A stretch of DNA of 64,000 nt from a bacterium (GTDB lineage Bacteria > SZUA-182 > DTGQ01). The stretch spans positions 1 to 64,000 of the forward strand of contig JAILZY010000002.1 in the NCBI GenBank assembly GCA_023512255.1, read 5' to 3'. Shown here piece by piece: positions 1-64,000 of this stretch. The stretch's first letter is position 1. Each line of letters starts with the position of its first letter. The position numbers and the translations under genes are program-made. A model generated the notes under the pieces. That model was not told where the DNA came from. It did not search any database and saw nothing but the letters and a program-made list of their open reading frames with translations.

Positions 1-1
1 A

Positions 2-604
2 TTCCAGGCTACTGCCCAGTTAGTTAAAGAAGGTTTTAATCACATAACGGAAGATGAGATACCCCTGGTCATCGAAGTGAAAGATCTGGCCTTCCTGCGT
101 GAGCTGGTGGTTAACGTGGCCGAGGAAGTGATGAGGGAAAACGGTGTGAAGTTCCACTACACCGTTGGTACCATGATTGAGGTGCCGCGGGCGGCCCTGC
201 TGGCCGACGAGGTTGCGACAGAGGCCGAATTCTTCTCCTTCGGCACCAACGACCTTACCCAAACCACCCTGGGCTTTTCCAGGGACGACGCCGAGGGCAA
301 GTTTATGCACGCCTACATTGAGAAGAAGATCCTGGCCGACAACCCCTTCGTGGTCCTGGATCGCAAGGGCGTGGGCAAGCTGATGAGGATGGCCGTGGAA
401 TTGGGCCGCAAGACCAACCCGGACCTGCTTATCGGCATCTGCGGGGAGCACGGCGGGGAGCCCAGTTCCATCGAGTTCTGCCATCTCATCGGCCTGGACT
501 TTGTCAGCTGCTCGCCCTTCCGGGTGCCCATCGCCAGGCTTGCCGCAGCCCAGGCCAGGGTAAAAAACGAGCCCGGCGCCAAAGAAGATTACGGTACACT
601 CTAA
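2..604 (+). CDS. ppdK: Pyruvate, phosphate dikinase, C-terminal part (5' end outside window)
   Basis: The frame is open from base 2 to the TAA at 602-604, about 200 residues. It matches the C-terminal PEP/pyruvate-binding TIM barrel of pyruvate phosphate dikinase, which interconverts PEP + AMP + PPi and pyruvate + ATP + Pi in the cytoplasm. Diagnostic segments are GTMIEVPRAAL, SFGTNDLTQTTLGFSRDDAE, the catalytic-cysteine motif ICGEHGGEPSS and the end motif SCSPFRVPIARLAAAQA. The match runs to the natural C-terminus, so only the 5' part is missing. The segment just before IPLV reads ITEDE where family members usually have PEIM, a small local divergence. Codon use is clearly more G+C-rich than in the rest of the window, as in the next gene, and this fits the joint proposed near 1150. 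Confidence 0.93.
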   Translation, partial: FQATAQLVKEGFNHITEDEIPLVIEVKDLAFLRELVVNVAEEVMRENGVKFHYTVGTMIEVPRAALLADEVATEAEFFSFGTNDLTQTTLGFSRDDAEGKFMHAYIEKKILADNPFVVLDRKGVGKLMRMAVELGRKTNPDLLIGICGEHGGEPSSIEFCHLIGLDFVSCSPFRVPIARLAAAQARVKNEPGAKEDYGTL

Positions 605-625
605 TTATCTAATTAGTAACAAAAT

Positions 626-660
626 AGGAGGCCTCAAAGCAGGTCTCCTTTAACTTTTGT
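626..660 (+). terminator. Rho-independent terminator after ppdK
   Basis: A 9-bp stem (626-634 with 641-649, one G-U pair) has a six-base loop and is followed by a T-rich stretch. It lies 22 bases after the ppdK stop. Confidence 0.6.
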
Positions 661-688
661 GTAAAATATATCTTGAGAGGTGATTTTC

Positions 689-1225
689 GTGCGGCAGATG
701 AGGTTGTTTATTGCAATAAATTTTCCGGATAAAGTAAAACAGGTTCTCGGTTCTCTAATTAAAGAACTCAGGGAGCTTCCGTCTGATACTAAATGGGTTG
801 AGGAGGAAAACCTTCACCTTACGGTACAGTTCCTGGGCAACGTACTGGAGGGACAGGTCCCGGATGTAGTTGCCGCTTTAAAACGCTCTGCGGCCGGCGT
901 CTCGCCCTTCAGGCTGGATCTTGGCGGCGTGGGCGTATTTCCTTCTATAGAAAGGCCCAGGGTATTTTGGGCAGGGGTGTCAGGCGAAACCGCCGTTTTA
1001 TCCCGCCTCCACCGGCAGGTGCGGAGGGAAATGGAGCAAATTGGTTTTGAACCGGAAAAGCGCCGGTTTTCTCCCCACCTTACATTGGCCAGGCTCCGGT
1101 CTCACCTGGGTTTTCCGGCGGTAATGGAAAGGGCGGAAGATTTATCCAGGTCTTGGTGGCTGGTGTCGTTACAAGAACTGCCTGCGCTCGCTGAGCTGAC
1201 AGCAAAGCAACACCAGCAACGATGA
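689..1225 (+). pseudogene. thpR: RNA 2',3'-cyclic phosphodiesterase (2'-5' RNA ligase family), 3' end replaced by foreign sequence
   Basis: This is a ThpR/LigT-family 2H phosphoesterase, which opens 2',3'-cyclic phosphates at RNA ends. Both HxT motifs are present: HLT at about residues 43-45 and SPHLTLARL at about 130-132. The start is taken as GTG 689, which has AGAGGTGA upstream; GTG 680 is also open. The family normally continues past the second HxT with a last beta strand. Here similarity stops at about residue 152 (near base 1145-1152) and the frame then runs through sequence that is the antisense of a signal-peptide gene until a chance stop at 1223-1225. The protein is therefore truncated by a joint and not by its own stop. 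Codon use matches ppdK and not the genes downstream. Confidence 0.8.
1140..1160. other. Probable chimeric joint between two genomes or replicons
   Basis: The C-terminal end of thpR (plus) and the body of the signal-peptide gene (minus) are both lost at the same point, with no intergenic space. Base composition and codon use change across it: G+C-rich to the left, A+T-richer and repeat-rich to the right. No insertion-sequence end or target duplication is visible here. An assembly chimera is the simplest reading, and recombination is the alternative. Confidence 0.5.
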
Positions 1226-1271
1226 GCAATAAGAGGCCAAATAAGTAAAGATGCTGTTTTCGAAAATTCAT
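1150..1271 (-). pseudogene. N-terminal fragment of a secreted protein (signal peptide only)
   Basis: Reading leftwards from ATG 1271, behind the ribosome site AAAGGAG, is a typical signal peptide: MNFRKQH, a hydrophobic LYLFGLLLLIVAGVALL core, then SAQRAQA as a probable cleavage site. Only about 40 residues are plausible (to TTPATKTW). Beyond about base 1150 the frame crosses into thpR antisense and is meaningless. The mature protein cannot be identified. A good start site and leader with no body supports a joint at this place. Confidence 0.55.
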
Positions 1272-1327
1272 AGAATTATCTCCTTTCTGATTTTGAATTT
1301 TGATGATTATATGGAATAATTCTCCTA

Positions 1328-1713
1328 GATGTTCAGGGACGGACCACCAACTCTCTTTCTCTTTTAGGCTCCTTTTTTAGGACCATCAGCCTCTTGTAGG
1401 TGAAACAATAGCCCCACCTTCGGAGGCGAAGATGCGCTCAAGGTTCAATGCCTGAGAACCTAAAGTAAAGATAGAGATTTTCGATGCGCTCCTTTTATGG
1501 ATAACTTCAAAACTCCCTTATCTCATCCCCTTATTTTCCTCCCCCGATAAGGAGAAAGAAAATTGGGAGCGCGGCCTAATAATATCTCTTTAGCATAAAA
1601 GCTATCTCTTCACCCAAGATTCTGGCGCCAAACTCCTGATATTCTGGCCCTACTAGAGAAAAAGAGCCGAAGGATTTTTTCCTCACTTACTGGTTTGTCC
1701 GTCCCTGAGCATC
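1328..1713. repeat. 386-bp element bounded by ~22-bp imperfect inverted repeats
   Basis: The left end reads GATGTTCAGGGACGGACCAC. The right end, reverse-complemented, reads GATGCTCAGGGACGGACAAA, so 17 of these 20 positions agree. The interior has no convincing reading frame. This resembles a non-autonomous element or a REP-like pair, and no second copy is seen in the window. The rest of 1272-2798 holds another small element (2046-2172), a perfect hairpin at 2188-2207 and no gene I can support. Confidence 0.45.
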
Positions 1714-2045
1714 GCAGACTTGATGAGGGAAACCAAAGCCTATTTCTTTTTCATCAAGAAGATGGGCGAATTTCATACATTTTTTCGAACGATCTCACCA
1801 CCTCCTTACATTGCATGAGAAAGGAAGACAACACATTAGAGTAACCATGCTCGATGGCAATTGCCGCGGCCATAACTGGCGACTGCTGCGGCCATAGAGA
1901 GCGATTCCGACGACAAAGAGAGGAACTCGCAATGAAAGGGATTCTACTTTTGGGTTGAATATTGCTATCGCTGGTTACGGTATTTTTATGTATTCAAGAT
2001 ACTTACCTAACCCCATTTTTTGCCCTATTGGCGATTAATTGACCA

Positions 2046-2172
2046 TAAGCGCCCAACCATAATGAGTTATAACAAATGAGTTATAACATCCTGGCCAGGA
2101 TAATTATTTTCACTCGTCCATGGTACGCCATTATATTATGTCAAGTTATAAACCTTTATGGTCGGACACTTA
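2046..2172. repeat. MITE-like element, CCGACCATAA family, copy 1
   Basis: This 127-bp unit has 17-bp terminal inverted repeats: TAAGCGCCCAACCATAA on the left, and TAAGTGTCCGACCATAA when the right end is reverse-complemented. It is followed inside by ATGAGTTATAAC and contains ATCCTGG and GTCCATGG blocks shared with the copy at 3969-4077. Confidence 0.6.
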
Positions 2173-2187
2173 TGACAATAGCCTCTC

Positions 2188-2207
2188 ATCCGGGTTTCAA
2201 CCCGGAT
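2188..2207. other. Perfect 9-bp hairpin in non-coding DNA
   Basis: ATCCGGGTT and AACCCGGAT are separated by two bases. There is no T tract and no gene directly upstream, so a terminator role is unproven. Confidence 0.3.
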
Positions 2208-2798
2208 ATCCACAACCCGCCTCCTTACTAATCCCCTGCCTCCTTCTGGTCCATAGTACAGCAACATATATACCAGCCTTGCGCAGATTCAAAGATACCG
2301 AATTTATAGGGATTAATTCGTTGAAAAACAAACAATAATGGTAAGTTTAGAAAAGATACTACAGGTACTGGACAATCGGAAATTTTATGTACAATACCAT
2401 AGAATTTATGGAGCCTCGCTTAATCAGCCAGAGCTTCATTTAAGACGATTCCCGCTGTGTTTGGGCATCGGCCTTACTGATCTGCTCAATCCGCTCTTTG
2501 GTCAACCCGATCATCTTGTTTTTTTAGACCGTTTACTTAAGCCACTTAGATCTTCCCCACATTCACCTTCCTTGAAGTATGGGAATCTTCAAATAAAGAT
2601 GGGAAGCATCTGTAAGCCATTGACTTTGAGGGATTGATAAAGGTATGATGAAACTGTATAAAAAAGACCCAAAATAGGGCTCTTGAGAGCCAACTGTGGA
2701 CTGCATAATTATCGCATAATTACCTTAAAAAGGGTCAGCAGAAGAACTAGAGAAAAAGATTTCGTTAAATCAAGGCATTTTTGGGGGAAGAGAGAAAG

Positions 2799-3602
2799 AT
2801 GAAAAAGATTGGTGTGGTTGGATGTGGAACTATTGGGAAGCAGGTTTGTCTAGCTATTGATCAGGGAAAGATTGCCGCAGAACTTGTGGCTGTAGCTGAT
2901 ATGGACGCGGTCAAGGCCAGAAGGGTGGTTGATGAGCTGACAAGCCCATGTGAGGTCCTACCAATACCGGAGTTAGTTCGTCGGACAGATCTGGTGGTAG
3001 AAGCAGCTAGCCAAAAGGTGGTCCCCACGCTTGTCGAAATGGTGCTGGATCAGGGCAAAGAGGCACTGATCATGAGCGTAGGGGGGCTCTTGCCGTTCAA
3101 CTGGGGTTGGGATCGGCTGGCAGAGTCTGGTGCTCGTCTGTATATTCCCTCAGGAGCGATTGCTGGTCTTGATGCTCTCAAAGCAGCCAATTTGTCGAAA
3201 ATCTATTCGGTAACTCTAACCACTAGAAAGCCTCCTCGCGGCCTCAAAGGGGCTCCCTACTGCCTGGAAAAGGGGATTGATCTTGATACCCTGGATCGAG
3301 AGATGGTCATCTTTGAAGGATCAGCTCAAGAGGCAACATCTGCCTTTCCCCAGAATATCAATGTCGCGGCCACCTTAAGCCTGGCTGGTCTTGGACCTGA
3401 GCGGACCAGAGTGCGGATCATAGCTGATCCCAAGGTTAGTAGCAACATCCATGAGATAGAGATTGCGGCTGAGTCAGGGAAAATTGTTACCCGGACCGAG
3501 AATGTTCCCTCAGCCGTCAATCCCAAAACCAGCTATCTGGCTGTCCTGTCAGCCATCGCTACCATCCAGGGTATCGTAAGCCCGCTCAAGGTAGGAAGCT
3601 AG
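2799..3602 (+). CDS. nadX: L-aspartate dehydrogenase
   Basis: The product (267 aa) matches NadX-type aspartate dehydrogenase, which oxidises L-aspartate to iminoaspartate with NAD(P)+ as the first step toward quinolinate and NAD. The Rossmann motif GVVGCGTIG is at the N-terminus. The central PSGAIAGLDALKAA, the FPQNINVAATLSLAG segment, the histidine in SNIHEIEI and the late NPKTSYLA motif are all characteristic. ATG 2799 is chosen because GGGGAAGAGAG precedes it and the Rossmann strand begins immediately; an in-frame TTG at 2781 is less likely. No nadA or nadC is adjacent, so it stands alone between repeats. Cytosolic. Confidence 0.88.
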   Translation: MKKIGVVGCGTIGKQVCLAIDQGKIAAELVAVADMDAVKARRVVDELTSPCEVLPIPELVRRTDLVVEAASQKVVPTLVEMVLDQGKEALIMSVGGLLPFNWGWDRLAESGARLYIPSGAIAGLDALKAANLSKIYSVTLTTRKPPRGLKGAPYCLEKGIDLDTLDREMVIFEGSAQEATSAFPQNINVAATLSLAGLGPERTRVRIIADPKVSSNIHEIEIAAESGKIVTRTENVPSAVNPKTSYLAVLSAIATIQGIVSPLKVGS

Positions 3603-3607
3603 CAGAT

Positions 3608-3884
3608 GTTCCCCAGGTAAAAAACAATCGCTCTTATATATCAGACACCATAAACCCTCAAGGTATATCAGAACAACCATAAACCCTCGAAGGGGCTTAG
3701 CTCTTATTAGGGTTATGTCTCTCAATGGTAGCTAATAAATAAGAGCGAAAACAATAAAGTGGGAGATACAAGCGAAAAAGCCTCTCTTTCTCCCTGGAAA
3801 GTGGGAAATGAGAAACTCCCTTCTATTGTAATCTGGTCAAAATCGTACTAGGATTGGATATAATTGGGGAACATATAGGAAGCT
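3608..3884 (+). repeat. Dispersed repeat (CCCCAGGTAAAA family), copy 1, interrupted by a mobile element
   Basis: The sequence CCCCAGGTAAAAAACAAT, then GGGAGATACAAGCGAAAAAGC, AATGAGAAACTCCC and ACTAGGATTGGATATAAT, recurs in the same order at 22468-22646. In this copy a 119-bp element and its 8-bp duplication are inserted after AAAACAAT. The family has no reading frame. Confidence 0.7.
3629..3747 (+). mobile_element. 119-bp MITE with 8-bp target duplication, copy A (nested)
   Basis: The terminal inverted repeats are CGCTCTTATATAT on the left and ATAAATAAGAGCG on the right. The flanks are a perfect direct repeat AAAACAAT (3621-3628 and 3748-3755), the signature of transposition with 8-bp staggered cuts. 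It lies inside the dispersed repeat at 3608-3884, whose uninterrupted relative at 22468 serves as the empty site. It has no coding capacity, so it must have been moved by a transposase encoded elsewhere. Confidence 0.85.
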
Positions 3885-3968
3885 AGGGAGGAGAGAGTCT
3901 CCATTAGTGGACTAAAGGCTTAAGGAGGCTTAAGGCGCAAGCCTGCTCTGCAAGGTGGAAGGTGGCAG

Positions 3969-4077
3969 TAAGTGCCCGACCATAATGAGTTATAATATCC
4001 TGGGTGAGATAATCATCACCATTGTCCATAGCCTGGCCATTAATTATGAGTTATAAATATTTATGGTCGGTTGCTTA
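3969..4077. repeat. MITE-like element, CCGACCATAA family, copy 2
   Basis: This 109-bp unit has the ends TAAGTGCCCGACCATAA and, reverse-complemented, TAAGCAACCGACCATAA. The interior is shared with 2046-2172. Confidence 0.6.
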
Positions 4078-4132
4078 TTGGTTGTAGGGCGATTGTATGA
4101 TAAATTGGGTTAAATAATAATATCAATATGCC

Positions 4133-4200
4133 GCCGCAGCTTGTACACTTTATTGCCGCAGCTTGTGCACTTTATTAGCGAAAAGACCGTTTAAGCAGTC
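4133..4200. repeat. Partial copy of the GCGCACTTTATTAGCGAAAA repeat family
   Basis: The 22-base unit starting GCCGCAGCTTGT occurs twice in tandem (4133-4154 and 4155-4176) and leads into TTAGCGAAAAGACCG, the end shared with the fuller copies at 6182, 17675, 22240 and 31877. The opposite inverted end is absent here. Confidence 0.5.
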
Positions 4201-4253
4201 AGATAAACAGTCAGAAACAAAAATCAAAGTTTAGGTTTTAAAGGATCTTTCCG

Positions 4254-5249
4254 ATGAACATTCGGGATGGAGTATTAAATATCAATAAACCCCAAGGGAT
4301 CACCTCTTTTGATGTGGTGGCCAAAGTAAAAAAGGTAACCAGGGTGAAAAAGGTTGGACACGCCGGCACCCTCGATCCTGAGGCTAGCGGTGTTCTCCTC
4401 ATCTGCCTGGGCAAGGCCACCAGGATTGTCCCCTTTTTGATGGACGCCACCAAGGAATATCGGGCAACCCTTCATCTTGGAATCACCACCGATACCCTAG
4501 ACTCAACCGGCAAGATCATGCAGCGAACGGAGAAAATTACCACCACCGAGGAAGAGATCAGGGAGGCTGTCAGCTCTTTCACTGGTGAGATCGAGCAGAT
4601 TCCGCCCATGTTCTCAGCCCTATGGCATCATGGTAGACGGCTGTATGAGCTGGCTAGGGAAGGAGTTGAGGTCGAGCGAAAACCAAGAAAGATTACCATC
4701 CATCGTCTGACTATTCTAAGCTATGATCCGCCCTATCTAACCTTTGAGGTTACCTGCTCCAAGGGGACCTACATTAGGAGTCTTTGCGCTGATATCGGAC
4801 AAAAACTCGGGGTCGGAGGACATATGAGCTGGCTGCAACGGCTCAAGATAGGTGATATGAGCATCGAGCAGGCCATCCCCTTTGAAGTACTCGGTCAGAA
4901 AGGTGCGGCTGAAATCTTGGCGGCCAAAATCACCCCAGCGGACAGAGTGCTAAAATTTCTGCCTGCGGTCCAAATTAGGTCTTGGGCGAAGCGAGCGGCC
5001 CTGCACGGAGTGCCTCTTTCAGACCGCCAGGTGATCCTAGATCACCCTGAGCAGCTCCGCAAAGGGGATCTGGTCAGGGGGTATGATTCAGAGGGCCAAT
5101 TTATTGGCATTTTCGAGACTCTGGTTGATCTGAGTGGACTCAGGCAGCAGCAGCCACAGGCTGAGCCGCCGCAGGATGGACGGCTACAGGCTGAGCCGCC
5201 GCAAACCAGCCAAGAGGAGCTATGGTTTAAGCCGAAGCGGCTACTGTAG
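4254..5249 (+). CDS. truB: tRNA pseudouridine(55) synthase
   Basis: TruB isomerises U55 in the T-loop of most tRNAs. The 331-aa product has the catalytic motif GHAGTLDPEASGVL with the nucleophile Asp at about residue 41. It also has the N-terminal LNINKPQGITSFD, the YRA..HLGITTDTLD segment, the KGTYIRSLCADIGQKLG motif and a C-terminal PUA-like domain (from about residue 245). ATG 4254 follows AAAGGAT at a good distance. The last ~35 residues carry a duplicated QAEPPQ low-complexity tail that is unusual for the family. The common infB-rbfA-truB context is missing. Confidence 0.92.
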   Translation: MNIRDGVLNINKPQGITSFDVVAKVKKVTRVKKVGHAGTLDPEASGVLLICLGKATRIVPFLMDATKEYRATLHLGITTDTLDSTGKIMQRTEKITTTEEEIREAVSSFTGEIEQIPPMFSALWHHGRRLYELAREGVEVERKPRKITIHRLTILSYDPPYLTFEVTCSKGTYIRSLCADIGQKLGVGGHMSWLQRLKIGDMSIEQAIPFEVLGQKGAAEILAAKITPADRVLKFLPAVQIRSWAKRAALHGVPLSDRQVILDHPEQLRKGDLVRGYDSEGQFIGIFETLVDLSGLRQQQPQAEPPQDGRLQAEPPQTSQEELWFKPKRLL

Positions 5250-5383
5250 GCCTTTGGTCTCAGCCTGAAAAGGCCATATGAAAGGGCCATAAATTATAAC
5301 CTTCCCTTATAACTTGGGCATAATAATATTAATAATATTATAAATAATATAATACTATAAATAATAATAGCATATAATTAAGA

Positions 5384-6184
5384 ATGGGAACCCCTATGAC
5401 TACCAGAAAGTTGAAACTGGCTAATATTCAGTTTGGAGTCGTGCCCGGAAAGATTGATCAAAACCGCAGCCTGGCAGAAAGACTGATACGGGCGGCTGCT
5501 GGCTGCGGGGCTAAGATTCTCTGCCTGCCTGAGCTTTTCACCACTGGCCATGACTTCAATCTAATCCGCAGTACGCACGACAAAGAGGCCAAATGCTCTG
5601 AAACCCTTGACTGGCTCGGTGGACTTGCCCGCTCCCTAAACATTTACCTAGCTGCCGGAACCTTGCCGGAAAAAGAGGGGGAGAAATTTTACAATACCAC
5701 CTTTTTCTTCAGCAGTGAGGGAGAGCTTTTAGGGAAGTATCGTAAGGTGCACCTTTTCCCCCAGATGGGTGAGGATAGCTTTTTTACCCCTGGCCAGGGC
5801 TATCCGCTCTTTCATACTCCTTTAGCCAGGATAGGGATTGCTGTCTGCTATGATCTTCGCTTCCCTGGCCAGTTTGCCGATCTTGCTGCTCAAGGGGCAG
5901 AGATTATCCTGGTTCCAGCCCGCTTTCCTCATCCGCGGCTTGATCACTGGCGGATTCTCATTCGGGCCAGGGCGATAGAAAATTACCTGTTTGTAGCTGG
6001 ATGTAACGCTAGCGGCACCTTCGATCATACCCTATTCTGCGGCCACTCCTGCATCATCTCTCCTTGGGGTGAGACCGTGGCCGAGGCAGGAGAGCGGGAA
6101 GATGTGCTTGTGGCCGAAATCGACCTTGATCTGGTTGAGGAAAGCCGCTCTTTCTTCCGGCAGCCTGCGGGAAGTAAGGCTTAG
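5384..6184 (+). CDS. Carbon-nitrogen hydrolase (nitrilase/omega-amidase superfamily)
   Basis: The 266-aa protein has the nitrilase-superfamily catalytic triad in order: Glu50 in CLPELF, Lys121 in YRKVHLF and Cys155 in VCYDLRFP. The family cleaves amides or nitriles of small carbon-nitrogen compounds in the cytoplasm. The motifs resemble branches that include omega-amidases and N-carbamoyl hydrolases, but the substrate cannot be set from sequence. The C-terminus stops at FFRQPAGSKA, shorter than relatives that continue with a conserved R-x-x-L-Y tail. ATG 5396 (MTTRKLK) is an alternative start with a weak GGGA upstream. An extremely A+T-rich tract at 5316-5380 precedes the gene and may hold its promoter. 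Confidence 0.82.
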   Translation: MGTPMTTRKLKLANIQFGVVPGKIDQNRSLAERLIRAAAGCGAKILCLPELFTTGHDFNLIRSTHDKEAKCSETLDWLGGLARSLNIYLAAGTLPEKEGEKFYNTTFFFSSEGELLGKYRKVHLFPQMGEDSFFTPGQGYPLFHTPLARIGIAVCYDLRFPGQFADLAAQGAEIILVPARFPHPRLDHWRILIRARAIENYLFVAGCNASGTFDHTLFCGHSCIISPWGETVAEAGEREDVLVAEIDLDLVEESRSFFRQPAGSKA

Positions 6185-6316
6185 GGGCTTTTGTAAGTGC
6201 GTAACACAAGGTAGGGATTGGTTTTAAACCTCCCCCTACGTCTAGGTTCGGCCCTTATGCCGCGGCAGCTTGCACACTTTATTCTTGCGCACTTTATTAG
6301 CGAAAAGACCGCTTAG
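6182..6316. repeat. GCGCACTTTATTAGCGAAAA family, full copy
   Basis: The left end reads GGCTTTTGTAAGTGCGTAACACAAG (shown here in two blocks: GGCTTTTGTAAGTGCG and TAACACAAG). The right end reads GCGCACTTTATTAGCGAAAA then GACCGCTTAGGGG. The two ends are imperfect inverted repeats. Inside, GTAGGG and CCCTAC (6211-6239) form a hairpin that could also terminate the amidase transcript. The rest of 6185-6500 holds the promoter described next. Confidence 0.55.
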
Positions 6317-6373
6317 GGGATGATTTAGATTAGGGGATGATTACTAATTAGGCTAGAAAAAACAATAAAAATC

Positions 6374-6401
6374 TTGACAAGCCAAAATAAGTTGTTATAA
6401 G
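6374..6401 (+). promoter_or_regulatory. Sigma-70-type promoter for the HU/IHF gene
   Basis: A consensus -35 TTGACA (6374-6379) is followed after 16 bases by TATAAG (6396-6401), about 100 bases before the start codon. Confidence 0.6.
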
Positions 6402-6500
6402 TTATAATAGTTTTCTGTCAGTAGGTTTTTATTTTTTATATCTCTAATAAAATATCTCTCTATTATTCAAATTCTACGCCCTCAAGGAGGAAACACCCGG

Positions 6501-6773
6501 ATGACCAAAGAAGATATTATTAAAAATGTCTGGGCTGAGCTCAATATCAGTAATAAGCAAGCGAGAGATGCGGTTGAGGCTGTCTTTAATACCTTGAAAA
6601 ACGTTCTGGCCAAAGGAGACCAGGTTGAAATCCGCGGATTTGGTAAGTTCATCATCCGGGAGAAAAATACCCGAATCGGAAGAAATCCCCGGACAGGTGA
6701 AGAAGCGAAAATCACCGCCCGAAGGGTAGTTACCTTCAAGCCGTCGAAAATTTTCAGAAATACGGTTAATTAA
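6501..6773 (+). CDS. HU/IHF-family DNA-binding protein
   Basis: This 90-residue nucleoid protein binds and bends DNA as a dimer. It has the family pattern of two N-terminal helices (residues 1-40), then GFGKFIIREKNTRIGRNPRTG, the beta-arm with the intercalating proline in RNPRTGE, and VVTFKPSKIFR at the end. The last segment and RRVVTF lean toward the IHF-alpha side of the family, but HU cannot be excluded. A strong AAGGAGG lies 11 bases before ATG 6501. It is monocistronic, with its own promoter. Such proteins assist IHF-dependent sigma-54 promoters, which is of note because three -24/-12 motifs occur in this window. Confidence 0.9.
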   Translation: MTKEDIIKNVWAELNISNKQARDAVEAVFNTLKNVLAKGDQVEIRGFGKFIIREKNTRIGRNPRTGEEAKITARRVVTFKPSKIFRNTVN

Positions 6774-7117
6774 CCCTCAATATGTGGTAAAATTAACAGT
6801 ATTTGAAGCTTGTCTGAAAAAGGGAAAAGTGCAAAAATAAGGTTCCCTTCTTCCGGCATTCCAAGCCAGATGCGCTGATCCGGTCAAAAAAGAGGGATGT
6901 CCGCTGTGGGTCTCAAAGGGGGTAGTTTTATCCTAAAAAAGATATGATTTATCCCTTGAGATAACTTGCTCAAGGCAGACTCATTTGCAAGATATTCATA
7001 CCCTCTTTCTATACTAATTAGTATACGCGGATACTATATGCGGACATTGTATATATTATATTTCTATTTATATATAATTGTATATATTATATATATTTGC
7101 ATATATACGGAAGTGAG
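6774..7117. other. Non-coding spacer, extremely A+T-rich at its right end
   Basis: There is no reading frame, RNA gene or known element. Bases 7060-7110 are nearly pure A and T with repeated ATATATT units just ahead of the metalloprotease gene. They are likely to melt or bend easily and to contain its promoter. Confidence 0.4.
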
Positions 7118-9544
7118 ATGAAAGATGCTGCCTGTGAAATAAAAATCAAGGCTGCCTTGCTTAAGATTTTCCTGGCTGGCCTATGGTGCTCCTTTTGGGT
7201 CTTTTCCCCAGGGCAGAAAGCGGCTATTGCAGCTCACTCTCCTCCCTCAGAGTTTGCCGAGCGATTAAATCAGGAGATTTCTAGCCTATTCCGCCCCCCC
7301 TCTCAAGAAGTCCAGCGCTCTTTTTCCCCTCTTGCCCCTTTGCCCATCAGGAGAAAATGTGCCACCCCCCTAATACGCCAGGCCTTGCGGCATCCAGAAT
7401 TGTTGACTCCAGAAAACCGATTTATCCTCCACCGCCCGACAGACCTGGGCGATCCTATGGAGCGCTATGAGTATAATGGTGATTATTACTATGGAAGGGA
7501 TGTTAGTATATGGAGTTATGACACCGATCATTTTCGCCTCTACTACACAGAAGATAATCGCTATGGAGATGCAGTTGAGGGCTCGGACGGAAAGCAGATG
7601 ACTATCCCTGCCTTTGTAGTCGATTTTGCCCAATATTTTGAAGAATCATGGAACTATCTTACAGAAACACTTAGCTACCAACCACCTAGCCAGAAAACCG
7701 AGGTCTTTATCCTCAATATCGCGGCTTACGGAATCACCAGTGCCGATGATCGGGGGGCTTATATTTTAGTCAGTAACGATTACCAATGGGACAGAGAAAA
7801 CCTGGACAGTGAAGGGAAAAAGGCCGGAGCCATGAAGGTTACGGCAGTGCATGAATTCTTTCATGTAGTCCAAGCGGGCTATGATCAGTGGCCGACATCA
7901 CCGGTAGATAACATGTGGTGGGAGGAAAATACCGCAGTCTGGATTGAAGATGAACTCTATGACGAGGTTGATGACTATTTGAATTACCTGGGCTGGCCTT
8001 TTGGGGACAGCAATGATAATGGCCGATGGAATAGCGGAGAGCCGTACTTCAATATTTTGAATCTAGCCTTATCTGATGGGCGGCAGAGGTGGGGGACGGC
8101 GCTTTATTATAGAAGGGATTATGGATGGTTTGACTATCCTTATATCTGCCTGACCAAGACCAGCCGTGATCTCTTCTTTGACTACGAATATGGCGGGGTT
8201 ATCTGGGCTAAATTTCTCTCCGAAACCTTTGGAAGCAAGATTATCCTGACCATATTTGAGCAGATTCAGCCTCCCTCATATGATATCCTGGCTGCTATCG
8301 ACCGGGCAATAGGGGAATTCAGCGGCGGGAGGACCTCTTTTGATCAGGCATTTATCCTCTTTAAGCTGACTAACTTACAGCAGAATTACGAGGAGGGAAT
8401 CAGCTATCCGATCCCCTGGCATAAATATGACCTCTCGATAGAATCCGAATCCTCGATAACGGATAATCTTGACTGTCTGAGCTGTCAGTATCTGATCTGC
8501 AGAAAGCCCGCCTCAGGATCAGCTATCCGCCTTCGGATCGATGGCTCGATCCAGGCTAATCTTGCTGTTTTGGCCACTCCGGCTAGCTCGTATAGCTCCC
8601 TGCCGCAATCAAGACCAGGATTTGGCACTGCCCAGCTTATCAACCTCGATGGGAATCAGCATGGCACCTATGATTTTTCTTTCAGCGAAGGCTCTGATTA
8701 CTCAAAGCTGATCATTATTCCCATCAACCTTTCTCAGTACAATGAAGCCTGGTATACCATTCAGGCTGAGGAGCTGCCCAGCGGGAATTTGCCCCCTGCG
8801 CCCCTGATTGCCGAAGGCTCCCCCACTACCGGCACCAAGGATGGCTATCTTGTGATTCGGCTTGGCTGGGAGCCGGTCAGGGAAGGAGGCCGATACCAGA
8901 TCTGGCGAGGTCGCAAGGGGAAATATCAGAGCTTGATCTTCCAGTCTCCTGAGATTGCCTACCCTTCTTCTACTTACCAGGACAGCAATGTCTATGAAGA
9001 TATTGATCCTACCTTAGATGGAGAGGAAACTTACCTCTATCAGGTAAAATTTGTTACTGATAGCGGGACCTCCTCATCGGAAATTGCCCAGGTTACGACC
9101 CCAAAATTGCCCATCTCCCAGGTCCAGGTCCGGTATAAGAGGAGCCCTGCTCCTTGTGTTGAAATCTCCTTTCAGGTTGATCCCAACATCATCACCTATT
9201 ATCAGATCGAGCGAAAAATCAAGGGAATATCTTCTGCTTTTGATACTGTATTAAGCAAAACTTCATTAAGCAAAACTTCGGGAGAATACTCTGATCAAAC
9301 CATTATTACCCATAGCGATTATCAGATCAAGCTCAATACAGCCTATCTCTACCTCATTACTGCCTATAATGCTCAAGATAATTATTTTCGAAGAGAAATT
9401 TCGATCAGGACACCAGCCGAAGTTCCCATGATGGCACATCCTCCCTCCTCTTCGCAAAATGATCGCAGCGGATGCTTTATTGCTAGCCTAGAGAGATTTT
9501 CCCTTGCAGGAGATTTTCCGGTTGTGGTAGAATCAGTTTTATAA
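7118..9544 (+). CDS. Secreted HExxH metalloprotease-like protein with fibronectin-III-like C-terminal region
   Basis: The 808-aa protein starts with a signal peptide (hydrophobic run ALLKIFLAGLWCSFWVF, cleavage near AIAA). A zinc-protease motif HEFFH lies at residues 245-249 in the context VTAVHEFFHVVQAGYD, followed by WWEENTAVWIEDELYD, where a third ligand glutamate may lie. This pattern resembles the MXAN_6640-type putative metalloproteases. From about residue 560 on there are two beta-rich modules that read like fibronectin type III repeats (PPAPLIAEGS, W.PV..GGRYQIWRG, YLYQVKFV). Near the end is SGCFIAS, a remnant-like version of the GCFIATAAYG motif of many exported proteins. ATG 7118 follows GGAAGTGAG; TTG 7097 is less likely. 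Probably extracellular or surface-attached. The substrate is unknown. Confidence 0.7.
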   Translation: MKDAACEIKIKAALLKIFLAGLWCSFWVFSPGQKAAIAAHSPPSEFAERLNQEISSLFRPPSQEVQRSFSPLAPLPIRRKCATPLIRQALRHPELLTPENRFILHRPTDLGDPMERYEYNGDYYYGRDVSIWSYDTDHFRLYYTEDNRYGDAVEGSDGKQMTIPAFVVDFAQYFEESWNYLTETLSYQPPSQKTEVFILNIAAYGITSADDRGAYILVSNDYQWDRENLDSEGKKAGAMKVTAVHEFFHVVQAGYDQWPTSPVDNMWWEENTAVWIEDELYDEVDDYLNYLGWPFGDSNDNGRWNSGEPYFNILNLALSDGRQRWGTALYYRRDYGWFDYPYICLTKTSRDLFFDYEYGGVIWAKFLSETFGSKIILTIFEQIQPPSYDILAAIDRAIGEFSGGRTSFDQAFILFKLTNLQQNYEEGISYPIPWHKYDLSIESESSITDNLDCLSCQYLICRKPASGSAIRLRIDGSIQANLAVLATPASSYSSLPQSRPGFGTAQLINLDGNQHGTYDFSFSEGSDYSKLIIIPINLSQYNEAWYTIQAEELPSGNLPPAPLIAEGSPTTGTKDGYLVIRLGWEPVREGGRYQIWRGRKGKYQSLIFQSPEIAYPSSTYQDSNVYEDIDPTLDGEETYLYQVKFVTDSGTSSSEIAQVTTPKLPISQVQVRYKRSPAPCVEISFQVDPNIITYYQIERKIKGISSAFDTVLSKTSLSKTSGEYSDQTIITHSDYQIKLNTAYLYLITAYNAQDNYFRREISIRTPAEVPMMAHPPSSSQNDRSGCFIASLERFSLAGDFPVVVESVL

Positions 9545-9850
9545 AAAATCAAGCGCTTGGTGGTTAATAATATTACAACGAGATATCGTTATCATTTCTT
9601 ATCCGTGTCATTTTGTGTCATTTCGTCATTACTGCCAAAGCTCAGAATCCAGAGGATAAGATAGCTTGTGGATTATTGGCTTTGGCGAGGCATTTTGGTA
9701 AATCTCTGAAAGTCTTCGTTGTAATATTGTAGTATTATTGTAGTATTAAAGAGCCTATCCCACCCCCCTATCAAGCAAATCAAGCAAAATGATCTTGCCG
9801 CTTGAAGTGGAGATTTTGGGATAGTCTCTAAGAGATGAGGTGGTTAGAGG
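9545..9850. other. Spacer with an 18-bp imperfect hairpin
   Basis: GCCAAAGC..AATCCA (from 9634) pairs with TGGATTATTGGCTTTGGC (to 9686) around a 17-base loop. There is no T tract. It may be a processing or termination structure after the protease gene. Nothing else is recognisable. Confidence 0.3.
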
Positions 9851-11092
9851 ATGGTGAATTTAAAGAAAGTCTTAACCTATATTCTGGCCGGAGGTGCTGG
9901 TAGGCGGCTTTATCCGCTGACCAGAGATCGGGCCAAGCCCGCGGTCCCCTTTGGGGGTATCTATCGAATCATAGATATTGTCCTAAGTAACTGCATCAAT
10001 TCTAATCTTAGGCGCATCTATATTCTACCCCAATATAAATATGAATCTCTCGAGCGCCACCTTCGGCTAGGCTGGAATATCTTCTCCCCGGAACTTGGAG
10101 AATTCATCATCTCGATCCCGCCGCAGATGAGAATCGACGAAAACTGGTATCAGGGGACAGCTAATGCCATATTTCAGAATCTCTACACCCTCAATGAGGA
10201 AAATCCTGACTATGTTCTAATTCTCTCTGGCGATCATATCTATAAGATGAACTATGCAGAAATGATTCAATATCACATCGACCAAAAAGCAGATATCACC
10301 GTAGCCGCCATCGAGGTTGAACCATCACAGGCCGCCCTGCAACTTGGGATCATCGAGATCGACAAAAACAACAAGATCATCGGCTTTGAGGAAAAGCCAC
10401 GCAATCCTAAACGGCTGCCCCATGATCCCAACCTTTGCTTTGCTTCCATGGGGATATACGTGTTTACGACTGATGTGCTTCGGCAGGTTCTAAAAGAGGA
10501 TGCCTGGAGGGATTCAGAACATGATTTTGGCAAAAATATTATTCCCATGTCTATTACTAGCTATCATGTTGTAGCTTATAATTTCAAGGATGAAAACAAA
10601 AAACATGCCAAATACTGGCGGGATGTCGGAACTATTGATGCCTACTGGGAAGCCAACATGGATCTTGTGTCCGTAAATCCGCTGTTTAATCTCTATGACC
10701 GAGATTGGCCTATCCGAACTCACCATATCCAGGCCCCACCAGCCAAGACCGTGTTTGCAGAGGAATTCGGTGATGGAGAACGGCATGAGCCCCGCTTTGG
10801 AGTGGCTGTAGATTCGCTCATTTCAGAAGGATGCATCCTGAGCGGCGGCCGGGTTCAAAATTCGGTGCTGTCGCCGAATGTCTACATCCATAGCTACTCG
10901 TATATCTATAAATCAGTGCTGATGGAAGGGGTTGAGGTTGGCAGATACTCCAGAATTCGAAATGCTATTATTGACAAGGGGGTCATCATTCCTCCCAATA
11001 CCGTCATTGGCTACAATCTGGAAGAGGACGCTAAAAAATATACGGTTACTAGCTCTGGAATCGTGGTTGTTCCCAAAAAGATGGAGATATAA
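9851..11092 (+). CDS. glgC: Glucose-1-phosphate adenylyltransferase (ADP-glucose pyrophosphorylase)
   Basis: The 413-aa enzyme makes ADP-glucose from glucose-1-phosphate and ATP, the committed step of bacterial glycogen synthesis. Visible motifs are the nucleotide-binding AGGAGRRLYPLTRDRAKPAV, the substrate region WYQGTANAIFQNL, LILSGDHIYKM with the catalytic aspartate, GFEEKPR, and DVGTIDAYWEANMDL. A C-terminal left-handed beta-helix carries the allosteric region (LSPNVYIHSYSYI..EGVEVGRYSRIRNAIID). The ATG at 9851 has GAGGTGG upstream. No glgA, glgB or glgP is adjacent, so it is an isolated glycogen gene. Confidence 0.95.
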   Translation: MVNLKKVLTYILAGGAGRRLYPLTRDRAKPAVPFGGIYRIIDIVLSNCINSNLRRIYILPQYKYESLERHLRLGWNIFSPELGEFIISIPPQMRIDENWYQGTANAIFQNLYTLNEENPDYVLILSGDHIYKMNYAEMIQYHIDQKADITVAAIEVEPSQAALQLGIIEIDKNNKIIGFEEKPRNPKRLPHDPNLCFASMGIYVFTTDVLRQVLKEDAWRDSEHDFGKNIIPMSITSYHVVAYNFKDENKKHAKYWRDVGTIDAYWEANMDLVSVNPLFNLYDRDWPIRTHHIQAPPAKTVFAEEFGDGERHEPRFGVAVDSLISEGCILSGGRVQNSVLSPNVYIHSYSYIYKSVLMEGVEVGRYSRIRNAIIDKGVIIPPNTVIGYNLEEDAKKYTVTSSGIVVVPKKMEI

Positions 11093-11288
11093 CTTTCGAT
11101 TTTTTTTCAGGCTCCTCCCACCTGATTTTCCCCTTGCCTCCTACTTCAAAAGAAAAAAATCCTACCAGGAAACAGTTGACAGGGGCAAAAAACAGGGTAA
11201 ACTTTCTGGTATTTACCAGAAGATATTCTGGTATTTATCAGAAAATAGGAGACACAAGTAAAACGGCGATAACCAGGCATCATACACG

Positions 11289-13409
11289 GTGCATTATAAC
11301 GATATGATAATGGTAAACAAGGTAAAGATTTTTTCACGCTGGCTGACAGTGGCTGCTGTCTTGCTTTCGCTGGTCCAGGCCAAGGAAGCAGCGGCCTATA
11401 TTGGACCTGGCGCGGGGATTGCTTTTTTTAGTTCATTTTTCATTCTCCTGGCTACATTTTTTCTCGCCCTGCTAATCATTCTCTTTTGGCCGATTCGGGT
11501 TTTGATTCAGGCGATCAAGCATCGCCTCAAATACCAAAAATATTTCGATCAAAACTCTCATCGCAAAACCAAAAGGGTGGTTATACTGGGTCTTGATGGG
11601 ATGGATCCAGACCTTACGGAAAGATTCATGCAACAGGGGCTTCTCCCCAACTTTTCCGCACTCAAAGAGGAGGGCAGCTACAGCCGCCTCCAAACCACCT
11701 GCCCAGCCATATCCCCGGTAGCCTGGTCAAGCTTTGCTACTGGTCTGACACCGGCCAGGCACGCTATTTTTGACTTCTTCACCCGCGATCGCTCGACCTA
11801 TCTGCCGATCCTATCTTCAGTGGATATTCAAAAACCCACAGGCCGCCTTAAGAAGCCGAAAATCAAATCGCTCAAAAAAGGGCGGGCCTTTTGGGAGATT
11901 CTGGGAGAGGTTGGTATCTCAAGCTCCGTTCTTCGGGTGCCGGTAACCTTTCCGCCGGTAAAATTCAGCGGCCGGCTCCTCTCAGCTATGTGTGTTCCAG
12001 ACCTTAAGGGCACGCAAGGAACCTTTTCTTTCTACACCAGCCGTGACAGCCGGCTGCAGCAGTGCACCGGTGGGACCTGCTTTAAAGTGGTAAACCGCGG
12101 CAACAAGATTTCCTCCTTCCTCTATGGCCCTGAGGACCCATCCAAAAAGGGTGCTCCAGAGAGTAAGATCCCCTTTGAGGTGATCTTGCCTAAAACAAAT
12201 AGTGATTGCGCCCAGCTTTTGGTTTGCGGCCAAAAATTTTTGCTCAAGACAAGAGAGTATTCCCCCTGGGTCAGACTTTCCTTTCCTATGGGTAGGAAAA
12301 AGGTCTATGGTCTTTGCCGCTTTCTGATTCTGGAAACAAACCCAGATTTTGAGATGTATGTTACCCCGATCAATATTGATCCTGAAAATCCGGTGCTGCC
12401 GATTTCACACCCCTTTGTCTACGCCATGTATCTGGCTAAGGTAATGAATAGTTATGCCACCCTGGGGTTGGCAGAAGATACCTGGGCTTTGAATGAGCGA
12501 ATTCTGGATGAGCAAGGATTTCTTGATCAAACCTACTTGAATCACCGCGAACGGGAACAGATGTTCTTTCATGAGCTAGACAAGGTACGCCGAGGGGTCT
12601 GTGCCTGTGTCTTTGATACTACAGATCGGATTCAGCATATGTTCTGGCGGTATCTGGAAAAGGACCATCCCGCTCACCGAGCCGGAGGGGAGCCTGGCTA
12701 TGAAAAAACCATTGAAGAATTATATAAAAACATGGATGAGCTGCTCGGTCGGCTACGCCAGAAACTCGATGAGCATACGCTCCTGATCGTGTTATCTGAT
12801 CACGGGTTTAAGTCTTTCCGCCGATGCGTTAGCCTAAACTCCTGGCTCTACCTGAATAATTACCTTGTCCTGAAGGAAGGGGCCAAAGAGAGCGGCGAGT
12901 GGTTTGCCCAGGTTGATTGGTCAAGAACGCGGGCCTATGCTCTTGGGCTTGGGGGAATCTTCATTAACCTCAAGGGGAGAGAAGCGCAAGGGATTGTTCA
13001 ACCGGGGGCGGAATTCGACCGGCTCAAGGGAGAGCTTTCAGCCAGACTGAGCGGCCTGAAAGATGAGACCAAAGGGGTAGTGGCCATAAACCAGGTCTAT
13101 GACTGCCAGCGGATATATCAGGGGCCCTACACTGATATGGGACCTGATCTGATCGTCGGCTATGCAGAAGGTTATCGGATTTCCTGGGACTCGGCAGTGG
13201 GCAAGGTCAATGGCACAGTATTTGAAGATAATCTCAAGAGCTGGAGCGGCGATCACTGCCTTGATCCCAAGATCGTTCCGGGGGTTTTGTTCTGCAACCG
13301 CAAACTCAAGGCGGCATCCGCCCGTATGATTGACATCGCGCCGACTGTCCTGCGGGAGTTCAATCTGCATGTTCCCCCATCTATGGAAGGAAAGCCGCTC
13401 TTTGATTAA
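11289..13409 (+). CDS. Membrane-anchored alkaline-phosphatase-superfamily phosphohydrolase (COG3379 type), first of a tandem pair
   Basis: The 706-aa protein has a short hydrophobic leader and a transmembrane segment (about residues 38-65, FFSSFFILLATFFLALLIILFW). A phosphodiesterase/AlkP-superfamily domain follows. Metal-site motifs are VILGLDGMDPDL near the start, SPVAWSSFATGLTP with the candidate Ser/Thr nucleophile, VLSDHGF and WSGDHCLDP near the end. It therefore hydrolyses a phosphoester or a transferred head group, with the domain probably outside the membrane. The exact substrate is unknown. The next gene is a full-length paralogue 27 bases downstream. Start choice is uncertain (GTG 11289, ATG 11304 or ATG 11310), as none has a clear ribosome site. 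Bases 11093-11288 contain a direct repeat of TTCTGGTATTTA. Confidence 0.8.
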   Translation: MHYNDMIMVNKVKIFSRWLTVAAVLLSLVQAKEAAAYIGPGAGIAFFSSFFILLATFFLALLIILFWPIRVLIQAIKHRLKYQKYFDQNSHRKTKRVVILGLDGMDPDLTERFMQQGLLPNFSALKEEGSYSRLQTTCPAISPVAWSSFATGLTPARHAIFDFFTRDRSTYLPILSSVDIQKPTGRLKKPKIKSLKKGRAFWEILGEVGISSSVLRVPVTFPPVKFSGRLLSAMCVPDLKGTQGTFSFYTSRDSRLQQCTGGTCFKVVNRGNKISSFLYGPEDPSKKGAPESKIPFEVILPKTNSDCAQLLVCGQKFLLKTREYSPWVRLSFPMGRKKVYGLCRFLILETNPDFEMYVTPINIDPENPVLPISHPFVYAMYLAKVMNSYATLGLAEDTWALNERILDEQGFLDQTYLNHREREQMFFHELDKVRRGVCACVFDTTDRIQHMFWRYLEKDHPAHRAGGEPGYEKTIEELYKNMDELLGRLRQKLDEHTLLIVLSDHGFKSFRRCVSLNSWLYLNNYLVLKEGAKESGEWFAQVDWSRTRAYALGLGGIFINLKGREAQGIVQPGAEFDRLKGELSARLSGLKDETKGVVAINQVYDCQRIYQGPYTDMGPDLIVGYAEGYRISWDSAVGKVNGTVFEDNLKSWSGDHCLDPKIVPGVLFCNRKLKAASARMIDIAPTVLREFNLHVPPSMEGKPLFD

Positions 13410-13436
13410 GAATTATGGTCATTCAAGGGAAAGATT

Positions 13437-15488
13437 ATGGAAAGGAATACGAAAAATACGATTACGATAGCTAACGAGCAGAGAAAAACCTTACTTATCC
13501 CTGGCCTGCCATCGCCGGGATTTCTCCTCCGAGTAGGATTCTTCATCCTAGGAGGATTCTTTATCCTCATCATCTGTTGTTTGGGATTTCGCACCGCTTT
13601 AGCTGAGGCAGCCTCCAAAATGATCATTTTGGGATTTGACGGCATGGATCCGCAGCTGATGCAAAAATACATGGCCGCCGGTATGCTTCCCAACTTCAAA
13701 AAACTGGCCGAAATTGGAGACTTTAAACCCTTAGCCACTACCATTCCGCCTCAGAGCCCGGTGGCCTGGGCCACCTTCATCACCGGCCAGGACCCTGGGG
13801 GCACCAATATCTATGATTTTATCGCCCGTGATCCCAATACCTATCTGCCCTATCTTTCCATAGGCGAAATCTGCCCCCCAAAAAAGGAGGTAAAAATTCC
13901 TCTCCTGAAATGGGTTGTGCCTATTTCTAAAGTTGAGGCCAAGCTCTATCGCAAGGGCAAAACCTTCTGGGAGTATCTGGATGAGGTTTCCGTGCCCTCT
14001 ACCATCCTTCAGGTTCCCTCAAATTTCCCGCCCGTGCAACATCGCGGCAAGTCTTTGAGCGGCATGGGGACTCCTGATATTATCGGCACCTATGGAACCT
14101 TTCAATTCTTTACCTCAAAGGCTGGCGAGGGTGGAGCAGAGCAAGGGGGTAGGGTTTATAAGGTAGAGGTTAAAAATAATATTATTGAAACCGAAATCCA
14201 AGGTCCGGTCAACACCTTTAAGGAAGACCGCCCGATATCTAAAATACCGTTAACTATCAAGCTTGATCCCCAAAATCCCATAGCTAGACTTAAGTTTGCC
14301 GATCAAGATCTAATTTTGAAACAGGGTGAGTGGTCAAAATGGCTCCCATTTACATTTAAGATGAGTTTTTCTAAGGCCTGTGGTATTGGCCGATTTTACC
14401 TCAAAGAGGTGCGGCCTGAATTTCAGCTCTACTTAAGCCCAATCAATGTCGATCCGCGGCAGCCTCCATTTGCCATCTCCTGCCCACCAGAGTATTCCAG
14501 GGAGCTGGCCGAGCAGATTGGCCTATTCCATACCGTAGGGATACCGGAAGATACCTGGGCACTAAACGAAGGAAGACTGAATGAGGAGGAATTTTTAGCC
14601 CAGAGCGAAGTATCGCATAAAGAACGCCTTAGGATGTATCGGCTTGAGCTTGCTAACCTAAAAAAACAAAAAACCGGTCTCCTATTTTGCTACTTCTCAG
14701 CTACTGACACAATTCAGCATATGTTCACCGGCTATATGGACCCTGAATTTCCCGGCTACAGCCAAGAGAAAAATAAAAAGTATGGTCAGATTATCCCTGA
14801 GTTATATCAAAAAATGGACCAGATTGTAGGCGAAACCTTGAAACAGATGGATCCGGACACTACCCTGCTCATTCTCTCAGATCATGGCTTTACCACCTAT
14901 AGCCGATATTTTAACCTAAACACCTGGCTGCATCAGCATGGCTACCTAGCCTTTATTGATGAATACCGGCGAGAGAGCGGCGAGTTCTTTGAAAATGTGG
15001 ATTGGAAGCGCACCCGAGCATATGCCCTGGGGTTGAACGCCCTCTATATTAATCTCAAAGGGAGAGAAGGCCAGGGAATCGTTGATCCTAGCCAGAAAGC
15101 AGCTCTGGTTGAAGAGATTCGGCAGGGACTGTTGAGCTTTCGGGATCCCAAAAATGGCCGGCAGGTCATAAGCTATGTTGATTTGCCAGATAAGGCCTAC
15201 CAGGGGAAATATCGTCAGAATGCGCCAGACCTTATCATCGGCTACAGCCGTGGCTATCGGGCCTCCTGGTGGACAGCCCTGGGACAGGCGCCGCGAGACC
15301 TCATCGGAGACAATACCACCAAGTGGAGCGGTGACCATTGCATTGCCGGACAATTGGTGCCAGGTATTGTGCTGGCTAATAAAAAAATTAAGGTCAAAGA
15401 TCCAGCTATCATTGACCTTGCGCCTACCATCTTGAATGAATTCAAGGTGGGCAAAAAACCCGGCATGAGCGGACGAGTTATATTTTAA
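13437..15488 (+). CDS. Alkaline-phosphatase-superfamily phosphohydrolase (COG3379 type), second of a tandem pair
   Basis: The 683-aa paralogue of the previous gene has the same motif order: IILGFDGMDPQL, PPQSPVAWATFITGQDPGG, a FSATDTIQHMF block, LILSDHGF and TKWSGDHCI. It has a single N-terminal hydrophobic segment (about residues 24-50) that could be a signal peptide or anchor. It shares SGMGTPDIIGTYGTFQFFT and EDTWALNEGRL with its partner, so the pair arose by duplication. AAGGGA precedes ATG 13437 and the spacing implies co-transcription. Enzyme class is inferred from the motifs; the substrate is not known. Confidence 0.8.
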   Translation: MERNTKNTITIANEQRKTLLIPGLPSPGFLLRVGFFILGGFFILIICCLGFRTALAEAASKMIILGFDGMDPQLMQKYMAAGMLPNFKKLAEIGDFKPLATTIPPQSPVAWATFITGQDPGGTNIYDFIARDPNTYLPYLSIGEICPPKKEVKIPLLKWVVPISKVEAKLYRKGKTFWEYLDEVSVPSTILQVPSNFPPVQHRGKSLSGMGTPDIIGTYGTFQFFTSKAGEGGAEQGGRVYKVEVKNNIIETEIQGPVNTFKEDRPISKIPLTIKLDPQNPIARLKFADQDLILKQGEWSKWLPFTFKMSFSKACGIGRFYLKEVRPEFQLYLSPINVDPRQPPFAISCPPEYSRELAEQIGLFHTVGIPEDTWALNEGRLNEEEFLAQSEVSHKERLRMYRLELANLKKQKTGLLFCYFSATDTIQHMFTGYMDPEFPGYSQEKNKKYGQIIPELYQKMDQIVGETLKQMDPDTTLLILSDHGFTTYSRYFNLNTWLHQHGYLAFIDEYRRESGEFFENVDWKRTRAYALGLNALYINLKGREGQGIVDPSQKAALVEEIRQGLLSFRDPKNGRQVISYVDLPDKAYQGKYRQNAPDLIIGYSRGYRASWWTALGQAPRDLIGDNTTKWSGDHCIAGQLVPGIVLANKKIKVKDPAIIDLAPTILNEFKVGKKPGMSGRVIF

Positions 15489-15732
15489 TCTTATGCCAAA
15501 GCAAATGCTTGATTGCATTTTAAAATCAATCAGTTAACTTTCACAAAATGTGTGAGTTAACATTCTGGATGAGTTAAAATTCTGGAATATAAAGTTTTTA
15601 GGTGTTCGCTCTGGATTCAGGTTTAATCGACGAATGATATTTTAATCTAAGAGTTCGAGATAAGTTTGATAGAAATTACTTAAGCAAAATGTCGAACTTA
15701 GGTTATTTTAGGGAGATTTTAGGGAGAATGAG

Positions 15733-16083
15733 GTGGAAGAAAGCAAGTCTCTAGGAAGAGATATCGAGAAGGAGATAAGCCTTATTGTCAATACCATTAT
15801 CGACAAGTTATCTCCTGAGAAAATTGTGCTTTTTGGCTCCTATGCCTATGGACAACCTACCCAGGATAGTGACCTTGATATTCTGGTAGTGGTTCAAAGG
15901 CATGATCAGCCAAGATACAAAAGAGCACGGGAGATTAGAAAGTGTTTATGGGGTAAGGTTTCGGTTCCAAAGGATATATTAATCTATACGGTTGATGAGA
16001 TCCGAGAGTGGGAAAATGTAAAACAGGCCTTCATAACCTCAATCATGGATCGAGGAAAGGTGCTGTATGAAAAAAAAAGCTGA
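15733..16083 (+). CDS. MNT-type nucleotidyltransferase (candidate antitoxin)
   Basis: The 116-aa protein has the minimal nucleotidyltransferase signature GSYAYG-x5-SDLDILV, with GS at 35-36 and metal-binding Asp47 and Asp49. Such MNT proteins pair with HEPN partners. In MntA/HepT systems the MNT enzyme adds AMP to the HEPN toxin and silences it. GTG 15733 is the start, with AGGGAGA upstream. The stop overlaps the next gene by 17 bases, so translation is coupled. The role here is inferred from the pairing. Confidence 0.82.
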   Translation: MEESKSLGRDIEKEISLIVNTIIDKLSPEKIVLFGSYAYGQPTQDSDLDILVVVQRHDQPRYKRAREIRKCLWGKVSVPKDILIYTVDEIREWENVKQAFITSIMDRGKVLYEKKS

Positions 16084-16468
16084 CTTGGTAAAAGAATGGC
16101 TTACCAAGGCAGATCACGATTTACAAGCGGCTAAATCACTGCTCAAGGCAAAGGAACCATTACTCGATATCATTGCCTTCCATTGCCAGCAAGCAGTTGA
16201 AAAATATCTTAAAGGATACATGGTCTATCTCGATTTGGCATTTACCAAAACTCATGAAATAGGAGACCTGATAGCCATCATAGAGGAAAAAGACCCTGAG
16301 ATGATACATCTTAAGGAAAGGGCGGATACTCTTACTGATTATGCTGTTGAGATAAGATATCCAGAAAGCTATATCATGCCCTCTCAAGAAGAAATTAACC
16401 AAGCCATTGAAATCGCATATGAAATTCAGACTTATGTAAAGAGCAAAACCAGTGAAACAAACACCTAG
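16067..16468 (+). CDS. HEPN-domain protein (COG2250 type, candidate toxin partner)
   Basis: The 133-aa all-helical protein has the HEPN pattern: WLTKADHDLQAAK at the start, FHCQQAVEKYLKGYM in the middle, KTHEIGDL, and a late ..AVEIRYPESYIMPS. It partners the upstream nucleotidyltransferase, with a 17-base gene overlap. The canonical R-x4-6-H ribonuclease motif of toxic HEPN proteins is not evident, because the arginine of IRYPE has no histidine at the right distance. RNase activity therefore cannot be assumed, and it could be a regulatory or substrate-binding HEPN. Confidence 0.82.
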   Translation: MKKKADLVKEWLTKADHDLQAAKSLLKAKEPLLDIIAFHCQQAVEKYLKGYMVYLDLAFTKTHEIGDLIAIIEEKDPEMIHLKERADTLTDYAVEIRYPESYIMPSQEEINQAIEIAYEIQTYVKSKTSETNT

Positions 16469-16485
16469 GGAGAAAGGTAAGGATT

Positions 16486-16683
16486 ATGTTTGGAAGTAAG
16501 GTAAAAATCGACAAAGACTTGCTAAAAAGAGCCCAAGAGTACGCTAGCCGCAAAGGCTATCCTTCGGTAGAAGAATTCATAAGCCACGTGTTAGAAAAGG
16601 AAATGCGGGAGGAAGAAGCAGAATCTGGTGAATCTCAGGAAGAGCTGAAGAAAAAATTACAGGGGTTAGGTTATATTTCCTAA
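16486..16683 (+). CDS. Small ribbon-helix-helix-like protein with LGYI tail
   Basis: The 65-aa protein has the shape KVKIDKDLLKRAQEYASRKG-YPSVEEFISHVLEKE, one strand and two helices as in ribbon-helix-helix DNA-binding proteins. An acidic linker follows, then LKKKLQGLGYIS. Such an L-x-x-LGYI ending also occurs at the C-termini of many sulfatase/AlkP-superfamily enzymes, and two AlkP-superfamily genes lie just upstream. It follows the HEPN gene by 17 bases, with GGAGAAAGG before ATG 16486. It may be the regulator of the MNT-HEPN module. Function unproven. Confidence 0.6.
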   Translation: MFGSKVKIDKDLLKRAQEYASRKGYPSVEEFISHVLEKEMREEEAESGESQEELKKKLQGLGYIS

Positions 16684-16746
16684 TACAACTTCCTCAAAGA
16701 AAAAGCAACAAGTTTAAGAGCTTGCTGAAAAAATCAAAGGGCTATT

Positions 16747-17571
16747 ATGCTAACTGTTTTGCATTTTATCGGAAGCTTCCTCGATATTGTTACTCTTCCC
16801 TTTCAAAATTACGAACCCTTCTGGGGCTTTGCTGCTATCTGCCTAGTCATGGGGACAATCGTAGTCATCATCTTCAAGTACGCCTCCAATCAAAAAAAAA
16901 TCAAAGCCATAAAGAGTCAAATCAAGCTTCACTTTCTGGAAATTAGAATCTATAAAGACGACTTTCGAGAAATTTTGAAAGCTCAGAAGGAAATCCTGAA
17001 AAACAATTTCCGCTACATCGCCTACAATACTCAAGGAGCAGTGCCCGTTATTCTGCTATTCCTGATCACCCTATCTCAAATAAACCTACGCTACGGTTAT
17101 ACCCCGATCATGCCTGATGAGCCCTTCGATGTTAAGGTTACCTATGCCAAAGATGCTGACCGGCGGCCTGAGCCAGAGCTTATCCTCCCTGATGGGCTTG
17201 AGGCACTCACTCCTGCTCTGCACCTTGGAGATGAGGATGAGGTAAGCTGGCAGCTACGAGCCAACCGAGCGGGGAAATTTAAAGTAGGCTTTAAGCTCTG
17301 TGACCAGATATATACCAAAGAGATTGTTATCGGCAAAAGCACCGCCCCCTTTGGCTCACAGCTCGTCAGGGAAGGGTTTTGGGCCCCGCTGGTTAATGCT
17401 GCAGAACCTGCACTACCCAAAAATGCTCGGCTTCATAGCATCGACATAGGCTATCGGCCTAGGTACTTCAAGTGTATCTTCTTTGGCTGGAACATCCACT
17501 GGATGCTGATGCTTCCCATTCTGGCCATCTCCTTTGGGCTGCTGGTGCGTAAAATCCTCAAGGTAGACTAA
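16747..17571 (+). CDS. Membrane protein of unknown function with a central extracytoplasmic domain
   Basis: The 274-aa protein has transmembrane segments at about residues 24-42, 96-113 and 250-268. Between the first two is a charged, helical segment (KIKAIKSQIKLHFLEIRIYK, then FREILKAQKEILKNN) that recalls the cytosolic coiled region of YidC/EMC3-like insertases. This is only a resemblance in pattern. Between the second and third lies a beta-rich domain starting LRYGYTPIMPDEPF. It comes right after the AlkP pair and the small cluster on the same strand and may be part of their membrane system. No enzyme motif is visible. Confidence 0.65.
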   Translation: MLTVLHFIGSFLDIVTLPFQNYEPFWGFAAICLVMGTIVVIIFKYASNQKKIKAIKSQIKLHFLEIRIYKDDFREILKAQKEILKNNFRYIAYNTQGAVPVILLFLITLSQINLRYGYTPIMPDEPFDVKVTYAKDADRRPEPELILPDGLEALTPALHLGDEDEVSWQLRANRAGKFKVGFKLCDQIYTKEIVIGKSTAPFGSQLVREGFWAPLVNAAEPALPKNARLHSIDIGYRPRYFKCIFFGWNIHWMLMLPILAISFGLLVRKILKVD

Positions 17572-17659
17572 GTGGTTCTTTTGCTAAGTAAATATACTTT
17601 AACGATAACCTCTCGAGACCAAAACTTAAGATTGGCCTTTAATTTTAGTGATTCTGTAC

Positions 17660-17694
17660 TTGGCGAGAAAACCACTAATTGGTTTCCTCGCCAA
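17660..17694. terminator. Strong hairpin between convergent genes
   Basis: TTGGCGAG-A-AAACCA pairs with TGGTTT-C-CTCGCCAA around a five-base loop. It lies between the stop of the plus-strand membrane gene and the stop of aspS on the minus strand and may terminate both. It overlaps the end of the repeat at 17675. Confidence 0.45.
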
Positions 17695-17816
17695 ATGCAT
17701 AACACAAGTGGGCAGCGAATCAATTGCACTATCAATTGTAGGGGCGGATAAGCTAATTGTAGGGGCAGACCTTGTGTCCGCCCTTATTGCGCACTTTATT
17801 AGCTAGAGGACCACTA
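17675..17816. repeat. GCGCACTTTATTAGCGAAAA family, inverted copy
   Basis: The left end runs CTAATTGGTTTCCTCG to ATAACACAAG and the right end is GCGCACTTTATTAGCTAGAG then GACCACTAA, an imperfect inverted pair. The core shares ATCAATTGTAGGGGC and CCTTGTGTCCGCCC with the copies at 22240 and 31877, but in the opposite direction. With the hairpin at 17660 it fills most of the 351-base spacer. Confidence 0.6.
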
Positions 17817-17922
17817 AAAGGACCGCTAATAACCTATCCCAAAAGTGTTCCTAACACCTATTATCTCTGCGGATTTTCAAAATTTATTACTTTATTACCC
17901 AGTTTATTAACCAAGATCATGA

Positions 17923-19701
17923 TCAGGAGTGATCCAGCTTGATTCGAAGCTCCTTCAACTGCTCTGGTCTTATCTCACTCGGTGCATTGGTCATCAAACA
18001 GGTGGCCTTCTGAGTCTTAGGAAAAGCAATCACATCACGGATTGAGCTCGTACCAGCCAAGATCATGATCAGTCGATCCAAGCCCAAGGCTAACCCTCCA
18101 TGAGGAGGTGCCCCGTATTCCAAGGCATCCATCAGAAAGCCGAACTTCTGCCTAGCTTCCTCTTCACCGATGCCAAGCTTGTCAAAAAGCTTAGCCTGCA
18201 TCTGCCTGGTATGGATTCTGATGCTTCCCCCCCCGATTTCTTGGCCATTTAAGACCAAGTCATAGGCCTGAGCCCTGACTTTTAGAGGATCGGTCTCTAG
18301 CAGAGAGATATCTTCAACCATTGGGGCGGTGAAAGGATGGTGCATAGCTACATAACGGCCCTCCTGGCTATCGTATTCTAAGAGAGGGAAATCAGTAACC
18401 CAAAGAAAATCATAGCGGTTAGGGTCAATCAAGTTAAGTTTTTGACCCAGGGTAAGGCGAAGAGCCCCAAGGCTTGCAGCCACAACAGATGGAGCATCGG
18501 CCACAAAGAAAATCACATCACCGACTTTAGCCTTCATGCGCGTTTTAATATTAGCTATTTCTTCCTCGGAGAGAAATTTTTTAAGTGGAGACTGAATCCC
18601 GTCTGGATTGATTTTAATCCAGGCTAGCCCTTTGGCTCCATAGATCTGAACCACCTTGGCAAGATCATCAATTTCACTGCGGGAGAGGCTTCCACACCCC
18701 TGACCATTGATCCCCTTGACCTGACCACCCTTTTGAATCGCTTCAGCAAAAACCTTGAACTGAGAATTTCGAACCAAATCCGTAATATCGACCAGCTCAA
18801 GGCCAAAGCGGGTATCTGGCCGATCAACTCCATAGCGACTCATAGCCTCCTGATAGGTCATGCGAGGGAAGGGATTAGAGAAGGTAAGCTGCTTTTCCCG
18901 CTGAAATATCTCCTTGACCATCCCTTCAACCACCTGCATGACATCCTCCCGCTCCACAAAAGACATCTCAAGATCGATCTGAGTAAATTCTGGCTGTCGA
19001 TCTGCCCTAAGATCCTCATCACGAAAGCACTTTACAATCTGAAAATACCGATCGTAGCCCGAAACCATCAGAATCTGCTTAAAGAGCTGAGGGGATTGTG
19101 GCAGAGCATAGAAACTGTGCGGATTAAGCCGACTGGGAACTAGATAATCACGGGCGCCTTCCGGCGTACTCTTGGTCAATACCGGAGTTTCGATTTCCAG
19201 AAAACCCAGCTGGTCAAGGTAGCGGCGAACCTGCTGACAAACCCGATGGCGCAACATCAAAATTTTTTGCAAGACAGGCCGACGAAGATCAAGATATCGA
19301 TAGCGCAGCCGCACATCCTCAGCAGTATCAATTTGGTCTTCGATCTGAAAGGGGGTATTCTTGGCCTGGTTGAGGATTTTAACCTCTTCAACCATCAATT
19401 CAATCTCTCCCGTAGCCAGATTAGGATTGGCCATCCCCTCAGGCCGCAGACAAACTTTCCCCCTGACCGCAATAACATATTCATTTCGGATTTCATGGGC
19501 CTTCTTATGGCTCTGCGGCGCATACTCTGGGTTGAACACCACCTGAGTTATCCCTTCTCGGTCTCGCAAATCGATAAAGATCACGCCCCCATGGTCTCTT
19601 CGCCGCTGGACCCAGCCCATTAACACAGCCTGCTGGCCCACATGAGATTTGTTGAGCGAATTACAACTCCCTGTTCGTTTCCATCCATCTAAGTAATCCA
19701 T
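17923..19701 (-). CDS. aspS: Aspartate-tRNA ligase
   Basis: The 592-aa class II synthetase has the anticodon-binding OB domain ([25 protein letters not shown]), motif 2 ([23 protein letters not shown]), the bacterial GAD insertion, and motif 3 ([27 protein letters not shown]). It charges tRNA-Asp; whether it also charges tRNA-Asn cannot be decided here. ATG 19701 ([13 protein letters not shown]) is chosen because GAGGAAGG lies seven bases before it. The in-frame ATG at 19717-19719 is part of that ribosome site region and too close to the upstream GGAGG. hisS lies upstream on the same strand, separated by an unrelated gene. Confidence 0.96.
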
Positions 19702-19843
19702 AAATAATACCTTCCTCATCCTCCAAAATTTTTTTAAAAAGAGGTAACTTCACTGCTTATCAAGATATTGGATTTTCCGCTTCCTTACACAGAATCTTCC
19801 GAAAAGTCAACTTGATGAAGGAAAATCAATTTACAAAATCAAC

Positions 19844-20728
19844 CTATATTCTTTCTACATCCTCAGCGTAGGAATAAACCTCAATGCCGAGCTCAGCGGC
19901 CAGATTTTTTGCTTTATTATCTACCATTGGCGAGATGACTATCTTTCGGTCAGCCTTGCATTGGTGGTGCTTTTCGTAAAACCTGGTCTTTCGCTCAAAG
20001 GCGTACATATCCGGCTTGCTCATCGAGGATTTGATCTCACAGATAATTAAGAGCCCATTTTTAATAATCAGATCAAACTCAACCTGATCTGGACGGCCAA
20101 ATACCTCACCCTGGTCATCAAATTCGGTAATATGTAATACTTTAACCTTAAAAGTATCCTGAAGAATCCCTGCCAGGGCGTTGCGGAACGAAGCTTCGGT
20201 CTGAAGACCCCACCTGGCTCCAAGCGCTCCGATCGACTGATCATGCTTGCGGTTTAACACCTTGATCTCTTCATACAGCCGCTCAATGTTTTTCTGATTT
20301 TCCCACCACTTTTTGTTCTGCTCCTCCCACTTGCGGTCATTCTCCTCCCAGCGTTTAAAATTTTCCTTCCAGAGGCGGTCATTCTCCTCCCAGCGCTTGG
20401 CGTTCTCCTCCCACTTGCGATCATTCTCTTCCCAGCGCTTAAAATTTTCCTCCCAGCGCCGGTCATTCTCCTCCCAGCGCTTGGCGTTCTCTTCCCATCG
20501 GCGCTCATTCTCCTCCCATTTCTTTACCTGCTCGTCCCACCTTCGGCTCTGCTCTTCCCTATCTCTTTCAAGCTCTTTAAGTATCCGGTCAAAACGATCT
20601 TCTGTTTCGAGTTTTCCAGCATAGTACTGCGAGGAAAGCCGCAAGATAAATCGGGCTACCTCTTCATCACTCTGCATGATTCTAGGTAGCTGCTCTCTAA
20701 TTATTTCTTTGATTTCTTCAATTTCCAT
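19844..20728 (-). CDS. DUF3782-like PD-(D/E)XK nuclease-fold protein with a 12-tryptophan heptad array
   Basis: The 294-aa protein has three parts. Residues 1-60 are a helical head. Residues 64-141 are twelve tryptophans exactly seven residues apart (RWEENxK/R units), predicting a long charged coiled coil. Residues 170-294 resemble a restriction-endonuclease fold with VEFDLIIKNGLLIICEIKSS (Asp219, Glu231, Lys233). It matches the general plan of DUF3782/COG5493 proteins, whose function is unknown. It sits between hisS and aspS, which are often neighbours. Nuclease activity and partner are inferences. The upstream spacer carries a CTACACTTTTGC-family repeat. Confidence 0.75.
   Translation of the reverse strand: MEIEEIKEIIREQLPRIMQSDEEVARFILRLSSQYYAGKLETEDRFDRILKELERDREEQSRRWDEQVKKWEENERRWEENAKRWEENDRRWEENFKRWEENDRKWEENAKRWEENDRLWKENFKRWEENDRKWEEQNKKWWENQKNIERLYEEIKVLNRKHDQSIGALGARWGLQTEASFRNALAGILQDTFKVKVLHITEFDDQGEVFGRPDQVEFDLIIKNGLLIICEIKSSMSKPDMYAFERKTRFYEKHHQCKADRKIVISPMVDNKAKNLAAELGIEVYSYAEDVERI
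20306..20539 (-). repeat. In-frame 21-bp tandem repeats encoding the tryptophan heptads
   Basis: About eleven 21-bp units, many better viewed as 42-bp pairs, code for RWEEN[AFD][KR] in codons 64-141. The near identity of adjacent DNA units predicts that unit number varies between strains by slippage. Confidence 0.75.
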
Positions 20729-20746
20729 AAATAAAGTCCTATCCTT

Positions 20747-20852
20747 AACTACACTTTTGCGGAAAATCTCTCCCTGCCTTGAAATTCTTGAAAGTTATCT
20801 TTCATATCAAACCCAGTAAAATCAAGGGTTCGGAGAAAGAGTGCAAAGGTAT
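20747..20852 (+). repeat. CTACACTTTTGC family, copy 1
   Basis: This 106-bp unit is bounded by AACTACACTTTTGC and, inverted, GTGCAAAGGTAT. The core GAAAGTTATCTTTCATA and CAAGGGTTC recur at 36457-36560 (inverted) and 53285-53350 (partial). It lies in the 219-base spacer between hisS and the nuclease-fold gene. Confidence 0.6.
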
Positions 20853-20947
20853 AAATATCCTTGCCTAAAATCCCATCCTTGTTTCCTCAAGGAGAAATCT
20901 TCATCACGAGCTTTCTTCCATTTCCCCAAGATTCTTCAGATCGCTAT

Positions 20948-22213
20948 TTATGCCAAAATTTTTGCCTCCAGCAAACTGGCGATATTATCCCCATCCAAGG
21001 CTATTTCCTCCTGGGTGGAGCGGACCATATCTCGAAGCAGTAAGCGGCGGCTGGCCAGCTCATTTTCTCCTAAGATAATGGTCAGACTTGCTCCCATCTG
21101 ATCGGCTTGTTTGAGCAGAGTCTTCAGTGAGCGATCCTGATAATTCATAATTGCTCGCAACCCCTTTTGCCGCAAAGTGCGGATCAGCAGGAAAGCCTCC
21201 TGCCTGGCTGCCTGCCCCAAAGCTGCCAGATAGATCAGAGGACGCGGCTTTGGCATACTTGCCTGCCCAGCAAGAGCTAAAATCACCCGCTCCATTCCCA
21301 AGGCAAAACCAATAGCCGGGGTTGGTGGTCCACCGAAATCTTCAACTAGCCGGTCATATCGGCCACCACCAGCGATTGCATTCTGAGCTCCAAGGCCGCT
21401 TGCGGTTACCTCGAAGGCGGTCCGAGTATAATAGTCAAGCCCTCGGACCAGCCGGTGGTTTATCCGATAGGGAATATCAGCCACTTTTAGCAGACGCTCG
21501 ACCTCCTGATGATGCCGCAGACAGTCTGGACAAAGATACTCCAAAATGACTGGTGCCTGAGCGAGAACACTCTGACAACTCTCATTTTTGCAATCCATAA
21601 CCCGCAAGGGGTTTTTCTCACACCGCTGCTGGCAATCAAGACAGAGACTGGCGAAATTTTGGCGTAAAAATTCCTGCAAAAGCCTTTTATACCGAGGACG
21701 ACACCTCTCAGGGCAGCCCACTGAATTGAGGAGGATGTTGACATCGACAAGTCCAAGCTTTGAAAACAGATCATTCAGCAGGATCAACATCTCGGCATCA
21801 ATATCCGGCTCAGCCAGGCCAAAGACTTCAGCCCCAATCTGATGAAATTGCCGGCTACGTCCAGCCTGTGGTCGCTCATAGCGAAACATCGGTCCCTGAT
21901 AATAAAGTTTCTGATAAGGCCCTTGAGCATACAGCTTATGTTCCACAAAGGCCCGCACAACAGAAGCTGTTCCCTCAGGCCGCAAGGTCAGGCTATGGCC
22001 TTTACGATCTGGAAAGGTATACATCTCCTTGGAGACAATGTCTGTTTCCTCACCAATGCTTCGGATAAAGAGGGCTGTATCTTCAAAGATTGGAGTTCGA
22101 AGCTCTGAGAACCCATAGTCTTCGAGCAGCTTCCTGCTGATTGCTTCCACATATTGCCAGGCTCTTGCTTCAGAGGGGAGAATGTCTTTTACCCCTCGAA
22201 TCGCCTTGATCAT
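20948..22213 (-). CDS. hisS: Histidine-tRNA ligase
   Basis: The 421-aa class II synthetase charges tRNA-His. Diagnostic motifs are IRGVKDILPSEARAW, LRPEGTASVVRAF (motif 1/2 region), MFRYERPQAGRSRQFHQIGAE (motif 2), the histidine loop LVRGLDYYTRTAFEV and GGGRYDRLVEDFGGPPTPAIGFALGMERV. A C-terminal anticodon-binding domain follows. The cysteine-rich insertion (CLDCQQRCEKN..CKNESC..CPDC) is a zinc-ribbon-like variant seen in part of the family. ATG 22213 follows GAGGAGGAAAG; the open frame upstream is repeat DNA. It is upstream of the nuclease-fold gene and aspS on the same strand. Confidence 0.96.
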   Translation of the reverse strand: MIKAIRGVKDILPSEARAWQYVEAISRKLLEDYGFSELRTPIFEDTALFIRSIGEETDIVSKEMYTFPDRKGHSLTLRPEGTASVVRAFVEHKLYAQGPYQKLYYQGPMFRYERPQAGRSRQFHQIGAEVFGLAEPDIDAEMLILLNDLFSKLGLVDVNILLNSVGCPERCRPRYKRLLQEFLRQNFASLCLDCQQRCEKNPLRVMDCKNESCQSVLAQAPVILEYLCPDCLRHHQEVERLLKVADIPYRINHRLVRGLDYYTRTAFEVTASGLGAQNAIAGGGRYDRLVEDFGGPPTPAIGFALGMERVILALAGQASMPKPRPLIYLAALGQAARQEAFLLIRTLRQKGLRAIMNYQDRSLKTLLKQADQMGASLTIILGENELASRRLLLRDMVRSTQEEIALDGDNIASLLEAKILA

Positions 22214-22239
22214 GAATTTTCTTTCCTCCTCAAAATTAG

Positions 22240-22353
22240 TGGTCTTTTCGCTAATAAAGTGCGCAAGCTGGGCGGGCACAAGGTCCGCATGCTACAATTG
22301 ATAGCGTAATTGATCCGCTGCCTACTTGTGTTACGCACTTAGCGAAAAAACCA
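22240..22353 (-). repeat. GCGCACTTTATTAGCGAAAA family copy with probable 5-bp target duplication
   Basis: The ends are TGGTCTTTTCGCTAA and TTAGCGAAAAAACCA. The core GCGGGCACAAGGTC, CTACAATTGATAGCGTAATTG and ACTTGTGTTACGCAC is shared with 31877-31989. ATTAG flanks both ends (22235-22239, 22354-22358). It lies in the hisS leader region. Confidence 0.65.
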
Positions 22354-22467
22354 ATTAGACTTATATGCGCCTTTTATAACCTTTCCAACAGTCAGATCAA
22401 AGGTTTTCAGGATTAGTATAGTACAGTTTTAATTTTTAGACAAGGGAAGGGGCCAAAAAGACCAAAT

Positions 22468-22646
22468 ATCCCCCAGGTAAAAAAACAATAGTTTAAAGCA
22501 GGAGATACAAGCGAAAAAGCCTCTTTTCCACCCCAGAAAGTGGTAAATGAGAAACTCCCCTCTATGGTAATCCGGCCAAGATCATGCCAAGATCATATTA
22601 GGCAAGATCATACTAGGATTGGATATAATCGGGGAGCATCTAGGAA
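22468..22646 (+). repeat. Dispersed repeat (CCCCAGGTAAAA family), copy 2, uninterrupted
   Basis: This copy has the same order of blocks as 3608-3884 but without the 119-bp element, so it documents the empty site. An internal GATCATGCCAAGATCATATT stretch is a local duplication. With the repeat at 22240 and the terminator at 22693 it accounts for the 580-base spacer upstream of hisS. Confidence 0.7.
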
Positions 22647-22692
22647 AAAGAGCAAGAAGAGCAATTAGCTATAGCCCAGCTTTTTTGGCTGT

Positions 22693-22736
22693 TAGGAAAA
22701 ACAAAGCGGGCGGCAGAGACTTCCTGCCGCCCGCTT
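22693..22736 (-). terminator. Very strong rho-independent terminator of the surface-protein gene
   Basis: A perfect 13-bp G+C-rich stem (22704-22716 with 22724-22736) with a seven-base loop is followed on the minus strand by TTTGTTTTTCC. It lies 59 bases after the stop of the 22795-25098 gene, fitting a heavily expressed transcript. Confidence 0.9.
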
Positions 22737-22794
22737 GGATATTGCGATATTAAGTACCTTGACTCAATATCTCAACCAGCTTCAACACCACCTA

Positions 22795-25098
22795 TTAATA
22801 AGACCACCAAGGCAGTACTTGCAGTACGAACTGTTGCGTTACCGCACCACCAAGGATGTCGTAAGCGGTGATCTGGACTAAGTACTCGCCTGGGAACTCG
22901 CTCTGGAAGCTGTAGACGCCATTCCTGCCCACAGAACCAACGTTGCAGGAGTAGAACAGCTGCTGTCCATCGGGATCAGCTATCCGCAGATCGCTGATGG
23001 TGAACAACTGACCAGCCTTAACAATCTGTGGGGATTCGATGATTTCCAGCACTGCTGGTGGATGATTGAGCCAGGTTCCGGGGTTCACGCAGAAGATGGT
23101 GAAATGACCCACAGCCTGCAGGCCGCGAGGATCGGTAACGGTAACGATGCAAGTCAGAGCACCCTCAAATTGAGGCGTAAGAGTAATGGTACCAGTCATC
23201 GGATTGATGATCTGTTCCATCCAGGGGCCATACTGATAGCTTGGCAATCCGTTCAGGGTAGCCCTGTAGGTCAAACCAAGCTGGTCACCAGCACCGGGGT
23301 TAGCCAGGTTATTGGTGAAGGTATCCGGGTCAACAGCCGTAATCTGATAAACTGACTGAGTACCTACCTGGAAGAACTGATCTTCGAGCTGCTCAATCAC
23401 TGGCGGCAGGTTGGTTACTGGATAGTTAACCACGCTGACTGGGAAGGTTTCCATATCAGCCACGCCCAGTCTGTCAACAACTCGGCAAGTGATGATCATA
23501 TCTTCAAACACTTGGCCGGTAGAGGGTGCCAGGACTCTCATATTTGGCCAGGCTTGATATCCACTGTTTGCCAGAGCGCAAGCCAGCACATACATCGGGT
23601 TGCTAGCATCAGCTTGGCCATTATTCATCACCCACATTCCAGTAGGTACACCAAAAGCCGGGATAGCCACTGGCAATGACCGCATATAATCAGCGGTAAT
23701 ATCAGTTACCGGAAGAACCGGAACTGGCCGAGCGATAGAGGTAATTGGGCCAAGAGAATCACCAACGGTGAATCTGAAATCAAGAGCTGGATACGCGGCT
23801 GCGGTAACCGGATTGCCAGCAGCATCAACTAAGCGAGCGGTTGTCGGATCGAAAGCAGCACCATCGGCCATCGTATTGCCTGCTGCATCCTGGACAAAGG
23901 GCAGGTCATTATTAGCTGCGGCTATGACGGCATTCAGAGCACCTTTCTTACCCAGCATCTCAGCTACCTTGGGCAGGGTGGCAGCTTTGAACTTCAGAGC
24001 CTGAGAAGAGAGTAGCCAGTAGTCATCAACGTCTTCAGCGAAGACGAATCTGGTCTGACCAGTATTGAACAGCTGTCCATATATAGGACCGATCTTGAAC
24101 AGGTAAGGAGCAGCATTATCAGCGATGGAAGCGCCCGGATTGACGAACATAATGTCGTCCAACCGATACTGATTACCCCTTACGGTTACGCCGAGAACCT
24201 CAAAGAGCATCTCAGCGCCTTGTGAGTACTGGTACAAGATAGCGTTCAGGTCTTCCATGACTACATGCCATGAACCATCCTGGAACTGGCGACCAAGGGT
24301 AGCCTGAATCTGAGGAACTGCGGCCACCTGCTGTCCCTGAGTATTAAATACGGTCTGTTCCTGAGCTCTGACAATCGCCGCACCAGCCGCTCCAACTGGA
24401 TTAGTAACGATAGCCGCGGGAGTGCAACCAACCTGAACTTCTCTGGGCATCAAAACGATATCAGCCACACCAAAGGTAGGAACAGGGTTGCCACAGATAT
24501 CGTGAGCACCGATAGGAATATCCTCACCACCTATGGTACCGGTGGCCAGATCCTGAACCGTGATAGTGCCATTGGTAATAGCATTAGAAGCAATCGTTCT
24601 TACTCTGACGATGAATCTGAAGGTATCGAACAATTCGATAGCCAGGGGCGCTCTTACCTTAAACTGCAATTCACTGTAGGCACCCGGAATGCCATCAAAT
24701 TTCTGGGCTCCAGCGCGGAATTTAGCTTCCTTGCTGATGGTATACGGCATATAATTCGGGGTATTCATTGGCAGGAAGAGTGATGCTGGGCAATAGACAT
24801 CCAGTACTCGGCTACCTTCCTGAAAATCAACTATAGTTTCCATTATGCCATAGCCAATGCCGGCACCCCAGACTGGGTAAGGAGGCTCAATCGGCTCCCA
24901 TCCCATATCTCTTGGGGGGTTCCAGTACTGGAAGTTATCCAGGAGAATTGTTCCTGATCCAACTAATGCTCCATATTCATCCGGTAACAGCACTTGCTGG
25001 TTGAGTATCTGAGCCATTGCTCCTTTGGCCATCAACCCGATCGCTGTAGCCATAATCAAACTTACCATTAATACTTTCCAAAACCCTTTTTTATTCAT
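22795..25098 (-). CDS. Large secreted surface-layer-like protein with Ig/cadherin-like C-terminal domains
   Basis: The 767-aa product starts with a clear signal peptide (MNKKGFWKVLMVSLIMATAI.., cleavage after AMA). The N-terminal half (about residues 30-330) is beta-rich and contains LGRQFQDGSWHVVMEDLNAI and VLGVTVRGNQYRLDDIMFV. Both have counterparts in the secreted proteins at 50571 and 51979. The C-terminal third holds two Ig/cadherin-like modules marked by NLPPVIEQLEDQFFQVGTQ, ITAVDPDTF, NHPPAVLEIIE and IADPDGQQLFY. There are no enzyme motifs and no LPXTG or PEP-CTERM end. ATG 25098 is chosen since AAAGGAG lies eight bases upstream. A -24/-12 promoter and a strong terminator frame it. A structural cell-surface or matrix protein is the best reading. 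Confidence 0.7.
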   Translation of the reverse strand: MNKKGFWKVLMVSLIMATAIGLMAKGAMAQILNQQVLLPDEYGALVGSGTILLDNFQYWNPPRDMGWEPIEPPYPVWGAGIGYGIMETIVDFQEGSRVLDVYCPASLFLPMNTPNYMPYTISKEAKFRAGAQKFDGIPGAYSELQFKVRAPLAIELFDTFRFIVRVRTIASNAITNGTITVQDLATGTIGGEDIPIGAHDICGNPVPTFGVADIVLMPREVQVGCTPAAIVTNPVGAAGAAIVRAQEQTVFNTQGQQVAAVPQIQATLGRQFQDGSWHVVMEDLNAILYQYSQGAEMLFEVLGVTVRGNQYRLDDIMFVNPGASIADNAAPYLFKIGPIYGQLFNTGQTRFVFAEDVDDYWLLSSQALKFKAATLPKVAEMLGKKGALNAVIAAANNDLPFVQDAAGNTMADGAAFDPTTARLVDAAGNPVTAAAYPALDFRFTVGDSLGPITSIARPVPVLPVTDITADYMRSLPVAIPAFGVPTGMWVMNNGQADASNPMYVLACALANSGYQAWPNMRVLAPSTGQVFEDMIITCRVVDRLGVADMETFPVSVVNYPVTNLPPVIEQLEDQFFQVGTQSVYQITAVDPDTFTNNLANPGAGDQLGLTYRATLNGLPSYQYGPWMEQIINPMTGTITLTPQFEGALTCIVTVTDPRGLQAVGHFTIFCVNPGTWLNHPPAVLEIIESPQIVKAGQLFTISDLRIADPDGQQLFYSCNVGSVGRNGVYSFQSEFPGEYLVQITAYDILGGAVTQQFVLQVLPWWSY

Positions 25099-25377
25099 AA
25101 CCATGACTCCTTTCAAAAAAATCTCCTTCCTTCAGAAAGCTTGCTCTTTAGCCTAAATTACAACACCCTGTAAATTCTCACAGTCAGTTAAATTCCCGTG
25201 CCAGTATTCACCTCCTTCTTTATCTTTTTTTCACCGATCATCCGATCACCTCCTAGCATAACCAAAAATATTTTTGAGAAGAGGATCAACCTCGATACCT
25301 TAATATTTTAAACCAAATTATACTTTCTTCCTGTTATATTAGCATGAACATTGCCAGTAATATTCTTAAAAATGTTT

Positions 25378-25393
25378 TGCAACATCTATGCCA
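25378..25393 (-). promoter_or_regulatory. Sigma-54 (-24/-12) promoter for the surface-layer-like gene
   Basis: On the minus strand TGGCATAGATGTTGCA has GG and GC exactly ten bases apart, as the sigma-54 consensus requires. It lies about 280 bases before the start codon, leaving room for a long leader and an activator site upstream. A similar motif precedes the 50571 gene. Confidence 0.6.
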
Positions 25394-25742
25394 CCCCATC
25401 ATAGATAAGCAAACCGCTTTTTTTGTAAGGCTTTTTCACTGGCAAACCTCTCACTTTAGCCTTACTGATAAATAAACCTTTCCTTATCGCAGGATCAAAT
25501 CTCTTAATTTTTGAAGAAAAATATATGAAAATACTTTCATATATTCTAAATGCCACCTTTGGCATTGGCTTATTTAACAAGACATTATCTAAAAATGAAA
25601 TTGAATACATAACTATGAATCCAATTGCATACTCTAATGAGGCATATCCTCTCTTGCTATCAGAGAAAAAATTATTTATATTACTGAAGACAACACTGCG
25701 GATAAAGTTTATCATCTTTTTCATCTTTATTTGGCGCATCAA
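25386..25742 (-). CDS. Hypothetical protein, doubtful
   Basis: This is an open frame of 118 codons; a start at the MKKMINF methionine (25727) is possible. The product is basic and hydrophobic in the middle (SLEYAIGFIVMYSISFLDNVLL) and ends KVRGLPVKKPYKKSGLLIYDG. I do not recognise it. It diverges from comEC and its stop overlaps the sigma-54 motif. It might be a degenerate gene end or non-coding A+T-rich sequence. Confidence 0.3.
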   Translation of the reverse strand: MMRQIKMKKMINFIRSVVFSNINNFFSDSKRGYASLEYAIGFIVMYSISFLDNVLLNKPMPKVAFRIYESIFIYFSSKIKRFDPAIRKGLFISKAKVRGLPVKKPYKKSGLLIYDGVA

Positions 25743-25756
25743 GAGTCCATTTCCTT

Positions 25757-26665
25757 ATGAAAAAAATAAATACATCTGGCAGGCTATTTTCCCCTCGGCT
25801 AAAATCAGCTCGCTCTCATCCTCATCCACTCATCCTGCTGCCGGCTCCGGTTTTAATTCTTATTGTGAGCCTCATCATCCTCACAGGCCGCATTCTGCTC
25901 CATATAAAGTCTCACCAGATAGACGACCTGCCTGCCCCTCACCTTACGCATTATTTAGCCCCTTATTTAGCCAACGACCCAAATTCCACCCCACCTCCCG
26001 TCATCCTCTTAGGCCGAATCATCGAGCCGCCTGAATATTTCTCAAAGAGAGTCCGTCTCCAGCTTGAGGTACAAAAAATTATTCTCCCCAGACAAAATAT
26101 TATGACTCACGGGATCGTACAACTCAGCTGGCAAAATCCTAAGACAAGGTGTCAATTTTACGACACGGTCCAAGCCACCGTAAACCTTCGCCTTCCCCAG
26201 GACTATAAAAACCCTGGGGGATTTTCCTACTCTAGCTACCTTGCCCAAAGAGGAATCTTTGCCATAGGCAGCATCAGAACGCTTTCTCTTTATCAAGAAG
26301 CAAAAATTATTCCATGGTCAAAACTCATCTTGCGCACCCTCTACCGATTCCGCACCCGGGCTTCAGAGCAGATCGAACATAGCCTCCCGAAAACAGAGGC
26401 AAGCCTCCTGCAAGCCATGCTTTTAGGCGAGCGACACAAGGTATCAGGCCGTATCATGGAGCTATTCAGTGAGGCGGGAACGGTTCACCTTGTGTCAATC
26501 TCAGGCTTCCATCTCACCGCTCTTGCTCTGGCCCTATTCTTCACTCTGTCAGGCATTCTCCGCACCCTGCCAAGCTGCCTGCTTGAGCCCCTCTCATGCC
26601 TAATCAGACCGTCTCGCCTGGCGGCCCTGCTCTCCATTGTCCTGATTGTTTTTATACCATACTGA
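25757..26665 (+). CDS. comEC: ComEC/Rec2 DNA-uptake channel, N-terminal part (gene split by a frameshift)
   Basis: These 302 codons cover the N-terminal membrane segment, the DUF4131-like OB domain (VILLGRIIEPPEYFSKRVRLQLEV) and the start of the Competence domain (LLQAMLLGERHKVSGRIMELFSEAGTVHLVSISGFHL). ComEC carries single-stranded DNA across the inner membrane during transformation. The frame breaks at the T run 26649-26653: ALLSIVLIVF runs into a stop at 26663-26665. The expected continuation YTILTGGRTPTIRAAIM lies in the neighbouring frame. A single missing T explains it. Either a real loss-of-function mutation or a sequencing/assembly error in a homopolymer. Confidence 0.85.
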   Translation: MKKINTSGRLFSPRLKSARSHPHPLILLPAPVLILIVSLIILTGRILLHIKSHQIDDLPAPHLTHYLAPYLANDPNSTPPPVILLGRIIEPPEYFSKRVRLQLEVQKIILPRQNIMTHGIVQLSWQNPKTRCQFYDTVQATVNLRLPQDYKNPGGFSYSSYLAQRGIFAIGSIRTLSLYQEAKIIPWSKLILRTLYRFRTRASEQIEHSLPKTEASLLQAMLLGERHKVSGRIMELFSEAGTVHLVSISGFHLTALALALFFTLSGILRTLPSCLLEPLSCLIRPSRLAALLSIVLIVFIPY

Positions 26666-28353
26666 CTGGAGGCAGAACCCCTACCATTCGGGCGGCTATT
26701 ATGGTCAGCGCATACTTTCTTGCCCTGCTCGTTGAGAGAAAAAAAAGCTTTTATCGGCCACTTTGGCTGGCTGCTCTAGCCATTCTGCTCTGGCAGCCTG
26801 AGGCCCTATTTAGGCTGGATTTCCAGTTGACCTTTCTGGCTTCAGCCGGCATTATTTTTACTTTCGATTACCTGTCCGCCTACCGATCATATCCTGCTTC
26901 TTTGAGATATCCTGCTTCTTTGGGCTCTCATCTTTCCCGAATCCTAAAACACCTGGCAGAGTATCTATTTTTCTCCTTCACTCTTTCCCTGGTTGCTTTT
27001 ATCATGACTAGCCCGCTCACTGCTTATGCCTTTAATCTGATCTCTCCAATCGGGATATTAACTAATCTTGCGACCATACCGCTAGCCAGCGGAACTCTCT
27101 GTGCCGGATTTGCTGGCCTAATACTGCTTCCCCTGTGGCCAGCTCTAAGCAGATATCTTTTGCACCTTGCGGCCTTTTTGACTCGCCTGATTCTCAGCCT
27201 TAGCACGGCAGCCGCAAGCTGCACCAGGGGCTTTTGCTATCTCCCCTCACCCCCAAAAATGGCTATAGCGGCTATCTACAGCGGCCTCATCCTCCTGGCC
27301 ATCCTGCTCCATCTGCTAAGGGGCAAGATGGCCTCGGTCCGAAAGAGAGCCTGCCTGCTGATTTTCCTGCTTCTCCTGGCCGCTTTCCTTATTCCCCTCA
27401 TTCTGCTTCGCCTCGTCGGCAGCAAGCCGCTAGCTCCCGCTGCCCCGGCTCATAAGCTGCTGACCGCAACCTTTCTTGATGTCGGCCGGGGGGATGCCTG
27501 TGTCATCAAAACAGCGGGCGGAAAATACATTCTAATTGATGGAGGAGGAAGCTATAATCATTATGAATTTGATTTCGGCCGCCGGGTAGTCGCTCCTTAT
27601 CTTTGGCATGAGAGAGCCGCTCATCTTGACCTAGTCATTCTCTCTCACCCACACCCGGATCATCTCAATGGTCTTTTGTTCATCCTGAAACACTTTTCCG
27701 TGGCTCAGGTCTGGAAAACCAAAGAACGATCGAACAACAGAGAATACCGTCTGTTTGAAGAGATTATACAAAGGAAAAAGATTCCTGTTCGGATCATGAC
27801 CGAAGGAGAGGAGGTTGAACTAGATGGCGTGCTCTTTCAAATTCTGGCTGCTGGTAATTTGCCCGATCTGCCGAAAAATATAAAAAATACAAAGATAGCT
27901 TTCAGGGAAGAAAATAATCGATCTTTGGTTCTCAAGCTGTGTTGGCGACAGGTAAGCTTTCTCTTTACCGGCGATATAGAAGCAAGAGCAGAGAAGCACC
28001 TTCTGCCCCTCGGGTATAGACTGCGATCTACGCTGATCAAAGTGCCTCATCATGGAAGCCGCTCCTCAAGCTCTCTCCCTTTCCTGCACCTGGTAGCCCC
28101 TCAGGTGGCTATCTTTTCAGGCCGAAGGTATGGCCGGCAACAATTTCCCCATCCGAAAATCGTAGACCGCTATCAAAAGCTTGGCTGTCTAATTTACCGC
28201 ACCGATCGTGACGGAGCAATTACGGTTGAGACGGATGGAGTCGAGCGCAGGTTTTTAACCTATGCGAAAGTCTTTGAAAACATGGCAGGATATCCCTCAT
28301 GGTTGAAGATATCTTCAGAAGATTATTCACAGCAGTCTCCTACCTCGGACTGA
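26596..28353 (+). CDS. comEC: ComEC/Rec2, C-terminal part (continuation after the frameshift)
   Basis: This frame is open from 26596, but authentic ComEC sequence starts at about 26650 (YTILTGGRTPTIRAAIMVSAYFLALL). It holds the remaining transmembrane helices of the Competence domain (to about 27420) and a metallo-beta-lactamase-like domain. That domain has LTATFLDVGRGDACVIKTAGGKYILIDGGG, the metal motif SHPHPDHLNG, LLFTGDIEARAE and KVPHHGSRSSSS. The domain is thought to process incoming DNA. Together the two parts give about 865 residues, normal for ComEC. An independent start for this half (for example ATG 26701) would yield only a fragment. Confidence 0.85.
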   Translation: MPNQTVSPGGPALHCPDCFYTILTGGRTPTIRAAIMVSAYFLALLVERKKSFYRPLWLAALAILLWQPEALFRLDFQLTFLASAGIIFTFDYLSAYRSYPASLRYPASLGSHLSRILKHLAEYLFFSFTLSLVAFIMTSPLTAYAFNLISPIGILTNLATIPLASGTLCAGFAGLILLPLWPALSRYLLHLAAFLTRLILSLSTAAASCTRGFCYLPSPPKMAIAAIYSGLILLAILLHLLRGKMASVRKRACLLIFLLLLAAFLIPLILLRLVGSKPLAPAAPAHKLLTATFLDVGRGDACVIKTAGGKYILIDGGGSYNHYEFDFGRRVVAPYLWHERAAHLDLVILSHPHPDHLNGLLFILKHFSVAQVWKTKERSNNREYRLFEEIIQRKKIPVRIMTEGEEVELDGVLFQILAAGNLPDLPKNIKNTKIAFREENNRSLVLKLCWRQVSFLFTGDIEARAEKHLLPLGYRLRSTLIKVPHHGSRSSSSLPFLHLVAPQVAIFSGRRYGRQQFPHPKIVDRYQKLGCLIYRTDRDGAITVETDGVERRFLTYAKVFENMAGYPSWLKISSEDYSQQSPTSD

Positions 28354-29429
28354 TCATCGCCCTGTCCGCAGTCATCGAATGCTCTGCTGCTGGAAGGGGG
28401 GCTAGGTGTTGCTGGCAGGGCCAGCCAGACACTGGCTGCTTTCAGGCTAGGATAGCGGCTAGAGGAGCAGCTTGCCAGCCTGAGGGGACAGCTTATGAGG
28501 CCTCTCAATATACGTTTTCGGAAAACCACTCCCCATCTTGCGGCTGGCTTAAAATCACCACTGCCCACTTTGTGATCCACTATCTGCCTGTGGATGAATA
28601 CTTTTCAAAAGAGCTAGCCTCACTGGCCGAGCGAGCCTATACTTCAATCGCTGACCATCTTGATCTTCACCCAAGTCAGAAAATTGATCTCTATTTGGCT
28701 GACTCACGAAAGCTCTTCACCCAGCTTCAACCATCGCCTCGGTGCAAGGTGAGTGAGCAGGCCATAGGACTTGCCTACCCGCACCTGTCCCGCATCCTGC
28801 TCCTGTCACCCCGAGCGGCCCCTGCCGGAGCCATTGATCTTGAAAAAACGTTCCGTCATGAGCTTACCCATATAATCCTCGGAGCATCCTCATCTAGCCC
28901 GCTCACTCCCATTCCCCACTGGTTCAATGAGGGTTTAAGCATGCTCGAGGCCAAAGAATGGGGCTGGCACTATCAGCTCCTTTTGAGCCGCATCTGTCTA
29001 ACAGGCCGTTTCATCTCCTTTGGCCAGCTTGACCAATCCTTTCCGACTGATCCTGATCAGCTTCAGATCGCCTATGCTCAGAGCATCAGCATGATAACCT
29101 TTATTCTTGATAAGTATGGGGAGGATGCCTTGCGGACCACAGCTCACCTTATGCTGCGGCGGGCAGAGGGGCTTGATTCGGCTCTGCGCCAGGCTCTTGG
29201 AGTCAATCTTGATGAGCTTGAGGCTCGCTGGAAGAGACACCTTCGGCTGGTCTATACCTGGGTTCCGATTTTGACCAGCTCCGGGGCCTTATGGTTTATC
29301 ATCAGCCTGATTTTTCTCTTTGGTTATTATCGGAAAAGGAAGGTCTCACAGGAAAGGCTCTCTTATTGGGAAGAGGAGGAGATTGAGGAGTGGTTGAGAA
29401 AGCAGCTTGATGATTTAGATTTACGGTAA
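28299..29429 (+). CDS. Membrane-anchored peptidase-MA-like metalloprotease
   Basis: The 376-aa protein has an N-terminal hydrophobic leader (residues 8-28), a peptidase-MA-like domain and a C-terminal transmembrane helix (VPILTSSGALWFIISLIFLF) with a short charged tail. The zinc motif is HELTH in TFRHELTHIILG, followed by IPHWFNEGLSMLEA with the third-ligand glutamate, as in gluzincin-type proteases. It would face the periplasm or outside. It overlaps the end of comEC by 55 bases, so translational coupling is likely. The cysteine-rich stretch at 45-85 (CCWQG, TGCFQ, AACQ, SCGW) is unusual. The substrate is unknown. Confidence 0.75.
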   Translation: MVEDIFRRLFTAVSYLGLIIALSAVIECSAAGRGARCCWQGQPDTGCFQARIAARGAACQPEGTAYEASQYTFSENHSPSCGWLKITTAHFVIHYLPVDEYFSKELASLAERAYTSIADHLDLHPSQKIDLYLADSRKLFTQLQPSPRCKVSEQAIGLAYPHLSRILLLSPRAAPAGAIDLEKTFRHELTHIILGASSSSPLTPIPHWFNEGLSMLEAKEWGWHYQLLLSRICLTGRFISFGQLDQSFPTDPDQLQIAYAQSISMITFILDKYGEDALRTTAHLMLRRAEGLDSALRQALGVNLDELEARWKRHLRLVYTWVPILTSSGALWFIISLIFLFGYYRKRKVSQERLSYWEEEEIEEWLRKQLDDLDLR

Positions 29430-29542
29430 TAATAATTGCAAGTTAACAAAATGAAAAATCAGAAAATAGCAGAAAGAAAATAAAAAATTCGAATAATCGG
29501 CCTAAATAGTCATAAAAAGCTCTCTATTATCTTTTTTACACC

Positions 29543-29571
29543 TTGTTTTTTGATTAGAAGAGCATTATATT
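29543..29571 (+). promoter_or_regulatory. groESL promoter
   Basis: TTGTTT (29543-29548) and TATATT (29566-29571) are 17 bases apart, directly before the CIRCE operator. Confidence 0.6.
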
Positions 29572-29572
29572 A

Positions 29573-29599
29573 TTAGCACTCACATAAGGTGAGTGCTAA
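29573..29599 (+). promoter_or_regulatory. CIRCE operator (HrcA-binding site)
   Basis: TTAGCACTC-N9-GAGTGCTAA is a perfect match to the CIRCE consensus with the exact nine-base spacer. It overlaps the expected transcription start of groESL, so HrcA repression with heat induction is predicted. The leader to groES is nearly 200 bases long. hrcA itself is not in the window. Confidence 0.97.
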
Positions 29600-29795
29600 T
29601 AAGCCAAGGGATAGATGTTAATAATCTGATTTTTATTCCCTTAAGTTACAGGAAGGAGGTGGGTTGATCCCGTTCTCGTTTATATATCATCATATATATC
29701 ATCACCTATATATCATCACCGCAGCTCTCCTAGGGCTTTGCGGATCAAAAAATTGACCTTAAACAAGCTGTTTAACGGAAAGGAGTCCTGATACT

Positions 29796-30086
29796 ATGAA
29801 CATAAAACCATTGCATGACAGAATCCTGGTAAAGCGCGTCGAGGTTGGGGAACAGGTTCGTGGCGGTATTATTATCCCCGACACAGCCAAGGAAAAGCCT
29901 ATGGAGGGGAAGGTTATCGCCGTAGGCGGCGGCAAAATTAAAGATGATGGAACCAAGATTCCTCTTGATGTCAAAGTCGGCCAGCGGATCCTTTTTGGCA
30001 AGTATGCCGGCACAGAAGTCAAAATTGATGACGAAGAATACCTCATCATGCGCGAGGATGATGTCTTAGGAATCATTGAAGAGTAA
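29796..30086 (+). CDS. groES: Co-chaperonin GroES
   Basis: The 96-aa product closes the GroEL folding chamber as a heptameric lid. It has the family layout [19 protein letters not shown], the mobile loop [14 protein letters not shown], and [23 protein letters not shown] precedes ATG 29796. groEL follows after 51 bases, in one transcript under CIRCE control. Confidence 0.98.
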
Positions 30087-30101
30087 CTATATCATCTTTA
30101 A

Positions 30102-31766
<1,665 letters not shown>

Positions 31767-31812
31767 GAAAAAGGCTGTTTTTCAGCTTGAAAAACCGCTC
31801 TTTGATTTTCTG

Positions 31813-31852
31813 GCCAAGAGCCCCTTGGGAAAAGGGGCTCTTGGCTTTATTA
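31813..31852 (+). terminator. Rho-independent terminator of groESL
   Basis: A perfect 14-bp stem (31813-31826 with 31832-31845) is followed by TTTATTATT, 47 bases after the groEL stop. Confidence 0.9.
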
Positions 31853-31876
31853 TTAAATGGTCCTTTATTTAAATAG

Positions 31877-31989
31877 TGTTTTCGCTAACAAAGGGCGCAA
31901 GCTGGGAGCGGGCACAAGGTCTGCCCCTACAATTGATAGCGTAATTGAATCCGCGGCGCAACTTGTGTTACGCACTTAGCGAAAGAACT
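31877..31989 (-). repeat. GCGCACTTTATTAGCGAAAA family copy
   Basis: It begins TGTTTTCGCTAACAAAGGGCG and ends TTACGCACTTAGCGAAAGAA, in the same orientation as 22240-22353. It keeps the CTACAATTGATAGCGTAATTG core. The following 460 bases (31990-32452) are A+T-rich, with no supportable gene and no known element. Confidence 0.6.
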
Positions 31990-32452
31990 ATTAGATGAGG
32001 ACATAAAAAATAAGATATGAAAAAAATTTTATGTTCCTGCCCTATACCTTAAAATTCTTACCTTGACAATGCAAACAAGGGGACTAACTAAGCAAAATTT
32101 TTCACACTGATTCTTTTTTTCACCTATCCTCATCTTCTCTGGCTAAAGGACCTTTTTCAATCCTGCCCCAAATCAAAAAATTATCAATATAACATATTGA
32201 AAAATATAATAAATTTGTTGCTGCTGCCCTTTAAAATCTCTCATGGAATCAAAAAAATTTTCGCCTCATCTGCCGCCCTAAAAACAAAGGTGGCAATTAT
32301 ATTGCATATTTTCTCTCTTCGGAGAGCTAAGTGCATTTTTATGGAGGACATTGAGAGATCAAACTTGCGAATTATAAAATTTGAGTTATAATGAGGATAA
32401 TTTTTAAATCTTGCAATAGCTCAAATAATTAATCAGGATGGTTAATGGTGAA

Positions 32453-32572
32453 CGCTCTTATTTATTAGCTGCCATCTGAGAGATATAATCCTAATAAGAG
32501 CTAAGCCCCTTCGAGGGTTTATAGTTGTTCTGATATACTTTGAGGGTTTATGGTGTCTAATATATAAGAGCG
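32453..32572 (-). mobile_element. 120-bp MITE with 8-bp target duplication, copy B (inverted)
   Basis: The ends are CGCTCTTATTTATTAGC and ATATATAAGAGCG. The interior is the reverse complement of copy A. The perfect flanking repeat ATGGTGAA (32445-32452, 32573-32580) proves insertion. Confidence 0.85.
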
Positions 32573-32672
32573 ATGGTGAATAGTCTTCGGCTCGGCGGCA
32601 GGTGATGTTCTCCAAAAGGTGATGTTCTCCATCTGACTTTGAGATTTAAAAATATTATCAAAGCGGACTAAT

Positions 32673-32717
32673 ACACGGGTTAGGGTGTTTAGGGTGTTAA
32701 TACGGGTTAGGGTAGGT
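32673..32717. repeat. Short GGGTTAGGGTG-type direct repeats
   Basis: Four related GGTTAGGGTR / TTTAGGGTG units lie just before the phosphatidyltransferase gene. The function is unknown. Confidence 0.35.
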
Positions 32718-32743
32718 ATATAAGGAAGGGGTTAAAGAGCAGG

Positions 32744-33325
32744 ATGCTGGCCAAATACTTAAAAGCCTCCTCAGATAAGATCTTGTTTCCGCTTGGCAAG
32801 AAAATTCCCCCCTGGATTTCTCCAAATCAAATAACCAGTCTGGGACTGATTCTTAGCCTTTTGGTCGGCATTGTCTTTAGCTTAGGAAAAATTCGACTTG
32901 CAGGGTTTCTCCTTCTGGTTACTGGTTTTTTTGATTTGCTCGATGGCGCCTACTCCAGATCAAAAAATAAAGTTAGTAAATTCGGAGCGTTTTGGGATTC
33001 AACGGTCGATCGATATTCTGATCTGATAATCATGGGCGGCATCACCATGTATTTTGCTCAGACCAATCAACTTTTGTATGTTCTCCTGAGTATCTTAGCA
33101 ACAGCCGGGTTTATGATGATAAGTTACACCAAAGCGAGAGCAGAAAATATCATACCGGCCTGCAATGTGGGTCTTATGGAACGACCAGAAAGAGTATTGG
33201 TTCTGTCAGCCGGATCACTTATGAATCATCTAAAGCCGACGCTTTGGCTCTTGGTGATCCTCTGCCACCAGACCGCGATCCAGCGTATCTGGTTCACCTA
33301 CAAAAAAATCAGGTATGAGGAATAA
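32744..33325 (+). CDS. CDP-alcohol phosphatidyltransferase
   Basis: The 193-aa membrane enzyme has the complete family signature D-x2-D-G-x2-A-R-x8-G-x3-D-x3-D at D64, D67-G68, R72, G81, D85 and D89, with Ser71 replacing the usual Ala. It moves a phosphatidyl group from a CDP-lipid to an alcohol during phospholipid synthesis. The pattern ISPNQITSLGL and the late CNVGLMERPERVL resemble the branch with (archae/phosphatidyl)inositol-phosphate synthases more than PgsA, but the alcohol cannot be fixed. There are about five transmembrane helices. The sigma factor gene follows 42 bases downstream. Confidence 0.85.
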   Translation: MLAKYLKASSDKILFPLGKKIPPWISPNQITSLGLILSLLVGIVFSLGKIRLAGFLLLVTGFFDLLDGAYSRSKNKVSKFGAFWDSTVDRYSDLIIMGGITMYFAQTNQLLYVLLSILATAGFMMISYTKARAENIIPACNVGLMERPERVLVLSAGSLMNHLKPTLWLLVILCHQTAIQRIWFTYKKIRYEE

Positions 33326-33367
33326 AAAGGGGTTCAGAAAGAAGTAGTAGAAGAGGAGAAGGCTACC

Positions 33368-34384
33368 ATGGAAGCATTTAATTCTTACGGTTTCTTTTTT
33401 AAAGAAAACCTTGACTGTATCGATGATGACTGCCTTGAATTTGAATCCGAACGCGGCTCACAATCTTTGAGTGATACTTCGCACGGACATGAGGACGACT
33501 GCGACCTTGAGGACCTAGAGGCTAAGGATGAGGATTCGGTAATTCTTGAAGAAACTGACAATCAGGTGAGGGTCTATCTCAAGGAAATCGGCAAGGTCCC
33601 TCTTTTGGATAAAAATGAAGAAATTGAACTTGCCAAGAGAATCGCCCAAGGTGACCAAGAGGCAAAGGAGTTATTAATCAAAGCTAATCTGCGCCTGGTA
33701 GTCAGTATAGCTAAAAAATATATCAACAGCGGACTTCCATTTCTCGATCTAGTTCAAGAAGGCAACATCGGATTGATGAAGGCCGTAGAAAAATTCGACT
33801 ACCGTAAGGGATGCAAATTCAGCACCTATGCCATCTGGTGGATTCGTCAGTCAATAACCAGAGCTTTGGCTGACAAGGGGCGGACCATCCGAATTCCGGT
33901 TCACACCCTTGACGCCATAAAAAATATGATGAAAAGCCACCAGAGATTAACCCAGGAGATGAAAAAGGAGCCTACTATAGCTGAAATTGCCGCCGATATG
34001 GGAGTTTCCGTCCAGAAAATACACGAGTTAATCGGGATTATCAAAAATCCCATCTCTGTTGAAACCCCTATCGATGAGCTGGGAAACTATAATATTGTCG
34101 ATTACATCGAGGATAAAAACAGCGCATCTCCCATAGATACGGTTTTTGACGTTAATCTTATCGAGCAGATTCAAAAAGTTCTCAAGACCCTGACCAAACG
34201 GGAGAAAACCATCATTGAGATGAGATACGGCATCGGGACCCATAAAGAGCAGACCCTGGAAGAGATCGGTAAATACTTTCATCTTACTAGGGAGAGAATT
34301 CGGCAAATCGAGGAAAAGGCTCTACAGCGGCTCAAACAGCCAAATAGAATTTCACCGCTGTTAGACTTTATCAATAAATCATAA
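33368..34384 (+). CDS. RNA polymerase sigma factor, principal-type sigma-70 (RpoD/RpoS-like)
   Basis: The 338-aa protein has a very acidic N-terminal extension (residues 12-62) and then regions 1.2 ([17 protein letters not shown]), 2.1-2.4 ([59 protein letters not shown]) and 3. Region 4.2 carries the helix-turn-helix [27 protein letters not shown]. It reads -10/-35 promoters. At about 340 residues with no large non-conserved insert, it is RpoS-sized, so it may be a second, stationary-phase-like sigma or a compact RpoD; dnaG and rpsU are not adjacent. GAGGAGAAGG precedes ATG 33368. Confidence 0.9.
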
Positions 34385-34422
34385 CCCTTATAAATCTATA
34401 AGGCCATTAAAGGTTTAAGATT

Positions 34423-34467
34423 TTGAGGATGAGGGTGTGAGAGATTCTATCTAACCCTCATCCTCAA
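34423..34467 (+). terminator. 14-bp perfect hairpin after the sigma factor gene
   Basis: TTGAGGATGAGGGT pairs with ACCCTCATCCTCAA around a 17-base loop, 39 bases past the stop. There is no T tract. Confidence 0.5.
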
Positions 34468-34590
34468 GCCTTGAGGGCCAAGAATCTAGCCGCGAACTTA
34501 AAGAGCGGCTCATGGCTCTCATCCTTAAGCCTAGGGGGCAAAGAGGGGCTGGTGCATGATGCTCTTATTATCCTCTTGAATTATTATTAA

Positions 34591-34680
34591 CGCTCTTATA
34601 TATCAGACACCATAAACCCCCGAAGGGGCTTAGCTCTTATTAGGGTTATGTCTCTCAATGGTAGCTAATAAATAAGATCG
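34591..34680 (+). mobile_element. 90-bp MITE with 8-bp target duplication, copy C (internal deletion)
   Basis: It has the same ends as copy A (CGCTCTTATATAT ... AATAAGATCG) and a perfect flanking repeat ATTATTAA (34583-34590, 34681-34688). It lacks 29 bases between two ACCATAAACCC direct repeats present in copy A, so the short form arose by deletion between them. Confidence 0.85.
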
Positions 34681-34903
34681 ATTATTAAATATCATCCTCA
34701 TTAAATATTATCCTCAACGAATAGCTTATCCAATAAAGACCTTTTTATTAGAACTGTACTAAAAATTACTTGCCAGAATAAACTCTAATCTAGATCTTGA
34801 TATTGAGTTGTCAAGAAGCAAAAAAAACATATTGATAAACAAAGTCAGGTGTAGTATAATAATTTTTCGCTATTCTATCATTAATATGAGGAGAAAAAAG
34901 ACG

Positions 34904-36379
34904 ATGAATAAAAAAAGGTTTATTATACCGGGAATTCTCGGATTGTGTCTCATTTCCGTATTTATCGGGATCATGATCGCCTCGCAATTCAACTGGACGG
35001 GAAGCAGCACTGCTGTTCAAATAGAGACCAATGCAAAACTAAAGGAATCGTCCGCGGCTGTTGAATCCCAAGGGGCCTTCATTCCCGGCAATATCTTCGT
35101 TAAGATCGCCAAGGAGGCAAATCCTGCGGTCGTTTACGTCAGCTCCACCCAGGTAGTCAAAAATTTTCAATTCCGCGCCCCAATGAACGACCCTTTTCGG
35201 GATTTTTTTGGTGACGACTTTTTCAATAAATTCTTTGGTATACCAAAAGGTGACCTAAAGAGAAAAAGCCTGGGATCAGGTTTTATCATCAGCAAGGATG
35301 GCTATATTTTAACTAACAACCATGTGGTCAAGGATGCCGAGGATATCAAGATCACCCTGACCAGTAAAAACGAGTACGAAGCCAAGATCGTCGGCTCTGA
35401 TGAAGATATGGATATAGCTCTTCTGAAAATCGAGACTAAGGAGGATCTGCCGGTAGTCAGGCTCGGAGACTCTGACCGGCTGGAAATTGGCGAATGGGTT
35501 GTGGCCATTGGAAACCCCTTTGGTTTGGAACACACAGTAACTGCTGGAATTGTAAGCGCCAAATGGAGACCTATCGGGCAAGGGCCATACGATTCCTTTA
35601 TTCAGACTGACGCGTCTATCAATCCGGGCAATAGTGGTGGCCCACTACTCAACATCAGGGGAGAAGTGGTTGGCATCAACACGGCCATCACGGCTGAAGG
35701 GCAGGGAATTGGGTTTGCCATCCCGATCAATATGGTCAAAGAGGTCATGGCGGAGCTGAAAGAGAAAGGAAAGATCACCAGAGGATGGCTTGGCTTGGTG
35801 ATTCAAAAGGTTACTCCTGATCTGGCCAAGTCCTTCGGATTAAAAGAGAACCGAGGGGCTCTGGTAGCTGAGGTCGTGGAAGGGAGTCCGGCGGACAAGG
35901 CGGGAATCAAACAGGGAGATGTGATCATCTCGTTTAACGGAAAAGAGATCAATGAATACACCGACCTATCCAGAATGGCTGGGCTTACCCGTCCGGGAAC
36001 CAAGGTGCGGCTAGAGCTGATTCGTGATATGAAAAAGAAGGAAGTAGAGGTGGAAATCGGGACCTTCAGCAGTGAGGCCGCGGTAGCCAAGGGGCCTGTA
36101 GAAACCGAATTGGGCATGACTCTACAGAATATTACACCAGAGCTGGCCGACCACTTTGATTTGTCTGAAACTAGCGGTGTTCTGGTTACTAATGTTATTC
36201 CAGGCAGTGCGGCAGACAAGGCAAATATTCGCCGTGGGGACATAATTATAGAAGTTAATCGACAAAAAGTGGCCAATGTCAGTGAATTCCAGAAGATAGC
36301 CAAAAAGAATAAGAAGACCTTGCTCCTCCTTATCAAACGTGAGGACCATTTACTTTACACCGCTATTAAGGAGAAATAA
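34904..36379 (+). CDS. degP: Periplasmic serine protease of the DegP/HtrA family
   Basis: The 491-aa protein degrades or refolds damaged envelope proteins. It has an N-terminal signal anchor (IIPGILGLCLISVFIGIMIA), a trypsin-like domain with the triad His in TNNHVVKDA, Asp in DMDIALLKI and Ser in NPGNSGGPL, and two PDZ domains (TRGWLGLVIQKV.. and LGMTLQNITPEL..). The usual Q-linker region holds DPFRDFFGDDFFNKFFG. ATG 34904 is preferred because ATGAGGAG lies ten bases upstream; ATG 34886 is a second candidate. A hairpin terminates it at 36404-36428. Confidence 0.94.
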   Translation: MNKKRFIIPGILGLCLISVFIGIMIASQFNWTGSSTAVQIETNAKLKESSAAVESQGAFIPGNIFVKIAKEANPAVVYVSSTQVVKNFQFRAPMNDPFRDFFGDDFFNKFFGIPKGDLKRKSLGSGFIISKDGYILTNNHVVKDAEDIKITLTSKNEYEAKIVGSDEDMDIALLKIETKEDLPVVRLGDSDRLEIGEWVVAIGNPFGLEHTVTAGIVSAKWRPIGQGPYDSFIQTDASINPGNSGGPLLNIRGEVVGINTAITAEGQGIGFAIPINMVKEVMAELKEKGKITRGWLGLVIQKVTPDLAKSFGLKENRGALVAEVVEGSPADKAGIKQGDVIISFNGKEINEYTDLSRMAGLTRPGTKVRLELIRDMKKKEVEVEIGTFSSEAAVAKGPVETELGMTLQNITPELADHFDLSETSGVLVTNVIPGSAADKANIRRGDIIIEVNRQKVANVSEFQKIAKKNKKTLLLLIKREDHLLYTAIKEK

Positions 36380-36403
36380 GTAACTATAATTTTTGCATTT
36401 TCT

Positions 36404-36428
36404 GTATCCCTTGCGCAAGCAGGGATAC
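36404..36428 (+). terminator. Hairpin after degP
   Basis: GTATCCC(T)TGC pairs with GCAGGGATAC around a GCAA tetraloop, 25 bases past the stop. The T tract is weak. Confidence 0.5.
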
Positions 36429-36456
36429 GGCCCCATAGTTATAAATTATAGTTATA

Positions 36457-36560
36457 AACTATACTTTTGCACTTTTTCTCTGAACCCTTGATTTTGTTTG
36501 GTATGAAAGATAATTTTCAAGAAGTTCAAGGCATGGGGAGAGTTCTGCAAAAGTGTAGTT
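36457..36560 (-). repeat. CTACACTTTTGC family, copy 2 (inverted)
   Basis: The terminal repeats AACTATACTTTTGCA and TGCAAAAGTGTAGTT are nearly perfect inverts. The core is the reverse complement of 20747-20852. Confidence 0.65.
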
Positions 36561-36629
36561 TTAAGGAGAAATAAATAGACCTGGTTTTTTCGGTTTGAAC
36601 TATTCGCAGATTGTTATTGCTTACAAATA

Positions 36630-36684
36630 AAAAAGGGACAAAATGGGTTATGGTAATTTCAACTAATCCGTGAAGTCCCTTTTT
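36630..36684 (+). other. 10-bp hairpin with a 35-base loop in the Bat-operon leader
   Basis: AAAAAGGGAC pairs with GTCCCTTTTT and is followed by a T-rich, CATTT-repeated tract about 90 bases before moxR. It could be a terminator of incoming transcription or a leader structure. Confidence 0.35.
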
Positions 36685-36776
36685 CATTTATTTTTTTCCT
36701 TTTTTCATTTAGTTCATGGTCATTTTTTCATTTGTTTCATGTATTTCATGGTCAGTGGATTTTCAGGGAGGATTGA

Positions 36777-37766
36777 GTGGTGGATTATGATATCCGCAGC
36801 ATAAATGAAAAGGTGCGGGAAGAGAGTGCCTTCGTTGAGGCGATCTTTCGGGAACTCGAGAAGGTGATTGTTGGCCAGCGCCCTGTGCTGGAGCGGATGC
36901 TCATTGGGCTGCTCTGCAATGGACATATTCTTCTGGAAGGTGTGCCAGGCCTGGCCAAGACTCTATCAATTAAAACGATTTGTCGAATTATCAAAACCAA
37001 ATTCCAGCGAATTCAGTTTACTCCTGACCTTTTGCCGGCAGATCTTGTCGGGACCATGATCTACAACCAAAAAGATGGCAGTTTCGTCCCCAAAAAGGGG
37101 CCGATCTTTGCTAATATTATCCTAGCCGATGAAATAAACCGCGCTCCAGCCAAGGTGCAAAGCGCACTCCTTGAAGCTATGCAGGAGCGGCAGGTAACCA
37201 TTGGGGATCAAACTTATCCCTTAGAGGATCCCTTTCTTGTCCTAGCCACCCAGAACCCAATCGAGCAGGAGGGCACTTATCCCCTGCCAGAGGCCCAGGT
37301 AGACCGCTTCATGCTCAAGGTCCACCTCACCTATCCTAGCCGAAAGGAAGAGCGGCAGATCCTTGATCGGATGGCCGGGGGAGAGGATATCCCTATATGC
37401 CAGGTGATCTCACCAGAGGATATTATTCGGGCTCGGGCTGTGGTTAATGAGATTTATGTTGATGACAAGATCAAAGACTATATCATTGACATTGTCTTTG
37501 CTACCCGTGAGCCGCGGCAGTTTGGGCTTGACTTTGACGGCCTGATCGAGTATGGCGCATCACCACGAGCCACCATCTATCTTACTCGGGCAGCTAAAGC
37601 GCACGCGTTCCTACGCCGGCGAGGATATGTTACTCCCGAAGACATCAAGGCTCTCGGCCTGGATGTCCTGCGTCACCGGGTCATTGTTACCTATGAGGCA
37701 GAGGCTGAAAACATCACCTCAGAGGAGATCATCCGCAGGATTTTTGATAAGATCGAAGTTCCTTGA
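36777..37766 (+). CDS. MoxR-family AAA+ ATPase
   Basis: The 329-aa protein has Walker A GVPGLAKT (residues 55-62), Walker B IILADEIN (about 114-121), sensor LATQNPIEQEGTYPLPEAQVDRF and the lid domain. MoxR ATPases act as chaperones that load or activate proteins with von Willebrand factor A domains, two of which follow in the operon. GTG 36777 follows CAGGGAGG. The stop overlaps the start of the DUF58 gene (TTGA), so the genes are coupled. Confidence 0.92.
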   Translation: MVDYDIRSINEKVREESAFVEAIFRELEKVIVGQRPVLERMLIGLLCNGHILLEGVPGLAKTLSIKTICRIIKTKFQRIQFTPDLLPADLVGTMIYNQKDGSFVPKKGPIFANIILADEINRAPAKVQSALLEAMQERQVTIGDQTYPLEDPFLVLATQNPIEQEGTYPLPEAQVDRFMLKVHLTYPSRKEERQILDRMAGGEDIPICQVISPEDIIRARAVVNEIYVDDKIKDYIIDIVFATREPRQFGLDFDGLIEYGASPRATIYLTRAAKAHAFLRRRGYVTPEDIKALGLDVLRHRVIVTYEAEAENITSEEIIRRIFDKIEVP

Positions 37767-38656
37767 GCCAAAAAATTATGCTTCCCAGGGAAATCATTCA
37801 AAAAATCAAACAGATCGAAATCCGCACCAATCGCCTGGTCAATGACCTCTTGGCTGGTGAATACCACAGTGTCTTTAAAGGCCGGGGGATCGACTTTGCC
37901 GAGGTGCGCGAATACCAGATGGGAGATGACATCAGGGCTATCGACTGGAATGTTACCGCCAGGACCGGACACCCTTATGTCAAGCAGTATCGGGAAGAGC
38001 GGGAGCTTACGGTGATGCTGCTGGTGGATGCAAGCTCATCGGGTGAATTCGGGACCACTCAGCAGATGAAAGGCGAGATAGCGGCTCAAATCTGCGCCTT
38101 GCTGGCTTTTTCAGCTATCAAAAACAATGATCGGGTAGGGCTGATCATTTTTTCCGACAAGATTGAAAAGTTTATCACCCCAAAAAAAGGGAAAAAGCAT
38201 GTCTTGCGACTGATACGGGAGCTCCTTTATTTTCAGCCTCAGGGCAGGCAAACTAACCTGAGTGCGGCGCTCGAATTCTTATATAAGGTTGCTAGGCGAA
38301 GATGCGTCGCCTTTCTTGTTTCTGACTTTTTGGGCTCAGATTACCGCAAGGCTCTTGAGATTGCGGCTCAAAAACATGACCTGATCGCCATCGCCATCAC
38401 TGATCCGCGGGAGATGGAGCTTGTAGATGTCGGATTGCTCGAGCTACAAGATGCTGAATCTGGAGAAACCATCCTGATCGATACCTCGGATCAGGTGCTG
38501 CGGCAGATGTTTCTTAAGGCTAGTGATCAGCGCCGGGCAGAGCGACAGAAACTTTTCCGCTCCCTGAGCCTTGACTCCATCGAAGTAATGACTGACCGGC
38601 CCTATGTGGATGAGCTAAATAAGTTTTTCCGAACGAGGGCGAAAAGACAGCGATGA
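37763..38656 (+). CDS. DUF58-domain protein of the MoxR-Bat operon
   Basis: The 297-aa protein has the DUF58 signature GRGIDFAEVREYQMGDDIRAIDWNVTARTG (given in parts: GRGIDFAEVREYQMGDD, IRAIDWNVTARTG). A vWA-like fold follows with the MIDAS-type LLVDASSSGEFG and FLVSDFLGSDY. Such proteins are constant partners of MoxR and Bat proteins. The start is ambiguous: TTG 37763 overlaps the moxR stop, ATG 37778 lies further in, and neither has a good ribosome site. The stop overlaps the next ATG (ATGA). Confidence 0.9.
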   Translation: MSQKIMLPREIIQKIKQIEIRTNRLVNDLLAGEYHSVFKGRGIDFAEVREYQMGDDIRAIDWNVTARTGHPYVKQYREERELTVMLLVDASSSGEFGTTQQMKGEIAAQICALLAFSAIKNNDRVGLIIFSDKIEKFITPKKGKKHVLRLIRELLYFQPQGRQTNLSAALEFLYKVARRRCVAFLVSDFLGSDYRKALEIAAQKHDLIAIAITDPREMELVDVGLLELQDAESGETILIDTSDQVLRQMFLKASDQRRAERQKLFRSLSLDSIEVMTDRPYVDELNKFFRTRAKRQR

Positions 38657-39489
38657 GGAAGAAATCGCCAGTTTACCACCTTACAGTCAGTTTACCACCT
38701 CCACTAAATTACTTTCTGGTGCTGTTCAGCGCTATGGCCCTAGCCTGGATGCTGATGGCAGCAGCCTGCCAGCAGCCCACCCTAGCTGCTGCTCCCCCTG
38801 CCAGAATCAGGGCTTTGAACAGCCAGGGAGGCCAAAAGGGACAGCCTTCAGCCCCTGGAAAGAGTGCTGATACTGATATTGATATTAGGGATATCAAACC
38901 GCCACTTGAAATGAAAATAAACTGGATTCCCTCCCCCGGGGTGCTCCTTTGGGGAGCAGTTGGCTTGGCCCTGATTCTCTTGACTGTCTTTTTGGGGATC
39001 ATCGCCTTTCGAAAAAAGAAGACTTCGCCCAAGAGTAAGCCAAAGAGTGAATCTATCCCCTTGCTGCCAGCTCATGAGGTTGCTTTAGCTGAGTTAAAAA
39101 AGCTGTGGGATGATTTTAGCCAAAATAGCCAGAGCGAGGAGAAGATAAAGGAGTTATATATTCGCATATCTGAGATTATCCGCATCTACCTTGCTGGGCG
39201 CTATAAGATCAGTGCTCTTGAGGCTACGACCGAAGAGCTTTTGGATGAGCTTTCAAAGCTTTCACTCCATGTTCAGGATCGGATGCTAATCTCGGATTTT
39301 CTGACTAGATGCGATCTGGTTAAATTTGCCAGGCATAGGCCTCAAATGACAGAAACAGAGCAAAGCTATCAAATGGCTGTTGAGATCATTGACCGGACAA
39401 GGCCGGTTATCGAAAACAGCAAGATTCCTGCTGACAATGCCGGCAAGGAAATGGCTGAGGGCCCTTACGTCCACCACAGGCCGCGGTAG
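38653..39489 (+). CDS. DUF4381-like membrane protein of the Bat operon
   Basis: The 278-aa protein has a signal-anchor segment with a cysteine (ALAWMLMAAACQQP, lipoprotein-like), then DIRDIKPPLEM, a second transmembrane helix (VLLWGAVGLALILLTVFLGII) and a cytosolic helical domain with AHEVALAELKKLWDDF and the late CDLVKFARHRP. This is the layout of the DUF4381 proteins found between the DUF58 and vWA genes of Bat loci. It probably links the ATPase complex to the membrane. Function is inferred from context. Confidence 0.75.
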   Translation: MRKKSPVYHLTVSLPPPLNYFLVLFSAMALAWMLMAAACQQPTLAAAPPARIRALNSQGGQKGQPSAPGKSADTDIDIRDIKPPLEMKINWIPSPGVLLWGAVGLALILLTVFLGIIAFRKKKTSPKSKPKSESIPLLPAHEVALAELKKLWDDFSQNSQSEEKIKELYIRISEIIRIYLAGRYKISALEATTEELLDELSKLSLHVQDRMLISDFLTRCDLVKFARHRPQMTETEQSYQMAVEIIDRTRPVIENSKIPADNAGKEMAEGPYVHHRPR

Positions 39490-39511
39490 GCAGCAGAAGC
39501 TTTAAGTAACT

Positions 39512-40516
39512 ATGCGCTTTCTGTATGGATATCAACTGCTTTGGCTTCTTATCATTCCGCTCATGGTTTTCTTCTACCGGAGCAAAAAGCGAAGGAAGGC
39601 AAGCCTTCGCTTTTCAGACATCAGCCTGCTGAAGCAGATTTGCCCATCACGGTCACTCAGGTGGCGGCACTTAGTATTTATCCTCAAGGCGGCGGCCATA
39701 GCCCTGATTATTATCGCCCTAGCCCGGCCACAGTTGGGGAAAAGGAATCGTGATGTGATCACCGAAGGGATTGATATTATATTGACCATTGATATTTCTG
39801 GCTCCATGCAGGCTGAGGATTTCAAACCTAAAAATCGGCTGCATGTGGCTAAACAGGTAGTCTCCGAGTTCATCAGGGGGCGGGATTCAGACCGAATCGG
39901 CATGGTTATTTTTGCTGGACAGGCCGTTACTCAATGCCCATTGACTTCGGATTACAGTGTCTTGCTAAGCCTGCTAGAGAATGTCCAGATCGGCATGTTG
40001 GAAGATGGAACAGCGATCGGGATGGCCCTAGCCACCAGCGTCAATCGGCTCAAGGATATGGAGGCCAAAAGCAAGGTAGTGATTTTACTTACCGATGGCC
40101 AAAACAACCGAGGCGAGATTGATCCCCTCACTGCCGCCCGCATAGCTCAGTCCCTGGGTATTAAGGTATATACGGTCGGGGTCGGACGTGAGGGAGGAGC
40201 GCCAATCCCAGTCTATGACCCTATCTATGGCAAGCGGTATCTGGTCGGCCCGGATGGTCAGCTGATACTGACTCAAATGGATGAGGAAACCTTGAAGGAA
40301 ATAGCCCGTCTTACGGGGGGAAAGTATTTTCGGGCGGTAGATAGGGATAGTCTCAAAAAAATTTATCAGCAGATTGACCGGCTTGAAAAAACAAAGAGAA
40401 AGGTCAAGCATTATATGGAGTATCGGGAATTGTTTCAGTATCTTGTAGCTGCGGCCCTCTTCTTTATGACCGCAAGCTTTCTCCTTGAGAATACAAGATT
40501 CAGGACGATACCATAA
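39512..40516 (+). CDS. batA: BatA-like von Willebrand factor A membrane protein
   Basis: The 334-aa protein has an N-terminal transmembrane pair, then a vWA domain with the metal-ion site DISGS (Asp94, Ser96, Ser98), threonine in LEDGTAIG and LLTDGQNNRG, and a C-terminal transmembrane helix. This is the BatA plan: a vWA domain held at the inner membrane and facing the periplasm. The next gene is its paralogue, starting two bases after this stop. Confidence 0.9.
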   Translation: MRFLYGYQLLWLLIIPLMVFFYRSKKRRKASLRFSDISLLKQICPSRSLRWRHLVFILKAAAIALIIIALARPQLGKRNRDVITEGIDIILTIDISGSMQAEDFKPKNRLHVAKQVVSEFIRGRDSDRIGMVIFAGQAVTQCPLTSDYSVLLSLLENVQIGMLEDGTAIGMALATSVNRLKDMEAKSKVVILLTDGQNNRGEIDPLTAARIAQSLGIKVYTVGVGREGGAPIPVYDPIYGKRYLVGPDGQLILTQMDEETLKEIARLTGGKYFRAVDRDSLKKIYQQIDRLEKTKRKVKHYMEYRELFQYLVAAALFFMTASFLLENTRFRTIP

Positions 40517-40517
40517 C

Positions 40518-41549
40518 ATGAAATTCGCTGATCCGAACTGGCTCTATCTTTTGATTATCATCCCCTTGCTGGCACTTTTCTCTGCCTGGGCAGGCAGAAG
40601 GAGGCAAAAGGCTATAGAGCGGTTTGGCAATCCGCTCATCCTGCAAAAGCTCTCAACTTCCTCTTCTGGCCTAAAAAAGCCTGCCCGAAAGCTTATTCTT
40701 TTCCTCTCAGGGGTATTGTTTCTCATTTTAGCTCTGGCTCGTCCTCAGTGGGGAGCCAGAATGCTGACTATTCAACGCCAAGGGATTGATATTATGATCG
40801 GCCTCGATACCTCAAAGAGCATGTTGGCTGAGGATATCAAACCATGCCGGCTGGAGAGAGCCAAACATGAGATCGCCAGCCTGATCGATAAATTACGCGG
40901 AGACCGAATTGGCCTGCTCTGCTTTGCTGGAGACAGTCTAATTCAATGCCCACTGACCCTAGACCATGCAGCCGCCAAAACACTGCTGAAAATTATTGAC
41001 ACGCAAACCGCTCCCCTCGGGGGAACCGCTATCGGCCAGGCTATCCAAACGGCCAGGAAGGCTTTTGTCCAAGGGGAGCAAAAGTATAAGGTACTTATCC
41101 TGCTGACTGATGGAGAGGATCATAACAGCCAACCTATCGAAGCGGCTAGGGAGGCGGCCAAGGATGGAATCAAAATCTATACCATCGGCATTGGATCAAA
41201 AACCGGTGAGCCTATCCCAATTAGAGACCAAAATGGAGCCCATCTTGGCTATCAGAAGGATCAATCGGGGCGGATTATTATGTCCAAGCTGGATGAGGCT
41301 ACCCTGGAAAAAATCGCCACCATAACCGGGGGAAAATATTATCCTGCATCTGGGGCTGAGATGGCACTTGACAAGGTGTATCAGGAGATAGCCAATATGG
41401 AGAAGAAAACTCTCCAATCGAAAAAGTATCTCCAGTACGAGGATCGATTCGGATACTTTTTATTTCCGGCCCTATGCCTTTTTCTCATGGAATTTTTCTT
41501 TGGGGATCAGCGCAAAAAGAAAGCCCAAAGGGGAGGCCGTTTTGAATAA
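40518..41549 (+). CDS. batB: BatB-like von Willebrand factor A membrane protein
   Basis: The 343-aa paralogue of BatA has the metal site DTSKS (Asp97, Ser99, Ser101), LGGTAIGQAI and ILLTDGEDHNSQ, and flanking transmembrane segments. ATG 40518 starts right after the batA stop; the open frame before it belongs to batA DNA. It overlaps batC by eight bases. BatA and BatB are thought to form a membrane complex that MoxR acts on. Confidence 0.9.
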   Translation: MKFADPNWLYLLIIIPLLALFSAWAGRRRQKAIERFGNPLILQKLSTSSSGLKKPARKLILFLSGVLFLILALARPQWGARMLTIQRQGIDIMIGLDTSKSMLAEDIKPCRLERAKHEIASLIDKLRGDRIGLLCFAGDSLIQCPLTLDHAAAKTLLKIIDTQTAPLGGTAIGQAIQTARKAFVQGEQKYKVLILLTDGEDHNSQPIEAAREAAKDGIKIYTIGIGSKTGEPIPIRDQNGAHLGYQKDQSGRIIMSKLDEATLEKIATITGGKYYPASGAEMALDKVYQEIANMEKKTLQSKKYLQYEDRFGYFLFPALCLFLMEFFFGDQRKKKAQRGGRFE

Positions 41550-42585
41550 CCATCTGGCATCTGCCATAAAAAATGCTATAAAAACCATAAAAAAGAGAGC
41601 AAAACTAAAAGAATACAGAGGTTCAAAGGGGAGTTTTGCCGTATTGCTGCTTTCTTTCGGCCTGCTGGCTCTATTTTTTACCACTGTCCCAAGCTCCTCT
41701 CTTGCCTGGACAAACCCTTTTAGCAACAAAACTAGCCAAGGGAATAAGCTCTATGCTCAGGGAAAGTATGAGCAGGCCCTTCAGAAATACCTCGATGCCC
41801 AGATCGATCATCCTGACTCAGAGGTGCTGCACTTTAATATCGGCAACATCTTATTCAAGCAGCAAAAATACCAGCAGGCAGAGGAAGAATACCGTAAGGC
41901 AAGCGAGTCGAAAGATCGCCTCATACAGGCCAAAGCCCACTATAATCTTGGAAATTGCAAATTCCGCCAAAATGACTTTGCCAGCGCGGCCCAGCAGTAT
42001 CAAAAGGCCCTTACCCTTGATCCAAATGATCAGGATGCCAAATTCAATCTAGAGCTGGCTAAGAAGAAACTTAATGAGATGGCTAAAAACCAAACGGAGC
42101 AAAAGGAGCAGGAAAATCAAAAAGAGAAGCAGGACCAAAAAGGTCAACAAAAACAAAATGATAAAGAGCAAGGCCAGCAGAAGCAGCCGGATCATGCGAC
42201 GGCGGCTTCTGGCAGCCAAGATAATAGGGGCCAAAAATCGGCTCAGAAAGACCCAAATCAATCACCTCAGAAAGACCAAAACCAATCATCCCTAACCCAC
42301 AATCAATCGCCTCTAAACCAGGCTAAAAATTTACAGGGGGAGGATAAAAGCCAGCAGCCGCAGCCCCAGCCACAAGAGGGGAAGGATTCGGCCCAAGGTG
42401 GTGGGCTGAACGCTGAAAAGCAGGCGCAAGAGGGTGCTTCTTCTGACACGATGAGCCGACAAGAGGCTCTCATGATTTTGCAGCCGCTGGATGAGCGGGA
42501 GAAAGCCGCTCTCAGGCAACTTTGGCTGATGCAGCAGCAGCGACAGCAGTCGGAGAGGCAGAGTGAGGTTGAATATGACTGGTAA
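41542..42585 (+). CDS. batC: BatC-like TPR protein with a long Q/K-rich low-complexity tail
   Basis: The 347-aa protein has a signal anchor (FAVLLLSFGLLALFF), two to three TPR repeats (about residues 60-175: NKLYAQGKYEQALQKY, FNIGNILFKQQKYQQAEEEY, YNLGNCKFRQNDFASAAQQY) and then about 130 residues rich in Gln, Lys, Glu and Asn. It ends with a helix RQEALMILQPLDEREKAAL. TTG 41542, inside the batB stop region, is chosen because GGGGAGG precedes it. The hydrophilic linker probably spans the periplasm. Confidence 0.82.
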   Translation: MNNHLASAIKNAIKTIKKRAKLKEYRGSKGSFAVLLLSFGLLALFFTTVPSSSLAWTNPFSNKTSQGNKLYAQGKYEQALQKYLDAQIDHPDSEVLHFNIGNILFKQQKYQQAEEEYRKASESKDRLIQAKAHYNLGNCKFRQNDFASAAQQYQKALTLDPNDQDAKFNLELAKKKLNEMAKNQTEQKEQENQKEKQDQKGQQKQNDKEQGQQKQPDHATAASGSQDNRGQKSAQKDPNQSPQKDQNQSSLTHNQSPLNQAKNLQGEDKSQQPQPQPQEGKDSAQGGGLNAEKQAQEGASSDTMSRQEALMILQPLDEREKAALRQLWLMQQQRQQSERQSEVEYDW

Positions 42586-44515
42586 GAGCACAAAACCGAT
42601 TAAGAACAAGACGCTGATAAAAATTATGTGGCCGCCACATGCCGCTAGGGTGATCTTTCTCATTCTATTTTCTCTGCTTCTTGCGGCCACCGCGGCAGGA
42701 TCGGCCCAGGCTCAGTCGGTTTCAATTCAGGCTTCAGTTGATAAGACCGAACTTAGCCTCGATGATCATCTCTCCTTGTCTGTAGTCATTGAGGGCTCAA
42801 ACATTGGCTCTCTACCTGATCCTGAGCTTCCTGATCTTTCGGGCTTTTCAATAGTCAATTCCTATCAAGGGTCAAATTTTTCCTGGATTAATGCAAAAAT
42901 CTCCGTCTCAAAAACTATAAAATATATCTTAAGACCTGAAACCGTTGGCAAACTGACAATTGGGGCGATCAAGCTTTCTCATGATGGGAAAACCTATAAG
43001 ACCGAGCCGATCAGCGTAGTTGTATCCCGCTCTGCTCCGCAGGGGCGGTCCTCACCAGCCCCATCCCCACCATTTTCTCCAAGGCAGCCCTCACGGCCCC
43101 TGTCTCCTCCATCACCCTGGCCAGTCGATCCTTGGGCTGAGGAAGAGGAGGAGCGTCCAGCCAGGGGGAATATTTTTATTACCCAAACGGTAAACAAACA
43201 CAAGGTCTACGTAGGCGAGCAGGTGATTTTAACCTTCAGCTTCTTCCGCCGGATAGATTTGTGGCAAAGTCCTACCTACCAGCCCTCGCCTCTGGAAGGC
43301 TTCTGGGTGGTAGAGCTTGATACACCGGACAGGGCTGAAATCAAAACAATTGACGGGCTTCCCTACCGGGTTCAGGAAATCAAAAAAGCCCTATTTCCTA
43401 TAAAAGCGGGTAAATATACCATTGGGCCAGCCACCCTCACTTATCAGACAGGATTTTTCTCACCTCCCCGAAGACTGAAAACAGAGCCGATCTCAATCGA
43501 GGTCATTCCCCTGCCAGAGGAGGGAAAGCCAGCTAACTTTAGCGGTGCGGTTGGGAAATTTACCCTCTCGGCCCAGGTAGACACTCCAAAGGGAATCCAG
43601 AACGAGCCCATCACCCTACATGTCAAAATCAAGGGGGTCGGCTACATCGAAGGCCTCCCAGAACCTGAACTTTCTCCTCTTGAGGGTTTCCAGAAATATG
43701 ATACGACCACTACCCAAAATCTTATTAAGCAAAACGAGCTGCGGGGTGAAAAATGCTTCGACTTTCTCCTGATTCCACGCCTTGCGAGGAATCTGCAAAT
43801 CCCATCGCTCCATTTTTCCTTCTTCAACCCTGAGGATGGACGGTACCATACCCTAAGCACTGATCCTATTTTGGTATCAATTGCTCCGGCGGCGGCCGGG
43901 GAAAGTGCAACCGCGGCGGCAGGCTCTGGCTCTTCTTTCGGCAGCAGCGGTGGGCTCAGGGGGAGTAAACAGGAGGTCAGGCCAAGCCAGATGGATATCC
44001 GATATATTAAAGAAATTGAGGCCAAATCTTTAAAAAAAAGTTTATTTCTCTTCCGTAATAAAGTATTCTTAAGCTTTCTGCCAGCTCCGCTCCTTTTGCT
44101 TATTGTCTGTTTCCTGCTGGATCGCCGGATGAGGAAATTCCAGTCGGATCAACGCTATGCACGGCTTAGGCGGGCCGGACGGCTAGCTAGGAAAAAGCTT
44201 GCCGAGGCAGTCCGGCATGACAAAAGAGGTGAGGAGAAGGAGTTTTATGCTGCGGTTTCAAAGTCTTTGACTGAGTATGTGGCTGACAAGCTCAACCTTC
44301 AGGCCGCAGGGCTTACCAGCCAGCAGATGATCGAGCAGCTTTCAGCCCTAGGAGTTACTGAAGAGGTATTGAACCGATTGCAACACTGCCTCGATGAATG
44401 CGATTATGCCCGTTTTGCTCCGGCAACCAGTAACGGACAGGACAGAAAGAACCTGCTGACCGAGGCCGAGGAGGTCGTCGTCAGCCTTGAAAAAGCTATC
44501 GGAGAGAAAAAATGA
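42575..44515 (+). CDS. batD: BatD-like periplasmic/membrane protein
   Basis: The 646-aa protein has a signal peptide (ending AGSAQAQ), repeated BatD-type beta domains (VSIQASVDKTELSLDDHLSLSVVIEGS; FITQTVNKHKVYVGEQVILTFSFF; KGIQNEPITLHVKIKG, each shown here in short), a Pro-rich hinge at about 155-190, and a late transmembrane helix followed by a cytosolic helical domain. It is the oxygen-tolerance protein BatD of Bat loci. ATG 42575 overlaps the batC end by 11 bases, with GAGG six bases before it. Confidence 0.88.
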   Translation: MTGKSTKPIKNKTLIKIMWPPHAARVIFLILFSLLLAATAAGSAQAQSVSIQASVDKTELSLDDHLSLSVVIEGSNIGSLPDPELPDLSGFSIVNSYQGSNFSWINAKISVSKTIKYILRPETVGKLTIGAIKLSHDGKTYKTEPISVVVSRSAPQGRSSPAPSPPFSPRQPSRPLSPPSPWPVDPWAEEEEERPARGNIFITQTVNKHKVYVGEQVILTFSFFRRIDLWQSPTYQPSPLEGFWVVELDTPDRAEIKTIDGLPYRVQEIKKALFPIKAGKYTIGPATLTYQTGFFSPPRRLKTEPISIEVIPLPEEGKPANFSGAVGKFTLSAQVDTPKGIQNEPITLHVKIKGVGYIEGLPEPELSPLEGFQKYDTTTTQNLIKQNELRGEKCFDFLLIPRLARNLQIPSLHFSFFNPEDGRYHTLSTDPILVSIAPAAAGESATAAAGSGSSFGSSGGLRGSKQEVRPSQMDIRYIKEIEAKSLKKSLFLFRNKVFLSFLPAPLLLLIVCFLLDRRMRKFQSDQRYARLRRAGRLARKKLAEAVRHDKRGEEKEFYAAVSKSLTEYVADKLNLQAAGLTSQQMIEQLSALGVTEEVLNRLQHCLDECDYARFAPATSNGQDRKNLLTEAEEVVVSLEKAIGEKK

Positions 44516-45351
44516 GTAAAGAAAACCTTTGGTTTCAAGCTCGTGTTTTTCTTTTTCTTCTTCTTTTCATTCAATCTTGCCTGATCATCTGGACCAGGCC
44601 ATCGCTGGCCTGGGGGGGAGCATCATCATCATCAACCAGCGATCAGCTCCGGCAGATTAATGATCAGCTTCGGCAGGCTCATGAGTATTACCGAAGAGGA
44701 GAATATGACTTGGCCGCCGGGAGCTATCTTGATCTTATTCACAGAGGGTATCAAGATGCCGCCATCTTCTATAACCTGGGAAATGCTTATTTCAAAAAAG
44801 GAGAGCTTGGATGGGCCATTCTCTTCTATGAAAAGGCGAGACGGCTTCTCCCTAGGGATGAGGACATTAGGGAAAACCTGACTTATGCTCATTCCCTAAC
44901 CATTGATAAGATCGAATCAAAACCCTCCGAGTTGCTCTCCCTAGTGGATAAAGCGATCAACTTTTTGAGCCCAAATGAGCTGACCGTAGCTGCGGCAAGT
45001 ATCTACCTTATTCTGATAGTTATTGGAATGCTGATTATCTGGAAAAAAGAACATCCGGTCAGAAAGAGACTGCTTTGCCTCCTGGCCATCTTTGCGACTA
45101 TCTTCATCCTGGCCGCGGGGGTGCTCTTTTATCGGATCTGGGAACTTGAGGTCGCCCAAATTGGTGTTATCACAGCCAAGGTGGTTGAGGTTAAAAGCGG
45201 TCCAGAAGAAAATCTAGCCACTCTTTTTTCCCTACATGAAGGAACAACCTTTTCAATTCAGCAGCAAAGGGGGGATTGGCTTCAGATTGCGATTAAAAAT
45301 GGATTGAATGGTTGGGTTCAGAGTAAAGATATTCAAAAAATTTCATTTTAA
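44512..45351 (+). CDS. batE: BatE-like TPR/SH3 membrane protein
   Basis: The 279-aa protein has a signal segment, two TPR units (AHEYYRRGEYDLAAGSYLDL, AIFYNLGNAYFKKGELGWAI), two transmembrane helices (about residues 160-180 and 192-210) and a C-terminal bacterial SH3-like domain (VVEVKSGPEENLATLFSLHEG..WLQIAIKNGLNGWV). It closes the Bat operon, overlapping batD by ATGA. The SH3 domain suggests contact with peptidoglycan. Confidence 0.87.
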   Translation: MSKENLWFQARVFLFLLLFIQSCLIIWTRPSLAWGGASSSSTSDQLRQINDQLRQAHEYYRRGEYDLAAGSYLDLIHRGYQDAAIFYNLGNAYFKKGELGWAILFYEKARRLLPRDEDIRENLTYAHSLTIDKIESKPSELLSLVDKAINFLSPNELTVAAASIYLILIVIGMLIIWKKEHPVRKRLLCLLAIFATIFILAAGVLFYRIWELEVAQIGVITAKVVEVKSGPEENLATLFSLHEGTTFSIQQQRGDWLQIAIKNGLNGWVQSKDIQKISF

Positions 45352-45381
45352 CTTATCTTATCTTATCTTATTATATTACTT

Positions 45382-45416
45382 ATACTACCAAGAGTCTTAT
45401 TTTATACTACCAAGAG
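45382..45416. repeat. Direct repeat before the ABC cluster
   Basis: ATACTACCAAGAG occurs at 45382-45394 and 45404-45416. It is preceded by three TCTTA units and lies within the 80-base spacer that may hold a separate promoter. Confidence 0.35.
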
Positions 45417-45431
45417 AAAGGAAAGGATGGT

Positions 45432-46370
45432 ATGATCACTGTAACTAATCTTACCAAGAGATATGGTCCAACTCTAGCTGTTGACAATATCTCTTTTGAG
45501 GTCAAAAAGGGAGAAATCCTCGGATTTCTAGGGCCGAATGGAGCCGGGAAAAGCACCACGATGAGGATTCTGACCTGTTACATGCCTCCTGATGAAGGCA
45601 AGGCCACGGTGGATGGACTAGATACTATTGAGGATTCACTCAAAGTGCGTGAAAAAATCGGCTACCTTCCAGAAAACACCCCTCTGTACTACGATATGTG
45701 GGTTATTGATTACCTAAAATTCGTGGCTGAAATTCGCAAAATTCCCCCGGCTAAGATAAAAGCCCGTATTCGGGAAATAGCTCATCTGTGCGGGCTAGAC
45801 AAGGAACTTAGCAAGAGTATTGGACAGCTGTCCAAAGGATATCGGCAGAGGGTAGGATTGGCTCAAACCCTAATTCATAACCCTGATGTCCTTATCCTTG
45901 ATGAGCCGACCACTGGCCTTGACCCTAACCAGATTATCGAGATCCGAAGTCTGATCAAGGAGATCGGCCGAGAGAAAACCGTTATCCTCTGCTCCCATAT
46001 ACTACCCGAGGTGCAGGCTACCTGCAATCGAATCATTATCATTAAAGATGGTAAGATCGTCGGCAGCGGAACGCCAGAAGAGCTTGCTGCTCAGGCTCAA
46101 GGAGGAGAAGAGATCGTCTACATAACCATTAATGGGCCACAGGATAAGATTCAGGAGCAGTTGAATGCCCTAGAGGGTGTCCAAAGCTGCTGCCTTCTGG
46201 GTTCAGAAAATGGGAGTTATCGGTTTGAGGTCAAAAGCAAGCAGGGAGTGGATGTCCGAGAAGCCCTGTTTAGGCTTGTCGTAGCCAATAATTGGTCACT
46301 GACCGAATTGATGAGAACCCACATTACTCTGGAAGATGTCTTTAAACAACTTACCACTGAGGAAAATTAG
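45432..46370 (+). CDS. ABC transporter ATP-binding protein (GldA-like)
   Basis: The 312-aa ATPase has Walker A GPNGAGKS (residues 34-41), signature LSKGYRQRVGLAQ, Walker B VLILDEPTTGLDP and the H-loop ILCSHIL. A C-terminal extension is typical of ABC-2 exporters. The order ATPase, short ABC-2 permease, GldG-like protein and DUF4340 protein is the widespread Gld-type cluster, which in Bacteroidetes takes part in gliding. Elsewhere the exported substrate is unknown. Two bases separate it from the permease gene. Confidence 0.92.
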   Translation: MITVTNLTKRYGPTLAVDNISFEVKKGEILGFLGPNGAGKSTTMRILTCYMPPDEGKATVDGLDTIEDSLKVREKIGYLPENTPLYYDMWVIDYLKFVAEIRKIPPAKIKARIREIAHLCGLDKELSKSIGQLSKGYRQRVGLAQTLIHNPDVLILDEPTTGLDPNQIIEIRSLIKEIGREKTVILCSHILPEVQATCNRIIIIKDGKIVGSGTPEELAAQAQGGEEIVYITINGPQDKIQEQLNALEGVQSCCLLGSENGSYRFEVKSKQGVDVREALFRLVVANNWSLTELMRTHITLEDVFKQLTTEEN

Positions 46371-46372
46371 CT

Positions 46373-47089
46373 ATGAGGAATATATTTGCCATCTTTAAAA
46401 AAGAATTTCGGAGTTACTTTAACTCTCCGATCGCTTATATCTTTATCACCGCTTTTCTGGTTTTCAGCGGCTGGCTTTTTTTCCGCGGCTTTTTCCTGAT
46501 TGGAGAGGCCACCATGAGACCCTTTTTCTCCATCCTCCCCTGGGAATTCCTCTTCTTTGTTCCGGCAGTAACCATGCGAATGTGGGCAGAGGAAAAAAAG
46601 CTTGGGACGATCGAGCTCCTCATGACCTTTCCACTCAACGACTATGAGATCGTTATCGGCAAATTTCTGGCCGCATTTCTCTTCCTAACGATTACCGTAC
46701 TGTTGACCTTCCCTTTCCCGCTGACTCTCTTTTACCTTAACAAGCCTGATATTGGACCAATTATCGGAGGATATTTGGGAGCACTTCTCATGGGAGCTGC
46801 CTACCTGTCAATCGGGCTTTTCATCTCCAGCCTGACTGAAAATCAGATCGTGGCCTTCATTGTCAGTATCTTTACCTGCTTTGCCCTGTTTATCATCGGC
46901 GAGCAGATTGTGCTCACCGCCCTGCCAAGCTGGCTGGCTCCAATATTTAGTTTCCTTGGCTTGGGGTACCATTTTGAGAGTATTGGACGGGGAGTGATCG
47001 ACTCTCGCGATCTTATCTATTATATTTCAGTCATTATCTTTTTCTTATTCCTTAACATTCGATCCGTCGAAAGCCGGAAATGGAGATAA
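46373..47089 (+). CDS. ABC-2 type permease (GldF-like)
   Basis: The 238-aa integral membrane protein has six predicted helices and begins IFAIFKKEFRSYFNSPIAYIFI. The motif MRMWAEEKKLGTIELLMTFPL is the family hallmark. It is the membrane half of the transporter with the preceding ATPase. Its stop lies at 47087-47089, next to the GldG-like start. Confidence 0.92.
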   Translation: MRNIFAIFKKEFRSYFNSPIAYIFITAFLVFSGWLFFRGFFLIGEATMRPFFSILPWEFLFFVPAVTMRMWAEEKKLGTIELLMTFPLNDYEIVIGKFLAAFLFLTITVLLTFPFPLTLFYLNKPDIGPIIGGYLGALLMGAAYLSIGLFISSLTENQIVAFIVSIFTCFALFIIGEQIVLTALPSWLAPIFSFLGLGYHFESIGRGVIDSRDLIYYISVIIFFLFLNIRSVESRKWR

Positions 47090-47103
47090 AACTGGAGAAA
47101 ACT

Positions 47104-48711
47104 ATGGGATTAAGAAAAGTAAAATACAGTAGCAATCTTTTTCTGACTATCCTTATTCTGCTGGGGATTTTAGGAACAATTAACTTTATCTCACACCGCC
47201 ACTTCATACGCTTCGATCTCACTTCCGAAAAGATGTACAGCATCTCAAAATCCACCCAGAATGCCCTGGCTAAACTGAACGACGTAGTTAACATCAAGGT
47301 GTATTTTTCCAAAGAATTGCCTCCGCAACTGGCTACCCTGAATAGCCAAGTGCGGGACATACTGGATGAATACAAGGCTTACAGCCACGGTAAGCTTTTG
47401 ATCGAATTCATTGATCCTGCCTCAGACCAAAGTCTTGAGCAGCGAATGAATTTCATCGGTATCCCGAAGGTCCAACTGAATGTTTTTCAGAAGGATCAGG
47501 CTCAACTGACCAATGTTTATCTTGGAATGATGATTCTCTACCAGGATAAAAAGGAAATCATTCCCGTAATTCAGGACACCAGAAACCTTGAGTACGATCT
47601 GACCAGTGCTATTATTCGGGTTACCCAGAAAGAGCCCAAAACCGTGGGTTTCTTAACCAGCATCCCAGAGCAAGATTTCAAGGACATGACCACGCGGGTC
47701 AGGGAGGATCTTGGCAAGCAGTATACGGTGAATATTCTGGATCTAAAGAAAGAGGAAAAAATCCCCAGCTCAGTCAATACCCTAATTGTCATGGCGCCAG
47801 AGGAAACTAGCGAGCGAGCTCAATACGAAATCGACCAATTTATTATGCGCGGGGGCAAAGCCATTTTCCTCCTGGATACGATAAAAATCGACAAAAAGAA
47901 CATGCTTCAGACCCAGCAGGTCAAGCACAACCTGGATGATATGCTGACCCACTACGGTGTTAAGGTCAACAACGATCTGGCCCTGGATCGCTACAGTGCT
48001 ACAGTAGGATTTAATCGTGGATTTTTCAGCTTCCGCATCCCCTATCCCTTCTGGCCAAAAGCAATCGCTCAGAACCTGGATCAGAAAAGCCCGATCGTCA
48101 ATAAGCTTGGCTCGATCACCTTCCCCTGGACCAGCTCCCTGGAGCTTCTGACTGGCAGGCTCAAAACCCTAGGGGCCGAAGGAACCGTTTTGGCCAAAAC
48201 CTCAACTCATGGTTGGACCACCAGTGGAAGCTATAACCTTGATCCTGGCCAAAGATTTGAGATGCCCTCTGAAATGAAAAGCATTCCCCTGGCAGTCCTG
48301 GTAAGCGGAAAATTTAAAAGCTTCTTTGAAAATAAGCCGGCTCCACCAAAGACAGCCGCGGCCACACCTGAGGAGATTCAGTCCCAGGCCCAGGAGTCTC
48401 CGATCAAGGAAAGCCCCCTGACCCATATTCTGGTCGTAGGCAACTCCCGTATGATTACCGATGGTTTTTATCAGCCGGGCGAGAATGCGAGCTTCTTTCT
48501 AAACAGCGTTGACTGGCTGACCATGGGCGATGCTCTCATTGGGATTCGCTCCCGTGAAAATACCGAGCATCCCTTGAAACCCACCGAGCCCCATCAGCGG
48601 ACCACCATCAGGTATATCAACATCTTCGGGGTTTCGATAATGCTCATTATCTTTGGATTAGCCAGAGCCTGGCTGAACAATAAACGAAAAACCGCATGGC
48701 TCGATAACTAA
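47104..48711 (+). CDS. GldG-like auxiliary component of the ABC transporter
   Basis: The 535-aa protein has an N-terminal transmembrane helix (FLTILILLGILGTINFI), then a large extracytoplasmic domain beginning RFDLTSEKMYSISKSTQNALAKL and containing VKVYFSKELPPQL-type and FIDPASD motifs. A C-terminal helix (YINIFGVSIMLIIFGLARAW) completes the GldG family plan. ATG 47104, with CTGGAG seven bases before it, is preferred over ATG 47080, which overlaps the permease end. It probably forms the external part of the exporter. Confidence 0.88.
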   Translation: MGLRKVKYSSNLFLTILILLGILGTINFISHRHFIRFDLTSEKMYSISKSTQNALAKLNDVVNIKVYFSKELPPQLATLNSQVRDILDEYKAYSHGKLLIEFIDPASDQSLEQRMNFIGIPKVQLNVFQKDQAQLTNVYLGMMILYQDKKEIIPVIQDTRNLEYDLTSAIIRVTQKEPKTVGFLTSIPEQDFKDMTTRVREDLGKQYTVNILDLKKEEKIPSSVNTLIVMAPEETSERAQYEIDQFIMRGGKAIFLLDTIKIDKKNMLQTQQVKHNLDDMLTHYGVKVNNDLALDRYSATVGFNRGFFSFRIPYPFWPKAIAQNLDQKSPIVNKLGSITFPWTSSLELLTGRLKTLGAEGTVLAKTSTHGWTTSGSYNLDPGQRFEMPSEMKSIPLAVLVSGKFKSFFENKPAPPKTAAATPEEIQSQAQESPIKESPLTHILVVGNSRMITDGFYQPGENASFFLNSVDWLTMGDALIGIRSRENTEHPLKPTEPHQRTTIRYINIFGVSIMLIIFGLARAWLNNKRKTAWLDN

Positions 48712-48730
48712 GTTTGAAGGAGATGAGAGC

Positions 48731-49915
48731 ATGAAATTCAAAAAAACCCTGATTCTTTTTGTCGTTTTGGTTTTTTTACTTCTCATTGCCTATCTGCTGG
48801 AACGCCCCCGAGGAACAATCCAGCCATTGAGCCTGTTCCCCGATTTTACCATTGATGCGGCCAGTCTGATCCATATCCACAATCGAGGCAACAAGGATGA
48901 GGCCCCGGTTACTCTGGTCAAGAGCGGCCAGGATTGGAAGATCGAGAATGAGCAGGGATTTCCGGCTGATTCTGAACTGGTTAAAAAAGCCTTAGAATCC
49001 ATATCAGAGCTAAAGAAAGCGAATAATGTAGTCTCCAAAAACCCTGAAAATCAAAAACTCTATGAGGTCGATCCCAATCAGGGTATCGAGGTCAAGGTTA
49101 GCGACGCAAAAAAGAAGAATTTGGCTAATTTTTTCGTCGGCAAGACAGGCCCGGACTTTATGAGCACCTACATCCGCAAGGCTGACTCCAATGAGGTCCT
49201 GCTGTGTGAAGGGTATCATCTACGGTCGGCTTTCAGTCGCACGGCGAAAAACTGGTACGATCTGAATATCTGTAAATTTACTCCAGAGGAAATCACCAAG
49301 ATCGAAATCGCCGAGGCGGGAAGAAAACTGACCCTGAAAAAGGATAAGGAAAATTGGCAACTTACCGACCCCAATCAGCAGCAGGCACAGGCTAAAAAGA
49401 ATCTGGCCGACGATATGGCCAATACCCTGTCTCGGCTTCGGGCCATTGATCTTCTCCGGGCAGAGCCGGATAAATTTGCCGAATATCAACTGAATCCGCC
49501 AGCCCGCCAGCTTACTGTCTTTCTGACCGATGGGACAGACAAAAAGATCAGCATCGGCAAGAAGAACGACCAGAACCAGTACTATGTAAAAGCGGAAAAA
49601 GATGTTATTTACCTGGTTGCCCAATACCATGTCGATCGGCTAAATAAAAGTTTCGAAGAGCTGAAAGAGCCACCCCCTCAGGCAGATCCGAACAGTGCCA
49701 AACAGCCGACAGCGGAAAATCCTGCGGCGACAGGAGAAGGGGAAACTTCAGACGCTGAAGGGAAACCGCAAGATGGATCCGCCGCAAGCACTACAGCGGC
49801 CAGCACAGGATCAGTCGCTGGGCAGGCCTCCTTCGGCGCTGGGCAGCCTACCGCGGCTAAGACACCACCTGCTGTAGCTGCACCACAGGCTCCGGAGAAG
49901 GAGAAGGCCAAATAG
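48731..49915 (+). CDS. DUF4340-domain protein
   Basis: The 394-aa protein has an N-terminal transmembrane helix (TLILFVVLVFLLLIAYLL) and DUF4340 repeats marked by PVTLVKSGQDWKIENEQGFPAD and LTLKKDKENWQLTDPNQQQA. About 70 Ala/Pro/Gly/Gln-rich residues at the end look disordered. DUF4340 proteins regularly end GldA-F-G clusters and are thought to be its periplasmic partner. GAAGGAGATGAGAG precedes ATG 48731. Confidence 0.88.
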   Translation: MKFKKTLILFVVLVFLLLIAYLLERPRGTIQPLSLFPDFTIDAASLIHIHNRGNKDEAPVTLVKSGQDWKIENEQGFPADSELVKKALESISELKKANNVVSKNPENQKLYEVDPNQGIEVKVSDAKKKNLANFFVGKTGPDFMSTYIRKADSNEVLLCEGYHLRSAFSRTAKNWYDLNICKFTPEEITKIEIAEAGRKLTLKKDKENWQLTDPNQQQAQAKKNLADDMANTLSRLRAIDLLRAEPDKFAEYQLNPPARQLTVFLTDGTDKKISIGKKNDQNQYYVKAEKDVIYLVAQYHVDRLNKSFEELKEPPPQADPNSAKQPTAENPAATGEGETSDAEGKPQDGSAASTTAASTGSVAGQASFGAGQPTAAKTPPAVAAPQAPEKEKAK

Positions 49916-49963
49916 CTAAAACCTCAAGCCGCGAGCAGAAATTTTTCGGCCAAAACCGCATAA

Positions 49964-50008
49964 CCCAAGGGGGCGGAAACTTCCCCCTTGGGCCCACCCC
50001 TTAAGGGG
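49964..50008 (+). terminator. Two successive hairpins after the Bat-Gld block
   Basis: CCCAAGGGGG pairs with CCCCCTTGGG (49964-49992). It is followed by the palindrome CCCCTTAAGGGG (49997-50008). These likely end the transcript begun upstream of moxR or at the ABC cluster. Confidence 0.65.
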
Positions 50009-50461
50009 AAAAATTTATGCTAAAGTTGTGCAGGTGTATGCGCCTCCCCCAGCCCTACCCGCACAGGAAAAGAGCCATCAGGGAGAAAACCCTGGGCCCG
50101 GACCACTCCTGCGGCCCTACCTCCTGAGGAAAAGCGCCGCGTGGTGCACGCCCCGCATGGTGATACGCCCTGCATGGTGATACGGCGATGATGATCCCTA
50201 ATGGCCTTGTTACCCCCTGAAAGGGAAAGCCCCTCAAAGGACAGGAGATGAGGTTATAGTGAAGAAGGCAATAAGCCTGATGATGATAAGGAGGCCGAAG
50301 ATATTGCACCAAGTTGCATAAATATGCAAAGTTTTTCATATCCTCTTATTACTAAAAGTGAATAAATGAGTGAATAAATGTTTTTAAGACCTTAGGGTAA
50401 AGTAAGATTTTAAGATAAAGGTATATAATCCCCGGTTAGAAAAAGATATATATACCCAGCT
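50009..50461. other. G+C-rich, hairpin-rich non-coding stretch of unknown role
   Basis: Bases 50030-50230 are much richer in G+C than the flanks. They hold CAGGG-AGAAAA-CCCTG and a direct repeat GCATGGTGATACG (50155-50167, 50172-50184). No tRNA fold or riboswitch I know (c-di-GMP-I, cobalamin, TPP) fits. It may encode a structured RNA. The right part is A+T-rich. Confidence 0.3.
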
Positions 50462-50479
50462 TTGGCACTGAAATTGCAA
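50462..50479 (+). promoter_or_regulatory. Sigma-54 (-24/-12) promoter for the low-complexity secreted proteins
   Basis: TTGGCACTGAAATTGCAA matches the sigma-54 consensus: TGGCAC at -24, TTGC at -12, with GG and GC exactly ten bases apart. Transcription would begin near 50489, about 80 bases before the start codon. Confidence 0.8.
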
Positions 50480-50570
50480 AGTTAATAGTATGTTGATTTT
50501 TATCATGATGTTGGCTAGGAAAGCGTTCATAAATAACAGAGTAGAATCTTAAGAAGAGGTTAGAAATAGC

Positions 50571-51929
50571 ATGAGGTTAGGGGAGAAGTTATTCGGTATT
50601 TTTGTAGCTATTGTCGGGATTATTTTAGCGGGGTTTAGGATGACAGAGGTTGTAGATTTAGCGTATGCCAGCAGTGGGGCGAGGGAAATCGTGTCTATGA
50701 CTAAAACGGTCAGTGTGGCTAACTCTCCCCGGGTATATGATTCCATCGCTCTCAAGGTAAAAACTACGCAGCCATTCAAGGTTTGTGTGCAGGTCTATAC
50801 CTCGGAAGGCGAATATTGGATTACCTATTCGTCGACCTACAGTGGATCACCAAAATACGATCAGGAAACAGGTATGATTGAGGCCAGGCTGGGACAGTCT
50901 GTAGAGAATGGACAATGGAATACCATCGAATTGAATGTAAGCTTGACCCTGCAAGAGGAGGCCTTAATCAGTGGCCATGCTCCCTTTAGCCTGCGCAATA
51001 TCATGAAGATCAGCCTGCTCGGCAGCGACTTTGGGGTCCGCTACGTTAGCGTATTCTATACGGACAGCGATGGATCAAAGAAATACCAGCCTCTTGATAA
51101 GGATAGGTATGGAAGCGACAATTTCAGTCTACCAGATATTACCCCACCAAGCTACAAAAAAACCTGGCAAGGGTGGGAGTTAACCGATCCTGAGTATTTC
51201 ACCATCCAATATGATGAAAATCTAGTCAGTTATCTCCAGGCTCAAGGCCCTCTGAGTGAAAGCCACTCAGAAGGCTCTTCCAGTCAAAATCGGACCGGGG
51301 ATGCCGTTGTCTACTCTCCTACTGATCTGGGCAGCTCTTACTACTCTCCCTACTCAGCCCTGGGAGGATACTATGACAACTATTATGGGGCCTGGTACGG
51401 CGGCCTAGGGTATTATAACTATCTTGGTTATGGATTTCCATTCTTGTACGGCCCGTTTGGGCTTGGCTACGGCGGTCTCTTCGGCCTCGGCTACGGTCTT
51501 CTTGGCCTTGGAGGCTTATTTGGCTATGGGCTGGGTGGCTATTTCTATCCACCGCCACTATATGGGCTTGGCTACGGTCTTGGAGGGTTTGGTCTTCCCT
51601 ACTCAAGCTACGGCTATCCTTATTCCCTCTATGGCGGCTTCCTCAACTCTCCACTTGGGTTAGGCTTTTCTTCTCTGCTGGGAACAGAGCTTAGCAGCTC
51701 AGATCTATTGAGCAGCCTGTCGAGTCTGCCGACCAATACCATCTCGCTGCCGACTCTTGTCCCCTCGACCAGTCAGGTGAGTTTATCCTCAATCCTGGGG
51801 TTGAGCAATCTGGGAATATCGGGGCTATCCGATATTACCGTACCGATAACTACCTATACACCCGGATCGACCACGATCACCTTGCCAGATTTGTCAAGCC
51901 TCCTCTCTTCAACCACAAGTACAATTTAA
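50571..51929 (+). CDS. Secreted protein with a beta domain and a Gly/Tyr/Leu-rich low-complexity region
   Basis: The 452-aa protein has an N-terminal signal segment (LFGIFVAIVGIILAG). A beta-rich domain of about 150 residues contains LKVKTTQPFKVCVQVYT, ARLGQSVENGQWNTIELNV and MKISLLGSDFGVRYVSVFY. About 100 residues of Gly/Tyr/Leu/Phe repeats follow (residues 245-355, for example GLGYGLLGLGGLFGYGLGG), then a Ser/Thr/Leu-rich tail. No known family name comes to mind. The beta domain is shared with the next gene and with the 22795-25098 protein. The aromatic-glycine region resembles self-assembling structural or adhesive proteins. A sigma-54 promoter lies upstream. The next gene follows after 49 bases. 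Confidence 0.65.
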   Translation: MRLGEKLFGIFVAIVGIILAGFRMTEVVDLAYASSGAREIVSMTKTVSVANSPRVYDSIALKVKTTQPFKVCVQVYTSEGEYWITYSSTYSGSPKYDQETGMIEARLGQSVENGQWNTIELNVSLTLQEEALISGHAPFSLRNIMKISLLGSDFGVRYVSVFYTDSDGSKKYQPLDKDRYGSDNFSLPDITPPSYKKTWQGWELTDPEYFTIQYDENLVSYLQAQGPLSESHSEGSSSQNRTGDAVVYSPTDLGSSYYSPYSALGGYYDNYYGAWYGGLGYYNYLGYGFPFLYGPFGLGYGGLFGLGYGLLGLGGLFGYGLGGYFYPPPLYGLGYGLGGFGLPYSSYGYPYSLYGGFLNSPLGLGFSSLLGTELSSSDLLSSLSSLPTNTISLPTLVPSTSQVSLSSILGLSNLGISGLSDITVPITTYTPGSTTITLPDLSSLLSSTTSTI

Positions 51930-51978
51930 AAGGTACGAGAAAAGATAAGAGACCAGAGAAGGGGCGGGAGAGAAGGAG

Positions 51979-53199
51979 ATGAAAGAGAAAAACGGGCGGT
52001 GGTTAGTAGGGTTATTGGGCCAGTTATGGCGGTGGTTATTGCTCGCCCTAATAGTAGTGGCCATAGGGTGGGGGACCACCAGGGCAGCGGGAGCAGCCGA
52101 GTCTTCCCCAAAGTCAGTCTATATCTTCAAGGAGCTAGAAGGCAGAGCCTATCGACAAGAGAATATTCGGCTTTCGATCAAGAGCCAGGATTCGCTGATC
52201 ATTTCCCTGCGCCTTGGGACAAGCAAAGGAACAAGCCGCTGGGTAAATTTTACTACCAGCGCGGGCTCACCCTCATATCAGGCCGATTTGATCGAAATTC
52301 CTCTTGGCCGCTCTATTACCGATGGAGCCTGGCATGAGGTTGAGCTTCTCGACCTTGGGGGAATCCTTGCCCGAGGTGGAGATACCTATAACCATATCGA
52401 GAAGATCGGTATCCGAGGAACAGCTTTCCAGCTGGGGAAGATAGAGTTCTTTTCAGGGGATGCCAATGCTCCTATCAGCGTTCAGGTTATGAGCTTTGAC
52501 CATCCTGAGATCTCGAACATGAATCAGTATGGCTGGTACTCGAATGACAGCAGTATAGAGGCTACCCTCCATTATCCGCCGGAAGGTGGCTATCTTGAGG
52601 TTAAGGGGAAAACATCGGCCCTGTCTCAGCAAACAACTCAAAAGCAGCAGGGTGGACAAAAGGAGGCGACAGCCTCTTCTTTCAGCCAGCTCTCTGCCAG
52701 CCAAAGCTGGTATTTCCCCTTCTCAGCCCCATCGAGCTATCCCTTTTTCTCTGATTGGACCGCAGGACCTGTCTATCCGCCCTATATACCTCCACTGCGG
52801 CCTTTTCCGCCGCTCTTTGGGCTTGGCTATCCACCAGGGACAGCGCCCTATGGCTTTGGTCCTCAGCCTGTACTCTCTTTACTGACTCTGGCTGGACTGC
52901 CGGCATACTTCAGCGATCCCAATCCGGGTTATCCCTACTCGGCAGGGGGGTATAACTTTGCCACTCTTTTTGCTACCGGCAGCAGCCCTTATCCCTTTGC
53001 CAGCCCCTTCCCTGCCCAGACTTACAGCTACCTAGCTCCTCCTCTTGCTCCGTTTGATCCGACATATAATATCTATACCTCAACCGTCACTTCTACCCTT
53101 GCTCCCACAGCTACCCTCTCCGGGCTCCTGACCGCCATCAGCATTGGTGGCGGTGGAGGAGGTGGCGGCCCAGGCTTTGCCGGCGGAGCTTTAATCTAG
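51979..53199 (+). CDS. Secreted protein with the same beta domain and a Pro/Tyr/Phe/Gly-rich region
   Basis: The 406-aa protein has a signal peptide (LLGQLWRWLLLALIVVAIGW, cleavage near AAGAAE). Its beta domain has LSIKSQDSLIISLRLGTS, IPLGRSITDGAWHEVELLD and KIGIRGTAFQLGKIEFFSG, collinear with the domain of the preceding gene. From about residue 235 the sequence is rich in Pro, Tyr, Phe, Gly and Ser (YPPYIPPLRPFPPLFGLGYP) and it ends with eight glycines and FAGGALI. It is almost certainly co-transcribed with 50571-51929. An extracellular structural role is inferred. GAGAGAAGGAG precedes ATG 51979. Confidence 0.65.
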   Translation: MKEKNGRWLVGLLGQLWRWLLLALIVVAIGWGTTRAAGAAESSPKSVYIFKELEGRAYRQENIRLSIKSQDSLIISLRLGTSKGTSRWVNFTTSAGSPSYQADLIEIPLGRSITDGAWHEVELLDLGGILARGGDTYNHIEKIGIRGTAFQLGKIEFFSGDANAPISVQVMSFDHPEISNMNQYGWYSNDSSIEATLHYPPEGGYLEVKGKTSALSQQTTQKQQGGQKEATASSFSQLSASQSWYFPFSAPSSYPFFSDWTAGPVYPPYIPPLRPFPPLFGLGYPPGTAPYGFGPQPVLSLLTLAGLPAYFSDPNPGYPYSAGGYNFATLFATGSSPYPFASPFPAQTYSYLAPPLAPFDPTYNIYTSTVTSTLAPTATLSGLLTAISIGGGGGGGGPGFAGGALI

Positions 53200-53284
53200 G
53201 GGGCAGCCTAGGAGCACAAGCCTTGAGCCACTGGGGGGGAACATGAGCCACCGGGGCGGGTTTGTTTGCAGGCAGCAAAAATCT

Positions 53285-53350
53285 CTACTATACCTTGAAC
53301 TTATTGAAAGTTATCTTTCATACCAAACCCACTAAAAATCGAGGGTTCTT
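53285..53350 (+). repeat. CTACACTTTTGC family, partial copy 3
   Basis: CTACTATACCTTGAACTT, GAAAGTTATCTTTCATACC and AAATCGAGGGTTC match the core of 20747-20852. The two clear terminal repeats are lost. It lies between the secreted-protein operon and the glnA stop. Confidence 0.5.
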
Positions 53351-54705
53351 TATAGAATAGGCAAATAGCGCTCAATCTCGTAATTTGTCACCCAGGTCCG
53401 ATACTGCTCCCATTCGATCTTCTTATTTTCAATAAATTTCTCAAAGATATGATCCCCAAGCGTCTTCCTTACCAATTCGCTTTTTTCCGTCAAGCAGATA
53501 GCCTCATAAAGGTCGCCGGGCAGAGACTTTATTCCTCTCCTTTTCCGCTCCTCAGCACTCATTTCAAAGATATCCTCTTCGATCGGCTCAGGGATTTCAT
53601 ACCCTTTTTCTATACCCTCAAGACCTGCGGCCAACATAACCGAAAAAGCCAAATAAGGATTGCAAGCCGGATCAGGACAGCGAAGCTCAACGCGGGTAGC
53701 TTTCTCTTTGCCCGGTTTATACATCGGAACTCTAACCAGGGTGGATCTATTTCTCATCGCCCAGGAGATGTAAACCGGAGCCTCATACCCCGGCACCAGT
53801 CTTTTGTACGAATTGACCCATTGGCAGATAATAGAGGTAAACTCAGGGGCATGCTTCAGGATGCCGGCAATATAGGCTTTCCCCTCGCGGGAGAGATGAT
53901 ATTTGTCGTTCGGATCAAAGAAAATATTCTTATCGCCCTTGAACAGGGATTGATGGGTATGCATGCCGCTGCCATTTTGACCCATCAGGGGCTTGGGCAT
54001 AAAAGTTGCGTAAACGCCATGTTTCATAGCTATCTCTTTGACTATCAGCCGGTAGGTCATAGCATGATCAGCCATAGTCAGAGCATCGGTATAGCGCAGA
54101 TCGATTTCATGCTGCGATGGGGCCACTTCGTGGTGAGAGTACTCTACGGCTATTCCCATCCGCTCAAGGGCTAAAACGGTCTCTTTTCGCAGGTCAGAGG
54201 CTAAGTCAAGGGGAGTTTGATCAAAATATCCGCCTTGATCTAGAACTTCCGGCCTTCCATTGCTGGATTTAAAGTAAAAGTATTCAAGCTCAGGTCCCAC
54301 ATAAAAGGTGTATCCTAGATCGGTCGCTCGCTTCAGATTCCTCTTGAGTACGCCCCGTGGATCACCCTTATAAGGAGTGCCGTCAGGCTCGAAAATATCA
54401 CAAAACATCTGAGCGACCGTAACCTCGCCCGGTTTTTCAGGCAGAATCCGAAAAGTAGTAATATCGGGCATGGCGATCATGTCGCTTTCATCAATCCGTG
54501 CATAGCCCTGAATGGAAGATCCATCAAAGCCCATGCCGCTTTCCAGGGCGCCTTCAAGCTCATCAATATTGATCGAAAAACTCTTTAGAAATCCTAATAC
54601 ATCGGTAAACCACAGATGAATAAACCTGACATGGTTATCAGCAGCCAGCTTCAGAATATACTCTTTACTTACTTCCTCATTTTTTGACAATCTATGGTCA
54701 GACAT
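53350..54705 (-). CDS. glnA: Glutamine synthetase, type I-alpha
   Basis: The 451-aa enzyme makes glutamine from glutamate, ammonium and ATP. Motifs are FTDVLGFLKSFSI, GFDGSSIQGYARIDESDM, VEYSHHEVAPSQHEID, NGSGMHTHQSLF and RNRSTLVRVPMYKPGKEKATRVELRCPDPACNPYLAF (read in parts). It lacks the ~25-residue insertion and the NLYDLPP-type tyrosine of adenylylated I-beta enzymes, so covalent control is not expected. ATG 54705 follows GGGAGGAA. The glutamate synthase gene lies upstream on the same strand behind a terminator. An NrpR-like regulator lies nearby. Confidence 0.95.
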   Translation of the reverse strand: MSDHRLSKNEEVSKEYILKLAADNHVRFIHLWFTDVLGFLKSFSINIDELEGALESGMGFDGSSIQGYARIDESDMIAMPDITTFRILPEKPGEVTVAQMFCDIFEPDGTPYKGDPRGVLKRNLKRATDLGYTFYVGPELEYFYFKSSNGRPEVLDQGGYFDQTPLDLASDLRKETVLALERMGIAVEYSHHEVAPSQHEIDLRYTDALTMADHAMTYRLIVKEIAMKHGVYATFMPKPLMGQNGSGMHTHQSLFKGDKNIFFDPNDKYHLSREGKAYIAGILKHAPEFTSIICQWVNSYKRLVPGYEAPVYISWAMRNRSTLVRVPMYKPGKEKATRVELRCPDPACNPYLAFSVMLAAGLEGIEKGYEIPEPIEEDIFEMSAEERKRRGIKSLPGDLYEAICLTEKSELVRKTLGDHIFEKFIENKKIEWEQYRTWVTNYEIERYLPIL

Positions 54706-54847
54706 GGATCAAATTCCTCCCAACTATTGCACGGTCAGATGTTTCCCATCTTTTGTATAGGAGTCCTTTATAGGAGTCCCCATACTGGAGCCTCCCGTAC
54801 TCACCCCGCTTGATGGGAGAGGCTAGGTAAGGATGGTGTAATAAAAA

Positions 54848-54878
54848 GAAGGGGCTGACCACAAAGGCCAACCCCTTC
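54848..54878 (-). terminator. Rho-independent terminator between gltB and glnA
   Basis: A 13-bp stem with wobble pairs (54848-54860 with 54866-54878) is followed on the minus strand by TTTTTATT. It would reduce read-through from gltB into glnA. Confidence 0.8.
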
Positions 54879-54953
54879 AATCCGATCAGGACAAAAAGTT
54901 ATCGAAACTGAAACTAGTCCAGAATTGGTCATTCTCTTCACGGCAGCAGCAGA

Positions 54954-56543
54954 TCATACGCCTAATATCTGCTCGGCTTCCTGCCTATAGGCATCCATAA
55001 CGTAGGGAATACCAGAGATTTTAGCTGCCTCTTCGGTGAGAGCCATAAGATCATTTCTGGAGATAGTGCTGAGACTAAAGTTTCTGCTACCGGCCATAAG
55101 CTGCTGCAATCCTACCTTAATCTTCTGAGCGAAGCTGTAGATGCCGATAGCTCCAAGAGGCATATTCTTTATTTCATTCCCATATTTTTCAGCTAGCTCT
55201 GCATAGCAGACAAAAATTTCCTCAGGCGTAGTACCAAATTCAGAAACAGTCTTAGGCAGGTCATTGTTCTTGATCCACTCGCCAATGTTTTTCCCAACCA
55301 TGCCGGGAATCATTAGTGCTCTTCCCATGCAGACCGCCTTGACATAGGGAGCGCCCATAGCCAAAACCTTAAAGACATGATCCTCGGTTGAGAATCCGCC
55401 AGCGATGGCTATACTGGGTATCTGCATCCCCTTTTGAGCCAGCTTCTGACAGAATTCATAGGTCAGGGACTGGAGGTAGAAGGTTGGGATGCCCCACTCC
55501 TGCATCATTCGCCAGGGGCTCATGCCTGTTCCGCCAGGGGCGCCATCAATAGTCAGTAGGTCGATCTTGGCCATTGAGGAATATTTGATAGCCATAGCCA
55601 GCTCGCGCATCGAGTAAGCGCCAGTCTTCAGGGTAATACGCTTGAAGCCAATTTTTCTGAGCCGCTCGACCTCAGCCAAAAAGCCCTCTTCAGAGACAAA
55701 TCCCAGACGAGAGTGTCGCTCGAATTCTTTAATCGCTCCTGCCTTGAAGGCCTGTTGAATAGCTTTGTTCGAAGGATCCGGAGTAACGATGTATCCTCGC
55801 TTTTGCAGCTCAAGGGCTCTTTCCAGGGACTTAACCTTGATCTCGCCGCCAATACATTTTGCTCCCTGTCCCCATTTTAATTCTATGGTCTCAAGATTAT
55901 GCTTTTTCTGAACATACTCGGCCACTCCAAGCCGCGTATCTTCCACATTCATCTGGACCAGAATTTCGCCAAACCCTTCATGGTATCTCTTATAGATCTC
56001 GATTCGCCGATCCATATCAGGGGCCTTGACGACCTTGCGGTTAGCATCCAGTTCCAGTTGAGGATCGATCCCACAGACATTTTCTCCGCACACTAGGGTA
56101 ATCCCGGAAATAGCTGCTCCAACGGCAAAATGCTCCCAGTTCTTGCGGGCAATCTCTGTGGAACCCAAAGCGCCGGTAAAGATTGGTACCTTCATCCGTA
56201 CCTTGATGTCCCAACCATATTCCGTCTCTGTGTTAACCGCTGGGAAGATGGCCGTATCAGGATTTGCCTCCGTACCCTCAGGCAGCCCTTTGGCACCCAT
56301 AGCATATCCCTGGATGTTTAGGTGGGAGTAGTCAACAGGGTAATTCTTGTCAGCACCTGCTGAAATCTCACCAAAGGGGCCAGGATAGATGACTTCCCGA
56401 CTGCGGAAAGAGGCCTTGAAAACCTCGCAGTTCCCTCGGCATCCATCAATACAGCGAGAACAGAGCCCTGAGCAGGGCACAACACTTTTCGAGCGATTAA
56501 AGGTTCTGGTGGCGTCGTTTGAATTTGGTTGTTGTAAGTTCAT
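54954..56543 (-). CDS. gltB: FMN-binding glutamate synthase large-subunit-like protein (archaeal-type GltB)
   Basis: The 529-aa protein corresponds to the FMN/synthase domain of glutamate synthase without the N-terminal glutaminase. An N-terminal cysteine cluster (C24, C28, C31, C35, C39) may bind an iron-sulfur centre. Core motifs are VPIFTGALGSTEIARKNWEHF, VCGENVCGI, GQGAKCIGGEIK, LLTIDGAPGGTGMSPWRMM and IAIAGGFSTEDHVFKVLAMGA (each in part). It would convert 2-oxoglutarate plus glutamine-derived nitrogen to glutamate, with glutaminase and electron donor supplied by other subunits not in the window. AAGGAGAGGGAG precedes ATG 56543. Candidate operators lie in its promoter. Confidence 0.88.
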   Translation of the reverse strand: MNLQQPNSNDATRTFNRSKSVVPCSGLCSRCIDGCRGNCEVFKASFRSREVIYPGPFGEISAGADKNYPVDYSHLNIQGYAMGAKGLPEGTEANPDTAIFPAVNTETEYGWDIKVRMKVPIFTGALGSTEIARKNWEHFAVGAAISGITLVCGENVCGIDPQLELDANRKVVKAPDMDRRIEIYKRYHEGFGEILVQMNVEDTRLGVAEYVQKKHNLETIELKWGQGAKCIGGEIKVKSLERALELQKRGYIVTPDPSNKAIQQAFKAGAIKEFERHSRLGFVSEEGFLAEVERLRKIGFKRITLKTGAYSMRELAMAIKYSSMAKIDLLTIDGAPGGTGMSPWRMMQEWGIPTFYLQSLTYEFCQKLAQKGMQIPSIAIAGGFSTEDHVFKVLAMGAPYVKAVCMGRALMIPGMVGKNIGEWIKNNDLPKTVSEFGTTPEEIFVCYAELAEKYGNEIKNMPLGAIGIYSFAQKIKVGLQQLMAGSRNFSLSTISRNDLMALTEEAAKISGIPYVMDAYRQEAEQILGV

Positions 56544-56656
56544 ATCTCCCTCTCCTTAAAAAGACTGGCGATACTGCCTATCGGGCTTTGCCGGTACACA
56601 AACTATACCGTAGTTTTCCCTTTGTATACCTTAGCTCCACCCCCTGTTTGCTCGCT

Positions 56657-56696
56657 GGCAATGTCATGCCTAATTTTTTATCGGCAATGCTATGCC
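56657..56696 (-). promoter_or_regulatory. Two tandem GGCA-N6-TGCC sites in the gltB promoter region
   Basis: GGCAATGTCATGCC (56657-56670) and GGCAATGCTATGCC (56683-56696) are direct repeats 26 bp apart, just downstream of the putative -10. The half-site arrangement is like the GGAA-N6-TTCC operator known for archaeal NrpR, and an nrpR-like gene diverges from here. Confidence 0.5.
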
Positions 56697-56714
56697 TAAT
56701 TTTTTGGCCTTAAA

Positions 56715-56742
56715 AATATCATGCCTATCATCAGAATGTCAA
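56715..56742 (-). promoter_or_regulatory. Sigma-70-type promoter of gltB
   Basis: On the minus strand TTGACA (56737-56742) and GATATT (56715-56720) are separated by 16 bases. The leader to gltB is about 165 bases. Confidence 0.5.
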
Positions 56743-56871
56743 TACCTTTCAGCAACCCATGCTTATTTTTTCAGCATAAGAGTATCAATTAGCCGGGAGC
56801 ATAGTATGAATAAAATAACTAGCCAGGGGGATAAATAGCAAGCTATTTGGATTATTTATTTTGCCTATAAA

Positions 56872-56889
56872 TTCGGCAAGATTGCCGAA
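56872..56889. promoter_or_regulatory. Perfect palindrome TTCGGCAA-GA-TTGCCGAA upstream of the NrpR-like gene
   Basis: Eight-base arms with a two-base spacer lie about 130 bases before the regulator start. The GGCA/TGCC halves recall the gltB sites, but with a four-base gap. This is a likely operator for autoregulation. Confidence 0.5.
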
Positions 56890-57017
56890 ATTTTAGTTGC
56901 TAATTTTTGTTCAGTGTGTTAGAGTAAATTCTCTTCCCAGGGATGTCCCTTTAATAAGAATTCTGGGTTGATCAAAGGCTCATAAGATTTGCGGAATGTT
57001 CAGGGTGAGGATTTTTC

Positions 57018-58046
57018 ATGGAAATAAAAACTGATAAAAATATCATTGCCATCCTGCGGGCATTGCGGGAAGCCCCAAGACCTTTGGGCGGAACCAGAGT
57101 GGCCAGGCAGATTCAATCGTATGGTATAAACCTCTCTCCCAGGGCGGTTAGATATTATCTTGCCCTGACTGATAAGGCTGGATTTACTAAGAACTTGGGC
57201 AACAAGCGCGGCCGGATCATCACCCCTGAGGGCAGAAAAGAATTGAACAGCGCTTTTGTAATGAGTAAAATCGGTCTGATCGCTTCCATGATCGATGAGC
57301 TGTCCTATAAGATGGACTTCTCCCTGGCCAAACTAAAGGGGAATATCGTATTAAACATTTCAACCATCCAGGCGGAAAACTTCCCGAAAGCCCTGGCTTA
57401 TATTCTCCCAGTATTTCACAAAGGGTTCGGCATGGGGCAATTTGCGGTGATCAGAGAGGGAGGCAGCCAACTTGGAAATTTTTCCATTCCTCATGGCTCA
57501 ATAGCCATCGGTACCCTGTGTAGTGTTACTATCAATGGCGTATTTCTCAAGGCTGGGATTCCGGTTTTTTCCCGATTCGGAGGATTGCTGGAAATCAAAA
57601 ATGGCCAGCCAGTCAGATTTACCGATATTATCGCCTATAATGGATCTACCCTCGATCCCTTGGAAATCTTCATCAAGGGACAGATGACCAGTGTGTATCA
57701 GGCGGCGAGGCTTGGATGCGGTCTGATCGGAGCCAGCTTTCGCGAGATTCCCGCGGCCGCTATCCCGCAAGCCGAGAGGATTAAAAAGAAGCTGATTAAG
57801 ACCGGGCTTGGCGGGATCCTGATGATTGGAAGGCCTGGCCAGGCCCTGCTCGACATACCTGTCCCAGAAGGAAAGGCAGCCATGATCGTGGTCGGAGGAC
57901 TAAATCCGCTTGCCGCCTGTGAGGAAAACGGGATTAAAACCCATAACCTGGCCATGGGAACACTTTTTGATTTCAAAGAGCTATTACCCACAAGCCACCT
58001 TGAGCAGCTCCTCGGCAAAGAACAGCAGAGCGAGAGAGAAAATTAA
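57018..58046 (+). CDS. NrpR-family nitrogen regulator (winged helix plus one DUF128 domain)
   Basis: The 342-aa protein has an N-terminal winged-helix domain (ILRALREAPRPLGGTRVARQIQSYGINLSPRAVRYYL, read in parts; residues 8-75) and one NrpR regulatory domain (about 85-325: PVFHKGFGMGQFAVIREGG, GTLCSVTINGVFLKAGIPVFSRFGGLLEI, GLGGILMIGRPGQALLDIPVPEGKAAMIVVGGLNP, each in part). In methanogens NrpR represses nitrogen genes and is released by 2-oxoglutarate. Here it diverges from gltB-glnA, which supports the same role. An LhgO-like oxidase gene follows. GTGAGG precedes ATG 57018. Confidence 0.88.
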   Translation: MEIKTDKNIIAILRALREAPRPLGGTRVARQIQSYGINLSPRAVRYYLALTDKAGFTKNLGNKRGRIITPEGRKELNSAFVMSKIGLIASMIDELSYKMDFSLAKLKGNIVLNISTIQAENFPKALAYILPVFHKGFGMGQFAVIREGGSQLGNFSIPHGSIAIGTLCSVTINGVFLKAGIPVFSRFGGLLEIKNGQPVRFTDIIAYNGSTLDPLEIFIKGQMTSVYQAARLGCGLIGASFREIPAAAIPQAERIKKKLIKTGLGGILMIGRPGQALLDIPVPEGKAAMIVVGGLNPLAACEENGIKTHNLAMGTLFDFKELLPTSHLEQLLGKEQQSEREN

Positions 58047-58091
58047 CCGAGCGAAAAGAGCGAGCAAGAAGATAAGGAGGCCAAAAGACTG

Positions 58092-59204
58092 ATGGATGAG
58101 ATAAAGATAACAATCATTGGGGCAGGTATTATTGGTTTATCAATCGCTGCCGAGCTGTCAAAAAGCCATCAGGATATTGTGGTGCTTGAAAAGAACACCA
58201 GCTTCGGTCAGGAAACCAGCAGCCGAAACAGTGAGGTCATCCATGCTGGGCTCTACTATCCGCCTGATTCGCTCAAATTAAAGCTCTGCCTGGAGGGGGC
58301 AGATCAGCTTTATGCCTTGTGTCAGGAAGCATCCATCCCCTTCAGGCAGCTTGGGAAAATCATTGTTGCCCAGGAAGCCTCTGAACTTTTTGCCCTGGAA
58401 GAGCTATTCAAAAAAGCGCAATCTTACGGAGCCAAGGACTTAACTATTCTCGATCAAAAAGAGATAGCCAGGCTTGAGCCTCAAGTTCTAGGCCTGGCTG
58501 GAATTTATTCACCCCGCACCGGCATTATCGATACCCATGCCCTGATGAAGCACCTGGCTAGATCAGCCCAATCGAGAGGAGTCGATCTTGTCTATTGCAG
58601 CCAGGTTAATCTGTTGCAGAAAGAAAGCTCAGGATTTATTGTCGGCATTCAGCAAGATGACTACCGCGTCAGGTCGCGGCTAGTGATTAACTGTGCAGGC
58701 TTATATGCCGATCAGATCGCTTCCCTGGTCGGAATCGATATCGACCAGCAGGGCTATCGGCTGCATCTTTGCAAAGGAGACTATTTTTCCTACGCCAAAC
58801 CCTCTCCCGTCAGCAGGCTTATCTATCCCCTACCCCATACTCATTATCTCGGTGTCCATGCCACCCTGGACCTTGGCTCCCGTCTTCGTTTTGGCCCGGA
58901 TGCAGAATATACTAGCCAAATCGACTATCGGGTAGCACCTGATAAGGCTGACAAATTCTACCAAGCGGCGCGAAAGCTCATCAACCATCTGGAAAGAGAG
59001 GCCCTGGTTCCCGACATGGCAGGAATCAGACCCAAACTCCAAGGCCCGGGCGACTCTTTCCGAGATTTTATCATCAGAGAGGAATCTGCCCTTGGGCTTG
59101 ATGGCCTCATTAACCTGATCGGCATCGAGTCACCGGGGCTAACCTGCTGTCTGGCTATTGCCAGGATGGTAGCCGGGCTGGTAGCTGAAATCCTCAAAGA
59201 TTGA
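58092..59204 (+). CDS. FAD-dependent oxidoreductase, L-2-hydroxyglutarate oxidase-like
   Basis: The 370-aa DAO-family flavoprotein has the N-terminal FAD motif IIGAGIIGL (residues 8-16), ETSSRNSEVIHAGLYYPPDSLK, RTGIIDTHAL, INCAGLYADQIA, CKGDYF and ESPGLTCCLAIA near the end, as in LhgO/YgaF. That enzyme oxidises L-2-hydroxyglutarate to 2-oxoglutarate. It follows the NrpR-like gene by 45 bases, and 2-oxoglutarate is the NrpR effector in archaea, so the pairing is suggestive. AGGAGG lies upstream of ATG 58092. Confidence 0.85.
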   Translation: MDEIKITIIGAGIIGLSIAAELSKSHQDIVVLEKNTSFGQETSSRNSEVIHAGLYYPPDSLKLKLCLEGADQLYALCQEASIPFRQLGKIIVAQEASELFALEELFKKAQSYGAKDLTILDQKEIARLEPQVLGLAGIYSPRTGIIDTHALMKHLARSAQSRGVDLVYCSQVNLLQKESSGFIVGIQQDDYRVRSRLVINCAGLYADQIASLVGIDIDQQGYRLHLCKGDYFSYAKPSPVSRLIYPLPHTHYLGVHATLDLGSRLRFGPDAEYTSQIDYRVAPDKADKFYQAARKLINHLEREALVPDMAGIRPKLQGPGDSFRDFIIREESALGLDGLINLIGIESPGLTCCLAIARMVAGLVAEILKD

Positions 59205-59215
59205 GTTTACCCCTC

Positions 59216-59245
59216 AATCTCCACACACCAGGGGGGAGATTTTTT
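59216..59245 (+). terminator. Rho-independent terminator after the oxidase gene
   Basis: AATCTCC pairs with GGAGATT around a 12-base loop and is followed by TTTTGATT, 12 bases past the stop. Confidence 0.65.
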
Positions 59246-59394
59246 GATTCACTCGGAGCCTACCCTTAAAACTCATCCTTTTTTGAAATTTGCCCGAAAT
59301 ATCAACAAGGACAAGAAAGTAAAGCCAAAATTCGAGCCGAGGATAAAAATTTACCAGGCCAAATAAAAGAATAGAGCATGAAGGGGGGTAGGCC

Positions 59395-61365
59395 ATGAAA
59401 GCGGAAAATAACCGATGGAATGATGATCCTGAAGATAATGGAGGAGAAGATAGGGGCTCATCTCCAGGGGGAAGAATCTGGAAGCATCTTTTGGTGATCT
59501 TCATTTTGACTATCATCTTCTATGAGCTTTTTCTCTATGGAAGCCAGAAAAAAGAGTACCTTGAAATCCCCTACAGCGCCTTTAAGGCGGAGCTAGCCCA
59601 AAAAAATATCAAAGAGGTTATAGCTCGCAGCGAAATGATCAGCGGGGAATTTTTTCAGGCTATCTCAGCCGACAATTCTTTGCCCTCGGCCCAGGAAAGA
59701 TCGTACCGCTATTTCTCAACTCGAATTCCAAAATTCGGCGATCAGGACCTGATGCGAGAGCTGATCAAGGCCGGTGCAACAGTCAGAACAGACAGCGGGA
59801 ATGAGTGGATTTTAAGCCTGATGATTTTTGTTCTGCCTTGGCTTCTGATCCTTGGCTTCTTCTGGTATACCAGCAGGAAATTGAACAGCAGCCAAACTGC
59901 ACTGTTTACTCGATTCAACAAGTCGGGTGCCAGCCTCTATAAGAAGACCAAGAGCAATATTACCTTCGATGATGTAGCCGGTCTCACTAACGCCAAACAG
60001 GAGTTGATGGACATTGTCTCATATCTGAAAGAGCCGAAAAAGTATGAGCGGCTTGGGGGAAAAATCCCACGTGGAGTGCTCTTGATGGGCCCTCCGGGCA
60101 CTGGAAAAACCCTGATTGCTCGCGCTGTGGCTGGAGAGGCTAATGTGCCCTTCTACTCCATCTCCGGCTCGCAGTTCATCGAGATGTTTGTTGGGGTCGG
60201 AGCCTCACGGGTGAGGGATCTATTTGGCAAGGCCAAGAAAAATGCTCCGAGTATTATCTTCATTGATGAAATTGATTCTGTAGGACGATATCGGGGTGCA
60301 GGGCTTGGCGGAGGGCAAGATGAGCGAGAGCAGACGCTGAATCAAATCCTAGCCGAGATGGATGGATTTGGTGAACACCACTCGGTCGTGGTTATCGCAG
60401 CCACCAATCGCCCCGATGTCCTTGACCCTGCCCTGATCAGGCCAGGCAGGTTTGATCGGCAGGTGGTGATAGAGCGGCCTCATCGGGAAGGCAGGTTGCA
60501 GATTTTGAAGGTCCACACCCGAAAGGTCAGACTAGCTCCTGATGTGAATCTGGAGCTTCTAGCGCAAGGGACGCCTGGTTTTTCTGGCGCTGATCTGGAA
60601 AATCTGGTCAATGAGGCAGCCATCGACGCAGCCCGTCAAAATAAGGACCAGGTCTATATGGAAGATTTAGAAAAAGCCAAGGACAAGATTATCCTAGGGG
60701 GCTTGAGGGAGGATCTGCTCAGTGAAGAGGAAAAAAGAATCGTCGCCTACCATGAAGCCGGACACACCTTGGTGGCTAAATCTTTTCCCGATTCTGATCC
60801 CATTCATAAAGTAACCATTATTCCCCGAGGTCGTTCACTGGGAGCAACTGAACAGTTGCCTAAGGAGGAGCAGCATAACTATTTCCAGTCCTATCTGATG
60901 CACCGGCTGGCGATCAATCTAGGGGGCCGGGCAGCAGAACAGCTGGTGTTCAATGATATCACCTCCGGTGCAGAAAATGATCTCAAGCAGGCAACACAAC
61001 TAGCCAGACGCATGGTCTGCCATTGGGGTATGAGCAGCCGGCTTGGGCCAGTAGCCTTTCGACACGGCGAAGGGCATGTGTTTCTCGGCAAGGAAATCGC
61101 TCAAGAAAAAGACTATAGCGAGCGAACGGCAGTAATCATTGATCAGGAAGTTCAATCCCTGCTTCGAGCTGCCTTGCAGCAGGCAGAGGAAATTCTGAAG
61201 GAAAATCGAAAGATACTAGATAGGCTAGCCAAGGCACTAATCGAAAAGGAAGTACTCACCGAGGCGGAAATAACCGCTTTAATCGCTGAAGAAAAAAAGC
61301 AGACAGAGGTTCAAAAAGAGGAAAGCAAGCTGCTAGTGTCTCAAGATGCTCCTGGCAGCGTTTAA
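59395..61365 (+). CDS. ftsH: ATP-dependent zinc metalloprotease FtsH
   Basis: The 656-aa membrane protease has two transmembrane helices (about residues 30-48 and 138-156) enclosing the periplasmic domain. An AAA+ module follows, with Walker A GPPGTGKT (232-239), Walker B IIFIDEID, second-region homology [20 protein letters not shown] and pore motif [11 protein letters not shown]. The zinc protease site is HEAGH (453-457). It degrades membrane and short-lived cytosolic proteins as a hexamer. The loop reads [13 protein letters not shown] where AVGRQRG is common. The N-terminus carries an unusual acidic Asn/Asp/Glu-rich stretch before the first helix. Confidence 0.97.
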
Positions 61366-61555
61366 GTGCGTGCCCGCTTCTTGCGAATATTCGCTTAAAC
61401 CCAGACTGTTCAATTTCTGAGCCGAGGAATCTGCCGCTCAAAAGAAAGATGAGCAGCCGAAAGACAACAAGATAAAAAGAGAGGGCCTATCAAGAGCCAT
61501 GTTTTTCAGGCAAAATACTAAACGCCCTTTGAAGAGGTTCAAAAGCTTGTGCCGG

Positions 61556-61573
61556 CTGGTACTAATTTTGCAT
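61556..61573 (+). promoter_or_regulatory. Candidate sigma-54 promoter upstream of the small membrane-protein gene
   Basis: CTGGTACTAATTTTGCAT has GG and GC ten bases apart, with TTTGC at -12. The -24 box TGGTAC differs at one position from TGGCAC. It lies about 155 bases before ATG 61729. The rest of 61366-61728 shows nothing further. Confidence 0.4.
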
Positions 61574-61728
61574 TTTACTTAGCCAGAATACTCAAAAAGA
61601 GAAAAAATTTTTCCAGATAGTGAAAATATTAACCAAATTTCCGAAAAGGGTATATAAATAATAAGAGATGAAATTGATAAAATATTAAAAATATCAATAA
61701 TATTGAAATATTATCAGAGAGGCATACT

Positions 61729-62109
61729 ATGGAGCTCATCACTGCTGGGACCATGCTGTACGGGATAATTGGCATCAACTGTATTATAGTCGAGCTAGGT
61801 CAATTTTATCGTAACCACTCGCTGGATGTAGCCGGTATGCTTATCTGGCTGACACTCTGGCCGCTGCTTTTGATCATGGAAAGGCGAGGCCTTTCGATCA
61901 GACTAACCCTATGCGACCTGGCAGAGGAAAGGACCTGCCAAAAACAGAATACTTGCCAGGAACAGAAGGGAGGAGAGGAAGCCTTGCGGTCTCATAAAAC
62001 CCCATCAGAAAGCTCATCAGAGGGGATGAGCCAAAATCGTGTCTCCCAGGCCAGATGTCGATTCTGTCAGGTCGAAAAAATCCTGGCCAAAATATCCTCA
62101 ACTGGATAG
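61729..62109 (+). CDS. Small membrane protein with cysteine-containing cytosolic tail, unknown function
   Basis: The 126-aa product has two hydrophobic segments (about residues 6-22 and 36-51) and a polar tail of about 70 residues with paired cysteines (CDLAEERTC, CQEQ, CRFCQ). I do not recognise the family. CAGAGAGG precedes ATG 61729. The last 43 bases overlap the end of the O-antigen-ligase gene on the other strand. A -24/-12-like motif lies upstream. The tail could be an artefact of reading the antisense of the ligase end, but the start region looks genuine. Confidence 0.5.
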   Translation: MELITAGTMLYGIIGINCIIVELGQFYRNHSLDVAGMLIWLTLWPLLLIMERRGLSIRLTLCDLAEERTCQKQNTCQEQKGGEEALRSHKTPSESSSEGMSQNRVSQARCRFCQVEKILAKISSTG

Positions 62110-64000
62110 TATTGCTGAACTGTCTGCCGAATCTTTCCCTTATAATTAGGATTAATCTGATACGCTGTCTTAAGGTAGCGGATAAATTGTCCAAAAGCCT
62201 CAAGGTAGGCTTTCTCGTCCTCAACCACTTTTGATTTCCACAGCCAATAGCTGCCTACAGAGAAATTGATCTCCGCCGACTGAGGCATAAAATAGATTGC
62301 CCGGGCAAATTCCTCTTCAGCCTCGGCCAGGATACGAAGAAGATCAGCCTGGCTCTCATCAGCCAATTTTTCAGGCCTGATCTTATGCCAGGCCATATCC
62401 AAGTGGTAGTAGGGGTTTGCCGGATTCAAGAGAATGGCTCTCTGGAGAGCAAGATAAGCCAGATCATTTTCCGCCACTTTAGCTTGTCGCGCTCTGTCTT
62501 CTACATCTGGCGGCGGCAAAAGCCTCATCCCATCCAGCAGCCGCTTGGCCACAAGCACCCAGCTTTTGCTGCCCTCAACCTGAGCCTGGCAATCAGCAAG
62601 GTGAGGGCGGCTTTCTCCATGCGGCCAGGCCTTTTGAGTTTCCGTTTCTTTCTGCTCTTTCTGCTGCTTGGGTTCTTTCTGCTGCTTGGGCTGCTTTTGC
62701 TGCTCGCTTCTTTCTTCTTTCTCCAAAAGAAAAGCTAGCTGAAAGAAATATTCTGCATTATTCGGCTCTAAAGAGATAGCCTTGCAAACTTCTTCTAAAG
62801 AAGGCTCTTTCCTCTCTCCCAAAGTACTGTCAGGCAAAGTAGGCAAAATTCTCTCAGCCAAATAGGCTTTTGAGACCAGCACTACGACCAAACCGAATCC
62901 AGCCGTGGCCAGGAGAGTCAGTGGCCAGCGAAGTGATCTAGGCAGACAGATGCTTATTGTATCTTCCTGGCTCTCATTGCTATTTGGCCGCACTTGGTGA
63001 TGAGCATCTTCCTCTTCTCCTTTTCCCTGCTCTTTTCTCCGGCGGTGATGATAGTGTAGAGCCATTAGGGTAGTTGCCGCCACTAGGCTAAAAAGCAGGG
63101 CATTGGCTGGAATATGCATATTGAAATCGGTAAAACTATGAAGAGCAAGAGAAATTATTGCTCCCATACCACCTAGTCCAATTCCAATGCTGAGGCTATT
63201 TTCCCTCTTTCTCCAGAGGGAGAAAAAGTAACCCAGACCAAACAACAGGGAAAAAACCGCTATCCCAAGCCCTATGAGACCTGTCTCGGCGCCCAATTCC
63301 ACCCAGTCATGGTGGGCATGATCTATTACCAGGCCGCTGTCTTCAGCACTCTGGTATCGGCGATAAGCATCCTGAAAGGTCCCCCAGCCAGTGCCAAGCA
63401 AGGGGAAATCCCGAATGATCCCCAAAGATGTCCTGGCAAAGCGAAGCCTAGTTTTGGCATCAGCGCTCATCTGCTCAAAACGCCTTAAGGTGGTATCAAA
63501 GCCGGTCATAAGGCCATATCCCAGCGCAATGAGCACAATAGCGAGCCCAACCAGGGCATATTTCCTCTTCCTTGACCGAAATAGCAGCAGGATGCTCATC
63601 AGGGTAAAGGCCGTAGCCAGAGAAAGAATCCCCCCTCGAGATCCAGAAAGAATTAGGGCCAAGCTCATGATAGCCATAAGAAAGATCAGCAGCACTCTCC
63701 TGGCCTGCTCATGATCATCGACCTTCAAAGCTAAAAGAGCTCCTCTAATTCCAGCTGGCCTGGCGCTTTTTCTCCTCTTGTCTCCCCGAGCAGAGGATGT
63801 GGCCACCAGTAGCCCAAAGGCTATCGGTATGGCCATCTCCAGTAGCCCTGCCAGGTGATTGCGGTTAATGTAGGTACCAGTAACACTATCTCGATACCAG
63901 ATCTTTTCATACCAGAAGATGCGGTGATATTTTCCAAGAAAGATCAGAAGGCCATATACTGCCTCAATGGAGCCGATCAGTACTAAAGAGGTGGCCAGCG
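62067..64000 (-). CDS. O-antigen ligase/Wzy-type polymerase with C-terminal TPR-like domain (5' end outside window)
   Basis: The frame is open to the window edge, 644 codons. The first visible part has the Wzy_C motif VTGTYINRNHLAGLLEMAIP and further transmembrane helices. The second conserved loop FPLLGTGWGTFQDAYRRYQ, with HAHHDWVELGAETGLIG, is typical of O-antigen ligases and polysaccharide polymerases. After a transmembrane helix at about 62850-62910, a soluble tail has a Gln/Lys repeat (KQPKQQKEPKQQKEQKE) and TPR-like helices (AYLALQRAILLNPANPYYHL, RAIYFMPQSAEINFSVGSYW). It probably polymerises or ligates a surface glycan at the inner membrane. Confidence 0.87.
   Translation of the reverse strand, partial: LATSLVLIGSIEAVYGLLIFLGKYHRIFWYEKIWYRDSVTGTYINRNHLAGLLEMAIPIAFGLLVATSSARGDKRRKSARPAGIRGALLALKVDDHEQARRVLLIFLMAIMSLALILSGSRGGILSLATAFTLMSILLLFRSRKRKYALVGLAIVLIALGYGLMTGFDTTLRRFEQMSADAKTRLRFARTSLGIIRDFPLLGTGWGTFQDAYRRYQSAEDSGLVIDHAHHDWVELGAETGLIGLGIAVFSLLFGLGYFFSLWRKRENSLSIGIGLGGMGAIISLALHSFTDFNMHIPANALLFSLVAATTLMALHYHHRRRKEQGKGEEEDAHHQVRPNSNESQEDTISICLPRSLRWPLTLLATAGFGLVVVLVSKAYLAERILPTLPDSTLGERKEPSLEEVCKAISLEPNNAEYFFQLAFLLEKEERSEQQKQPKQQKEPKQQKEQKETETQKAWPHGESRPHLADCQAQVEGSKSWVLVAKRLLDGMRLLPPPDVEDRARQAKVAENDLAYLALQRAILLNPANPYYHLDMAWHKIRPEKLADESQADLLRILAEAEEEFARAIYFMPQSAEINFSVGSYWLWKSKVVEDEKAYLEAFGQFIRYLKTAYQINPNYKGKIRQTVQQYYPVEDILARIFST

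Follow-up and report, generated by a model that had tools for sequence, protein, structure and literature searches.

The question raised by this locus is how a pair of adjacent genes behind a sigma-54 promoter is controlled, and what its two secreted products are for. The pair, P1 and P2, lies in a stretch of 64,000 nucleotides (64 kb, hereafter the window) of the source genome (G000), which was compared with genomes of the same genus (G001), the same family (G002) and the same order (G004), and with a further related genome (G003). The first-pass annotation of the window had described a near-consensus −24/−12 promoter followed by two exported proteins, each combining a beta domain with a low-complexity part, and this description was confirmed. 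The features of the locus are collected in Table 1.

Table 1. Positions of the P1-P2 unit, its neighbours and the second regulon gene within the window
Feature	Position	Strand	Remarks
Second regulon gene, secreted protein of about 774 aa	22795..25116	-	FEYW...GW jelly-roll/PKD family; own exact UAS and box
Predicted sigma-54 promoter of the 22795-25116 gene, TGGCATAGATGTTGC	25379..25393	-	PSSM score 16.5
UAS of the 22795-25116 gene, ATATGAAAATACTTTCATAT	25523..25542		0 mismatches
Gld-type ABC transporter genes and DUF4340 gene	45432..49915	+	directly upstream of P1 in G000, G002 and G004
UAS of P1-P2, 20-bp palindrome ATATGCAAAGTTTTTCATAT	50322..50341		exact match to ATATGMAA-N4-TTKCATAT
Sigma-54 (−24/−12) promoter of P1-P2, TGGCACTGAAATTGC	50463..50477	+	exact consensus; kept in G001 and G002
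Predicted transcription start	50489	+	12 nt 3' of the GC in the −12 box; 82-nt leader
P1, secreted protein of 452 aa	50571..51929	+	signal peptide about 1-34, jelly-roll about 36-190, Gly/Tyr/Leu-rich uncharged tail 246-452
P2, secreted protein of 406 aa	51979..53199	+	signal peptide about 1-39, jelly-roll about 41-170, Pro/aromatic-rich tail 246-406, poly-Gly end
glnA, neighbour of P1-P2	53350-54705	-	convergent with P1-P2

The two genes are adjacent on the same strand, separated by 49 bp, and each product carries an N-terminal hydrophobic stretch followed by A-x-A, with no further membrane segment; the rule used for calling signal peptides was a crude one. Together with another protein, Q (encoded in G000 on contig C69 and in G001 on contig C78), P1 and P2 form a set of paralogues, of which the N-terminal regions align with an invariant W, an invariant G and an invariant 'GW' pair. 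Export signals, homology, structural models and tail composition all agree with the original description of exported proteins made of a beta domain and a low-complexity part. Judged by their sequences, P1 and P2 are diverged copies of one architecture, consisting of a signal peptide, a beta domain of about 130 residues and an almost uncharged tail. Neither protein matched any family of Pfam or NCBIfam, the match of P1 to DUF903 (E 0.097) being below the cut-off and therefore rejected, and P1 gave no match among plasmid records.

The promoter box TGGCACTGAAATTGC is the sole exact match to TGGCAC-N5-TTGC within the window. Throughout the genome this exact form was found at 23 sites against 0/1 in the reversed control, and TGGCAY-N5-TTGC at 74 sites against 2 in the reversed control, 58 of the 74 being intergenic. 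RpoN is encoded in the genome (PF04552, 203.6 bits), together with about 25 full-length enhancer-binding proteins (about 25 strong PF00158 matches). The box upstream of P1 is kept in the same-genus (TGGCACTGGAATTGC) and same-family (TGGCATTATGATTGC) genomes; in the order-level relative no box was clearly recognisable upstream of P1 (best score 2.1), and a search upstream of paralogue Q, of the same architecture, found none in either G000 or G001. From the box spacing the transcription start was predicted at the very nucleotide given by the first-pass annotation. With a correctly spaced GG...GC box, RpoN and AAA+ activators in the genome, and an upstream enhancer site, the P1-P2 unit has the predicted features of a sigma-54-dependent operon.

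Nitrogen control through NtrC, suggested by the adjoining glnA, was considered and rejected: glnA is convergent, no box precedes it in the window, and in G002 the neighbour of P2 is a different gene. Near glnA, a glutamate-synthase-like gene (54954-56543, minus strand) and an NrpR-like nitrogen regulator (57018-58046, plus strand) were recognised by eye. Elsewhere, exact sigma-54 boxes stand before glnB-amtB and before a second glnA (loci L034 and L038), and classical nitrogen control appears to coexist with the surface regulon described below.

From look-alike inverted repeats upstream of several boxes we derived an enhancer motif, ATATGMAA-N4-TTKCATAT (hereafter UAS). The UAS of P1 sits 141 bp upstream of its −24/−12 box and recurs before P1 in G001 (one mismatch) and G002 (two mismatches). 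Allowing up to two mismatches, 9 of the 58 intergenic boxes had the motif within the preceding 300 bp, compared with 0.1% in dinucleotide shuffles; it had been built from some of the sites later counted, and after removal of the three exact founders the count was 6/55 (binomial p about 3e-11). At the same tolerance 48 sites were found genome-wide against 4 in reversed controls, some of them in tandem, 21 bp apart, and the distance from UAS to box ranged from 80 to 270 bp across units. The only two TGGCAY boxes of the window, those of P1 and of the 22795-25116 gene, are each preceded by an exact palindrome. Among the relatives, 14 UAS-plus-box units were identified, and the motif definition used none of their sites except the P1 leaders. 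At up to one mismatch, all seven UAS sites of G001 have a box of score at least 13, against a background of 0.5% per 290 nt; in G002 a strong box was present at just 4 of 10 such sites. Two related proposals were discarded. A 16-bp palindrome, TTGCATNNNNATGCAA, is unique in the genome in its exact form, and the overlapping 20-bp motif took its place as the enhancer; helical phasing of the P1 enhancer was given up, since its distance from the box differs between G000 and G001 by 58 bp, a non-integer number of turns.

The genes behind these paired elements are mostly of one kind. The source genome holds 19 UAS-plus-box units, 17 of them with an open reading frame, and 15 of these 17 products look secreted by a simple rule, compared with 40 of 124 in the background (p 1e-5). 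Among open reading frames of at least 130 aa located 3' of intergenic boxes, glycine and tyrosine together reached at least 20% in 8/50 against 0/124 in the background (p 3e-5), which consisted of 124 frames in 187 kb of other stretches. The regulon of G000 includes proteins with GLYGG repeats, Tyr/Pro-rich proteins and proteins of jelly-roll type; the product of the 22795-25116 gene shows a weak PKD match and has a counterpart with UAS and box in G002 (L265). The same pair of elements precedes GLYGG-type genes in G001, G002 and G004, another Tyr-rich family in G001 to G003, and a polysaccharide-export gene in G001. In five related genomes altogether, UAS and sigma-54 box stand before many genes for secreted proteins that are Gly/Tyr/Pro-rich or carry a jelly-roll. 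One further case in the window, a UAS with two mismatches and a box at 32015-32307 before a CDP-alcohol phosphatidyltransferase-like frame, was set aside as probably due to chance, the box being without the TGGCAY consensus.

Several other genes with sigma-54 boxes were recorded. A secreted protein of 326 aa composed mostly of SYGYSPYGAS-type repeats, with 51% glycine plus tyrosine (L058, G000:C157:36000-42981, at 2286-3266 on the minus strand), has a box 442 bp upstream. A family of secreted proteins of 540-790 aa, which begins with a jelly-roll marked by FEYWDSPLNHGW and continues with bacterial Ig/PKD domains (L062, 5109-6722, plus strand; L067, 5341-6951, minus strand), keeps its box between G000 and G003. 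A GGDEF-like protein gene was also found with a UAS of two mismatches and a box (L095, G000:C45, box at 20978), and a link to c-di-GMP is possible.

As to the protein that reads the enhancer, the recurrent non-secreted member of the UAS-plus-box set is an activator of 349 aa encoded on contig C114 of G000. It consists of AAA+ and Fis HTH domains only, with the motif GSYTGA and no sensor domain, and its domain layout resembles that of PspF, with a score (273 bits) below the cut-off of the PspF model (TIGR02974, 443.55 bits). The homologues in G001 and G002 are 94% and 83% identical, respectively, and the gene has UAS and box in all three genomes. Because this activator gene would thus stand under its own enhancer, the C114 protein is the natural candidate for the UAS reader, and it is probably an autoregulated activator. 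Alternatively, the enhancer may be read by another activator, such as a paralogue encoded on contig C58 next to a receiver-like/PilZ protein, or by a response regulator, with a signal chain possibly linked to c-di-GMP. The genome offers about 25 full-length activators to choose from, and the C58 paralogue is 68% identical to the C114 protein and adjoins both the PilZ protein and a pair of Gly/Tyr-rich genes that have a sigma-54 box; its own box, however, is without a UAS within two mismatches, in contrast to the UAS and box of C114 in three genomes, and we regard this alternative as unlikely, if a serious contender. The C58 locus itself (L057, G000:C58:8000-18000) contains, at 4253-8704 on the minus strand, the paralogue with its own box, the receiver-like PilZ (c-di-GMP) protein and the two Gly/Tyr-rich secreted genes; a subtilase gene adjoins this group, and the arrangement suggests a c-di-GMP-linked branch.

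The nature of the products was approached through their heads and tails separately. Homology and models support the beta domains at residues about 36-190 of P1 and about 41-170 of P2. Structure prediction and a profile search of these domains had been proposed earlier as checks; the prediction gave a jelly-roll for both, and the proteins stayed unrecognised, with no match of the head profile to PDB by sequence and none in Pfam and NCBIfam. The AlphaFold models were built on alignments of three sequences and have a mean pLDDT of 64 and 67 (about 80 in the core) and a pTM of 0.67-0.68; each predicts a beta sandwich that contains a single main helix. Searched separately, they gave the same top folds in the same order, namely the beta-sandwich domain of D-glucuronyl C5-epimerase (GLCE; Z 10.3-10.5), CFAP20 (Foldseek E about 1e-5, Z 8-9) and circularly permuted glucanases (Z about 8). 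According to the models, both heads are jelly-roll sandwiches of CFAP20/GLCE-type topology. For GLCE and CFAP20 (Z 8-10.5) sequence identity is just 10-18% and the context differs; the likeness is one of fold and says nothing of a common function or ligand. The head profile matched many larger secreted proteins in these related genomes, and gave matches in 3 distant genomes among the 290 searched.

The tails differ in composition and share a near absence of charge: that of P1 contains 19% Gly, 13% Tyr and 19% Leu with 2.9% charged residues, that of P2 19% Pro and 18% Tyr plus Phe with 2.5% charged residues. Both have the uncharged, Gly/Tyr/Pro-rich character taken here as the mark of low-complexity matrix proteins. 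Between two congeneric genomes, tail identity is 84-88%, and dN/dS is about 0.08-0.10 in the tails compared with 0.05-0.13 in the heads, values that are approximate as dS is near saturation. Since the tails are constrained to a similar degree as the beta domains, they are not loosely conserved despite their low complexity; on this estimate they are under strong purifying selection, and are not drifting filler. In the G002 homologue of P2 the tail is kept (56% identity) and the jelly-roll head is absent, and the head is therefore dispensable in G002.

These observations bear on whether P1 and P2 might be secreted carbohydrate-active or substrate-adhesion factors, that is, extracellular binding modules instead of structural matrix. 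The jelly-roll is common to carbohydrate-binding and glycoside hydrolase folds, and published work draws a parallel between CFAP20 and carbohydrate-binding modules (PMC6994238), yet no catalytic domain was found in P1 or P2, the fold reveals no ligand, and the conserved uncharged tails would need another role; we consider such a function improbable.

The operon with its promoter recurs in the same-genus and same-family genomes. Homologues of P1 are 80%, 43% and 28% identical in G001, G002 and G004, and those of P2 71% and 27% in G001 and G004, in addition to the tail-only match of G002; no homologues of either were found in four other genomes searched of the same class. A scan of genome contigs gave a sole match, DAOURK010000004.1 (CSMAG_150), which is G002. 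The G004 pair is spread over two contigs that share sequence within the P1 repeat, which gives this genome the same gene order, ABC-DUF4340-P1-P2. The position directly 3' of the ABC-DUF4340 genes, preserved across an order, would fit P1 and P2 as periplasmic or outer-membrane accessories of that Gld-type operon within a real regulon, for instance in export or envelope mechanics, but the G001 pair lies away from the ABC operon, this operon has no UAS-plus-box of its own in the window, and the tail composition and regulon partners are matrix-like, unlike transporter parts, making this reading quite improbable.

We therefore favour, with a probability of roughly 0.66, the reading that P1 and P2 share a transcript, have a structural role at the cell exterior and belong to a sigma-54 regulon mainly for secreted matrix-type proteins under the proposed circuit of C114 activator and UAS. 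The C114 activator would bind the palindromes 80-270 bp upstream of −24/−12 boxes, its own included, as their conserved co-occurrence suggests. It would then contact the RNA polymerase-sigma-54 complex by DNA looping, the established mechanism of sigma-54 activation, and transcription would start near 50489. P1 and P2 are predicted to leave the cytoplasm by their signal peptides; the jelly-roll heads may attach to a glycan or to another protein, and the uncharged tails may associate with each other and with other Gly/Tyr-rich regulon proteins, building up a coat, a sheath or the matrix of a biofilm. The first-pass annotation held that sigma-54 control calls for an enhancer-binding activator, and to this are now added a predicted enhancer motif, a candidate for the activator and a regulon. 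Its larger proposal of an undescribed extracellular matrix or adhesin system stands in part: no known family was matched and a matrix or adhesin is the best-supported reading, because most products of the regulon are secreted and either Gly/Tyr/Pro-rich or of jelly-roll type, with a polysaccharide-export gene included in the congener. The role itself is inferred from the export signals, the composition, the conservation and the genes that accompany P1 and P2 in the regulon.

More tentatively, and at somewhat less than even odds, the whole set may form a lineage-specific matrix, in which one autoregulated, sensor-less sigma-54 activator and a single enhancer code govern a large set of silk- or elastin-like Gly/Tyr/Pro-rich proteins and jelly-roll adaptors; if so, the matrix of an uncultured bacterium could be read straight from its genome. 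In any case, two unnamed proteins can now be placed in a predicted regulon, for which an enhancer is defined, an activator is put forward and targets are listed in five genomes. This conserved, nearly uncharged Gly/Tyr/Pro-rich bacterial family, for which Pfam and NCBIfam hold no model, is of interest for the biofilms of uncultured bacteria and for protein materials.

Among known systems, the closest in logic is the PEP-CTERM/exosortase regulon under PrsK-PrsR and RpoN, in which a 17-nt motif and a sigma-54 box precede scattered genes for secreted proteins and are read by PrsR (Haft 2006, PMC1569441); one member, pepA, depends on RpoN and plays a part in floc formation (PMC9850573). In both schemes the secreted-protein genes are many and unlinked, each has a long non-coding leader together with an activator site and a −24/−12 box, and there is a link to exopolysaccharide. 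The PEP-CTERM proteins differ in their C-terminal sorting signal, made up of a PEP motif, a hydrophobic helix and a basic end, which is absent from P1 (ending in LSSTTSTI) and P2 (ending in GFAGGALI). Their enhancer ends in TTTACA and lies about 63 bp from the box, unlike the palindrome and the wider spacing found here, and PrsR has a receiver whereas the C114 activator has none and scored 301.1 bits against the PrsR model (TIGR02915, cut-off 502.6). Since P1, P2 and the activator lack these defining features, the system is similar in logic and not a member, and would be a second sigma-54 scheme for secreted matrix proteins beside PEP-CTERM/PrsR. Brosi_A1236, an S-layer/matrix protein of anammox bacteria, is extracellular and likewise joins beta structure to a disordered, adhesive, condensing C-terminal part, a comparison by concept only (PMC7482068). 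Sigma-54 has been described as a controller of the cell exterior, acting on exopolysaccharide, flagella, lipopolysaccharide, lipoproteins and cell-wall precursors (Francke 2011, PMC3162934). Glycine-rich proteins are not mentioned in that survey, whereas the present analysis defines a specific enhancer together with a regulon whose proteins are secreted and of low complexity. P1 and P2 would belong to a set of surface-protein genes, not recognised before, whose members share this enhancer, sigma-54 and, probably, one dedicated activator.
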